NCBI RefSeq assembly: GCF_035083965.1
Contig: NC_089724.1
Location: forward strand, 33,484,722-33,548,721
Origin: Branchiostoma lanceolatum
Lineage: Eukaryota > Chordata > Leptocardii > Amphioxiformes > Branchiostomatidae
Reading direction: 5' to 3'
DNA: 64,000 bases
In this document: piece after piece, positions 1-64,000 of the stretch
How positions within the stretch are numbered: the stretch's first letter is position 1
How the letters are laid out: every line of letters begins with the position of its first letter
Program-made: the position numbers and the translations under genes
Notes under the pieces: model-generated
Told to the model about the DNA's origin: nothing
The model's input: the letters and a program-made list of their open reading frames with translations, nothing else
Databases searched by the model: none

Positions 1-1319
1 GCCTGACGTTTACATCACGACCTATGGTGACCAATGAGATGCTCTTCGTGGAAGTCGTGGAAGTGAACGCCCAGTACGCAGGCGCGATGGGGTTCGGGGT
101 GACGGCATGTGATCCGGCCAAGCTCGCCGGCGATACGGAAAAGACCGGTTTGCCGGACAATGCCGACATCTTGGTCATGAAGCGGTCGGAACTGTCGGAA
201 TACTGGAAACTGAGTAGAGAACTGAAAGTGCCCTCTAGCGGAGACAAACTGAGCTTCATGATCACGGAAGAAGGAAACGTTCATTATGATGTGAACGGGG
301 CTGGCTCCATCGTGCTACTGAACGTTGACCTCAACATTGGACCACTGTGGGCACTCTTCGACGTGTACGGGAGCACGCAAGCCATCAGACTATTGGGTAA
401 GCACAGATTCGATCAAATCATTCTTAAAGCAGATGCAAGCTACAATATGGGAGATTCTTTATACACAACCAGGTATTGATCTCTATCGGTTTCGATGTCT
501 ATCGGAAATAAAATGCAAGCTATGTTTGGTTCAGTATATTACGCGTTTCTTTTGGGTGGGGTATGTTTGGAGTCTTCCTAGCGAGCAAGTTTAAGAAAAA
601 AAAATCTGAATTAGATGAAAATGATAAAACATTTGGCCCAACCTTATATCTGATTGGAATTTACAGAGTCCTAGCATCTTGCTGTTATGACTTGTGAAAA
701 TTGGAAAATGAAGAACTCTTCACCATTATGTTAAAGAAAGAATGAACAGCACATGATCAATATTGGTCACATGGTAATCGTAGTAGTCGTTGCTTTATAA
801 GAAATCGCATACTTCTAGATGATTGTAAGCTGTACATCATTGAAGTCTTCTTGCTGAAAAAAGCGAAGCAACAGGTGGTCCAACAGCGCACCTAGCGGAC
901 TTCTCTTAATCGCAGCAACTAAATTTTGTGCCAGTTATATACAGAAATTGCACCAATTTTGCAATCAATAATCTTCTCGCCCCTATCCCTATAACGTTAT
1001 CTAAAAAAGTGTTTGTGATTATTCTCTAGGTGTGATTAAATGCGAAGACACCCTCCGAGAAGAGGAACAGTCGCAGGAAGAAGACGACTTAGAAGACGTC
1101 TTGATGGGAACTAAACCCAAGCAGGCGGAGTTAGACGCTGACACGGAGTGCTCCATGTGTTATAAGAAGGAACGACCGAAGGACAGTGTTGTGTATCCCT
1201 GCGCGCACGTCTGTCTGTGCCATCTGTGCGCGATCAAACTCAAGAAGTACATCCCGAAAGCGTACTGCCCCGTCTGTAGTTCACCTGTGAAAGAGGTCAT
1301 CAGACTACTCGCGTTCTGA
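1..1319 (+). CDS. Neuralized-like E3 ubiquitin-protein ligase, 3' part (partial at window start)
   Basis: Two coding exons are visible: <1-396 and 1030-1319, stop TGA at 1317-1319. The 397 donor (GGTAAGC) and the 1029 acceptor join in phase 1 (G + GT = Gly). Exon 1 encodes the end of a Neuralized homology repeat: GVTACDP near the start and LWALFDVYGSTQAIRLL at the end are typical NHR strings. Exon 2 has an acidic linker and a C-terminal C3HC4 RING (ECSMC, YPCAHVCLCHLC, YCPVC), then stops 11 residues after the last RING cysteine pair. In the family, the NHR binds Notch ligands or other partners and the RING transfers ubiquitin, promoting Delta endocytosis. The upstream NHR and N-terminus lie outside the window. 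Which vertebrate NEURL it matches cannot be fixed from this fragment. A possible polyadenylation signal is AATAAA at 2376-2381, which would put the 126-bp repeats in the 3' UTR. Confidence 0.9.
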
Positions 1320-1785
1320 TGACGTAGTGCGCTAGAACTGATGACGATTGACCATGGCATTCACAGCATCTCTGCATGACAACGCGAAATGTGTGTAGAG
1401 CATAAACCACCTGTTAAAGAGGTGATCAGACTACTCGCGTTCTGATGACGTAGCACTCCAGAACTGTTGACGATCGACCATGACGTTCACAGCATCTCTG
1501 CATGACGACACGAAATGTGCGTAGAGCATAAACCACACGTGACAGAGGTCATCAGACTATTCGCGATCTGATGACGTAGTGCGCCAGAACTGATGACGAT
1601 TGACCATGAAGTATTACGTATTTCTGCATGACAACGCGAACTATGTGCAGAACATAAACCACCTGTGAAAGAGGTCATCAGACTACTCGCGATCTGATGA
1701 CGTAGTAAGCCAGAACTGATGACAATTGACCATGACAAATTACGTATTTCCGCATGACAACGCGAAATGTGTGTGGATCATAAAG
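1282..1785 (+). repeat. 126-bp tandem repeat, 4 copies, containing the Neuralized stop-codon region
   Basis: Units start at 1282, 1408, 1534 and 1660 and the array breaks at 1786, an exact 126-bp period. The first unit begins inside the RING gene, so its last ~11 codons and stop are the head of unit 1. Units 2-4 repeat that coding tail nearly unchanged (PVKEVIRLLAF-stop or close variants), followed by the shared tail with TGATGACG, ATTGACCATG and GCATGACAACGCGAAATGTG. 126 is a multiple of 3, which is why open frames also appear on the reverse strand; I do not regard these as genes. Confidence 0.9.
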
Positions 1786-4383
1786 CATATTCCCATGGCA
1801 CTGAATCTTATAGATTTCAAACAACGAGTCTTCTTCCGTGTTGCTGACGTATTGAACGTTAATTGTTGCTTGCATCAAGATGACACAATTATTACATTGT
1901 TGTGATATAAAGCTTTGATTATGATTAGTCCATGACCGATATAATTGCTGAATTTCTCTAACTTAAAAAAAGCCACCCATGACACCAAACGAGTTATACG
2001 CGCAAAACATGACCTCTAGCGACTTCAACATGCGTTGTAGGTTGTACACACAAACTTAACCACGTTGACACTTATCAATAGATAAGCAATGACTTGTTTT
2101 CATAGTGAATTTACATTCTTTGTTTCAGAGGGAAATATAGAATTCATATATCTGCTTACATTATATCGTAAGGTGTTTATCGAAAATTGTTGCGGTTTGA
2201 TAATGTGATATTCTGTGATAATGCTAGCTACAATTGTTTTGTTGCATACTTGTATCAAGTGACTTTTTGTGATTATTTAAGCTGAATATTCCATGACATT
2301 GTATAGTTTGTGAAGGCACCCTTTGAAGATACTATTATTAGGTCATGACCACTTATGTTACATCAAAAGACCTTGAATAAAAATAACAACGGAATCTCAA
2401 AATTACCATGAAATATGGAAATTTTTGTACTTTTTTCTGTTACTTCTGTGGGACTCCATTGCTTCAGGTCATATTCAATAATCTTTGAGCTTCACTATGA
2501 ACAAAACATTAAGGCGTGTAGGGGAAAACTCTGTTCTCGGACCAATTCCTGTCAACTTTTTGTGACCTTTCTATTGATCCTTGACCGAATTTCCTGTTAA
2601 TTTCGCCATCGTGCCTAGAATTGGAATGCCAATTGTGGAATTGCGGACACACATGACTGCAAACAGACACACCGTTCGGTTTCAATACCTCTGTTTTTTT
2701 AATGGTTATACAACTTATATACGGTATATGCCAATTATTTGTATACCATTTTTCTGTATATTTCGTCTTTCTGTATAGAATTCCAAATCACCAAATCATG
2801 CAAAATAAAGATGCGATATCGTGTGCGTGTTTGTGTGTCTTGCTTAAAATCTTATTCGCCACCCCCCCTCCCCTCCTTCGGGACGTCAATATCGCTAGTT
2901 CAGACAGTCGCATAGTTCGTGAAGTCGTATATTTTACGCTGACAAGTGGGCTATACAGATATGAGAAATCCACTGTACTTCTTTGACGTAGTTTGTGATA
3001 TAGCTTGGTGCTCTTGGTACCTCGGCACGGGAAGGGAAAGCCAGGAAGGAAGCCTCTCACCTTCATAGATAGTTATGTCGCCGTGGGACGACCGCCTTTC
3101 TATCCATGGAATTCGGAAAGGCGTTCTTCCATAAGGGTGGAATCTTAAAGAAATTTCCACGCAACAATCAAAGTTCTATTTCAAGGTCCAGGTTCGGCGA
3201 AAAAATATATATCAAGTAAACAAGGTCAAGGAGTGCAATTGTTGCTACTTTTCAAGCAGATGTGAGAAAGGTTGAGTTTAAGAAATTTTAAGGTTTTCCG
3301 ACTCTAACATCTGCTTTGAGATTAGTTGTAGTTGTTGTTGTCTTGCCAAAGCTATTGTTGTCATGGAAAGGAAATGTTGACGTGACCAATTTCTATTTCA
3401 GGTTGGCAAAGTTTACCCACCAGACAGGCTTGTAAGACAAGGACACTTCGTTCCTGGTCTCAAACAGAAGATTCATTTTATTTCATCTATTATATTACAT
3501 GTACAACGCTGTGTCACCTTGTAGAATGTTAGAATGTAATTTCATCTATCACATTGCAAGCAATGCGCTATAATAGCATGTGATCAAACTTGAACCTTTT
3601 ATTCAATAATTGACATAAAACATTTAAAACGCAGTGATTTTGGTTATCCGCAAATATTTTCATGAAGATATTTCATGAAGTGCCCTCGGCAAAGAAAAGT
3701 TGTTCACCTGACTTTCGCTAGAGGGCGCTAATGCAGCCACTCAGCAGACCTAGTGCACTTTTGACAAACTAATTTCCACCAATCCATCCCCCCCAATTAT
3801 CCAATGGTCGTGAGGCCATCTTTATTGAAAAGCATTTCTCGTTTCTCTCACCGTCGTCTATAACTGGCACCCCTAAGGGGAAACAAAAACGCACCCCTTT
3901 CAGAGCCTTCTTGGAATATCCTATCTGAGGCAACTTGCCTAACCGGTTTCCTGACCCAAACATAATGGTCTCCATTCATTCACACAGCTGGCTTGTCAGA
4001 AAAGCGAGCATACACAAGTCGAGCACCTTTCCCTCGCCTAGACCCTGTCGTAGTCCTATTTTCTTAAGCTATGACCTTCGACAGTTCCTTCTACGGCTTG
4101 GTGGCGATTGGGAGACCTTGAAGACACTCAGGTTTAGGAGCTGGGCTTCTTCAAGAATTTCGTCCTGAGACTTCGAATCTTTAGTTATTGCTAGAGTAAA
4201 CACGTTGGATTATGTCCGACTTAGTCGAAGACTGCATTACCATTGTGATTCACAGGTAAGATAACATCTTATGTTTCTTTACGTAGAAAGTTCGTCCATT
4301 TTCTTCTCAGTCTAGTGGTAAATGTTGAATGCACAATTTACGTGCTAAAGCGGTAATAGAGTGTATAACCGTAAACGTGATTT

Positions 4384-4560
4384 GTTGTTGTTGTTCACAT
4401 TGTAGTACTTTTGGCACACAGGGTAGCAAGTTTCCTTGCTGTTTCTGTAGCAGGGTATATTTTTACAATCAGGGTTTGCTAGACCCTCGACTGCAACGTA
4501 CAAGAGGCACCTCCACGAGCACAGGACGTGTCACTCACGTTAATCTGTCAACAGTTTATT
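4384..4560 (-). repeat. SINE-like dispersed repeat fragment (TTGTTG end, AGCAAGTTTCCTTGCTG motif)
   Basis: The segment starts with a TTGTTGTTGTTGTT run followed by a palindromic AGCAAGTTTCCTTGCTGTTTC motif region and ends in CACGAGCACAGGACG. The same order is seen at 39450-39770 inside SFXN2, and in opposite orientation around 12240-12345, so it is a dispersed family. It is probably the tail half of a tRNA-derived SINE. Confidence 0.5.
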
Positions 4561-4999
4561 TCGAGCTGTGTGCCTACAGGATACGAATTAACTACAGCTA
4601 ATTGTACGCTTTAGGTACGTGTTCTCAAACACGCGTCGAAACAAGGTGTAATTTACAGAGCATGTAAGAGAACAGGACAAGAGAAAAACTGGAAAACCGC
4701 ACGAGAAAGTCAACAAGGCAATCAGAAGATTCATAAGGGCTTCATATACAAAATTTGTGGCATACATACTGTGGAAAGCTTTGATTAATGACATTTTGGT
4801 TTTAAAGGAAACGGCCTAAGGGTGAACGTGTTGGGGTAGCCCCTGAAACATGTTGGGGAACATATCATTATCAGTGACGGCGAGAAAGAAATAATAGAAG
4901 CACCCAATAGTAAGGTTCTTTTCTTCACAACCAAATGCTTTACAAGAGCCAAATAGAAACACTAGCTCATTTGACAGTTCAAAGGTGTATTCAGAGAGA

Positions 5000-5265
5000 G
5001 TAAAAGGTCAAGGAAGTCCCAAAGCCTTTTTCAGGCTGTATGGACAGTTGGGTTGTTATCCACTGTGTCTAGGGCCTAGCCCTTCCTTCACCTTTCACCG
5101 CCTTTTACCTCCCCAGCCGAAGTCAGATACCCATTTTGCAACTGGGTGGAGTGAGCAAAGTCCCGTCAAGTTATAGGACATAATGTCTAGCCGGGAACGA
5201 CAGGAATTGACCACTCGACCTCGGCTCTTCCAGCCTAGGCACTTAGCCGTTCGACGCCAGGTGTT
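5000..5265 (-). repeat. SINE-like dispersed repeat (minus orientation)
   Basis: It contains GTTGTTATCCACTGTGTCTAGGGC and TACCCATTTTGCAACTGGGTGGAGTGAG-type text. The reverse complement of the same text occurs at about 33950-34225, and a shorter relative at 33740-33830. It ends at 5265 with GGCACTTAGCCGTTCGACGCC, resembling the tRNA-like head of these elements read backwards. The open frame on the minus strand here is a by-product. Confidence 0.5.
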
Positions 5266-6607
5266 CACGAAAGACGGCGCCACAGATATGCCATCTATCC
5301 GGGACAGACCTGTCATACCGCGATCGGCTAAATAATTATTGATACAGATGCTAAATAGCTGATACAGCACGACGCCCAGTCCCCCACTCCAAGCACAATC
5401 AACATAAAGGTCACACAATGTAGGCAGTTGAAGCCAGGTGATTGTTTCCTTTAGACATTTTCTCTTGCTGGGGACTGCAAACCCATATTCTCACTGACTG
5501 TCCTTTGTATGTGCCCCTCATGTCTACGTTGTTATCAGCACCCCAAATTAAGATAACAATCTGCAACAAGTCAAGTGATGTAAAAGCTAAGATCTTTATC
5601 AGTCAGTGACATTCCAATATGAGATGACAGCACATGGGAAGAAACGTAACCCAGCTATGCAACGACCTATTTTGTTCTTTGTTGTATTTTACACTGGTTA
5701 TGATTTATGGAAAACGTAGCTGGAAGGGGGCTAACGACACCTACCCTTTTATAGCACAGCTTAGAACAATCGATGCCCTATATCTTGTAGAGATAACAGG
5801 TTTATTGCAAATCCATGCCCGTTGGCTAATTGTAAGTAACATGAAAAGGACAGACAAATAGAACACTTTAGCATGCATATGTTGACTCTAGTTTGAATGC
5901 TGAATCTAAATGCTACTTGCTATATATAGCTATAGGTTCGACTTCTTTTTCGAAGACAATTTAAGACAAATCAAAGGACCCCACTTTTCCTGTGGTGTTA
6001 ACCCTTGTCCTGCTAGATTTGCAGAGCAAAAATAGACCCCCCCTGCTGAAGTGCCCAGATACCTGATTATGAGAGCAGTTTTCTATTTGTCCGTAAATGC
6101 GAAGAAATTATAATGTGACTTCTTTAAACAGCTTCTTTCCTTCGTGATTGTAGAAGGAAAGTTCTTACTACTTTTAAAGCGACATGTTTTTCGAAAGAAA
6201 CAGCCTTTGCGTCGCACAATTTCTCCGTGAATAAGTAACATTTTCATTTCTTGTATACAAATATCCATACCATATTATCAGTCCACGAGTTTAGACACAA
6301 TGGCACTAGAAATAAGCTTTATTTCGTTCAAAGATGGGGAAAATGCAATGATCTGACGGAAGACGAATGTACGTGCGGCATTGACAAAGTCACGTGTTGT
6401 CTCGCGTGAATTGGCGCAATGCATGATGGGTTAACCCAAACGAGATGTCTCGAGATCGAGAGTTGCTAGAGTTCGTGATCGGGGCAACTACGGTAGTCTT
6501 TTTCACATCCATGACTTTATATTTTTCTTTGTTTTGTTTCCATGCTTTGATTTCTAATCGACGAAATACAACTCGGAAAATTCTGTAGGGTTTCGGCGCC
6601 GCGGACC

Positions 6608-9600
6608 ATGAGGTTTCGGGCCTCCGGTGTTCTGGCCATCGCGCTTCTGGGAGTGTACCTGGTCACGATCGTAATGGTGGGCTGCAACATCAGCTGGCTG
6701 GTTGGCATAGATTCTCGTGGCAACAGGTCAGTATAATCTCCAAGCAGACGCTTTTTTTGGCAAGATAGTATCCATGATAGCCTTTTTTGCGGGCCTTCTA
6801 GGCGTTTTCTGGGGGCGGCAATACGATCTCTCTAGTAAACGAACCTGGCCGCGATATGTTGAAATTAGCAATACAGCGCTCCCCCGGAAAATAAGCGCTG
6901 GCGCCGCTCAGAAGGTCTGCAAAGGAGGCTTATCCATAGGCCAAAACAGTGCATGGGGTAGGTCCTGGTTCCTTTTTTAGCCATTGAATACCCTTGCCAA
7001 CTGAAAGATCTGATTTTAGATCTAGATTAGTTGCTACCACACTGCGTTTGGTTGGGATTTTCTTTTTACGTAGGATTACATTTGGTTTATGTAAAGACTA
7101 CCCACGGGAAATGGAAAATACAGTTATATTAAGAAAGCTATCAGTAGGAATATGAAAGGTTGTTATGAGAGTAATTAATTATAATCTCTGTGTATTATTG
7201 TGGTATTATATACTAAAGAAAGAAATGAACTGTATACGCTTGTAGAAAACCTATTTCCCTACTTCACACATTTAAGTACTGTACAAAAATTCATATTCCT
7301 AATGCGACTAGACAAACCTCCCATTGAAAAACACGTCTGTTCTTTTATATCTACTATAACCGTAAAGCGAGAGGTAGAATTTATCTAATGATAGCCATAT
7401 TCTTTTGTATACGTAAACTGTACTTGTTATTTTGTTTTGTTGTGACCTGTACTTAGCCAGGTGTTGCAGAAATGTGCAATAAAGGTCTTCATTCATTAAT
7501 GCTGGGTCCCAAGCCCATTCAAAGCCTACGTCTTATTGATTGCTTTTTTAATCTTTTGTATACAACACTCAACAGAGTAGAAAGAAGAAGCTTAAAGGAC
7601 AAGTGCAGATGCAACTGTGGTGCCCAGGGATCCAGAAAATGTCCTCCTGGAGTTTCTGCAAGAGACGTCAATAGCGCCACACGGCGACATACAACGGACG
7701 AGATTTCTCACCTCATAGACGTCATAGTTAAGGAGGGCATCAAGAGAGACCGCATACTCAAGGAGGCTAACGGAAAACTTCTCAACAACAGGAATTGTTC
7801 AGATACGAAGGAATCTAGTGATGACTATTTCGGAATCGCGGGAACGGAACCGTCCTCTGTCGTACAAAAGAACAGGTCATTGCTCCTGACGGAAGTGATG
7901 AGTACCTTTGAGGGAGAATGGAGGAAAAACGAGGCTCTGTTTCAAGAAATGAAGTGAGTAAAACTTGTTATTTTTGCATTCTACACTACTTAACTAAGCT
8001 GCTAAGGTTTGACAAGTCTTCTGTTTTTGGTGTGTCTGTTGGTTTGTGTTGCTGTGTGACCGTAGTTATTTGAATACATTGTCAGTAGACAGGTAGGAAG
8101 TGAGAGGAAGATCGGTCACCACAAAGGTCTGACTTGCGGGAGTGGCAGGAAGTAGAGTTCAGAGGTGATAGAACTAGCTGTTAATCAGACATGACCGTTC
8201 GGGTAACCAGGTCAAAGAAAGAGGCTACTGATTCAAGGGGAGGTTTTGTTTGGCCTGTCTGTCTTTGCCATATTCTAGTCACTGTCATCGTAGAGTGTCA
8301 GGAAGTGATCAGTGGGCACATGTAATATATTTGCATAGTCAATGAGATAAAAATAAACAAGATATATACGAGAAACTCTAAATAGTTCATGGAGTCGTTA
8401 GACAATCTTTCTCTTGCTGTGTTTTTTTGGTGTGTGTGTGTGTGTGAGGGGGGGTGGGGATTGCAACATCTTCGCATGTCCACCAAAATATAGCTGAAAA
8501 CAGTTCAATGGACGAGTGAAAGTGTCACTTATTTCAGGCATATCAACACAATTATTCCGGGTAGAATCGATAAAATGTTTGATTTGGATGGTTGACATAA
8601 CGCAGTAGGTGTCCATAAAAACAACATATTTGGAAGGTTTGAAATTTTTTTTTCAAAGAATCTTGACAAATATGAATCGACCAGATTGTTTGTTTGTATC
8701 CTTCCATTTGTTGAACCAGATGTTATCTACCACAGTTAATAGTTATTGGTGATTATCACATAGGTAGATGGCGTCGACCAATCAGAAGCCACCATTGCCC
8801 ACAATAAGTGGTCTGTTATCACGCCATAACACACCACTTATTGACGTCATGTCAGAACACAACCGTTCCATTTTGTAGAGGGGGTATCTTTTTGATGAAT
8901 CTTTTTCTTAACCTTGTTTAAAAAATCTTTATAACCGTTGCATTTTGTAGAGGGGGTATCTATTTGATGAATATTTTTCTTAACCTTGTTTAAAACAATC
9001 TTTAATGTCTTAGAATTCCTAAAAATTTCCTTAGAATACATGAAAAAGGGAAAACAAATTCAAAATTCCCAAAAATGTTCCGCGTGTTCCATTTGCTGTT
9101 GGCCAAAGAAACCACGTTCTATCTAAGGTTCCGCGCGTTCCATTTCCTGCTGGCCAAAGAACCTGTGTTCTATTCAGGTTACCTGAGGTCATGTTGCAGG
9201 GAGATTCTTCAATGATAACATTTTCTGACTGACCTGAAACCGACCCTCCTATCCTGTGTGGTTGAAATGAATAAAGCAGGCAACAGTTGTACATATTCTT
9301 CATCATCTTCTGTTAAAAAAGGACAAATGTGAATTCTGAAATGCATTCTTAATAGTATAAGGGATCTATGCGTCAAACAGAAATTGTCTACTCTTATATG
9401 CGTCAGTTTGGATAAGCTATATGATAATAACGTTAATGACCCGCCTCTTCCTCGGTGTATATGGTGTCATAACGCCTGGTCATGTGCTATAACCACCTCA
9501 TAAAACCACCTCGTTCGCTTCGCTCACTCGGTGGTTTTATTCGGTGGTTATAGCACATGGCCAGGCGTTATGACACCATATACACCTCGGGGCGGGTCAT

Positions 9601-12600
9601 TAACCCTTAATTATCCCTCTTGCGTAAGTCCAGCACCCACAGGGTGATGGCAGGTCAAAGGTCAAGGCCCCTTAGAAGAGCAACAAACACCTGTGCAATA
9701 TTGTTTTAGATTGTTCGATGGCGTTTAGAAAAATGGGACGTTGAAGAGTAGATACATTGTATGTCTACACAAGAATAAGTAAAGGGCCTTAAACTTTTAC
9801 CTCAGCCCACAATGCACCACGACTGCACATGCGCACACGGAACTGTGAGGTGGGTCATTGTCCGCAGCCGCAAGCAACAAATGATTTCATTGGTGATCTG
9901 TGGAGAATATCTAGGTATTATAAATTGTTAACTGTTGTTTATATCAACTGTTTGATAATTAAACATTTTTTCAAGTTGTTGTTCTTTTATTTTTTAGGCG
10001 TGACTTGACAAGCTGCTGTGAGGCGGAGTCGTCATTCATGACAAAACAGAATGTCAGAGTAGGAGAGATCATACCGAATGTTCTCAACCCAAAACTACCT
10101 CTAAAAATGACCAAGGACCTCTACAGAAATTTGATAAAGGTATTTTTTATAGTATAAAAACAAAAGCTTAGTCTTGTGTCCGTGAATCATTTCATACAAA
10201 TTTATTCACAACCACATACAATATCTACAAGAGCCGACATTTCGGTGCCCTTTCTCAGGGCAATAATGACTGACTCCACTCCTCGCTACAGATAAATATA
10301 TATATAGGTGCCTCCATTAGAAAGGTGAAAGTCACCGAAACATCGCATCATGTACATATTGTATATGGTTGTAAATAAAATAACTTCATTAAACAAAGAG
10401 TGTAGTCTTTGCTTACAATTTCAGCTACACTTACTGGTTTAATTTAAGTAAAAAACAATTTAGTATACATTAATACGCTGAGTTACTTGTTTAAAGATTA
10501 AAAATTAACAAACATCATCGTTGATCAAAAATCGGTTTACTGTTACAGATACTAGTTAAGATGCTTTTTTTACACAGGACTGGCCTTTCAAAAACCGCCG
10601 CTTCAACACATGCGCAGTAGTTGGAAACAGCGGCATCTTGCGAGGAAGCTATTGTGGTGCATCTATTGACAGCGCTGATGCCGTGTTCAGGTCAGCCAAT
10701 TGAATGAATGAATTACTGTGTTTCGAAGTAGCCAACAAAAACGCAACTGCGATTCCAGAGAATGTGAATGTAACGAAATTTGACACTTTTCTCATGATAT
10801 AAGCTATAAATATATGTTTCCCGTGTCCTATTGAATTCAAAGCAAGCAGTGTTCCAGAGCAATATTACACCTTTGCAAACAAGTAAAAGCTACACAGTTA
10901 TGATATAAGGTCACAATTATGATAACAAATAACTTTATCATAATTGTGCCCTTAACGCAGAATAATGTCAAATATGACCATGTTATATTTTCCAGGTGTA
11001 ACTTGCCACCTCTTGGCAAAAAGGAGTATCAAGAGGATGCTGGGACAAAATCAAGTTTCACCACTGCTCCTTTGTCAATGCTAAAATCGTAAGTAGGAAA
11101 GTGTAACCGTTTGAGGTACAAATATCATACATGTTGACATTCGGATTCGGTGTATCTTGTTGTCAGGGTAAACTGAAAAATATACAGGCCAGAAAGTCTA
11201 ATACATAACTAGCTTAACTGTTTATTTATCTCTAGAACACCAACATGTATAAATGATATTTTACATGGTCATCATAACACCAAACAGTAACGATGCTTTA
11301 CAGATCACAGATTTAACGACATTTAATGTGGTTGTTAACCATTTGTTTAATTTTTCCTGCGTTATTGTATGTGTGTGTACTCTTGCATTTTCGTCTTAGG
11401 ACATGGGTTTGCAATTAGAAATAAATTAGTAACCTCTATGATTTGATGTTGTGCATATAACTACCTACAGTTAATTCCATTTCGTGATAGCCGCACTTGG
11501 CACATCACTGAAAATAACGCAACAAGTGATCAGCAAATCTGTTTAACTTGTGCCTAAGCAAGTGTCTGCAACATCAGTACACGTTTATAGAATTTTGTGA
11601 TGTGCACACCTTGTAAACTGTATTTGAAATCGTTGCAGGTACATACAAATGAAAGACGACTCTGTGAGAGAGCAGTTTCTTGAGGACATGGAGCAGTATG
11701 ACGGTATCCTGTTAGCAAAGAAACCCAACAGTGAGTACTGAATACCATTACCTTTCATTAGCAAACTTAACGTACATGTATCTATAACAAGATATTAGCA
11801 TCGTTGCATCAGAGCCGAATACAGCTACTACAAGTGTAGGGATGTCCATGTACCTCAACTGGTAGCATCTTCACAGTTGAGCTCCTGGTTCCAATTAGTA
11901 GCTAAATTGAATCCACAGGAGACCCCGGTCAAAATCCTGCATGGGATGGGCATCTCGGCTGGTAGCCTCTACCAGGCCCCGTCCTATCGTTGGAAAAATA
12001 GTAGAAATCGGTCGAGGTATTCCGCTATACAGGGTAGTCCGCTACATAGTGATGCTCCATCAGTATCGATGGACGGACTGTATAGCGGACCTATACCCTG
12101 TGTAGCGGACTACCTCGGCCGATTTCTACTATTTTCCCAGCGATAGGACGGGGCCTGGTAGAGGATACTCGGTTGGGGCTGCACCCACTTTTTGAAAGTG
12201 ACTTAACAGAGCCAGGGGGTGTGTCAGCTCAAGCACATTAGAGAAGAAGGGCTAGTAACCCCTCCCTGTTGAAATATACCTTGCTGCAGAAACAACAAGG
12301 AAACTTGCTGACCTATGTACCGTGTGCCACTAGGCATTACAAGGTGAACAACAAAAACCGATGCTTAAGTACTACAAAATGAGGATGAGCCTAAAATAAA
12401 AGAATATGAAAGTGACTTTCACCCACACAGCACACTCGTAATCAAAGCCAGTGATGACGTTCACATTGAGAAAATACCATTTGCAACACCATAGTATGTC
12501 TACGACTGAAGAAACAAAAAAGGAAGATCTTCTGCAATGTTAAGAAAAGTTGGTACCGAATTGCCCTCGCCTTTTGTCTTGGTCAGAAAAAATATAAAAC

Positions 12601-15170
12601 ACCCAAAACACTACCTCCTTTTCACGCTAGTAAAACTATTCAAATATCTGTTGATTCAGTTTTAATTGTAATTTTTGTTTGATTTGCAGATTACACCAAG
12701 TACATGATCGATTCTATCATAGCTACCAGGGGAGGCGAGCTTAAGATGGTGTACGAACATCCGCACCACTTCCTGCGTACCAACAACTACTGGAACAACC
12801 ACGGCATTCCTAAGAAAATCACCTCAGGTTAGCAGATATATAGCAAGTCTAAGTACATATCAACATTTAATAACACCTGCATACATAGGAAAATAGATTA
12901 AAGAATGTTTAACCGTTAGAACTTCTTCCAGTGGTTGTGAAAGCTCATGATCCCATACTATACACTCTTGTAGATGTAGTTATAGATGCCATACTTTGTG
13001 CCTTGTACAATTGTTGTACGATGAAGTTTTATCAGTATGTAGCGTCCCCTCTCATAATTACACTAAGTGCTCTAAATCAATTATTATCTCACTGGGCTGC
13101 GATAGGAAATTGTGCCAACCTTGCGCATTTGTGCAAAGTTTCCTGATGTGCGACGTATTTGCTTGCGTATGAAGCCCAGATGGTCCAAACAAATTGAATT
13201 GAAGATCTGTGAACAAAGGGACTCGCTATAGAACTGTATTTCTGTATGGTAAACTATGCAACACACAGAAATGAGTTTAAATTGGCAGCGCAGAAGCTAT
13301 AGCTAGGACAAAACAACCGAAAATGGTGAACGTCCTTTCTAATCATTACCTTCGCCGAGAAGGTTATGCAGAGGGTAGCGTTTGTTTGTCTTTTTGTAGT
13401 GTCACAGGATAACTCGAGAATGCCTTGATGGATTGTCTTGATATTTGATACGTTGGTAGGTTTTGATGAGACCTAAAAACGATAAGATTTTGGGCCCCCT
13501 AGCGGCTTCTTACGGTACTGCAGCGGAACTTCCTGTTTTGATATCTCGTGTTCTGGACATGCTATGGAACTTATTTTTGAGTGGTAGATAGATCTTTGGA
13601 CAGAGAGTAAGTGGTGTGGGTTTGGGCCCCCTAGCGGCTTTTTTGGAACTGCAGGAGCAGGTTTTGCGTCTGACTTTGAAAGGGAATAACTCAAGAAGGG
13701 CTTGATGGATGGTAATGATTTTTGGTAGGTAGATAGCTTGAGTGATGATGTACATGATTAGACACTTCTTATGCGAATCAGTATCTAATTTGCATAATTA
13801 ATGAGGAAAGTTTATACATCCGCCAAATTCCATGATAGGACTCTGAAACATGTGACATATGTAACTGAGGAAGAGAGAAATATTAATTGATATGAACTAT
13901 GCAAATGAATACCTCATTTGCATAATTAATGAGAAAATACTATAACATGATGGCCTTGATGGATGGACATGATTTTTGGTATGTGGATAGCTTTTGTGAT
14001 GCTTAGTATGATTGGACGATAATTATGTAAATCAGATTCTAATTTGCATAATTAATGAGGCAGCTTTAAAAATCCGCCTTGTTCCATGATATGACTATTC
14101 AAATTGTAACTGAGGAAGAGAGGACTGTTGATAGATAGAAAATATGCAAATGTGGGCCTTATTTGCATACTTAATGAGTAACTTCTATTATTCCACACTG
14201 GCAAAAGACGGCAATTTCATACATTTAATCCTTTTTTGTGGCATCAGGACGTTATGTGAATGTGAACATCGTTGAATCAAATTATGCTAATAAGGGCCTC
14301 ATTTGCATAATTGATGATAAATTTGTTCAGCTCATACTTTGGACATGTTATATTTTAAGACAATCAACTGGTATGATTTATGATTGATGAGAAACACTCC
14401 TAATACGTCAGTCATAAAGGTTAAAATCATTTGGCGAAGGTATGAGGTCGTGGAACTCTAGTTGTATATTCAACTTGGTTCACAAATCTTTAATCAGAGT
14501 TTATAAAGAGATCCAGTTTTCAAGTATTAGTGCTTTCTTTGTGTAAACTGGACAACGAGTTGCCAAAGAGCAATTGGAAATAGAATATATGAGAGAATAC
14601 AAAGAAAAATTCACACTTTTCTCCTCGATTGATGGGTATAGAATCAAACACCTTTTGCATTAATTTAATCAATCCTCGATGATTTACACAAGGAGGCTTG
14701 GATACCCTGTCGATACAAGAACGCCCAGCTTTGAAATGTTTTGCGACAGAAATTTTATTTTGGTTTCTTAATCTACCATGGTTTTATTTGGTTCCACAGG
14801 TATCTACCTCCTTAGTTTAGCTTTGACGCGCTGCGAAGAAGTCCACGTCTATGGCTTCTGGCCCTTTCCGTATGATGATAAGGGTAACGCAGTGGCCTAC
14901 CACTACTACGAAGCACCGGTCTTCACCAAGGACTCGCACGACATGCCGCTTGAATTCATGAGAGTACGTCGACTGCATCAAGATGGCGTCATCCAGGTGC
15001 ACATGCGGTGTCCACGTGATCTTAGCCACCGTTCACGTGATCTTAGCCAGCATTCACGTGACCGTGGTCATCAATCGCGTGATCATGACCAGATATCACG
15101 TGCGCAGGATCAACCTATCGACGATCGAGTCAGAGAGTTAGTACAAAAGGAGAAGAAAAGATCGAGATGA
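6608..15170 (+). CDS. Alpha-2,8-sialyltransferase, ST8Sia family (GT29), tandem copy 1
   Basis: Eight exons: 6608-6726, 7576-7953, 9998-10139, 10578-10690, 10996-11088, 11639-11730, 12690-12827, 14800-15170 (1446 nt, 481 residues). All borders are GT-AG and phases agree. Exon 1 encodes a type II signal anchor (hydrophobic, about residues 7-33), placing it in the Golgi membrane with a lumenal catalytic domain. Exon 4 carries sialylmotif L ([10 protein letters not shown] from residue 225). Exons 7-8 carry motif S ([12 protein letters not shown]...[12 protein letters not shown]). HYY at 393-395 is motif III, and H405-x4-E410 is motif VS. The paired CC at the start of exon 3 is typical of ST8Sia stems. 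It should transfer sialic acid from CMP-sialic acid onto a sialylated glycan. The family member and acceptor cannot be told; text is closest to the ST8SIA1/5/6 branch by eye. It is longer than vertebrate enzymes (long stem, plus a 52-residue arginine-rich repeat tail). N313-Y-T is a possible N-glycosylation site. Confidence 0.93.
8420..8460. repeat. GT microsatellite followed by a G-run
   Basis: A short (GT)n tract runs into GAGGGGGGGTGGGG in intron 2 of sialyltransferase copy 1. It is simple-sequence DNA with no gene. Confidence 0.8.
8802..8843. repeat. Short near-perfect hairpin
   Basis: CAATAAGTGGTCTGTTAT and ATAACACACCACTTATTG form an 18-bp stem with one mismatch around the loop CACGCC. 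It lies in intron 2 of sialyltransferase copy 1 and is probably a remnant of a palindromic element. Confidence 0.7.
8861..9004 (+). repeat. 72-bp direct repeat, two copies
   Basis: AACCGTTCCATTTTGTAGAG at 8861 recurs at 8933 (AACCGTTGCATTTTGTAGAG), followed in both by GGGGGTATCT and TTGATGAAT. It is intronic. Confidence 0.8.
9077..9178 (+). repeat. 51-bp direct repeat, two copies
   Basis: GTTCCGCGTGTTCCATTTGC at 9077 recurs at 9128 as GTTCCGCGCGTTCCATTTCC, each followed by TGGCCAAAGAA. It is intronic. Confidence 0.8.
9433..9604. mobile_element. Palindromic MITE-like element (full hairpin)
   Basis: The left arm TTAATGACCCGCC...GGTGTATATGGTGTCATAACGCCTGG is matched in reverse complement by the right arm that ends GGCGGGTCATTAA. 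The centre is AACCACCTCGTTCGCTTCGCTCACTCGGTGG-type sequence. A diverged relative with the same GTGAGCGAAGC core lies at 26483-26651. It has no coding capacity, as expected for a non-autonomous element. It lies in intron 2 of sialyltransferase copy 1. Confidence 0.8.
11840..12345 (+). repeat. SINE-like element interrupted by a hairpin insertion
   Basis: Left part has CTCAACTGGTAGCATCTTCACAGTTGAGCTCCTGG. Right part resumes after 12164 with GGTTGGGGCTGCACCC and AAACAACAAGGAAACTTGCTG, matching in reverse complement the text at 4384-4560 and 39450-39770. It lies in intron 6 of sialyltransferase copy 1. The interruption is the hairpin at 11966-12164. Confidence 0.5.
11966..12164. mobile_element. 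Palindromic MITE-like element, ~199 bp
   Basis: CCTCTACCAGGCCCCGTCCT at the left end is repeated in reverse complement at the right end (AGGACGGGGCCTGGTAGAGG). The arms continue through AATAGTAGAAATCGGTCGAGGTA and its complement, so most of the element folds into one long stem. The 89-residue open frame crossing it is not a gene. Confidence 0.85.
13345..14462 (+). mobile_element. ~1.1-kb non-autonomous repeat element, copy 1
   Basis: Starts CATTACCTTCGCCGAGAAGG and ends GGCGAAGGTATGAGGTCGTGGAACTCTAG. Inside are repeated blocks: TTTGGGCCCCCTAGCGGCTT twice, and AACTGAGGAAGAGAG with CTCATTTGCATAATTAATGAG several times. The same ends and inner motifs occur in the opposite orientation at 58266-59632. 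I see no transposase. It sits in intron 7 of sialyltransferase copy 1. Confidence 0.65.
15013..15114 (+). repeat. 21-bp repeats inside the last coding exon (7-residue protein repeat)
   Basis: CACGTG recurs at 15013, 15034, 15055 and 15097 with a CGCGTG variant at 15076, an exact 21-bp spacing. In frame this gives a diverging 7-residue repeat (S/P-R-D-x-S/G-x-x type), rich in Arg, Asp, His and Gln, beyond the end of the catalytic domain. Copy 2 of the gene lacks it. Confidence 0.9.
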
Positions 15171-15433
15171 CAGAAGCACTCAGAGCTCTCGCAGTCGAAT
15201 GTCGAAAGGCATAGATATCTAAAAGCTCCAGTCACAGAGTATTAAGCTTATGAAGTTAAATCTAACGCAGGAAAAAAGTTAGTAACTGCTTTGAAAAATG
15301 AAGCAGAGTAACGAATGAAATATCTAGACTGCGTCTTTGTATTGTTTTGTGTATCACAAATGTTATGCTAGTTTTTCATCTTTTGCAAGAGTTGGTACTA
15401 TTATTTCTACCACTTCATTCGAGTAGCGGAATC

Positions 15434-15439
15434 AATAAA
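15434..15439 (+). terminator. Polyadenylation signal AATAAA, sialyltransferase copy 1
   Basis: AATAAA lies 264 bases after the stop codon, a normal 3' UTR length. Confidence 0.6.
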
Positions 15440-16049
15440 GCATTTGCCAGTATTATGTTTTAACCAGACTATTTTGAAAATACTTAAAGAACATGTTGCT
15501 TGATTTTCTTATTTTCTCATGTGACGTGTAGGTCTTGGTTAGCAAGAGTAACGAAGACTGTTGAAAACCTTTAAAACTTTTGACTTCAGAAGAACATTTT
15601 GAAAAATAATGTTTTATGAAGCTAGTGGATACTGTCCTGAAATGTATATTTTTAGGTCATATTGTGCAATAGATAAAAACAAAAAAGTAGTGATTAATAT
15701 CAGAGCACACAACATTAACAGAAAGATTGCTACAAGTGTATATTTATGAATATATAAGATGAATGATCTTGATATATTTAATTGAAATAAATCAACGTCT
15801 ATAAGATCGTTCTTTCAACGACTGTCCATTTTAGGGGCACAATTAGTTAGAGGGTTTAATGGATAGGAACAGAACAGAAAATGTATCTTTTGTTAAACCA
15901 AAGCCTGGTAACCATACCGGTGCTGAGAGAGCTGCCCACCCGCTCAGGCCCGCTAGCGAAAGCTGGAGAGCGTTTAAGGTTTTGCTTTCAACTATCACGG
16001 GCCGCAGTAGTTAGAAAGGCCGGCTGGTAAAAACTGTAAGAAAGAGGCA

Positions 16050-17394
16050 TTTGCTTAAGCCGGCGTCACAATTCATGCGAGCATCGGCCGATTTTGTAGA
16101 TCGCCGGAAGCTCACCGAATTTCAAATTCGCCCGAGTGTCGACCGTATTTTTCGCTGAAAACCTGCCCCGTCACAAACTGAACGGAGCTCGGGCGATGTC
16201 CGTCGAACACTAATAATCATAAATCCCACATAAGACGGTACCATCTCTTGGACACGGACGAATTCAGAATCAACTAACCTGGTAATAAGCTCAAATTTGG
16301 ACCAACTTTACTTTCTGAGTTGTGGCAAATCTGTCGGGCATGAGTGAAGTGGGCGGGCACACTGAAAATAATAACCTAAACAGGACTTTTGTCATAAACC
16401 AATCCGAATACTAACGCAGGAGCCACAAAGTCAACAGATCGGTCGTTTAACCCCAATCCAAACATTTTCAGCAAAAGGAAATCGACCGAAGCTTGGGCGA
16501 ACGCCGTCCGAGCTTCGGCCGACCGTTGGTAAGCCTATCGACGCCCTGCCGATGCCTGGGCGTGCCTCGGCCGACAAACATAGATCTATAATGACTCAGT
16601 GGACTTTCAAATACTAGTAGTCGTTTTGTGGAGGAAAAACTCAGGAAGTCAAGTCAAGCCTCAGAAGTCAAGCCCCAGTTCATTGATATATAAATTGAAA
16701 CATCCAAAACAATAACAAAAACGAAACAGGTATTGTTTTCGGTGTCCAAATCTCATTGATGATGATTTTTTTCAATGAAAATTTAACTTTGCAATTGAAT
16801 TGTCTTTCATTAGAAAGGTTTGGCAGCATTCTTTGACAAGATGATATTAGTATTAGTTAATATTACAGTATCATCTATCATCTTATGTCATAAACTAAAC
16901 TGTCGTTACCTTTTACATATAAACAAGAAGGAGTTCGGCCGGAGCCCGTCCAAGCGCCCATCGATACCAGTACAACGCTCGCCCGAAGCACGCCTTATTT
17001 TTCATGAGTCGGCCGGAACACTGACGACGGTCGTCCGATTATTGTACAAAGCCCGTGCGAGGCTCGCACGAGGCCGAAGAGCTCGGGCGACCTCCGGCCG
17101 ACCAAAAATCGGGTCTAAAATCGTCGGATGCCCGCCCGAATATTGGCCGAGCGCTGGGCGTTGCTCGGGCGAGCTACGGGCAAACTGTTGACGAGCTGTG
17201 CGAGTTCAAAAATTGTCGCCGAGGCCTCGCTGAATTTAAGCGCAGCTTCCAGTGCCCCGCGAACGTCGGCCGAGCTCCGAAAAATCGCCCGAAGCTCGCA
17301 GAATCGCCAGGATGTCGGTCGTACTTCGGCCGAAAATCGCCATTTGGAGCTCGCCGACAAGTCGGCCGAGCGAAATGGTTGATTTGTGACGGGG
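16050..17394. repeat. GC-rich repeat cluster with CGGCCGA / TCGGGCGA motifs and inverted ends
   Basis: Short motifs CGGCCGA, TCGGGCGA and GCCCGAAGCTCG recur many times at irregular spacing. CCCCGTCACAAA at 16166-16177 is the reverse complement of TTTGTGACGGGG at 17383-17394, so the main unit may be a 1.2-kb element with 12-bp inverted ends. Base composition contrasts sharply with the AT-rich flanks and creates overlapping open frames on both strands (about 17055-17546) that I treat as artefacts. Confidence 0.6.
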
Positions 17395-17536
17395 GCTTTA
17401 GTACGATTGGGGCCGGTAAAACACTCGGCCCATTGATAAGTTTATTAAGTGGTGATACACCTATCAAAACACATCTAGGACCAATTGAACGCACGTGTTT
17501 TCAAATATCAACGCACCTGTTATCTGGGCTATCATA

Positions 17537-18325
17537 CCGATCCTGACTATCCACCACAATTAGCAGGTCAACCAATGAGAGAGTTGCAATCATCGGTTCG
17601 ACCAATAAGAGAGTGGCTGGGCTATGGAATCGGTTTAAGGCATTTCAGACCGAAGCTAACAGATGGGCAGCATCATTGCAAAGAGAAAGCCTTGTCGACT
17701 GGCAGGCTCGGCGATTTTATTTTTGTCATTACGATTCAACGACGACATTGATGAAGAGAAATCCCCTTGCTTGTGCTGACGAGTGGCAAACGATCCAAAC
17801 ATATGTACGTGAGTCACTTGAATCCAGGGTTTTGGCCGAGATAGAGGGAGAGGTAATGTCATTGTTTCCTACTAATTTTTACCAGCGGATTTGTTCAGTC
17901 GAATCGCATGATCTAGCTTTGGTTTGCCTGATGTTAGCTTCATTTATTTTGCATGGGGTTTTGCAATTTTTGCACGCCCATGTTACACATTTTGCCTTGT
18001 TGCTAAAGGCACCCAGAGCATTTTATGAGGCTTGAAAACTTGAAATATTCTAGTTGCTGTTCTCTTTATGAAATTGACAATTAATGCCACTGTTAACCAC
18101 ATTTGCGTGCGGATTTCTTATCAAAAGTGTTCAAAAGCGGCACAAAAATAATCTACATGGTGATCTTTAAGTTTCACGCGCCTAGTGTAAATAGACAGAT
18201 ATCATAGCCCCGCCCACGTAGAAATGCAAAAATTAAACATAAAGATGCAAATATTTGGCCGACATGCAGTCACTCTCTCATTGGTCGAACCGCTAATTGT
18301 GATGGACAGTCAGGACCAGTCTTAG
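17537..18325. mobile_element. Element with ~55-bp terminal inverted repeats
   Basis: The left end CCGATCCTGACTATCCACCACAATTAGCAGG...CCAATGAGAGAG is matched in reverse complement by CTCTCTCATTGGTCG...CTAATTGTGATGGACAGTCAGGACC at the right end. The interior holds a 140-codon open frame (17613-18035, +) without recognisable domain. Sequence beyond 18325 (ACACAACGACATC...GTCGATATG) resembles 38990-39060 in SFXN2 intron 1, so the full repeat may be larger. Confidence 0.6.
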
Positions 18326-18985
18326 ATTTTCTTTCAGTTCTCAGCACACAACGACATCGTATCTTTGTTCCTTTAATGTCGATATGTAATGGTATATTGT
18401 TATCAAAACTTACTATGTGTAGGAATTACAAGAAATTGAAGGGTTTTTATTCAAGTTTTAAGCCTCAGAAAATGCTCTGGATGCCTTTAATGGCCGGGTT
18501 ATGAATCCTTAAAATGATAAGATTTTGAGTTGCTCTTTTTCTTAGATGCTGCTTCAAATTATATGTACCTGATGTATCTATAGGTACCTTTTACGGCTGT
18601 GTAATTAGGTTTTATCTACTAATCATTATCATGAAACTCACACGTAAAAACGCCGGTTCTTAGTTTAAACTACGTATGATCAGCGAGATGCATTGTCGGT
18701 AATATGTCAAATGAGAAGAAAACTATCTAAAGGAAATTAAAGAAAGAAAACCACGCCTGGACATGATTTTTACAAAACTAGTAAAGAGCATTAACCTTCG
18801 ATTATATATTACCCGCAATGCATCTCACCGCGGATGCGCAGTTTAAACGGTGAACCATCCTATGATATAGCGTTGGCATGGAGTTTTTCCAATGTTTTCG
18901 TATTCTCAGACTAACATAGTGCGATATTTCAAATTTCGTTGATAACGATTGGCAATAATTCTATATCTAGACCCGTTCTTGTAGA

Positions 18986-21900
18986 ATGTCGCCGATGAGA
19001 GCATGCGCAATGAGGTTCCAAGCAGCCAACTTTGGAATCACCCTGCTCTTTGTAGGCTGCATTGTTGCTACCATGCAGCTCATTGGACGGAAACCCATCC
19101 GGCTGACTGACGCCTCGGATTCTCTCAACAACCGGTATGGACACTATCTAGCGTTTGCATTTTGTTTAAGATAAGTCATTTCTCGCCTCCAAGTGCGCAT
19201 ATGCAGTACATTGTGATCTAGCTACAGGTTGAATCTTAAGATCCCCTTTCGCTTGTTTATTCCCTCTTTCATAAGGTCCGTTTGTTTGTTTGTTTGTTTG
19301 TCTGAACCTTTGTTTATTTGTGATAAGCTCAAATCGGCACGCAGGCCGCTTTTCACAGGTATTCTTTAACGCGACAGAAGGTTTTGGACGTAAGTTACTC
19401 AAGTGGGGATTTAGCCGTTGAACTTTGACCTAGACCACAATGTAACACGATGAAAATGCGCACTTGGAACTGTGACATGGCTAATTGCAGGAAGTTTCTA
19501 TCGCCACCTATCCCTGTTGGCACCATTTACATTCAATAGTACACACCAGCCATCAACCAACAAAGATAGGGGGTGGTGTACCATTTGTTACATATCACAC
19601 TACCAAAAATTTTTCTTGCTCTTCTCGTTTTTCTTGACTCGTGGACAAATTTTCTTATGTTAAGAATTTCAAGAATGAATAAGAAAGAAAAATCAAAGAA
19701 TAAGTCTGGTTCTTTCGATGGACATTCTCACAACAAGGAACGCTTTCCTAATTCTCTTAGGTTAAGAGACTGTTTCTCAAAGATTTTCACCTTCAAGAAT
19801 ATCTAGAAATTCAAGTCCAAATTTCTTGATTTTAATGACTTCAAGATTATTTTTCTTGTCATTTCTTAAAAAACATTAGAATTTTTCTCTCCCCTTTCTT
19901 AAAAAATCTTACTCCAAGAAAAAATTAGCAAAAAAAATTCTTAATTAAAAAAAGTCTTAAATCGTGGACAAAATGTTTTTCTTAAACATAAAACGTTTTC
20001 TTCCTTTGAGAATTTTTCATGTGTATAAGAAGAAACAAGAAAAATAAGAAAATGTATTTTTGGTAGTATACTGACGTCACGTGGCGTAGGAAATTGGTCA
20101 TTCGCACCTGATGATGGTGGCGGTGTGGACAATCAAGAATCCAATAAGCTTTTTTGTTTTGTTTACACGCAGTGCAGCTATTTTCTATCGTCTAACTTTG
20201 TCCACATTCTATTCTTCAGAGTGGAAAGAGGCGTGGCAGTGACTGAAAGATGCTGTGACGAAGCAGACTCTAAGAATGTTCTTCCACAAGCTCCTCGAAA
20301 CGAAAATAATCTAAAAGACACGAATGCAGAGATTCTTCGCCTTGTACAAATAATATTCAAGGAACACCTTGGCATGGAGAAGATTTTTGAGAATGGATCA
20401 GACAGAGGAATTACCGCTCAAAAACGCACAAACAGAGATGTCCCCCAAGTTGACTCTCCAAAAATGAATTGTTCGCTTAAACTCAAGTCCCCAACAAAGA
20501 GGCTTGGCATTGATATTGTGGGTACAGGTTCATCTAAAGGAGATGCGAACAGTTCTAAAGATCTCGTCGAAGTTATGCGCGCCTTTAAAGGGACGTGGAG
20601 TGAAAATAAGGATCTCTCCAGTCAGATAAAGTGAGTATAGACAATTTTTTACTAAGAAAGTTCCTTGCAGGTGCTGACCGCCATTTTGGTGTCCTTGTTT
20701 TGCATTTCGGCTTGATTTGCATCTTAATCGTTTTTCTTTGAATTCAATCGGCAAGTTTTTAAGTATTCGTCTGGTTTTCTCTTCTGTGGGCTATACACGA
20801 GTTTAACATATTAGGTTCTTTCAGGAGATCATAAGATCCCACTAGATGACCTAAAACTCTTGAATTACGATACGTCAATGCGAATGGCTGAGCACGCCTC
20901 CATGTTGGTTTCCCTATGACGTCTGGTATAAACTTTCTATCTGGCAAACATATATCTATACTTTGTGCACGCCACTGAAAGTACCACGTACCCATGGCAT
21001 GATATGACATATAGACTTAATCCTTGTGGTTACATGCAATCAAATTGAAATGTATCATAATATTTGCTTTTTCGGATTTAGAAAAGGTCATATTTTTGCT
21101 AACAGCAATGCGAGTTTCTGAAGTACTAAAGTGTTTTTTTAACTTTGATGAAAATATTTCATTATAAAGAATTTATCTGTTGTCCAACTTAAAAATGTAT
21201 GCGTACTCACCGGAGTTTTTGACTGATTTGCGCAGCCTTTCTCAGCTTTCTTACCCAACCACCCTGGACACCTGGGATTTATTCACCTGTGACGTCATCA
21301 ATGGGTCAAAGGTTGCTGGGAGTCGATACCGCTCACCGTTTCGGCATATCATGTTTGGTTTCGGGTTTTGGTTTTTGGTTCCGTCCCAAAGCTCAGCTTT
21401 AAACTCTAAGGAAATTCTGTATTCTATATCATTACCATTTCAAACCTTTTCGTACCCATACGACAAAATTGCTAAGGTTAGGAAACACCAATTATGTCCA
21501 GCTTTTTTTTTCTCTCGCTAGGCATGAGTTGACAGAGTGCTGTGACGTTGAGTCGTCCGTTCTTACCAAACAAAACGTCAAAGTGGGTGACGTGCTGCCA
21601 AACGTGCTCAACCGAAAAATGCCTCTGAAAATAAGCAGGGATGTCTACAGAGTCTTACCAAAGGTACCGTTAACCGCTATAAACCAGTATGGAAATTTCC
21701 AATGGTTTCAAAGGATCGTCTCAACAAGCCGGTTGACGGTTTAAACGGAGCATGCGCGAGTTCAAATGTGAAGTCCCCTGACTCGTAAACAGTTCTTGTC
21801 TAGACCATGCTTGATGTCCAGATGTGTTTTGTTTACCGAAAATAATTTTGGTAGGTAGAACATAGGATATTGGAGTTACCAGTCACTTTTATTTGCTGAC

Positions 21901-23314
21901 GTTTCAGTGTCTGTCAGACACCTTCTTCGGAGCTTCTGCCTGGAGTACGTACTGCTTCTCACCGCTATAAGTGGCCGATGTAGGTGGCACTTTTTCGGCG
22001 AGAACACAGTCCCAAATGCGGCTAAGCTTGTATCCCCCCTCGCCCCGGTCCATCACTGGTGTTGAATTTCTTATCCAGACATCCTCCTTGATCCATCGGC
22101 TGCGTCCGTTGGAGCAGTACATGTACTCCAGTCAGAAGCGCTGAAGATGGTGTCAGGGCAGACATCGAAAGGTCAGCAGGTAATAAGTGACTGGTTGTGT
22201 AAAACGAAAACTCCAATATCATGTGCGCATGCTTTGTTTATGTTTTAGGGTCCTTCATCAACTTTAATATTTAACAAGCAATGCTTGAGCATCGGCTGTT
22301 GGGACGATCCTTTGAAACCAAACATACCGTTGGTCCGCTTTCAACAAAACACAAAGCAGAGAACTCAGGGTACGAATTTTAGCCACTTCGTCTGCGTTCT
22401 TCAGGTAGGATGACCCATTGACCTCCTCCCAACGCGTGACTCTAGTGTGAAGGCGACACACCGGTAACTGGCGCAGGCGCAGAAGGCCAACTTTTAGCCT
22501 TAGAAATAGGTTTGGTACCCTTGGTAAAGGGGCTTTTTTTCCAGGATATGTTGGTATTTCTGAGCTGTATGTTACAGGTAAGGGTTTCTTCCTTCTAATT
22601 GTGTGGAAAATCAGACTTTCATTCATGTTTGTGGTGTCTGTAGGCAGTAGAAGTTTGGTGTTTTTGTGTGATTATCAGGTAGAGAAGGAGGTCAAAGGTC
22701 AACCTTTGTAAACAGGGCCGGATTCGTAGGGGTTGTGCCGATTAGAAAGTTGAAATTATGCTCTAGATTGAATCTTTGGAGGCCTGGCAGCCCTGCCAAT
22801 GCATGTTTTTCATGGACTAAAACTCAAGTAGGTGACTTTTGACAGCTTCTTTCTTACATGATTGCCATATATTAAGATAGGAAGCTTGATTACGCTTCTG
22901 TGGCCTGAAGAAGAAAAAGAATCATTTGAGCTTGTATTTCTGTCTCTTTCCGCACAGGAATCTCCTTTCAGAAATAAACATTTCCAGACGTGTGCAGTAG
23001 TGGGAAACAGCGGTATACTGCGAGGGAGTCGGTGTGGTGCATCCATCGACGGCGCTGAAGCCGTGTTCAGGTGATTTTAGAGCTGTCAGTACGTAGCATG
23101 ATTGTTAAAGGTAGAATTGGCACAGGTTAATTCAATCAGCTCACCTGCCAATCAAAATGAGCCCGTTGACGAATCCAACTGTGCATGCGCAGGTCAAAGG
23201 TAAAGTCCTCTGATTTGTACACAGTCCTTGTCTCGACCATGCATTTTACATGTTCATATCTCTCTCTCTCCTCTCTCTCCCCTCTCTCTCTCCTCTCTCT
23301 CTCCTCTCTCTCTC

Positions 23315-23389
<75 letters not shown>

Positions 23390-26080
23390 AATATATAATA
23401 ATATATATAATAAGGTCCAGGCGTCTTCTTTTAATGTTTCTGGGCCCTTCACCTTTGACCTCACGCATGTGCACTTACCATCGTGAACCTCCTTATAGCT
23501 CGATTTAGAACAGAAACTTCAACTTTACATCTTTTCATAGAATGTGCCTTTAAGTTAGCTAACTAGATAAAGGATGTTTTGTTAATCCAAATGTTTATAC
23601 TTCAGGTGTAACTTGCCGCCATTGGGTAAGCAGATCTACAGGAAGGATGCTGGGGTAAAGTCGACCTTCACCACTGCACCACTATCCATGCTGAAATCGT
23701 AAGTGGTGACAGTCGATCATATCAAACTAACTCTTCCAAAATTACCATAAAATCTATGATTTTACTTCCAGCTTGAGGTTTTAGAAATGTCCGCTACATA
23801 CAGTACGTGCAATATACATTAAATGGAGATTGTCTAGCAAATTTATGAATCTATTAAAAATGAAGTTTTATCTATCGTAAAGGTCGCAAACTGTTGTACA
23901 TGTCTGTTACAGGTACATGCAAATGAAGGACAAGTCTGTACGGGAGAAGTTTATAAAGGACGTGGAGCCATACCGAGGAATCCTGTCATTAAAGAAACCC
24001 AACAGTGAGGGAAACATATTGACTAGTACAATCCTCTCATGCCATTTGTCAGCCGTAATTAGGTTAATCAACGCACGTCAAAATGCAATATGATTGGCCG
24101 ATGATTTTTCCTTCAACAATGGGAGGGGGAGTCTCTAATGGCTGGTGACGGCTGGCTATCTAGCGCTAACGCAGCGAAAATCAGGAAAGCAGGCCGATAC
24201 ACCACGGCCAATACTTAATATAAAGCATATTTTAATATGCTTTATATTAAGTATTGGCCGTGGCGTACCGGCCTGCGTTACTGACTTTACGAAACAACAC
24301 CCGCTTCTGGGTTTGACTATGCCTTTAAAGAATGATTCATGTTGCGAATTACATGGTAGCCACATGAATGTTTTACACTTACTCTTCTTGCGAATAAAAA
24401 CTAATTTCTGGCGTCACGTGTTCATAGGGTCATTGTGCTTGGTCATTCAAAGTTGAGGAAGGTTTCAGGACGGTGTTCTGAGAAACTTTGAAATACTTTG
24501 TTGTGTAGTTTGCTAATTCCTTATTGTAGATATATAAGAAACAGTTAAAGGGTTATACGTATCAATACTAAACTGTTTTTTTTTACCGTGTCTTGCCCAA
24601 TCAATAGATTATACAAATTATATGATCAGCTCTGTTGAAAGTACCATGGGGGACAGTCTTGAAGCAGTATACGAACATCCAAATCACTTCTTGTGCATCG
24701 ACAACTACTGGAGCAACCATGGACTTCCTCGCAAGATTACATCAGGTTAGCTAAGTTGTGTTTTTTTCTTCGTTTCAAGGCATCCTCATTTGTAGTGAAG
24801 CATGATGCTTCTTCAAGTAGCTAATGGTAGTGCAATGGGGCTTCGCTACGGCCCGTGTATTTGGCAAAGCACACCGGGTCACCTAGTCTTCTTGATAAGT
24901 GTGTTGGGTTCTTTTACGTGCAGAGGTTTGACGCTTGAGGCTAATGCCTGAAGCTCCTTCATACACGGGGTCGCCGGCTTTATGTCACCATCCGAAATGA
25001 CGAATGCAAACCCTTACAACATGTCCGAGCTGGAGTCGACCCCTAGGATCGAACTCGGGTCTAAGGATCCACGGAATTTAGTAGTTCAACAAAATTACTT
25101 ATTTTACCATCAATGATTAAAACACTAAATTTGATTTGCATATTGCAATCTTTTGATGTGCGAGGTATTGTAATTTTAAATAGGCGGTCCAGCATATAAA
25201 TGAGCTTTAGGCGTCACCCTCAATAGTCAAATCTCTGAACGTAAAAGAACGTGAAAGAGTGGGGAGTGATCACTCCGGTGTCAAGCCAAATTTCTGAGCG
25301 TAGCAAATACGTGAGAGGTCAGCTACTGCACCTGATCACGACGCTTTTGGGGGGGAAGTTTCAGTATACGTGAGCGGAGTACTCTAAGTGCGAAACATTC
25401 GTGGGACGTGGTAATTTTCAACCATAAGTCTAACCCTAACCATAACTCTAGCCCAAATCCCCTTCCATAATCCTAATCATAGCGCTAGCCCTAATCTTAA
25501 CCCTAATCCTACATGTAATCCTGCTTACCCTGTCCCCTTCGATTGCCAGCCCTAACTCCACTCAGGTGCAGTACCTGACCTCTCACGTATATATTTTGCA
25601 GCTCGAGGATTTGGCGTCACATCGATGTGCTTGGTTAAAAGCACGTGCCATAGTGAGGCCGCCGCATGGATAGCCCTCATGAGATTATAGGTATATTCGA
25701 GGTCCCGCAAGGTATTGTAGTTGAATTTCATTCCTTAGATATATATATTATTAGATGATCCATGATCATGCGAACCTTAATCAAACTCTTCTTGCCACAT
25801 TCGTTTCCCAGGTATCTACATAATCAGCATGGCACTGACCGTATGCGACGAAGTCAACGTCTACGGTTTTTGGCCTTTTCCACGTGACGACAAAGGCCAC
25901 AAAGTGCACTACCATTACTACAAGGCGCCCGTCTTTGTTATGGATACCCACGATATGCCCTCAGAGTTCCTTTTGATACGACAGATGCACCAAGATGGCG
26001 TCATTAAGGTTCACATGCACTGTTTACACAATATTGCCAAACGCTCGGCTGGCAAGAAAAAAGCAAGGCTCCACCTGTAA
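18986..26080 (+). CDS. Alpha-2,8-sialyltransferase, ST8Sia family (GT29), tandem copy 2
   Basis: Eight exons: 18986-19134, 20220-20630, 21522-21663, 22958-23070, 23606-23698, 23913-24004, 24608-24745, 25812-26080 (1407 nt, 468 residues). Phases match those of copy 1 at every junction; exons 3-7 are 142, 113, 93, 92 and 138 nt in both copies. The ATG at 19010 (MRFQAANFG) aligns with the start of copy 1 (MRFRASGVL) and may be the true start, giving 460 residues. A short hydrophobic anchor follows. Motif [11 protein letters not shown] begins at residue 246, motif S ends in VYGFWPF, HYY is motif III and H426-x4-E431 is motif VS, so the enzyme looks intact. Differences from copy 1: a longer exon 2 (stem), IDGAEAVFR instead of IDSADAVFR in motif L, and a short basic C-terminus (KRSAGKKKAR) in place of the repeat tail. 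Golgi sialylation is expected; the acceptor is unknown. Confidence 0.93.
19600..20069. mobile_element. AT-rich element with inverted ends (ACTACCAAAAAT)
   Basis: CACTACCAAAAATTTTTCTTG at the left and AAAATGTATTTTTGGTAGTATA at the right are reverse complements at their ends. GTGGACAAA occurs near both sides, and the interior is rich in TTCTTG/CAAGAA. It fills much of intron 1 of sialyltransferase copy 2. Confidence 0.55.
21890..22240. repeat. Dispersed repeat with GACGTTTCAGTGTCTGTCAGAC end
   Basis: The GACGTTTCAGTG...ACACCTTC text is a common transposon-derived motif. Related GAAACGTCGG/GACATTTCGG ends occur at 10236-10340 and 29640-29960. No protein can be assigned. It is intronic in copy 2. 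Confidence 0.4.
23258..23412. repeat. CT-rich microsatellite running into an AT tract
   Basis: About 115 bases of TCTCTCTC with interspersed CC, followed by (AT)n, in intron 4 of sialyltransferase copy 2. Both strands are open for long stretches because of the repeat, not because of a gene. Confidence 0.95.
24190..24276. mobile_element. Near-perfect 87-bp palindrome in an intron
   Basis: GGCCAATACTTAATATAAAG and its exact reverse complement flank the centre AGCATATTTTAATATGCT. The outer arms GCAGGCCGATACACCACGG and CCGTGGCGTACCGGCCTGC are slightly diverged. It lies in intron 6 of sialyltransferase copy 2 and is probably a MITE. Confidence 0.85.
24860..25075 (-). repeat. SINE-like element, diverged, minus orientation
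   Basis: GATAAGTGTGTTGGGTTCTTTTACGTGC matches the copy at 42675-42705, and GGATCGAACTCGGGTCT near 25050 resembles the reverse of a tRNA B-box. It lies in intron 7 of sialyltransferase copy 2. Confidence 0.55.
25308..25590. repeat. Inverted-repeat element with a degenerate telomere-like CCCTAA core
   Basis: ATACGTGAGAGGTCAGCTACTGCACCTGA on the left is matched by TCAGGTGCAGTACCTGACCTCTCACGTAT on the right. Between them, about 25425-25560, is a run of irregular CCCTAA/CCATAA/CCTAATC units. It is in intron 7 of sialyltransferase copy 2. Confidence 0.65.
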
Positions 26081-26359
26081 GGTGTTGCCAAAAAAAAAAC
26101 AAGTCTGTGCTGCATGGCTTTACGACGACCTTCTGTTTTGGGGTAAAACATTGAGAAACTAGGAAAGATTTCTGATTATATAGATAAACCAAATTTGAAG
26201 CAGAAAAAATGAAAAAAAAATCAGTAAAAGTAAGCAAATTTCATCTTTCATCTTTCATCTAAGAAGATCTCTATTTTTCTATTCATAGATATATATTACG
26301 TACATTGCAATTCTATTTGTAGTAAAAATAGAATACATGTTTGTGCAAAACTTTATAGC

Positions 26360-26393
26360 AATAAAATGTAAAACATGCTTATAATGGAATAAA
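26360..26393 (+). terminator. Polyadenylation signals, sialyltransferase copy 2
   Basis: AATAAA occurs at 26360-26365 and again at 26388-26393, about 280-310 bases after the stop codon. Confidence 0.6.
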
Positions 26394-26482
26394 ACTAATC
26401 AAATAAATGCTACAGCAATATATGTAATGAACTTGTCATGGCATTTTATTTTGTGTCTAGGTCGTTTATCAATGAAGTTATC

Positions 26483-26651
26483 GACCTGCCCTGAGGTGTA
26501 TACTGTGTCATAAGGCATATGATCATTTGCTATAACCACCGAAATAAACCACCGAGTGAGCGAAGCAAACGAAGTGGTTCATTTGGTGGATATGAAAAAC
26601 CGGCCATGCCTTATATATGACATGGCATGCACCGAAGTAAGGCGGGTCATG
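26483..26651. mobile_element. Diverged relative of the 9433-9604 palindromic MITE
   Basis: Shares GGTGTATACTGTGTCATAAGGC, the core ACCACCGAGTGAGCGAAGC and the end GGCGGGTCATG with the element in intron 2 of copy 1. It lies about 100 bases after the polyadenylation signals of copy 2. Confidence 0.7.
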
Positions 26652-28606
26652 GATGCATATATCAAACTCAACCAAATCATAGACGTCCTGTATAACATAT
26701 AAATCTACACACCCTGAAGCATCTGGAAGTCATAGGTCAAGTTGAAAGTAGCAGGCCCACTTGAAGTACACTTGACCGCCATGTGGAAAGCTCACAAGTG
26801 GTATGGAGTAGTATTTTACGGTGGTTATGGGAAAATTGTGCCTTGATTGTTAAACGTCATTTGGCTATATGATGATACCAACTAGCTGTTCAAAATGCTG
26901 TTACAAGTGGTAAGCAATCCCGTTGCTTTACCATATCTATTGAATTCCGTGAATATGTGGCCATGAGTTTGTTCCCAGGAAATCTGAGGTGCATAGTAGG
27001 CTGTACTGTGCAAGAAGAAATGCCTCCGCCCCTGAGAAGTTGCCAAAAACACATTGTCTCTATTCATGTACCGGATTTGCAGCAAAAATATTTTTTTTCA
27101 AAAGGAAAGTATATTTGAATATCAAAAGTGGAAGAAAAAATGTCAAGAAAAGTTAAAATGGATTGTTCTGCACAAATTCCTAAATATATGAAGAAAAACT
27201 TCTAAATCTATATTAATGTTATGCTTGTGGTATTCTTTATTTCGTTTTTTTCAAAACAGGCAAAGCATATTTCACAAAAAGGAATGATACCGGTACTCCT
27301 AACAATTTGTACTAAGGAAAGACATCTATGACAAAATCAAAGTACAATTTCTGTCTTATTCTGTTTCTGCTCTAAAACTTTTCAAATGTTACATCAATTT
27401 TTGTCCCTAGAACACATTAAACACTGGAAAAACATTTTTCTATTTGGAGTTTGAGAGAAACAGTGTCTACTATCTAACCTTCTGTGTAAGTCTGAAATAG
27501 TTTTTATGTACATGTACTGTAGTAACATACAGTTTTGTACTGGGCAGCAAAGGACTAAATGAGTCCTAAATAGCTTTGATATGTACAACACATTCATGAC
27601 AGTGTCCTTTTTCTCAATCTTTTTCAGACCTGCACTGTTGTTTGACTTTAAGGTTGCTATCACGCTTTTGTATTTTTTTTCTTTGATGTTGTTACATTCT
27701 AAAACCAAGCAATAGAATCCACACTTCTACATAAAACAGTTTGCGTTACTTAAGAGGTGGGGGTAGTCATTTCCATCAACGTACAATTAATTGTGTTTCA
27801 ACATCCTGTAGCTGTGCATACATTTGAATGCACCGAACATGTTCAAACAAATTGGAATGTCAACGGAAATAAAGTATGTCCCCCAGTAGAGCAAGTTTTT
27901 TTTTTTCATCCGTGAAAGCGTGAACTTGTCTATATGCCATTTTAAAGTTCCAAGTTTGCATGTGCAGTGTTGACGCATTGTGGTCTAAGGTAAAAATGTA
28001 ATGCTCTTTCGGTCATTCTTTGTCTACCTTTTAATGGCTTTAAACTTTGACATTAGATCGCAAACCATCATGACTGTACATGCCCACTTGGAACTGTGAA
28101 GTGGTTTATTATCAATTCAGCTATATGGCAAGGCAATATTTTATCAGGGTGGTCTAGCAAAATGAAAATAACTATCCCTTTCCCACTGCACAATACTCAG
28201 TCCATTGTTACCATTACATTAATACAGTACCTAATAGTATGCATTATCTATATTGTGTTTGCCACGGATAGTATTATAAAGAACCAAATGCAGAGTATGA
28301 ATGCATATATAGCCTGTGCATCTCTCGTATATATTTGCATTTAAAATCACTGCATTTGGTAACTGAACAATTTCTGATAGACTAAGACTGTTTCCTCTGT
28401 CATTGCTGTGGCTTGGCATGCTTATATTGCCTTCTTTGAGAAGTTTAAACAACTAAATGTGGAGAATTTGTGTACCAACCATCATTTGAAATTTTCTTAC
28501 AACTAACACAGTTCATTTGAAAGGGTCCCACATGTAGAAGCTACCATTAACATGCTTTTTTAATGTTCAAATGGTGAAAAAGATGGGAGGTCTACACTAC
28601 TATATG

Positions 28607-28880
28607 TGCCCATGGTGTTCACAATACATGCACACTTGTTCACCACTATGCACATGGTGTTCACCAGTGACTAGTCAAACACATTGTGTTCACCACTATA
28701 CAGTCATGCACATGGTGTTTGCCACTTGTCATGCACATGGTTTTCAACAATAAACATGCACATAGTGCTCATCACTGTACATGCACATGGTGCTTATCAC
28801 TATACATGCACATGGTGTTCACTAGTCATTGACATGGTGTTCACCACTATGGCTATGCACATGGTGTTCACCACTATACA
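28607..28880 (+). repeat. Minisatellite built on CATGCACATGGTGTTCACCA
   Basis: About ten irregular units of 20-35 bp around ATGCACATGGTGTTCACCACTA. Open frames through it are cysteine/tryptophan/histidine repeats and not credible proteins. Confidence 0.9.
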
Positions 28881-28950
28881 ACGTCATGCCACCATCAAAT
28901 CTTCTAGTACATAATGTGAGGAAGGTTGTTCCTTTTTGGGGAGTCAAAAA

Positions 28951-29158
28951 TGCGAAACGTCTGTGCTCAGAAAACCTTCATTTCATCCCTTTATTCCTCC
29001 AGAACTCTTAAATGATTGTATCCACAAAAAAGCACTAAATGTTATACAAAAAAATGCAAAACGCCTGTGCGCAGAAAACCTATATTTCATAATTTTATTT
29101 CTCCAGAACTCTTAAATGATTGTAGCCACAAAAAAGCACAAAATGTTAAACCAAGTAC
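28951..29158 (+). repeat. 104-bp direct repeat, two copies
   Basis: TGCGAAACGTCTGTGCTCAG at 28951 recurs at 29055 (TGCAAAACGCCTGTGCGCAG). Both copies carry CCAGAACTCTTAAATGATTG and CCACAAAAAAGCAC. Confidence 0.85.
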
Positions 29159-29657
29159 ATTTTATGATTTGAAAAAAATTTCACCCTTCGTTCTAGAAAG
29201 TTAAACTCCTCTGCCAAATTATGGAAAATGTTTTTTTTATCACAAGCTGCCAATCATATTTCTTTTGTCTAGATAAAAGACGACAGGATTTCAAGCGTAC
29301 TTATGTGTATATCTATATTTCACAGAACAATACTTCATACAGCATATAAAGATTACAGTCATAAGAAGGAACACAAAAACACTGTTCTTATACAAACTGC
29401 AATACTTAAAACATAGCCATTTTTCTGAATCCTTGTTCTTTTGCATTTTCTGCCATATCTAATAACACATTTTCTAAACAATTTTCAATCCATTCCCCCC
29501 ACAATATACGGAATGTGAACACAAGTACCTCTCTATATTTAAGTACTAAAAAATCAACTCACCAAAATAGTTTTGTTATAGGACCATATATAGCATGGAA
29601 TGTGTGTTGTATTACAATAATGATACGTTGAATGAAAAGACTCTTTGAACAGAATTA

Positions 29658-29920
29658 AGTGTTTTATTCAACAGAAGTTTTGGTGATGATCGTCTGTCGT
29701 CTTCCTGAGGGCAATTTGGACTGGTACACTTCTAACTGCAGCTGTAGGTGTCACTCAGCTTACAGACGTGGTCCCAAAAATATGTTTTTAATTCAATTAT
29801 CTTTCGGAACTGCATCTATAAGCAGTGACACCTATGCTGCAGTGCAAAGTGAACCAGTCAGAATTGCCTCGAGGAAGGTGACAGATGGTTACTGAAACGT
29901 CGGTAGAATAAAACACTTTG
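29658..29920. mobile_element. Palindromic MITE-like element
   Basis: GTGTTTTATTC at the left and GAATAAAACAC at the right are exact reverse complements. Inside them CTTCCTGAGGGCAATTTGGACTGG pairs with CCAGTCAGAATTGCCTCGAGGAAG, and GTAGGTGTCACTCAGCTTA pairs with TAAGCAGTGACACCTATGC. Its left end provides an AATAAA on the minus strand (29663-29668) that could serve ARL3. Confidence 0.75.
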
Positions 29921-30196
29921 TTGTGTATAAAGAGTCTGTCTATTCGGTGACTTACCAACCTGATGAAACTTTTCACGGAATGATGGTACATATTTAGTAG
30001 CCAAAAATTGTGGACATGCCTTGCCATTCCCTAAAAGCTGTACATTTCCATGAGATTAAAATTGTGAGAAGAATGATCTTTCTTTTTTGTTCGGAAGTGG
30101 AGTTTGGTACTTATATGTACATATACAGGTTATACAGTCGACTGAGATATCCCTGCATTAGGTGAGGCTGTGTTAGGGGCTAATACAGCCGCCATG

Positions 30197-33100
30197 TCAC
30201 TTCTTGCTGACCGTCTGTATGACCCATTTCATACCCTCCTGTAAAAGACAAACAAGAACCAGGTTCAGTACTAATAAAAAAAAAAACTCTGCCCCTGAGG
30301 TGCTGCCAAAAATGTTATTCAACGAGGCAAGCTTGTTTACTTAGGAATCAGTAATACTTTATTCTAAGTATGCTTCATATAACTTCAACATTTCAAAAAC
30401 TCTCAAATGCATAAACTTTGCAAACAAATGGTCAGGGGATATAAAACAAATTAAGGGCAATTCTTCTGTAGTTCCTGTAATTTATCAAGTTACCATAAAT
30501 ATCCTCAAAGATCAGGGCAGCACATATATGTTGTCCATAACATGCAAAGCAAGATACAGTTAAATTATACAGGTATGAGCTATCAAATTGGCTCCACTCC
30601 TCAGGTGTCGCCAAGAAAAAAAAATTAACCTACCTCCACGCCCTCTCCCGACATGGCCGAACACGCCTGGATCTGCCACGTACGCCGTATCGAGCCGAGG
30701 CCCAGGCCATCGGAAATCTCGGTGGCTGTCGCAGCGTTGAACAGGTCTTGCTTGTTGGCGAAAATGAGCATGGGCACACCCGCCAACTTGTCTTCTTCTA
30801 ACAACTCCGCCAATTCCTACAAAGCAATGTAAATTCAAGGTTCATCAGGAAATCGAAGACCTCATACCAGTCCTCCGTGAAATATTTCCAGTTTTCGTAA
30901 CTTTCTCATTGATTGCCAAATTAATTTTTCCCTCTTAAGGTATCAAACATGCATATAGCAGGAGATTGAAAACAAGAAATGAGATTATAAGCCGATTCTG
31001 GGACTTTTGACCTAACTTCCTGTCAGTGTCCTTGATGAGGCTGGCGTGTGAAAACCAGCCACCCTACCGCATTCAGATAAACTACAACGTATGGACATGC
31101 AAGGAAATAGACACACACATACTCGCACACATACACATACACACACACACACAGTCACATACATACGAACACTAAATAATATCTTCCATTGTATGCGTTA
31201 TGGTCGGACATTGCAATGGGAAACCTTTTGTTTGGATAAATCATATCAACTTTTTTGAGCATGAAAAAACTTACCTCTCCTGTTTCCTCAAACCGCTTAC
31301 GGTCCGCACTGTCTATCACATAGACCTGTGGGGAAAGAACAGGTACTGTTGTGAATTGACTTTGTGTTAGGAGGGGAAAGAAGACATCTCAAATACATGG
31401 TTGAAGCAACCATAGTGCTTAACGAGAATGCAAGATATATCATCATATAGCTCAAGTTGGCAGTAAATTAGCTTACCGCGAAAAACTTGAAAATAAAACC
31501 ACAGCAAATATTTCAAACCTAACAGAAACCAGTTTATGTATTCATGATTATCATTTCTGATAAGTCCAATGTAGGAAGACTGACTAAAAGATGAATCATT
31601 GATGTCTAAACCATGAGGAATTGCAAATAACTTAAACTATCAGCACTGAATATATGTCAGTGAATAATGAGTAGAGATTGCAATCTTGCAGAATCTCTCA
31701 TTCTGCCATTAGGCATCTAGATCAGAGTTTTTTGACGACAGGGGCTCCAATCAGGATGCTTGCGATGTAGTCTCCCATTTAAAAATCCTATATTTCAATC
31801 TGTTGATCTTAAGTGACATGAATTAAAGCTTAACGTTAAAGTTTTCTGAATATTTACACATTCTGTTCAGGATCTAGTTGTGTATCTGAATAAAGTCAAG
31901 TCAATCTCTACCGACAGAATCGACAGTGACTCGGATCGAGATCTTAGGTAGAATACTACATACAGGTAGAATGGCAGATTTTGACTGATTGCAATCTCTG
32001 CTCTGATCAACTCAAGTCACGTCAAGTGTATACAATGTATACAATCAGTATGATGTACAGTACTGATTGCGTTACAATTAACGGATAACGATAACGGTGT
32101 CGCAAGGATAACGTATGGATAACGGTAACGTAACGCAACGATAACGTAACGCAAATGCGGTAACGCAACTTGAATAGCAGGCCTAAGGTCGAAAAATGCG
32201 TTATCGCGTTATTCTGACCTGCTACTGAATGCGTTATTTTGCGACATACACTGCTATAATGAGGTGGGTTCAGTTTACATTGTATACAATTGTCTTACCA
32301 GGATATCAATGTTCTCAAAATAGTTCTTCCAGTATGGTCTGATCTTTCTCTGACCTGGGAACGACAAAAAAAAAATTGTTAGTCCTTCTGTTGACAGTTA
32401 TTCATGGGAAATTAGAAGTTCAGTCAGATTTTTGAACCCCTATACTATATAGGCTATATATATATATATACATATCGTCAATTCTCATAATTCTGTCCGG
32501 TACCCTAAGACCACAACATTTAAAACAAGAAACGTTTTTGCAAGAGCAGCCTGCTTGACAATTAGCATGGTGTCACGCACGCTGCAAAAGCGGGGGTGTA
32601 GAAACTTGTACTTTGTAATAGTCACAGACTGAGACTCACAGTAGTCAAAAACCAGGAAGCACCAATCTTGTCACTATATGCTATGTGCTTTGAGTGCAGA
32701 ACAAAAATACAACAGTGGGCCACAGCGCTTCCGTTATGTGATTGTAGTAGTGCTACAATTGTTACAGCTGCAAACTTAAAACAATCGCAACCACTCCATT
32801 TTCTCCCTACCGCGAAATCAAATCCCTGCAAACGTTAAAGACATTCAAAGTACGTGTTGAGATCTTAGGGTACCCAGCAGATTATGAGAGTTTAGTATAA
32901 TATCTTGACTTGGAAACCACAATGCACTTTTTATGCATGTGTGCATGTATATAGAACAGAACAGAACAGTAAAGTAATACTACAGGCCACTGTAAGAAAT
33001 TAAGTTGTTATAAGATATCTTACCTCCAATGTCCCACACATTGAGCCTGAAGCCTGATGATTGCACACTCTTGATGTTGAAGCCCTGAAAAATAAGTCAT

Positions 33101-36100
33101 ACAATAAGTAACAGCATTCAATATCATAGACGCAAGAGACGGGGGGGCGACATAGGCTATCTGGCACCTACAACCCACTACTGCAGTCTATTTTTTGCCG
33201 ATTAGCCGGATTTTGCGATCATGGGCATTGGCTTTGGGTATATGGGGTTCGATAAACAATGCCATTACTAGTAATAGGAAACAGTTTGGGATTTCCCAAT
33301 CCTTTGCATTTGGCCTTTTTTGTGACAAAGTGTATTGCAATTAACTGGTTTCTACTGTACTAGCAAGAACATTTTCATTAATTTGGAGCCCTAAAATTGT
33401 ATACATTTATTTTTTTTGTACATACCTGTGTGGGGGTGATATGGGAGATGTCTTCTGACGCTAAGGCCTTTAGTAGAGTTGTCTTGCCGGCATTGTCAAG
33501 TCCGAGGAGAAGGATTTTCAGCTCCTTCTCAGGATTGCTCTTCAGCTTACGCAGAAGGGCAAGGAGACCCTGGGAACAAGAACAAAATTCAGTAAAAATA
33601 TGTATGTCATAGGCTAAGGGTATTTTGGTAAAGGTAGCACCATAGCATTTTTGAAGTTGTAGGAAAATGGTGCAACTACTGCAGCAGCAGAAAACAGTGG
33701 ACAGTACTACTAGGAAAATGGTATTGGAAGGCGGAGCCCATCCCTCTCCTTCTACCTCCCCAACTGAAGTCAGGTACCCATTTTTACACCAGGATGGGGT
33801 GAGGAAAGTTGTGTGAAGTGCCTTTCCCATTGGCTAAACATTGACGATGTGATAGGGGTGTGTAGTTTAAAACAGTACCCTTCAATCTTCAATGATGACA
33901 GAAAAATGAATAGACAATCAACAGAATGTTTATTTAGACTTGTGGTGGCATTGAATAGCTGACAAGCAGATGCAAGATCGAGAAGTACCAGGTTTGATTC
34001 CCAATGTTCCTGGCTAGACATTGTGTCCTTGGGAAAAGCATATAATTATAATATAACAGGACTTTTCCAATCCAGCCAGCCGAGCCAGGTATAAAAATGG
34101 GTATTTCATACCAGTTGGGAGGTATACTAGTAAAAGGCAGTGGAAAGAGAGGATTGGGCTCTACCTGCTTCCGTGCCCTAGACACAGTGGATAACAACCC
34201 ACTACCCCTACATTGGCCTCAAAAGAGCCATGACTTTAAGACTACCTTTACCTCTTTTTTAAATTTTGACTTCAGGAATCTTATGCAGAGACCCCATGCT
34301 TTTGAGAGGATCTCAAAATGGTGCCGATTTCAATGACCATACAATGTTTTCAGTGCTAAATAAGTACCTGTGTGGTAGGAATAACATGTTTTTAGAAATA
34401 AAACAACAGTAATGGTACATTTATGTTCCGGTATTTTGGACCTGTATCTAAAAGTTTTCATGGTACACGGTGGTGCAGTGGCAAGGTGTTTGGCCCCAGA
34501 ACCCATAGATACAGGGTTTGAATCCGGGGTTCCCTGATTTGTCCCGCTGATGTTGTGCCCTTGGGAAAGGCACTTTACACAACTTTCCCCACTTTACTCA
34601 GGTGAAAATGAGTACCTAGCTTTGGTTAGGGACGTCCCTCGGATAGGACGTTAAATGGAGGTCCCGTGTTTGCGGAGAGCCACACCTCGAGCATGTTAAA
34701 GAACCCAACACACTTTTCAAAAAGAGTAGGGGGTCCTTTCCGATGTGTGTGGATCATGTAAATCTGTCCGGATATGCAGCTTGTTCTCTTCAGTACAAAC
34801 CTGGTGTGTTATGCCTTGATGCGGTTTACCGGGTATGCAATACAAACAATACAAACAAACAAACAAAAACACAGCACTATGCAACATGTACAGTATCGGG
34901 ACACATCCCTATCATGTGACACCAGTGGACAAAAAGTCCAATACTTATTTTTGATGCAACTTAAGTAACAAATCCTTCTAATCTTTTTTGGCTTAGTGAA
35001 ACAAGTACAAATACAAACAAAGAGTCAATCCAAGTAAATCCTGAAAATTCATTCATTTTCATAGGGACATAATTTTGCTGTTAGAGAGAAAAGGTTTTCG
35101 TGGTGTATTAAGTTTGCATTTTGAACAATAATCTACCTCTATTATAGTAGTATCATATATACCGTAAATGCAGAAATGTTTGCGTTGATTTCATGTTTGC
35201 GGTTTTCGCGGTGACCGTTTCACCGCAAACTTAAAGCTACCGCAAACATTTTTGTCCAATACTGTAGCAGCATGTGACTATAGCGCTGCCGCAAACTTAA
35301 AACCACTGCGAACATTCTGACTCCAGTTTAAATGCATTTACAGTATTGAAGAAGCCTTAGGAAAAGTGATGTATGCTGTCATGGGGAATTTAACAAGGCA
35401 CAAAAGTGGATGACAATTACACGGTGCCTCCCTGAACAATCAGTAACCATGGTTACTGCAAAAACAAGATCAAAAACAAATCCTTGCACCTGTCAAACAG
35501 GTTTTTCAGATGGACACCTGACAAAGAGAGATTTTTCACCTGTGTCCCCAGGGAATACTGGTGTGTCAAAGTGTAAATTTTGAAACGTTTATAACAGTTC
35601 TCTTTTTCTGTTTTTTTTCGTGCATTTTTTACCTCTCCGATGCAAATTTATGACATTGCAAATATGCATTTCCAATGTATTCCTATTGTAAATATTTCAA
35701 CTACGAAGTTAAAACACAGCGAAAACCTCCTTTCCGCTTCTACTGTGAAATCAAGTCCCTGCGAAAATAAGTGAATTTACAGTAATCTCTGAGAGGATGT
35801 TGCACATATTTATGATTTGTAGAAACAATCTCAAAGCAGATATTGGGTAGAAGATCATAACATTTTCTTCACTTCTCTTCACTGATTAGATTGACAGGTG
35901 TCATAGCAGCTAAGGAATCAGAAACGTTACAATCTTCTACCCAACATCTGCTTGGAGACACTTTGTACTGTACAAATCATAGTGAGATGATTGTGAGTTT
36001 ATGAATCATATATCATTATTGATATGCTTTGCCAAGAAAATGAAGACCAAGCATCGGAGCTTGGGTGTTTCTTTGCATTCTTGGGAGAAACTACTTTGAT

Positions 36101-36339
36101 TTTGAAGCCCCGGTTTTGAAGCAAAAGCCGGGAACGCGAGGCAGAAGCATGCACCAAGAAAATTACCGACAGAAACCCTAGAAAATATAACAGGTGATAG
36201 CGGATTTCTTTCAAAACTACGCCATTTGGGAAGCTACCATGCTGGCACTGATGATTCAAAACCTATTTCACGTCCCAAAAACGTGTGTTTACCCCCTAGA
36301 ATCGCAAAATATTCGAGAAAACACAGGAAAACTTACCAT
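30197..36339 (-). CDS. ARL3: ADP-ribosylation factor-like protein 3 (small GTPase)
   Basis: Seven exons on the minus strand, 5' to 3': 36339-36337 (ATG only, then GTAAGT), 33569-33426, 33084-33024, 32354-32299, 31325-31275, 30816-30634, 30238-30197 (540 nt, 179 residues). It starts [12 protein letters not shown] and has all GTPase motifs: P-loop GLDNAGKT (24-31), switch I T48, WDIGGQ (66-71), NKQD (126-129), CSA (157-159). The LLALLRK start and [16 protein letters not shown] text identify ARL3 rather than ARL2. In the family, ARL3-GTP, loaded by ARL13B, releases lipidated cargo from UNC119 and PDE6D in cilia; RP2 is its GAP. The gene is complete but a few residues shorter than the human protein: IRRTWQ replaces IRDRVWQ before the G5 motif, and the C-terminus is 2 residues shorter. 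It lies head to head with SFXN2. Confidence 0.96.
31673..31999. mobile_element. MITE-like element with AGAGATTGCAATC inverted ends
   Basis: AGAGATTGCAATC at 31673 and GATTGCAATCTCT ending at 31999 are exact reverse complements, and inner TTCTGCCATTA pairs with the AGAATGGCAGA region. It lies in ARL3 intron 4. Confidence 0.75.
32070..32170 (+). repeat. Degenerate GATAACG / GTAACGCAAC short tandem repeat
   Basis: GATAACG and GTAACGCAA units recur at 6-12 bp spacing in ARL3 intron 4, next to the MITE. GCGTTATCGCGTTATTC at 32198 is the reverse of the same theme, so a hairpin is possible. Confidence 0.6.
33950..34225 (+). repeat. SINE-like dispersed repeat
   Basis: GTACCAGGTTTGATTCCCAATG near the left is a tRNA B-box-like string. 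CCCTAGACACAGTGGATAACAACC on the right is the reverse complement of text at 5045-5075. A shorter minus-orientation relative lies at 33740-33830 (CTTCTACCTCCCCAACTGAAGTCAGGTACCC). Both are in ARL3 intron 1. Confidence 0.55.
34468..34865 (+). repeat. tRNA-derived SINE, ~395 bp, plus orientation
   Basis: The head GGTGGTGCAGTGGCAAGGTG is an A-box-like string and GGGTTTGAATCCGGGG about 40 bp later a B-box-like string. The body runs through AAGAACCCAACACACTTTTC and ends in an ACAAACAAACAAAC tail. A second copy in the opposite orientation is at 42531-42920. It lies in ARL3 intron 1. Confidence 0.75.
35160..35345. mobile_element. MITE-like element with TACCGTAAATGCAG / ATGCATTTACAGTA ends
   Basis: Inverted ends flank several GTTTGCGGT/ACCGCAAAC pairs, so the element folds back on itself. 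It lies in ARL3 intron 1. A possible fragment of the same family ends at about 35785 (GTGAATTTACAGTAAT). Confidence 0.65.
35829..35958. mobile_element. MITE-like element with TCTCCAAGCAGA-type ends
   Basis: TCTCAAAGCAGATATTGGGTAGAAGAT pairs with ATCTTCTACCCAACATCTGCTTGGAGA. The same TCTCCAAGCAGA end is found at 45721-45884 and 58601-58748. Confidence 0.8.
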
Positions 36340-36384
36340 TTTTTTCACGATCTAAGCGCTTCTTCCAAGCGGTAATGTTACTAT

Positions 36385-36397
36385 GCCAATGACGTCA
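36385..36397. promoter_or_regulatory. CCAAT box and palindromic CRE (TGACGTCA) upstream of ARL3
   Basis: GCCAATGACGTCAC contains CCAAT and an exact TGACGTCA 50 bases upstream of the ARL3 start codon (minus strand). This fits the proximal promoter, but no transcript start can be seen. Confidence 0.5.
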
Positions 36398-37029
36398 CAT
36401 CGCAAGGGATGATGGGATATAAACCTCACGCAAATATCGAACTTTGAACTTTAAACTTTACTCACTTTGCAAACTGTTGCTAAAATATGAATATGTTTAG
36501 CTAAAAGTAGAAAAAATTATTCTGAAGCAAAATGTAATAAAGCATCGGAATATATGATGATAAAACTATTTAAATCAAAGATAACAAACACTTTTCTCCC
36601 AGAATGCAGCTCGCAAAAGTTTGAACTTTCCGACCTTTGACCTACTTAGACTAGAGACGTGGCGCGTAGCCGGATTCTGTTTTGAAATTAAAATCACGCA
36701 TTTTAAAGAGATTCCAAGACAAATTGAGGTATGTTTTCTTGCACCTGTGCGTAGGAGCGAATTTTAAAGTATAATCGTCTTAGTTTGCGGAGTGTTTGCT
36801 TAGAAATATGTATTTGAGCAGTATTTTGTTGTTGTAAAGTGTTTTCTGGGTGACTCGAAAGACTATAACTAGTTCTAGCCGGTTTTTGTTTTGGTTCGTG
36901 CGTATATTTTTCGTGCAATAACTTTTGGTAGCCATATATGTATCGCCATCGATGTGGTCCGTAGCAAAATGACATCCTTCTTCTTCTTCTTCTTGCCTTT
37001 AATGCCCACGGTCTTGATGACGACCATTC

Positions 37030-37157
37030 TGGCATGTTGGGAAAGTCGTGTAAAGTGCCTTTCCTCTAAAGGGTACAAGATCGGTGACACGGCAGGATTC
37101 GAACCCGGGACCCCTTGGTTCTGAGCGGAACACGCTGCCGTTGCGTCACACGACCCC
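37030..37157 (-). repeat. tRNA-derived SINE head, minus orientation
   Basis: AAGTCGTGTAAAGTGCCTTTCC...GGATTCGAACCCGGGACCCC...GCTGCCGTTGCGTCACACGACC is the reverse of a tRNA-like head (GGTTCGAATCC B-box). It lies between ARL3 and SFXN2. It is a SINE part, not a tRNA gene, because no cloverleaf with a proper acceptor stem is evident. Confidence 0.6.
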
Positions 37158-37539
37158 ACTTATATACTTCCTTAGAATGAAGATGACCGAATCAGCTTTT
37201 AACTTGTCTGTATGTCACCCTGTAGTATTAAACCCTAAAGGCCCTAGCTGTCAAATTTAAAGTATAAACACTTTGTACAGTTGATTGACCAGTCCCACAG
37301 CTCAGCCCCGCCCACATTTGATAAAATCATCTCACCCCATGGGAATAAAGTTACAGAATGTTTTTGTCGACCAGTGTGTCTCTATGACTATCGCTGTTTT
37401 TGTTTGCATCTGGGGTATTCAAGGACTGTTAAGGCAAAAATGATGTTAGCAGCAAATTAGATTTCTAGTCAGTATCTAACTATTAGCAGATCATATTAAC
37501 TAATCCTTTGCATTCCACCTGTTTTTTATCCGCCACTAC

Positions 37540-37553
37540 GTTACCATAGTAAC
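37540..37553. promoter_or_regulatory. X-box (RFX site) in the ARL3-SFXN2 intergenic region
   Basis: GTTACCATAGTAAC fits the RFX X-box consensus RYYNYY-AT-RRNRAC at every position. RFX factors drive ciliary genes, and ARL3 is one. It lies 1.2 kb upstream of the ARL3 ATG and 0.4 kb upstream of the SFXN2 ATG, so its use is inferred. Confidence 0.4.
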
Positions 37554-37934
37554 ACAACTTTACACATGTTAACGCTGTTGTCAAGCATTCTCGGTGCAGA
37601 TCCATCTCTGATTGTCTAATCTGAGTTTATTGATAGCTGTCCTTTTCCAGATTATTTCTAAACGAGGGCCTACATGCCCTTTTTTGTATGGTGTAATTCA
37701 GCCTTTTTCGTCTTCGTAATCCGTAGGCAGTCGCTCAAAATCAACGTAATTCGTAATCAGTACATGAGCCGTAATTAGATATGCCAAAAATAGTTACTCA
37801 AGCAACTGGATACATTTTTGAAACAGACATTTCAAATCATTCATTCATTCATTCATTCATCCATTCATTATTTTCTATCTGTGATTTATATCAAAGCAAA
37901 TTTGTCACTTGCTGTTTTTGATCCAGATTTAACC

Positions 37935-40900
37935 ATGGCTGCGAGTTCAGAGATCCCCAAAATTGACTTGGACCAGCCCAGATGGGACCAGTCCACCTTC
38001 CTGGGCAGGCTGAAGCACTTTGCCAACCTCACAGACATGAGGACTGTGTTGAGCAGTGATGCCAAGTTAAACGAAGCCAAAGATCTGGTCACAAAATATA
38101 GGTAAAGTAGTCACTGTATAAGGGGTGTCCCTGTGGTGTAGTGGTCTGCGCTTCTGTTACTAGCCACATCTGGTTCAAATTACTTGGACCAGAAGGCCCG
38201 GGTTCAAGCCCCAGGCCTAGGTAGGACACTTCTGAACAAGAGGCACATTGAGTTGTACCAATGACTTTATAAAAATGGTACATACTTCTGAAATTAACTT
38301 TCTGCCAGTGGACTAGCCCCTGCTGCAGTGATTGCACCACAGTGTGGCCCAGGGCTATGAAACGGATATGGGCACCGCCCTATACACCTTATGGTGTGGG
38401 AGGATTTGAACTTTAACTAACTGTATTAAATTAGAAAAGCACCATGTAAAGTTACTGTTCTTCAATCATGACATGGTGTCTAGGACGTTGCATATCTCTG
38501 TTTCAGTAGCCCTTTGGCCACACAGCAACACCAATTACAATCAATAACTAATTGTTATAATAATCGTGAATATACATGGTATTCAATCAATATTGTTATT
38601 GGTGCCCTAAGCGATTTCAGGGGGTAAAACTTGAAATATTCTGGGGAAAACAATTCTGTTTGGTGAGCTTGAAATTTACATTTACTTCCCTATATTAGCA
38701 CATCACTGCATCACTATTTCATACTTTGGGTGTTTAAAAATAGCACAGAAGCAAGCCACAAAAGGAGTATTTTATTTATTGGGTCCCCCCAAATATCAAT
38801 CCAGCCGTAACCGTTTTCTGTCAAAATTTTCGGTAACTTCCGGCCGCGTGACGTCACAATGCCCAAGCACATTGAGCCATGACCATGTGATTATTTCTTC
38901 GGAAGCGTTCAGGACTTATCGGTCAGAATCGTGCATGTTCGGAAGATTTGAAATGATGGCTGGCCTCCAAGTGCTCAGAATTTCAATGAGTTCCCACCAC
39001 ACAACGACATCACATTTTTGCTCCATGATGGTCGATATGCAATGGGATAGTGTTTTTTAAACTTACTAAGGATAGAAATCAGAAAAAAATTGATTTCGAA
39101 TATATGACTTTCAGCGCCCTAATATTGCTTAGGTTGCCTTTAAGGACATGAAAATGTTAGTATTTATGAAGCCCTGTAAGCTTTAAAATACATCTGATGT
39201 TGAAATGTCTTAAGGAGGTACCATTACATTTTAAAAGTTTTTTTTTTTAATACTTCTGCGCAACAGACTAGGTGCTGCACCACCTGGCACAACAGAGGAG
39301 CAGCTGTGGTATGCCAAGAAGCTGTACGACTCCGCCTTCCACCCGGACTCGGGCGAGCTGCAGAACATGATTGGTCGGATGTCCTTCCAGGTGCCAGGTG
39401 GCATGCTGATCACGGGATTCATGATGCAATTCTACAGGTCAGTTGAGGTCATGTGTTGTTGTTGTTGTTGGTCATCTTAGCTTGTGCCAAGTCACACATA
39501 CATGTAGGGCAGCAAGTTTCCTTGCTGTTTCAGAAGCAGAGTATACATGTATGTTTACTTGGAGGGGTGCTTAAGTCCTTCCTCTTTAACATGCTTGAGG
39601 CACTTCTTCGAACACGGGACCCCCATTTCACGTCCCTTCCAAAAGATGGGTGCAACCCCAATCAAGGTTTCTTTAGCCAGGAAACGGGGTCTTCCAGTAG
39701 AGAGGTAACAACTAGTCGGAACCCAGAGCTCAACTGTGAGGCTGCTACTTACCAGTTGAGCTCTCCGGAAAGGGTCTTAATCCAGCACTTGACAGGGAGC
39801 GATTGTATACCACAAGTTTGAGTCATGTGACACTTGGTTGAAAAGATATGAGATTTTTATTTCACCCAACAGGACTAGTGAAGTATTGTTTTATGGCATA
39901 AAGATTGTCTGTCTTCATGTGTCTGTCTGTTTTTCTGAAATGCCCAATAATATACTCAATGCAGGTATGGCCTTACATCCCCAGTGATGATAATTTTTCT
40001 GGGGGACTGGAAGGGTTACTTAGCAGTATGGGTAAGGGGGTGAAGTCTGCTACATGTATCTCTCATTCACCCCGACCAATCGATCGCTTTGAAACTCAGA
40101 TTCGAATCAGCCAAGATGTTTTCAGATTGACAATTTTGGCACTTTGGAATTTATTTGATAGAAGCTGACCGCGATTTAATGTTTAAAGAAAACTAGTAGA
40201 ATTTTTTTTTTTAACGTTAAATTGCGGTCAGCTTCTATCAATTTTAAAGTGCCAAAATTTGTCAATCTGAAAACATCTTTTAAAAGCTAACACCTTTCAG
40301 GATCACACTGGCGAGTTTGTTTAAGTCAGTCAGATTAAATCGTTAAGGCAAGTTAAAAAGCCATTTGTCGGGTCATGGCTGATTCCAATCTGAGTTTCAA
40401 ATAATCGATTGATCAGGGTGTCATTGCCTTGTTTTGAAAACTGCTCCCGAAATTCCAACCATTGATTTGTTGTGTATCAATATTTATGTTTTGTTTGTTT
40501 ATTTCAGGACAATACCAGCAGTAGTATTCTGGCAGTGGATTAACCAGTCCTTCAATGCTCTGGTCAACTATACCAACAGGAATGCAGCATCAGCAATAAC
40601 AACCAAGTAAGTGAAATAACAGAACTTAAACAGAAACACTCTTTGCATGAAGCTTCTCTCACATAATTGAAGCTAGTACAGGATAATTTCTAATGCTTAT
40701 TTGATATTGGAATGTGGAAGTGTTAGATGCACGAAACTTAAGGTCTCATTCATGAGTTTTTTCGCCCCATAGGCTTACATGTTATAATACATGTTTTACT
40801 ATTGGGCGCGTTCATAATGAAGCTATAGGAAATGCACCAATGTTATTCATTTTATATTGGGAACATTTACCCTATCATGTAAAAAAATTGCCAACAGTTT

Positions 40901-43900
40901 CACTATCTACATTCTTTTTATAGCAATAAATTACAAACTACACTTAGCCACACACCCATTAAAAGGCACTTTCCAGCTGAAGAGCGCACAATCGCATCAC
41001 CTACAATGTTGGGATGTGCACGTCTGGCCTCGCGCGCGGCTGCCAAACTTTGCCTGTTAATTTCTTCAGTTACAAACAAGCTTTCATCAGTTTGACGCTT
41101 GATATCAGCTGGACTAGCTAAAAGGGAATTTCCCACCGATATACACACACAGTCATGCAGCCATTCATTTTTTGGGGTACAGATTCTTTTAGGGTACCCA
41201 CTCGGAGTAATACAGGAATGAGACCTTAAGGATATTTGGTTTTTACCTATTTTCATGTTGTTTTTGCTCAGACAGATCGGTACAGCGTATGTTTCAGCAA
41301 CCACAGTGGCTGTAGCAGTGTCGGTGGGCCTGAACTCTCTCACATCGGTAAGCCTCCTACTAAAGTATGTACTGAGTCTACAATATATGTTGTATTTAGG
41401 AAAGCAAGAACATTCAGTAACAGCTGCAGTATAGTATTTTTGGCGACTCCTCAGAGGCGAGCTTAATGGTATAGTATCGTGTGCAAGTACAAATGTAGGT
41501 CATCCAGGCAGCTGGGGTCAAAGTCCAAAGCAGGAGGTTACATTCCAGCCCTTTGGGGCAAAGTCCACGACAGGAAGTTACATTCCAACCTGTTGCTAGT
41601 GTTGGAAATTCCTGACAGACAGACAGGCACACTTACAAAAACACACATACCACAACAGAACAATACATGCTGCCATAGACATCTTTTCTTTGGATATCCA
41701 GTATGAACAATACCAATTTACAGTGCCATAGACATATTACATTAACACATCACCCACAACAACAACCGTCGCCATGGCAATGTCTGTTGTTCCATTGCCA
41801 ATCTTATAGACAACAGAACACAGTGCTGTCTGTTCACTTTTTCTGCTTGCAAAAGTTCATGACTGTAAGTTTCTGACGCTGAATGGATGAAAAGTCAGGA
41901 ACAAATTTCTATTTTTATAAATCATTTAAAAGGAACCCAATAGATGATCATAGTACAAAATTGATTTCTCTTAAATTCTAGCAGTTATCAGAATGTTATA
42001 GACTGATTACGATATGAAATATATAATATGCAAATAGAATAAAACAAAACATTGAACTTGTTGGACCTTTCAAATGTTTGTTTAAGCTCATTGATATGCA
42101 TATGTGATCCCTCTGATTGGCTATGATTTTTATTGACTGCAGAAAGCCCCACAGTTGATGCGGCGTTGGGTGCCTTTTGCTGCAGTTGCTGCAGGAAACT
42201 TCGCCAATATACCCCTCATGAGACAAAGGTACTACTAACAATTATAAGATCAAAAAATTGTTTTGGTCTTGCAGTGAGATTTGATTAACCCTACTAAGTA
42301 TTCAGATTTAGAAATGTACTTTGCAAAGCTATGTCATTTAATGGTTGATGTGGGCTATAAAAAGTAAAATGTGTGGAATTTGTATAGCGAATTTTGGCTA
42401 AGACTTAACATTTGATTATTATTTATCACTTGTTTAAAGAAAGCTTGGATGTGAAAAATATAGAGTTATGTATACAATGACTTTTGTAGATTTATGATTT
42501 ATCTTAGACTATGTATATAAATCATGATTTGTTTTTTTGTTTGTTTGTTTGTTTGTATTGCATACCCGGTAAACCGCATCAAGGCGTAACACACCAGGTT
42601 TGTACTGAAGAGTACAAGCTGCATATCCGGACAGATTTATATGATCCACACACACCGGGAAGGAGCCCTATTCTTTTCGATAAGTGTGTTGGGTTCTTTA
42701 ACGTGCTTGAGGTGTGGGTCTCCTCAAACACGGGACCTCCATTTAACGTCCTAACCAAAGCCAGGTACTCATTTTCACCTGACGTGAGTAAAGTGGGGAA
42801 AGTCGTGTAAAGTGCCTTTTCCAAGGGCACAATGTCAACGGGACAAATCAGGGAACCCAGGATTCGAACACGGTATCTCTGGGTTCTGGGGCCAAACACC
42901 CTGCCACTACGCCACCGCGACGCCACTACGATTTGCTACTAACGTTGATTGGATGTTTTGATTCCCAATGTTTATTAATGTCCCCAGTATATAGATTTTG
43001 CTATTCTGATAGACTTTTTAAAAACTATATACTAGTAACCTATTGCTGTCTTTTTCTTTTCTAACAGGGAACTCATGAATGGCATTGTAGTAACTGATGG
43101 CAATGGAAATGAACTGGGAAAGTCCAAGGTAAGAGTTGTAGTGCTTCTCAATACGAAATTGAAATAAACTGAAACTGTTTTTCAAAAGATACTTTGATTA
43201 TTAACTGTTACAAACATATTTTATGAAATAAGGCTGAAGATGTACCTTAGATGAAATGTTGCATGTGTGTGTGTGTATTTCACCATAGTTACATCATTTG
43301 TGAGTCATTGATTATTAATAGTATTTAAATCATTGCTTAGAAAATTGTTACACTAACTCACAATACTTTTGTGGGTCATTTTCAAATTACTTTCTTTTAC
43401 TCTGTTACTTCAGAAAGCAGCAACAAAGGGAATTTTCCAAGTGTTTGTGTCCAGAGTGTCCATGGCTGCACCTGGCATGTGTGAGTACCATCTTTTTTAC
43501 TAATTTGTACATTAAAATGATACAGAAGTCGTATTCATTACTCATCCAGGAACAAAGTCTTTGTGGTGACTTCAAAATATAAGAAATATTATGTGTCACC
43601 TCATACATTTATCATACTTTATATATTTTACTCTACAAGTAAAAAGGTTTTTTGGCTAGTATTTTCCCCTCACAAATTATAAAATCATATTATTTTCATT
43701 TGTATTAAGTTCTCAGTATCTCCAATGTAAAGCTTTAGGTTTGTTCTTTCCAAAAATAGTACACCGAATAATCATGGATTTTATCTCAACATGAGATTGA
43801 AGGAATGTACATGTAGCAGAAGTTTAAAAATGTTGCTTGACAACCTTCTTCTGTTATGGTATGAATTAAGTCATTCTTGATTAGTAAAGGAAGGAATAAG

Positions 43901-45417
43901 GAATATTTCTTTAAACATGTTTTTTTTCTTTCTATTCAGTGTTCTGTCCTATCATTATGCAAAGGTTGGAGAGGTACACGTGGATGCAGGTATGTGTTCT
44001 AACTTCTAAGTAGCTGAAAATCATGTTTTTGATAATGTTCTTGCAAAACAGCCTTACAGACTTTAATGGATCGAAACAGTTTTTTTATTGTACTACTATT
44101 CCTTTCTATTAACTTGAAACGTAATGATTTACGTGTAGAAGCTAGCCACCAAAGAATTCATTGGCATTTTGAAAATGAATACAGTAATTGTAATGTGTTT
44201 GTATTTAAGCAGAGTTTTAGGAAAAAGTTGAAGGACAGTGGATTGAAGACAAAACATTATACATCTTTACAGTGCATATTATGGCTGTCAATTTATTGCT
44301 GTTACTTTACAGCTCTGTTTTCTTGATCTTTTGCCGATATTTTATAGCCTTTTGCCTGTACCAATACTGCTTCCTTTTTCCCCAAAACAGAGAATACAAT
44401 TCCTCCATGGCCCTATACAAGTCATGCTGGTTGGATGCTTGTGAGTACAATGGCTTTTTTAGAATCAAGCATTTAGAAAAGTATTTTGCAACAGAGAGTT
44501 GGGTAAAATTCATCAGATTCTGTATTTATAAGACCGTCAGAACGGGTGTTGTCTTTAATTTATTTGTTTTACTATTTACTGGACAGAACATCTTGACATG
44601 CGAAATCAAAATTACTGATTTTAAATGTAAAAAAAAATCTTTTATGTTATGTTTTCATCATCAATTTTTGTGTTCATTATACAATATATTTAAATGCCCA
44701 CATAACATTCATATCACATTCTGTAGATTGATGTTCCTTGCCAATTTGGTTGTCTATTTCAATTGTATTTTTTTAATTTGTGAATGATGTTTTAGATATT
44801 GAATTACTGATTCTTTCTTTGGTATCTAGGGTGATTAGGACATCCCCTAAACTCTGATTGGATTAAAGTTTAAACATTTCTTTTTTCAATTGTTTCAGCC
44901 TTGTGTTCATGGTGCCTACTGCCTGTGCCTTATTCCCACAAAGAGCGTAAGTTGCTTTCTGTATTTATGTCATTAACTGTATGAATGGATACAAACACAA
45001 TACAAGTTTCGATTGATTCTTTTACATGTCATATATTTACGCTTTAACTATCATGAAATATAGTCTGCATGTATTACATATATGATGATAGTACCTTTAT
45101 GGTACTGTTTTATTTATTATTTTTTGTATTGATTGTAATAACATAAGTCAGCCTGTCAGACAAAGCTAGTTTTGGCCTCCTTTAGAAAAACAAACAATGA
45201 TATTAGATGCAAATAGAATTATATAAGATGTAATGCACAGCATTATACATGTACTTTACATCTCTTCAAAGTCCAACAATTGGTATTAAAATTAAGTATG
45301 TTTTCTGCCCTCCACAGTTCCTTGTCTGTAGAGAAACTGGAGCCTGACCTAAGAGCGTCCATCCAGGAGAGATACGGAGACAAGATCAAGACTGTGTACT
45401 TCAACAAGGGGCTGTGA
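37935..45417 (+). CDS. SFXN2: Sideroflexin-2, mitochondrial inner-membrane carrier
   Basis: Eleven exons: 37935-38101, 39267-39437, 40508-40606, 41272-41347, 42143-42228, 43068-43128, 43414-43480, 43940-43989, 44391-44440, 44899-44946, 45318-45417 (975 nt, 324 residues; vertebrate sideroflexins are ~320). All junctions are GT-AG with matching phases. Family marks: [10 protein letters not shown] near the N-terminus, AFHPDSGE (from residue 79), [58 protein letters not shown], and the C-terminal [20 protein letters not shown], the PGGM string and [25 protein letters not shown] favour SFXN2 over SFXN1/3. Sideroflexins are multi-pass inner mitochondrial membrane proteins; SFXN1 transports serine, and SFXN2 is linked to iron and heme handling. 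Exons 8-10 are only 48-50 nt. No mitochondrial presequence is apparent, as usual for the family. The gene starts 1.6 kb from, and divergent to, ARL3. Confidence 0.96.
38121..38420 (+). repeat. SINE-like element with tRNA-like head
   Basis: GTGTCCCTGTGGTGTAGTGGTCTGC is an A-box-like head and CCCGGGTTCAAGCCCC a B-box-like string in SFXN2 intron 1. It begins ~20 bases after exon 1. Its body (CCAATGACTTTATAAAAATGG) differs from the 34468 family, so it is probably a separate SINE family. Confidence 0.6.
39450..39770 (-). repeat. SINE-like element in SFXN2 intron 2
   Basis: Begins GTTGTTGTTGTTGTTGG and contains GGCAGCAAGTTTCCTTGCTG, then ends near CAGAGCTCAACTGTGAGGC...CAGTTGAGCTC. It matches the minus-orientation copy at 4384-4560 and, in reverse, the copy at 11840-12345. 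Confidence 0.6.
40069..40420. mobile_element. Large hairpin element in SFXN2 intron 2, ~350 bp
   Basis: Arms start CACCCCGACCAATCGATCG and end CGATTGATCAGGGTG. The inner arms GATGTTTTCAGATTGACAAATTTTGGCACTTT-type sequence and its reverse complement meet around a T-rich centre near 40200. Only the right arm has a ~100-bp insertion (about 40290-40380). Confidence 0.8.
42531..42920 (-). repeat. tRNA-derived SINE, ~390 bp, minus orientation
   Basis: This is the reverse complement of the 34468-34865 element: it starts with GTTTGTTTGTTTGTATTGCATACCCGG and ends with GGATTCGAACACGG...GCCAAACACCCTGCCACTACGCCACC. The two copies lie in introns of ARL3 and SFXN2, about 8 kb apart, and could pair. Confidence 0.75.
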
Positions 45418-45720
45418 TGACGGCTAGTTTTCACTTGTCTCTCTGTCTCAAGAAAGCAATATGTTCATGGTTTGATACTGTATAAAATGTTGAAGGTGGT
45501 GTGTAAGATGGTGCGCATCTCTGTTTCCTTACCCTTGGTAAACATAGCTAGATAGTACTATAGCAGGGGGGCTTGTCCACTGGTAGATGTGTCCATCTAC
45601 ATCATTTCCCATATTTGCATTGTACTAAGCAGTGTAACATTTTTAAAGTCTTTGGTATTACTTGGTCTTCGATAAGTTAGAATTAAACCTGCTACCGACA
45701 GCATGCTAGGCAAGCACTAC

Positions 45721-45884
45721 TCTCCAAGCAGAGGAGGGGTTCCAGCTGGTTTTTGACATGTTTTTAGGCGTTTTTATCTGGCTTTCTACTTTGTCATTTT
45801 TTTGTCCCTTTGGGGTTTGTAGAGACCAAATAAATTACAAAGTAGAAAGCTTGACAAAAACGCCTAAAAATATGCTTGGAGAGT
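45721..45884. mobile_element. MITE with TCTCCAAGCAGA end, downstream of SFXN2
   Basis: TCTCCAAGCAGA at the left and TGCTTGGAGA at the right, with arms GTTTTTAGGCGTTTTTATCTGGCTTTCTACTTTGT and its near complement. It contains AATAAA at 45829-45834, which may serve SFXN2 (~410 bases after its stop). Confidence 0.8.
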
Positions 45885-46715
45885 AGGCAACCCCACTAGC
45901 CTATTGCAGCTGTTGTGTGCCATTAAACCTGTGAAAGAATTGAATGATGGTTAATGGATGACAAAGGCCAAAATGCATCAAAATAACACATAAATTGATA
46001 CGCTATTTTCATACTACATGTAACAGTAGTGGGTTGTTTTCAGGAAGGGGGTATCAAAAGTCCACTCATGGCTTCTCGAAAAAGATATCCAGTGCCTTTA
46101 TGTGTAGACTGTGCATTTTTACACTTGTGCTCTATGTTCTATTGGTCTCCTTATCCTAGGGACCTAGTAGTCGGGAGGGCCGCTTTAGAAGTGCAATCCT
46201 GTTAGGCATTACATAAGTGAGTACAAAATTATTGCCAAAGATTGTGACATATTTGTTGATATCAGAATTATCATCATTAGTTTTACTACAAGTACGTTGT
46301 TTTATTGAAAATGTTTCCATAGAGTGACTTACTCATCATGTAACAATTATGCCATGCAGATACAATTTTTACATACATGTACATGCACTACAGTTCGTAG
46401 CTGCTGGGCATTGGAATCAGCCCATGACACTGCCATGAATTCATGTTTGTCCCTCACTGTTGGGCTCTCTAACTGTAAAAGGATATTGAAACCATGCATT
46501 TTAAGACTGTAGACTTGTATGTACTTGTAAGAAGTAAGAATATCTCAGGTCATTTTGCGGACTGTTTTTCTTTAAACATGGTTTTGATTTCTCCCAGTTA
46601 TACATGATCGTATATGTATGGTGTCAAAGAGGATGAAATATTTGCAGGGCATCTTAAACCCATTCTATTTTCCACCATGTCCACTGTGAAGTAATTTTTA
46701 GGTTGTGTTTCCTAC

Positions 46716-47149
46716 TAGTGCTGCGTACCTAAACCCCGGACCTAAGCCAGACTGGGCCTAACGTTTAGATTCAAGTAGAAAAAAAAACTAAAAACTTGAT
46801 GTCTGGAAACAAGTCCGGACTTGAAATAACTTTGTCTCGCTTATACTCTCCTTTTTGTTTTAAACCATCTTAAACCTTTGTGAAATTTGCACTGGAAAAA
46901 TATGAAAACATTGCAGCTGTTTTTGTGTTTATAACTGAACTTTTGTGTTAAGTGCTCATTGCATGTAATTCCGCATATATAGTTTTCAAATTGCATGTAA
47001 AATATATGCCGATATGTTACATGTAGCAGAAAAAATATGTTTAGCACACATATGTCATGGATTCAGGTCCGGACTTATAAGTCCGTACCTAAACCTGAAC
47101 CTCTGGATCTAAATCCGAACATGAACATGGATTTAGGTACACAGCACTA
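46716..47149. mobile_element. hAT-type MITE, copy 1 (TAGTGCTGCGTACC ends)
   Basis: Ends TAGTGCTGCGTACCTAAA and TTTAGGTACACAGCACTA. Inner CCTAAACC/GGTTTAGG and GTCCGGACTT repeats. The flanks TTTCCTAC and TTTCCTTA agree at 6 of 8 positions, compatible with a decayed 8-bp target duplication. Confidence 0.75.
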
Positions 47150-47893
47150 TTTCCTTAATCCGGCTGATGAACCCTCCCTGGCTGACTGGACCCTCTCTGG
47201 CTAGCATACTACGATTTTCGCGCCCGGCGTGGATCTGCTTGGAGATTACTATTTCCTACCTTACTTTTTTCAACCACTTGACTCAAATATACTGTGAAAA
47301 TGTTGATGTTTGTGTTGAGAACTGTAGGTACGGTGATGGTAAACTTAACTGAATTAAACAAACGTCATTAAGCCGTAATTCTATGAATGGTGACTGCACA
47401 ACTTGTCGACGTTGTATAGTGTAGTATATTTGCAATTGGACATGGTGCTAAATCTAAGGTATTTTGGTATTTGGGCAATGGTATAAAGCCATCGGGAATT
47501 TGCTTCTGGGGTGTTGGAATTTTAAAGATATTTGTTAGAATATAAATGTTATGCTAAGTGAATAAAGTGGAAAATGATTTTGGTAAAAGTTACGTATTTG
47601 GATCTCATTATTATGAAACTTGTTTTCTCTGCTTTACTTTCAAATATTTCATTATTGTATCTGAGAGTTAAGCATATTTGAACATTTGATAGGCCATAAG
47701 ATATGAAATCGAAGATGCTTATTATCATTAGCAACATTTTATCAACTGAAATGAGTTGTTCTGTTGATAATCATTTTCTAGCAAGTAGGTAAGAGTATGC
47801 TTAATTTAAAAGTTAGAAATTATAACTCATTTACTCTAGGGAAGTTCGAGAAGACCCTTCTTATTAAGTTACGTTTGGAAGGGATCCTGACAA

Positions 47894-48344
47894 TAGTGCT
47901 GCGTACCGTTTCTGTGTACCGGTACTGTACCGTAAAAAATTATTCGGTACAGGTCCAAAATACCGGATCATGAAGGACCGGTACTGTACCAATACAAATT
48001 TACACCAAGTATGTGCTTATTTTGTGACTGATCTCATGCAACACCAAACGTGACCAAAGTGATACCTTGGAACAGAGTACCTATTATGCAACAGGTCATT
48101 CAGGCAGGCCGGGAGTTTTGATAGTATTAGGCATTTTAGGCCAAGGGAGTTTGGTGGAAGGAAACCTAGTTATATTTTTGAATGAAGATACTGACAAGTT
48201 GAAAACAGTTTATGTTTTTGTCATTGAAGAAGTTCAGAAAAACTCATGTTAATTTTTCAAGTTATTCAGGTACAGGTCCGGACCTGTACCTAAACCTCTG
48301 TACCGGTACCTGTACCTGATGTTACGTTTAGATACGCAGCACTA
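47894..48344. mobile_element. hAT-type MITE, copy 2, with intact 8-bp target duplication
   Basis: Ends TAGTGCTGCGTACC and GATACGCAGCACTA. The flanking CCTGACAA at 47886-47893 and 48345-48352 is a perfect 8-bp duplication, the hallmark of hAT transposition. Interior is full of GGTACCGGTAC/GTACCGGTACAG palindromes. A 61-codon open frame inside is not credible. Confidence 0.88.
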
Positions 48345-48659
48345 CCTGACAACACTTTGCGTTAAATTCAGGAGGGACACGTATACGTATTTCGCTAAAT
48401 TCAGGAAGCTGTGAATTACATTTTTAATGTGGTATTAAATAGCTTTACCTGCGGGAAATTATTGTATTTTGATAAGCCATACGAAAGAGGAATGGCATGC
48501 AGGCGCTCAAATTCAAAGTTGTCGCTTGCCAAATTTCTCTTCCCCAATTTCTTTCCAAAAATGCTCATAGAATCTGCCTTGATTACAGGTTTTCCCCAAC
48601 ATTTCATATACTAGAATGACATTATAAGTGCTATCCCTACAAATCTCTTTATGATAATT

Positions 48660-51120
48660 TGCTTTTAATTATTATGCAGTGGTATTTAAATCAGTGGCAA
48701 CACTGCAATTTCTGATGAAATCACAATGTATCTTGTATCGAAACTGAGAATATGACATTCCTGGTGCTGCAATTTTGTTTGGGTCATCTGCTACATACGC
48801 GAATGTGTTGCACGTCAGTGTGACCGCAAGGGAAATTGACACAAATGTGCAAATTTGGCTAAATTTCTTAGTGCGATTCGGCGCAGTCCACTGAGATACC
48901 TACTCTAGAATCATACAGGTGTCTGCATCAGCCCCTGTTACATTTACATGTGTACCCCTCCTTTGAGCCGAGATAAAAAATTTTTCATCAAGCCTCGTGC
49001 AAGTGCAATTTCCTTTTGGTGCATTTTCAATTATTGTACATTGGTTTTAATTCAGTGGCGACACAGAGATTTCTAAGAACATTGTATTATCTAAGAATCT
49101 TATAGGTGTCCGTCAAAAACAAATTACCACCTCAGTTGTGAGCCTACACATTTTGTGCATCAAGCTTTCAGGCCTCGTGCAAGTGTGTACTAAAATCTAA
49201 TGCACAGCGGGGAATAACTCTAACACCAACATAATCCAGAAATAGATGCCCCTGCGTAGTTGTGAGACAGTGGAAAATCTCATGGTGTTACGACCAATGA
49301 TTGCCGTCTGCAATGGTGTCGGATAATGTGTGATGATACACGTCCACTGTGGTTTGAATGGTCTAGACGGTCAGTAGCTGATAGAACGGTTAAAGTGTTG
49401 CCTTTGACATATATAGAGCTTTCACGTGGCATTATAATGCGTGTATTTACCGGACAGCACTAAATTACGAAAGGCTTTCGCAAATCGCCGCAGTTTTTTG
49501 CTTGAAATTTGCGCAAAATATCACAAAACGGCGAAACATCCCTTCATTAGTACAAATCTCTTTTTGGTAAATTTTCAATCATTGTACATTGGTTTTAAAT
49601 CAGTGGCGACTCTACGATTTCTAAGAACATTATATTATCTCAGAATCTTATAGGTGTCCGTCAAAAACAAATTACCACCTCAGGTTTGAGCCTACACATT
49701 TTGTGCATCAAGCTTCCAGGCCTCGTGCAAGTGTGTACTAAAATCTAATGTACAGCGGGGAATAACTCTAACACCAACATAATCCAGAAATAGATGCCCC
49801 TGCGTAGTTGTGAGACAGTGGAGAATCTCATGGTGTTACGGCCAATAATTGCCGTCTGCAGTGGTGTCGGGTATGGTGTGATGATGCATGTCCACTGTGG
49901 TCTGAATCGTCTAGACGGTCAGTAGCTTACGGAATGGTTTACCTGTTCCCTTCGATATATATAGAGCATTCTCACGTGGCATCAAAATACGAGTCGACGG
50001 TCGACGGTCTTCAGATCTAATGATCAGTTGACTGCGGCAAATTGTGACAGGTATTCCCAAAGTGGCGTAATTTTGTGTCAAGGATGGCATTTTTTGTTTT
50101 TTTTGGGGAGGGGTTCCAAAAACCTCGCTATTGGCAACGTTGGCAAAGTTGCCTAAACATGGCACAGACGGCGAAGCATCCTTAAACCACTGCAAACCTC
50201 TTGTTTTCTAAATGTTTCATTACCGTGTATTGTTTTTTATTTCCGGCTGTGCTGACTTAATTACTTTTTATGGTGACATCCTCCGGGTATCCCAAAACTG
50301 ATGCGAGCTTGGGAAATAAAAATTTGGCAGAAATAAAGTCGCCTTCATACATTTTGCTGCCTTTTATGCTTTCTGGCTTGTAGGGCAGCAACAGAAGATC
50401 GCCAGCTCCCTTTGGCAACCCTCTGGATAGTATTCCAATTATGGTTAAATCACCCCAGTTCTTTCGTCACAGTTCGTCGCTGTGTATTCTTCGGCCGGCA
50501 TTGTTTTCCGCATACCTTCTGGTGTCTGGTGTAGTGTGCTGTTTTTGTTCTGTCATTTGGGTCTTTCCTCAGCACGTGCCATATCCATTTCCACCTACCA
50601 CGAGGATGATGGTATTCATACACTCTTGTTAACAAATTGTGCAATTCCTTAATTGAAAGAGTCTTTGGCCAAAATATGCGGATGATTTTTCTTGGTATGC
50701 CAAATACCAAAAGAATCATATATATGCCCGTTAAAACAAATTACCACCGCAGCATGTCAGCTCCTTTGAGCCTACAAATTGTCTCCATGAAGCCTCCTGC
50801 AAGTGTGTGCTAAAATTAAATGCACATTGGGGATCGGAATGGCTATACATTGCGTACCACCAACATGACCAAGAAATAGATGTCCCCTGTGCACTTTTAA
50901 GATTATGGAAAATCTTTAGACACTGGTCTTATAACCAATACGACTTTTGATTGTCGTCTGCTGTGACGATGACTAAAAGATGTTTTGCTGTCAACTGTGC
51001 TTTACAACTTTCTAAAAGCTGTCTGAATGATTTGTTAAAATGTTTCGTCTGAAATATTAAGAGCATTTAGCTAGCTAGGGCTAGCTTCGTCGATACATAA
51101 TCCCATTGAGTATAGAGCGT
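48660..51120 (+). repeat. ~550-bp tandem repeat, two clear and two diverged copies
   Basis: ATTTTCAAT...ATTGTACATTGGTTTTAA at 49023 recurs at 49571, a 548-bp period. TATAGGTGTCCGTCAAAAAC recurs at 49101 and 49649. A diverged earlier copy covers about 48660-49022 (CATACAGGTGTCTGC, AAGCCTCGTGCAAGTG) and a later one about 50710-51120 (ACAAATTACCACCGC, AAGCCTCCTGCAAGTG). The last is separated by ~500 bp of other sequence. No function is evident. Confidence 0.8.
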
Positions 51121-51281
51121 TTAAAAACCGCTAATCTTCTTGCCCTCTGTTTAAAATTTAACAAAAACTATCAGGATCATAATCGTATTATACAGCATAA
51201 CTATATTGCAATCGATTTGAAGCCATTATATCATTTTATTAGAAAAATGTATTTGTCATTTTAAAAACACCGCATTATAAA

Positions 51282-51480
51282 TTGACTGACAACATTCATT
51301 TGTACAATCTGCTGTTTGCACGATGGATAACAAGGGGTGGAATGTTATATAGTGCAATCCTTTCAAAGCGACACAATTTTAATTGTAACCGTCATTTCAA
51401 AATACCGTATTACAAATTTGACTGACAACATTCATTTCCACAATCTGTTGCTTGCTTGATCAGTTGAGAATGTTACATAG
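51282..51480 (+). repeat. 136-bp direct repeat, two copies
   Basis: TTGACTGACAACATTCATTT at 51282 recurs at 51418, each followed by a CACAATCTG/TACAATCTG segment and GAATGTTA. Confidence 0.75.
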
Positions 51481-51672
51481 ATATTTACCTTAAAGAAAAA
51501 AATTACGACCAATTACATATTGTACGTCCATCTCAATGGCAGATATTCAGATCAGATATGTAGTTACAATACGATTACGATGGAGAAAAAGTTCTTTGTA
51601 AAAATAACAATCAACATTAGCTATGCAACAGATCATCACTTCACTGAATGTCGTGAAAACTGTACAAGTAAG

Positions 51673-51678
51673 TTTATT
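51673..51678 (-). terminator. Possible polyadenylation signal of the membrane-protein gene
   Basis: TTTATT on the plus strand is AATAAA on the minus strand, 508 bases after the stop codon at 52186. Confidence 0.4.
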
Positions 51679-51935
51679 TTGCAAACCACTGCCTGACATA
51701 ACAGGTTGAGAGATTTTACATGTCTTATTACTGAATAATAGTTCCGCATGAGTCTTCACTATAGTCAACAACAACAAAGAAACGTCTTATCTTACATGTA
51801 CATTAAGGCAGGAATAGATACAACCGATACCACTTTAAGGCGCCTAATATCATTCTTGGATGTACAAATGACCGGTCTATTAGCTTCAGTCATAGATCTT
51901 TCCACGGATTTCATTGCATGCAGGGAAACGCAAGG

Positions 51936-52075
51936 CACTATGGGTAGCGCAACATGCACTGCAACAACATCGTTGCCATGACTATGCGTATGCCGTACAT
52001 GCGCACTGTGTGCGGTCCGGTCTGTGTTGCCATGGTAACTATGTTGTTTGCCAAATGCGGTACCCATACTGCCCC
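51936..52075. mobile_element. Imperfect inverted repeat (MITE-like) containing a consensus X-box
   Basis: ACTATGGGTAGCGCAACATG and the reverse complement of CATGCGGTACCCATACT-like sequence (AGTATGGGTACCGCATTTGG) pair. AACAACATCGTTGCCATGAC pairs with GTTGCCATGGTAACTATGTTGTT. The 14-mer GTTGCCATGGTAAC (52026-52039) is a full-consensus RFX X-box, probably coming from the element. Confidence 0.6.
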
Positions 52076-52185
52076 GAGTCTCCCATCATGCAATGGGATC
52101 CGTGAAAAGGTCGAGATGCCCCTCCAGCTCCCAAGAAAACCGTTACTTTTTTAAAAAGCCGAACACGAACACAATACTTCTTTCA

Positions 52186-55100
52186 TTAATGTTTCTGTAG
52201 TTCTTTACAGAATAGGATACCTTTGATAACCATAGCGTACACGATTAGACTGATGAAGATCACCATGGTAACCATTGTCTTTGTCACGGGGTCGTGCTCT
52301 CCGGTTGACCTCACTTCCGCTTCCGTTAAATTCGCAGGCATGAGACCAGAAGTGCCGTTCAGATATGATGACGTCATATTTTGAGACATGTCTTGAATCT
52401 CGTCAGAATCTGTAATTCGAATAAAAATTAATTCATGAATATCTAGAAATACAGTCATTGTGGTTCTGTCTTTAAAAGACTTTGAGGCTTAAAGATGCAC
52501 ATCCTTATTCAGTATTGTATGTAAAATTAAGCTTTCAGATAATATATCTGTACACATTTATTTTAACTTCCATACTGGCGACCATGAAAAACGAAAAGTT
52601 TTACTTCTTCTGCATTGTGCAGCTGAACTTGTTTCTAGCACAAAACTTTTTCTACCTCTGTTTAAATATTCCACAATAAGATCAGCTTAGACATAAGATT
52701 AGTATGTAAGGTACGCATTGGAAGATCCATCAGACCCAGTGTCGGCGTCTTCTACTTCTACCGTAGCCGACACGAACAGGACACTATACCTCAGTGGCCC
52801 TATTTCATCTGCCACAAATGCACAGGGAGTAGAATTATGTGGAAGGTAAAATAGAACTTTATACTTATGGGACACGGTACTTCCTCATAAGATAAGGAAC
52901 CCCGTACACAATGAGCAGCACTGCTACATCTCGCAGCGTTTCCCAATCAGATCCCACGGTAGCTTACATCCTTAACGGTATAATTCAAAGTAACTTTAAT
53001 CCGTTTAGCTCTGGATGAACATACCCTGCTGCTAAAGAAGACAGGTCAGCTTTGATACCCTTCCCTAGAATCCATTTATACGGTCTTACGGTCGAACGTA
53101 GCAGGAGGTACATTTGCAGGACAATGAGAAGCACTTAGAGCTTTATGGAATGCTTTAGATTTGATTTTGACTTACGATTACAATTTACAGTGCACAGTTG
53201 TGTTTTGTTCAGTGCTGTACAAAGTCCCTGCATGTTACATTGTCCAATGTTCAGTTGTGCTTTTTGGCAAAATTTGCGTGCGCTAGCTATGTGCCTGTAA
53301 CGCGTATCATGGGCTTTATAATCAATGACTTTGTTTATGGTTTTGGTCATTTTCGAAGTACTTGCCATGCTATCAGCTCGTACCAGATTGCTTGTAACTA
53401 AAATCAAAGATTCATGACAATCGTTGGAATCTCTAAGAAATATCGTGTTAATGCTTGCAAGTATCCCATACTTTTAACGCGTATATACACAATTTTCATT
53501 CCAATACCGATTCATCAAATCTTGCGCAGTAATTGAAAAGCTGAATTATTTACCATGTTAAGATACACCTGCCATGGTTGGTACTTAAGCTTGATATATA
53601 ATTTAAACAACTAGATAGCTCCAACTCTCACCGAATACCCTAAGCTTACCACACTAGAAAGTATCAAAGAAAGTCTCAAGGAAAGTTAAGAAATTTTTGA
53701 GAAGACACCGCTTTCTTGATGCAGTGGTGTTATTGTATACTAGTCTTTTTGAATTGTGAGAGTATACGTCATAGATAGATAACTTTATTACGCGAAAATG
53801 GTAACATTTATAATGTATGGCAACTTGTACATACGTGACAATTAACTATTGCTAGTATTTAACCGTTTAAAAGAACTAATCTACTTTACGAAGAACAATA
53901 AAGGCTAACTATGCATACTAGAACAGTATGCTGAGAACAGTATGCTGCGTCATTGATGTATAGCTAGCATCGTATCGTTTTTGGATAGAGTTGTATATTA
54001 CAATTTGCCTTCATAGATATACGACTGGGGTATGATTGCAGAACGCAGACACCGTTTCTTAAGCCCCCTCCCCCCTCTCACTGGACCCGCAGCACGTTGG
54101 CGACGTCGCTGCGGCCGATCGACTGGACAAAGCACTCAACGAATTTCATCGACAAAAAAAAGAATGTTCTCAAGCTTTGTGTGTTTTGTTGTCTTTTTGG
54201 TCATACCTTTTAAATGATATTCCCATTATAAAGTCAAGGGTAACACAGATCCAGTTTAGGCCACAGCGGCGCCGCCAGCGTGCCGCGGGTCCAGTGAAAG
54301 GGGGGCTTTAGTCAAGTGAAATGACCTTTCTAAAAAAGAGCATATAACTTACCTAGTAGGAGCTCAAGTCTCCACAGAAGATCTTCGAACTGGTTCTGCT
54401 TCTCCGCCAGGCTGTTCAGGAGGTCCCGGATGTCGTGCCTGGAAGAACGGGGCCGCATAGCGTGGTCTTCTGCAGCGAGTGAGGAAAAAATAAGACGAAA
54501 CAAAAGTAAGCCATTCGTGGGTATAACATGGCAGCTATTGGGGTGGAGTGTTTGGAATCATTTCCATAGGGCGAAAGCCATAGGGCCATCGATGAGCCAA
54601 CGCTTATCATAGAGATCACTGTATAATATACACAAACGCTATCTCTGTTAACGCATTTGAATGTGGATTGTAATCCTTTTCATTGTATATTGTCCAGTAC
54701 GGTTGCCAGGGATAGCCATTTCTGATAGCCTTAAGTTAGTTAGGTAGTTCTGGCTGTATTTTGTTTTCTATACAGCCGAATACGTCGGATCAAATCAAAT
54801 ATCATTGTTTATTGAAAAACCGTATATCAAGACACCATTGGAAGGACTGTGAGAATAGTTTTAAAGAAATACTGTTTAAGACATCGAATATTAAACTATT
54901 AAAACACAATTTAGAGATCATTTGAAGACGTTGGAAGTCAATGAAAGGTTATTGGTAACATAGAAAAATCATTCAGAAATTGTTAGAAAAGTAAAACCGA
55001 GATCGTCTTGAGGTCATCACTGACTGAACGTTGAGAGGTTTTTGAAAGTTAAACTGTCTCTCTGTGGAATTCCCCATTCGAGTTTATGGTAATCATATAT

Positions 55101-58100
55101 CTTTGCAAAAATAGCCTACAGTGCTGAGCAAAACCCATAACAGATTTAAATGTCTGGTAATGATACTGTTTGTTTACATGCTGAGTTACATATATACATT
55201 GTTCTGCCAGCAATAGCAAGGCTTGCTACCCCCATTAGACTATAGCCATAGCTGTAGGGTTAGAAATGGCATAAACAACGTTAGCTGTTAAACAAAATTA
55301 CACAATATATGATCTCATGGTGAGTCTCATATATGATGCTTAGACGATTGAAATAGTAATATTTCAGACTCATCTTTAGTTACAAGATAACATGAATGCA
55401 TTTTATAGATAGCATTGTATCCTAATCCTACGACAAAGTCTACATAAGCGGGGTTCAAAGCGGCTTAAACCAAATCCATCTCCAGTTACAATTTTTTTTA
55501 GAGATAAGGTGCTTTCGTGTTGGTGATAGATTGTATAATTTTGGTCTCTCTGATAATTCGCTATAATGTGGGGGCCTTTAAAAGCAATATGTAGAATTTT
55601 TTAAGGCTCAGGCGATAATAGATCAAAAAGCTTTTTGTTTTTATCTGTTGTATCCTACATCTAATCCTATAAGACGCTTAAGCCATGTCTGTCTCCAGTT
55701 TCATAGATAAGGTTTATTTGTGCTGGTGATTGATTGTAAAATGTCATCCTTTTTGATAATTCCATCGCAGCACTAAGTTTTACTATGGGAGAATATCTTT
55801 ACAAAAAATCAATACGAGATAATTACATCTGCAGGCGATGACATAAGCTTTGCTTTTTAATCCGTTATAATCTTAGTCATCAATTATGGTACATTAGGGA
55901 AAAGTAATTCTGCCGTCTACGTGTTTGCTGTGATCCTCACCATCAATTATACTACATGCATGTTTGAGCGCCAATTGCGTCATCTATATCTATACATAGC
56001 GTAAGCACACACTCTTACATATGCAACGGCAGCTATTATATATCCGCGGGTGCCATACGACTTCCACAAAAAGAAAATTGGAAGAATAAAGAAAATAGAT
56101 AGAGAATTTTGGAAGCGAAAGACATCTCTACTGTAGCTGTATCTATATCAGTACGTACAACGTTAGTCGGTTAACCACCCTTCGGCCCAATACACCAGCT
56201 TTAAATTTGCAGACACGCGGCGCGACAGCAGATGGTTTTATTACACTGAACTACCTGCCGAACCTATATCCTTTGCATATCTAGCTGTAAACGTTGTTAA
56301 AATCTAATTATGATATGTATAGAGCGTCTTTTTGACGTGGATATATATGGATGTATCCAGGCCTCTGCAACACATTTATTAATGTGACAATCTTATATAT
56401 AGGGAAACTGCGACTGAATTATTAGAGCTGATCATGACATTCTCATGTATATACAATAATATAGAAAAGCCATTATACATCAAAACAACAATGATCTTCT
56501 TTTGTTAGTAACATTCCCCACATTCAAATTCCTTAAAAGCACCACAAAGATTTCATGACACGATGAAACACCATAGACATTTACATATTCAGGACAACAT
56601 ATTCATTTGCGCCTTTTATTCTTTCGTATGGGATCACCGATAGACCCAACGTCAAGACACGTCCCTACCCTACATTAACATTTTCAGGATAAAAACTTTC
56701 ATTTACGCATTTTTTTAAAAATGAGATCATCGATCAACACAACATCAAGACATCAAGCACGTTACTACATCAAGAAGAAGACATATTCACTGGGTATTCG
56801 TAAGACTGATGTTGTAGCTTAACCTTGGCTTTATCAGTCCCTCGCATGCGTGGATTTCCGTCGGGTTGCATCATTGTGAGTACCTTAATGTCTGCGTGTG
56901 AGAGTAATACAGGCGAAAAAACGCAGCGATCAAATGCAGCCTACCATGATGATGTGCTGAGCGACCGCTGGGTGACCGAAATTAGATTTGTGTCCCTTGA
57001 TTTTATAGTTAGAATATGATGCACGGTGTAAACGTATGATTTAAAAGACGACAAAATCCTTTAAAACGTTAGAAAGATTTTGTTTCTCATTCCATTCCAG
57101 CGGTGGCCTCTTCGCTGCAACCTGAAATTTTATTTGGAGCTAAATCAATTCTAAAGCTAACAACGACCCTTTCGACGCTTTATGTTCTTTTTTTCAGTAA
57201 TAATTCATCTTTTCCCTGATATTCTAATCACGAATTCGAAGTAAAATGCACAAATCAAAGTTAGGTCGCTGCGAGATTGTAGCATGATTGCCGTCTAGTT
57301 GATTCGGGCCTCCATTGAGTGATCCGTCAAATGTCTGGTCGCTCTGCCCTCGCAGCTTCTTGCAGAAATGATGTGATAATAAGACGACGTCTTTAGAAGC
57401 ACGTTAAGCATCGATTCGTCAAGTAAAACTCACTGCATTAGTGGGAATGCTATAAAACAAGATCAGTGGCGCCAGGTATAAAGGGTATGAATGATATCTT
57501 TACGTTCCCATGCTTGGGAAATGTAAGCCTGCTGAAAATATTGCATTCAGTCGTACATTTGTACCAGAGTTATGCTAGAAAAGAAAAAAAAAGATCGTTT
57601 CTCCGGCTTTAAATCTATTGTAAAGTGGAACTCGTCGCAGCTAAGTATATATCTATATCTATATAAAAATTATACATACATATTGAAATATAAATATATA
57701 GATAGCGTTGTTCAAAGCTGTATGATGGGGATTTTTCTACACAATATATATATATATTCATATCTATGTATGTTGGAAAATTCCTATCTTGCAGCTTTAA
57801 ACAACGCGTACAGCAAGATGTGCAAAGCTTAGTTATGATATGTTATTCAGTGTAATACAACCAACTACTACCGCACCGCGTGCCTAAGAAGCTGGTGTGT
57901 TACGCCAAAAGGGCGGTTATACCGGCTATATACTAGATACAAATGCAGATTTAAATCGTTGACCATTAATTTTAAGCTGTTAGCTAGGCAGGTTGTAAAG
58001 GTCAGACCGTTAAATCTATTATCATAAACTCATGTGGCGACCATACCTGAAGGGCATTCCATTAATGGTGACTGCAACTTCCATCCTAATATATCACCGC

Positions 58101-61100
58101 AAAAAAAACATTCGCTTCCCCAAAGACATCCATGGCTTTGCGAAATTTTTAACAGGCTTATAGAATAAGATAAGGTTATAACCGACATCAAGAAATATTT
58201 CGACTATCTAGAAATTAAAGCCTTTGTTAAAGTGGGCTTAGCTCCTAGAAGAAACTATATAAAACTAGAGTTCCACGAACACATTATCTTCGCCAAATAA
58301 TCAAGGCTTATCATGGAGAGTGATTAATATTTACGTGCTTATCACCCCCTGCAAATTTGATCATGCACCATACCATTTGGAAGTTATGATGGGGCGAATG
58401 AGTCCAGTCTAGATATGGTTAAAAATCATTTGGTGGTACAGGACTAGTATATGTGTAGAGTGTACTGATATATGTTATAACTGGTAATGAAAAAATATGA
58501 GTATGTTGATATTATATGGGCCACAAAGGTTCGATATTGCAGTGTTGTAAGTTGAAAGTGGTGATGAAATAGTACAGTCAATATATATGAATAGAATAAA
58601 TCTGGCTGGTGGTTGACGTGTTTTTAGGTGTTTTTGTCCTGCTGGGCTTTCTATTTTGTCCCAATTTCGTTATGTCGCCAACCGTGTTGAACAAAAATGC
58701 CTAAACTGAACGCGTTAAACCAACAGGACCCACACCTCTGCTTGGAGAATTGTTATTTATTTGACCTACATGTACGTTTATGCAAGGCCATCTGTTTACA
58801 TGACCTGACACTGTCCCATTGAAATGCAGTAGGTTAACAAACTTTCCTTACTAATTATGCAAATTAGCTCCTGATTTGCATAATTAGTCATTGATAATGT
58901 AAATCACCATCTGAGCTCTTTACATACCAAACATGACGACAATCTGTCGACCCCTTCTCAAGTTATTCATGTCCGAATGTCAAAACAAAAACACCCACTG
59001 CAGTTCTAAACAAGCCGCTAGGGAGCCAAAATTTACAGAACTTTCTTTCTGTGGCATGAACTATCTACCACGCAAAAATCATGACCATAGCACTTTCAGA
59101 AAATATGCCCCTAAGTTTTGAAGCTCCGCTGCAGTACCTTAGGTACCCGCTAGAAGGCCCATTATCGAACTTGACCTTCCTTTCTGTAAACCCTACCCAT
59201 CCACTAAATATCATACGGATCCATCAACAGGTTCTCGAGTTATGCTGGCGACATACAAATACACATCCACACAAAGCCCGCTGCAGTACCAACGGAAAAT
59301 ACCAGGGGAACCATTTTTGAACTTGACCCCCGTTTTCACAACATCTTCACACCTGCAAAAAATCATGAAGATCCATCAACGTTTCCGTCACTTTTTTTGC
59401 CTACATACAAACACAAAAAAATGTAAAGTCTGCTGCAGTACTGTTGAAAAACGCAAGGTGAACCATTTTCGAACTTAAGTTTCCTTTGCACAACCACTAC
59501 ACACCTACCAAAAATCATAAAGATTCATTGAAGCTTTCTTGAGTTATGCTCCTGACATACATTCAGACCCACCCAACAGATTTTTCAACCGAAAACATAA
59601 TCTTCTCCGAGTACAAGTACTCGGCGAAGATAATTAAAAGAATGCCGTGTAAGCTTGAGCCACAGTCCATTGAAATGTAAAGCAAGGACACCAACAAGGC
59701 TGCCAGAACCTGCCTGCTTCATTGATATAAGGACAGTCAATGAAAACACTGCATACGACAAAAATTACACCTTGTTCTCTTTCAGTCGCGACAGAATGCA
59801 TTTGGCGCTCGGATTTGGATGGGCTGACTTTCACTCAGCTCAGCCGGGAGCCGAATTAATTAAAGTAGGAGGTTAATAAGTAATAGATTTTTGGCGCCTT
59901 TTCCCTTGATGTGTTAGAATATATTGACCTGCATGAATGAGCTTTTGGACTCCTATATACACACAATACATCACTTGTTTAGCACAGCTTCAAAGCACGT
60001 GCCTTTTAGACTACCACACAAATTCACTTAAAATCGTGTAATTTCATGAATACAATGTATATTATTATATAACATTAAAAGGGAAAAAAAAAAGGCCTTC
60101 TTGATAATATTCCAAACACCTCGATATCTGAAATGTGTAGACGTTGGGGATCACTGATGCTTCATCAGATAAGATCTTGTGAAATTCACAATTAAAAAAA
60201 AAATGGTGGTCTTAGGGTAACCGTCGGAACTAAGTTGACGTGAGCACATATCATTGCTTGAAAATGAAAATTACAAAAAAGATTTCATCGTCTCCTCTCT
60301 TTGTTAAAAATACATAATGGTCGTAGGGTTCCCGTAGAAAGTATGGGAGCTATTGTTAGCACAAGGTATTGTCAAAAACTGATAAATTGTTATCCAATCG
60401 TGCCTGTCATGTAGATGCTTCCAAGAAGCTAGAGATCAAATGACGTTACGTATACGTAGAAAACAAGCAATCCTTCGGGCACCAGCGAAGACAGAAATCC
60501 ACTCAAACCCTTAGAAGCATGACGTAGTCAACCAGGGGACAAAATAGATGGCTTGTTACAACTTATTCCATCAAGATAAATAACTAGATGACTTGTCATA
60601 ACTTATTCCAGGAAGGGAACCAATTACATAGCTTGATACAATCCATTCCATCAAGGGGACAAATTAGATGGCTTGTTACAAGCTATCATGGACTCTGTAG
60701 GATTCATACGGCTGAATTTAGATGGCAACGAGGGCGCGCTTCATTTGATTTGCTCCGACGTCCCAAGATGATTCAACAAGCTAACAGATCTAGAAGGTGC
60801 CCTGAAGGAGACAAAAATTTATAACAAGATGTGTTATATTACTAGCTCACTGTTGGATCCACCTGGGCAATCTTGCTGAGCGAAGGATTAGAATATTTGC
60901 CAAATAACAGTAACTCAAGCAACTTGATATGATCTTTGAATTTGTTTCGAAGATTGTTTTTTTTTTTGCTCCATTTTTCATACGATTTATGTCGCGGTCA
61001 TACTCGTCGTAAGCCGCCGTTCGATGTATAATTTTCAAGCAGGCTGTAGCAGAACCAACAGCCGACAAGGAACTAAGACAGCCTTTTCTGTAACAAGACT

Positions 61101-63767
61101 GCCGAGTTTTGTATGGCAGATGACATGCAGGAATGCCACAAGAAGTTTCGATCGTATGGAGATCATCCAACAAATAAAACCTGACCCTTAGTCTCGCAAA
61201 AATCTTAAATTTGTCGTGGTAAAATTCTGACTCAATATTTCATTTTCAAATTGTTCCTGGGATTTTAACATCTAGCTAATGATATCCCCCAAATCATTAG
61301 CAAGGGAAAATGAAACGTACGTTTTGCAACTTAGAATTCTAGTACACACACACATTAAACATCTAATGCCTTTGACTGGTCCATATAAAAGAAAATCGGT
61401 CAGTTGCAACAATAATTTCATTAAAATGCAATATCTTAAGATATGATCTAAAGCAAAATCTGTTGCTCATATATCTTAGCCATCTCCAATCGTTCAACCT
61501 TTTAGCGAAAGTGCTGTGTTCATCGCAAGCATTAACAATTCACTTGAAATAGAAAACCTCTTTAATGTGGATTGAGTGAACTCTTAAGAGAGGCAATGAG
61601 ATAAAAGCCATCAGACTCGTTCAGTGTAATGGTCGTTTAGTGCAATATATTAACCCGCTACTATCGCGGAGCGTGCCGGCGAAGCTGATATGTTATTACG
61701 CTGAATGGCTAAGGGAAGTTATACCGACTATACCGATACAGATTCAGACAAACATTGCACAAGAGAATCGAATATATGAGACAGGTTTACGTTCTAGTGC
61801 GCAATGGCGTAAAACAGGTTAATGGTTAGCCCAAGATACGATCTACAAAGGAAATAGTGCAGGGCTTTGAAATAAATCAAGTCAAAAGTTAACTTGCTTA
61901 TTTTGGTAAGGACTAGGAAAAATGTTGTGTTTCCGGTTACCCGACCGATAGACCCTTTTTTAAAACCTGCCGACCATAGCCTTTTTGGTGGCATCGAACG
62001 CTGATAATGAGTGATGAAAACGTTGTAAAATCGTTTCCAACATGTTTTCCCTATTTTTGTTTCTTGCAAAGTTGTGCTTTCACATTGTATATTTGTATAA
62101 TTAAAATATGATGTTTGAAAATGCCAGTGCCTTGATGCCTGACAGTTTAACATTGCTTAAACATGTACAGCGCTTACAGGATCACTTGGATCAGCCAAAT
62201 AGAAAATAAATAAAAAACGAAAAGAACAGTAACAACAGCAAGAGAATTCCAACCAACACCACACAGCACACTCTTTCAGGGCCGTTATCGGAGACACAAA
62301 AGTAATTTCCCTAGGCCTAAGTTCAAAAGGATTAAGACGTAGACATGACACTGTTTCATGTGTTGAAATTGCAGATCATTCACTTGAGCCTATGAGATTT
62401 GTTTGGTAAGCCCAAGCGAATCAATTGACGTACACACAGCCCCGTTTGATGTGCTAAAATCGAAGGATCTTTCCACATAAGCCCTTTGGAAGCGATTGCA
62501 TCGTTTGATACACCATAGCCCGATAGATGTCGTTAAATGTCTCTTTTTTAATATTTCAAGATGCAACACACGTTAGGAATGAATGAAGTTATCTATTGCA
62601 AATCCTTGCCCAGCTAAGTACAGGTCATAACAAAAACAAAACATACATACGCGTGTTGGTAAACGTAACGTAGTCTAGCATATAAAATCGGCTTCTCCTA
62701 GCTTAACGGTAAAAATAGGATTGTAGGATTGTATGGGTTCAGTGATAGTCATTTTGTAATAAAGCATGAGGAATACCAATTTTTCAGTGCTACTTATGTC
62801 CAAACTGAGAGAATATAAACGAATTAATAGGACATTTCTACAATTAAAATACAATCTACAATGAAGTTAGCTTAATATCTTCTACCGTGTTTGAGGTATA
62901 AAATTCTATGCTCTAGTTTGTAACGTTAAGGCTAGTAATTCCTCTGGCTTCCCAATCAAAAGACCGTTACATAAAACATGAGAGCAACAACGGTTAAACT
63001 TAGAGGTCTTTAAATGCAGCATCAAAGAACCACGAGGTATGCATACTTCAATTATCCAGGAGTTCAAAACAGTCTTGAAAAGTCCTCAATAACACCTTTT
63101 TTGTCTCGATAACACTGTATTTTTGCCTCATTGCAATAACACTATTTTTCTATCTTCACGTGGCGGTCTTAGGATATCAGACGGACTTACCGGAATTTGT
63201 GAATATTAATTTTTTAGTATTCATTCATTTCGATCTAAAAAGATTTTTTCTCTACCATGTAACACTATTACACAACAAATCTCTTTAGAATGTAATTTGG
63301 ATATCTCATTATAAACGACAACGTAGTCTTATAATCTATGGATTTTGATAATCCACACTGTTTACAGTCTAATCCTCATCGTACGATGACAAAAAAAAAT
63401 CACCAAACAGATGTATTACCATACTGTATATCGAATTAGTTTTAGATCTCAATTCAATTCTTTTGTGGAGGTTTTAAATAATCTAATTCAGGAATAGTTT
63501 AGACATACGGTCCTAAATAAAATGTAAGAGAATAAACCTACCTGGACTGTTGTCATCTGTTCTGTTGATACCGATGTTTAGCTGCTCTTCTAATCGGTCC
63601 ATCAGTCCTTCAAACTGCACTTGTTTGTTATCCAGGGATTGTAGAAGGCTATCGATGCTCGCAGTCCTTTTTGGGATTCGACCACCGTTTGCTTCTCCCA
63701 CAACGTCCGTCAATAAGACGATAACACAAACGGCAACGAACCGCAAGGTGGAATATTGCATTGACAT
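52186..63767 (-). CDS. Unrecognised single-pass membrane protein with two duplicated helical segments
   Basis: Three exons on the minus strand: 63767-63542, 54469-54353, 52409-52186 (567 nt, 188 residues, stop TAA). All introns are phase 1 with GTAGGT/GTAAGT donors and CTGCAG/TTACAG acceptors. Residues 1-24 look like a signal peptide (FVAVCVIVLLTDVVGEA). Segments 38-63 (IDSLLQSLDNKQVQFEGLMD..) and 89-114 (IRDLLNSLAEKQNQFEDLLW..) match at roughly half their positions and share SL-x2-KQ-x-QFE-x-L, with heptad-like leucines. A linker with N-glycosylation sequons (NMT 125, NGT 132, NLT 141; NRT at 68 in the first half) leads to a membrane helix at about 160-182 and the short tail KELQKH. This predicts a type I plasma-membrane or secretory-pathway protein with helical ectodomain. 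I do not recognise a family and assign no function. Exon 2 is symmetric (1-1), so it can be skipped or duplicated in frame. Intron 1 is 9.1 kb. The joint reading of exons separated this far is inference. Confidence 0.7.
54060..54310. mobile_element. MITE-like element with GC-rich inverted ends, next to exon 2
   Basis: TAAGCCCCCTCCCCCCTCTC...CACTGGACCCGCAGCACGTTGG pairs with GCGTGCCGCGGGTCCAGTGAAAGGGGGGCTTTA. It lies in intron 2 of the unrecognised gene, 43 bases downstream of its exon 2 donor. Confidence 0.8.
55420..55830 (+). repeat. ~203-bp diverged direct repeat, two copies
   Basis: GATAAGGTGCTTTCGTGTTGG at 55503 and GATAAGGTTTATTTGTGCTGG at 55706, each preceded by AATCCTA and CTCCAGTT and followed by TGATAATTC. 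Confidence 0.65.
58266..59632 (-). mobile_element. ~1.4-kb non-autonomous repeat element, copy 2 (minus orientation)
   Basis: Starts ACTAGAGTTCCACGAAC...CTTCGCCAAA and ends CTCGGCGAAGATAAT, the reverse of the 13345-14462 element. It includes ATTATGCAAATTAGCTC and, from 58930 on, about four 130-190 bp units each with CTGCAGTAC, GAACTTGA/GAACTTAA, ATCATgaAGATCCATCAA-like and GAGTTATGCT strings. No transposase is evident. Confidence 0.65.
58601..58748. mobile_element. Truncated MITE of the TCTCCAAGCAGA family, nested in the 1.4-kb element
   Basis: TGGCTGGTGGTTGACGTGTTTTTAGG to CTCTGCTTGGAGA matches the interior and right end of the element at 45721-45884; the left terminal repeat is missing. 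Confidence 0.6.
60545..60690 (+). repeat. 40-bp minisatellite, four copies
   Basis: TAGATGGCTTGTTACAACTT-type units start at 60545, 60585, 60625 and 60665, exactly 40 bp apart. Confidence 0.9.
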
Positions 63768-64000
63768 GCTCTTTAGTGTCCGCTAGATTGACCACCGCAG
63801 TTTATGTAGATATATACATCACAGGCAAATTAAAGTACAGAAACGAGCTGTACATGTCCGTGCCAATGTTTGATCGTCTAGATCAAGCCCAATCCTGGTC
63901 GGTAAGCCGTTCATATCACAAGCTTCTCAAGCTGTGCTGTTTGGAAGTGGTGTTACGCCGAAGCATTTCCGTACACGTATCCAATGCCTCTCGAAGCTTC

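Follow-up and report, generated by a model that had tools for sequence, protein, structure and literature searches.

Two small exons on the minus strand of Branchiostoma lanceolatum contig NC_089724.1, which we call exons A and B, are genuine and form part of a single gene. Each encodes one copy of an amphipathic helix of about 26 residues, and the two copies are an old internal duplication that has been maintained by selection on the protein. Together with a third exon, exon C, they would encode a 188-residue type I membrane glycoprotein. The best explanation we can offer for such a protein, and one that we hold to be moderately probable, is that it works through tethered coiled-coil association, either with itself or with a partner. 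The gene model is precise and testable. All coordinates given below are those of the window, that is, the whole 64,000-nucleotide stretch of DNA that was analyzed.

Gene model and coding evidence

A sequence-only reading of this region had proposed three exons, and its coordinates, phase 1 joins, and 188-residue product could all be read in the DNA, together with GT-AG splice sites (Table 1). Exons A, B, and C measure 226, 117, and 224 nt, respectively, and the reading frame passes through both junctions in phase 1. Exon A carries the signal peptide, a basic linker, helix repeat 1, and the N-glycosylation site N68. A hydrophobic N-terminal signal and a single hydrophobic segment near the C-terminus are likewise present, and the N-x-S/T sites are four in number (N68, N125, N132, and N141). 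Signal cleavage, which is placed by the -3,-1 rule, likely follows VVG.

Table 1. Features of the gene and its predicted product, in window coordinates
Feature	Position	Strand	Basis and remarks
Exon A (coding part)	63542..63767	-	ATG at 63767, donor GTAGGT, phase 1
Predicted signal peptide, residues 1-24	63696..63767	-	hydropathy; cut probably after VVG
Dibasic KR before repeat 1 (GRIPKR-T)	63666..63671	-	possible proprotein-convertase site; putative function
Helix repeat 1, residues 38-63	63579..63656	-	repeat identity, codon pattern, heptads, AlphaFold2 helix
Exon B	54353..54469	-	117 nt, symmetric phase 1-1, donor GTAAGT; basic linker and helix repeat 2
RPRSSR before repeat 2 (RPRSSR-H)	54438..54455	-	minimal furin-type R-x-x-R with a further upstream Arg; putative function
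Helix repeat 2, residues 89-114	54354..54431	-	repeat identity, codon pattern, heptads, AlphaFold2 helix
Exon C	52186..52409	-	N125, N132, N141; membrane helix, short basic tail, stop TAA at 52186
Membrane helix core, residues 159-176 (may reach 181)	52225..52278	-	Kyte-Doolittle maximum 2.5
Possible polyadenylation signal AATAAA	51673..51678	-	about 510 nt past the stop; consensus match only

Splice sites were scored with matrices that are our own approximations of the metazoan consensus, with no training on this genome. The donor of exon A scores 10.7, and exon B is the top of the 14 phase 1-1 internal candidates in 63541-52200 (two of which overlap exon C), with a score of 19.7 versus 10.5 for the next. 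The table used to score codons was derived from other exons in the window (ARL3, SFXN, ST8Sia, and RING), amounting to 2,019 bases in 17 pieces. Among 770 open frames, a yardstick that takes in exons of the training type as well as the exons of the studied gene where these have at least 40 codons, exon B falls at the 99.9th percentile, exon C at the 94th, and exon A at the 93rd. The scores of exons A (-0.005) and C (0.026) lie at the low end of those of the known exons in the window; among the left-out known exon pieces, 3 of 17 score below exon A and 6 of 17 below exon C. The window holds only 233 bases 5' of the ATG, and the model covers the 5' side of the gene to that extent; additional untranslated exons may lie farther out.

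Two further coding possibilities were considered and rejected. The first is a fourth exon at 53135-53473 (minus strand). This open frame encodes five Cys and an N-K-T site, its GTAAGT donor has the fitting phase, and, if coding, it would add a Cys-rich module and give a much altered protein. It was judged to be noncoding by its acceptor (1.95), its donor (5.2), and its codon score (-0.46, 11th percentile), and it has no Pfam match. The second is an isoform whose translation would begin at exon B. The frame stays open upstream of this exon and encodes hydrophobic residues, but it lacks a Met ahead of exon B, and its codon score is low (-0.32, 40th percentile).

The helix repeat is maintained by selection on the protein

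The segments encoded by exons A and B are identical at 14 of 23 residues in an ungapped alignment, and none of 20,000 shuffles of exon B reached its score against exon A. The repeat is therefore beyond chance. The similarity extends further than the shared motif first described, SL-x2-KQ-x-QFE-x-L: the full common stretch reads I-x2-LL-x-SL-x2-KQ-x-QFE-x-L-x2-RLE, with identity at 15 of 26 residues.

At the DNA level, the repeats match at 37 of 69 bases, distributed over codon positions 1, 2, and 3 as 13, 16, and 8 of 23. Differing codons are used at 10 of the 14 identical residues (for example, Ser is TCC in one copy and AGC in the other). When 32 differences were placed at random in the DNA, a mean of 5.6 residues was retained, and retention of 14 occurred in none of 50,000 trials. 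Silent sites are much more diverged between the repeats than replacement sites, with dN of 0.54 and dS of 27 (saturated) by NG86 and dN of 0.47 and dS of 1.22 by LWL85. Since the codons have drifted and the residues have been retained, translation and selection must have acted on both frames ever since the segment was duplicated long ago. This selection at the protein level places both exons in a single gene, a conclusion for which no transcript is needed.

When both segments were searched against the whole window by tblastn, the repeats found each other (E 0.001), and there was no third copy, the next matches having E values of 0.36 and 0.53. The pair was not listed by a DNA-level repeat search of 51900-64000, which is consistent with its DNA divergence.

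Helix geometry and structure prediction

The positions that are identical between the repeats concentrate on one helix face (permutation p 0.0005), and the hydrophobic moment has its maximum at 100 degrees in each repeat (p 0.02 each). With the first Ile placed at heptad position d, 7 of 8 a/d positions are hydrophobic in each repeat (shuffle p about 0.0025 each). In this register, the repeats agree at every d (4/4) and c (3/3) position, at most a (3/4) and g (3/4) positions, at half of the e positions (2/4), and at no b (0/3) or f (0/4) position; the exposed residues, at b and f, have thus diverged, and those on the side that packs have been retained. Each helix presents a broad hydrophobic stripe, with Ile/Leu/Phe/Leu at one core position and Leu/Gln/Met-or-Leu/Leu at the other. 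In the preferred register, both repeats have Gln at an a position, as well as Lys at g and Glu at e, which lie five residues apart and could pair between chains. The alternative register, with the first Ile at a, is nearly as good (6/8 and 7/8 a/d positions hydrophobic), so that there is more than one possibility for both the register and the number of strands. Both repeats also have Leu at g, which broadens the stripe and would suit a bundle of three or more helices as well as a dimer. Over their 26 residues, the repeats carry net charges of -4 and -2, and this acidic character argues against a membrane-lytic helix.

AlphaFold2, given single exons without relatives, predicts a helix at residues 35-70 for exon A, with a modest mean pLDDT of 64.6, and a helix at residues 9-37 of exon B, with a mean pLDDT of 86.7 and values of 93-98 in the last three blocks. 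The coiled-coil and structure predictions that had been suggested as a check thus agree with the proposal, in that the heptad pattern fits and a helix is predicted for each segment. The earlier idea of a helical ectodomain that may self-associate or bind a partner is supported by codon selection, helix face, heptads, and structure prediction, the binding itself being something that we infer.

Basic sites ahead of the helices

The main rival to coiled-coil association is a precursor with a membrane anchor that would be cleaved at the basic site ahead of each helix. Convertases would cut at PKR/T and RPRSSR/H, and each helix would be freed or exposed as a ligand. In some multi-peptide hormone precursors, related peptides are encoded by separate exons, and the secretin/PTH class includes PACAP-type genes with one exon per peptide; the studied protein resembles these precursors in that its helical segments are related, come from different exons, and each follow a basic site. 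Its only dibasic pair and its only R-x-x-R each closely precede a helix, and an Arg 8 residues ahead of the helix is common to both repeats. It differs from the secretin/PTH class in its membrane anchor and in the absence of a basic site past helix 2, so that helix 2 would remain tethered. The segments are also acidic, and profiles of secretin/PTH/CRF/calcitonin-type hormones are not among the Pfam matches listed (E up to 10, although the HMMER filters drop most of those above about 0.1). Because there is no site past helix 2 and no hormone profile among those matches, we give this reading less weight and consider it unlikely.

A related arrangement would be a membrane-tethered twin ligand, in which two related helical ligands are separable at the furin-type site between them. 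The first helix would be released or held as a heterodimer, and the second would act in cell-cell contact. We regard this arrangement as distinctly improbable.

Comparison with known families

In a search of Pfam-A, the whole protein gave three matches, all below the curated cut-offs, namely, FIN1 (E 0.008, 16.2 bits versus a cut-off of 25), Nsp1_C (E 0.039, 14.2 bits versus 24.1), and HEPN (E 0.053, 14.1 bits versus 22). NCBIfam gave zero matches. The only PDB match, to a piece of cGMP-dependent protein kinase (3nmd, E 0.84), is not significant, and a profile built from the two repeats gave six chance-level matches in the PDB (best E 0.47). The likeness to FIN1, Nsp1_C, HEPN, and 3nmd lies in short helix-like stretches, and we read all four matches as compositional likeness without kinship. 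Pattern searches found 2 stretches in viral contigs and 34 in prokaryote genomes, none of which was confirmed by tblastn; the absence of such relatives is expected of an animal gene. GOLD or EMP24 families, which would have pointed to p24/TMED cargo receptors, are not among the Pfam matches listed, the window has no Rfam match at the gathering threshold, and none of five peptide strings taken from the repeat occurs in the literature searched. This negative result on kinship covers the Pfam, NCBIfam, PDB, viral, and prokaryote sets, and we make no claim of newness to animal biology.

RAMPs have a glycosylated helical ectodomain and a very short tail, as the studied protein would have, and Pfam includes a RAMP model. 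RAMPs are small single-pass proteins, again like the studied protein, and carry four conserved cysteines (PMC6283891); here, in contrast, there are no cysteines in residues 25-158, and the ectodomain has a doubled helix. Since its ectodomain is devoid of cysteines, the protein does not qualify as a RAMP by this mark. More broadly, it might be a receptor or channel accessory subunit of the RAMP or KCNE type, a short single-pass partner that changes the traffic or specificity of a larger protein. Its size, the glycosylation sites of its ectodomain, its one membrane helix, and its very short tail would suit such a subunit, but the lack of the four cysteines of RAMPs (PMC6283891) and the absence of the RAMP and KCNE families from the Pfam matches listed lead us to think it quite unlikely.

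Exon C and membrane topology

Exon C is the weakest link of the model, and we infer its membership from phase, strand, spacing, acceptor, and membrane helix. Its frame has the best codon score of its three frames. Among 57 minus-strand phase 1 terminal candidates in the window (acceptor of at least 5 and at least 40 codons), four have a hydropathy peak of at least 2.0, and exon C alone pairs such a peak with at least 73 open codons, by thresholds that were derived from exon C and are partly circular. Alternatively, exons A and B may form one gene and exon C belong to another gene or be a chance frame, in which case the protein would be secreted or have a different 3' end. The acceptor of exon C is only moderate (5.8), and 3 of the 4 other terminal candidates in 45,000-54,353 have slightly higher ones (6.2 to 6.6). 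Yet the hydropathy peaks of these four candidates are 0.8 to 1.5 versus 2.5 for exon C, which also has its codon score percentile and its unique combination of open length and hydropathy in its favor. We therefore see a separate origin of exon C as improbable.

The type I topology proposed in the sequence-only reading is supported by hydropathy, provided that exon C is part of the gene. The components of a single-pass type I coiled-coil protein (signal peptide, heptad helix, and membrane helix) are all found by computation, the membrane helix by way of exon C. The length of the tail, given as 6 residues, needs to be relaxed: the 19 consecutive residues of highest hydropathy (163-181) include K177, so that the tail may have either 6 or about 12 residues. 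No signaling motifs were recognized in this short tail.

That all three exons arose as open frames by chance and there is no gene is very improbable, for although the window has 98 stop-to-stop frames of at least 80 residues, many of them taken as noncoding, the splice sites at exons A and B are strong, and we know of no noncoding cause for silent divergence with protein identity in stretches 9 kb apart.

Genomic surroundings

The introns of the gene contain other sequence features. Between exons B and C, 47-nt inverted arms (54070-54116 and 54259-54305), 87% complementary and 142 nt apart, form a MITE-like element, of which blastn finds no second copy in the window. In the long first intron, a repeat with 40-bp spacing occurs at 60534-60686 in three copies that have diverged. 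Beyond exon C, an open frame at 50450-50740 (minus strand) has no Pfam match but is similar to the C-terminal part of a LINE reverse transcriptase.

At lower coordinates than the studied gene, ARL3 (30200-33569, minus strand) and a sideroflexin gene (37956-45414, plus strand) lie head to head; the limits of both are the ends of tblastn pieces, and the 3' piece of ARL3 is weak. Human ARL3 and SFXN2 adjoin, and the pair may represent an old linkage. Two ST8Sia-like exons lie on the plus strand at 14772-15170 and 25781-26080 (PDB 5bo6, E 1.3e-13; PF00777), and within the first there is an in-frame tandem repeat of 21 bp (15013-15061). By eye, the open frames at 7457-7957 and 20029-20634 are mutually similar; they have no Pfam match and may be related stem exons. 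Tandem duplication of ST8Sia genes has been reported in the amphioxus (Branchiostoma floridae) lineage (PMC2564942), in keeping with the lancelet origin of the window. Finally, a 126-bp tandem repeat in four copies (1282-1784) begins inside a RING finger frame (1005-1319, PF13920) and covers its stop codon.

A model for the protein and its implications

Under the coiled-coil association that we favor, removal of the signal would leave an ectodomain with two amphipathic helices of about 26 residues derived from the old internal duplication. Past the helices, a stalk bearing three sites for N-glycosylation would lead to a single membrane helix and a short tail. The helices of one or several chains would bundle mutually or with the helix of a partner, either on the cell surface or within the secretory pathway, and the role might be that of an adhesion protein or of an accessory (chaperone or receptor-partner) subunit. 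Overall, the protein appears to be a small membrane protein of an ordinary sort and not the mark of a novel system.

Two exons of one gene here vouch for each other without transcripts, through a protein that was retained and codons that drifted. Should vertebrate relatives exist, a hidden family of ectodomains would gain a name through this gene; if the gene is confined to one lineage, its product would be one more small surface protein.
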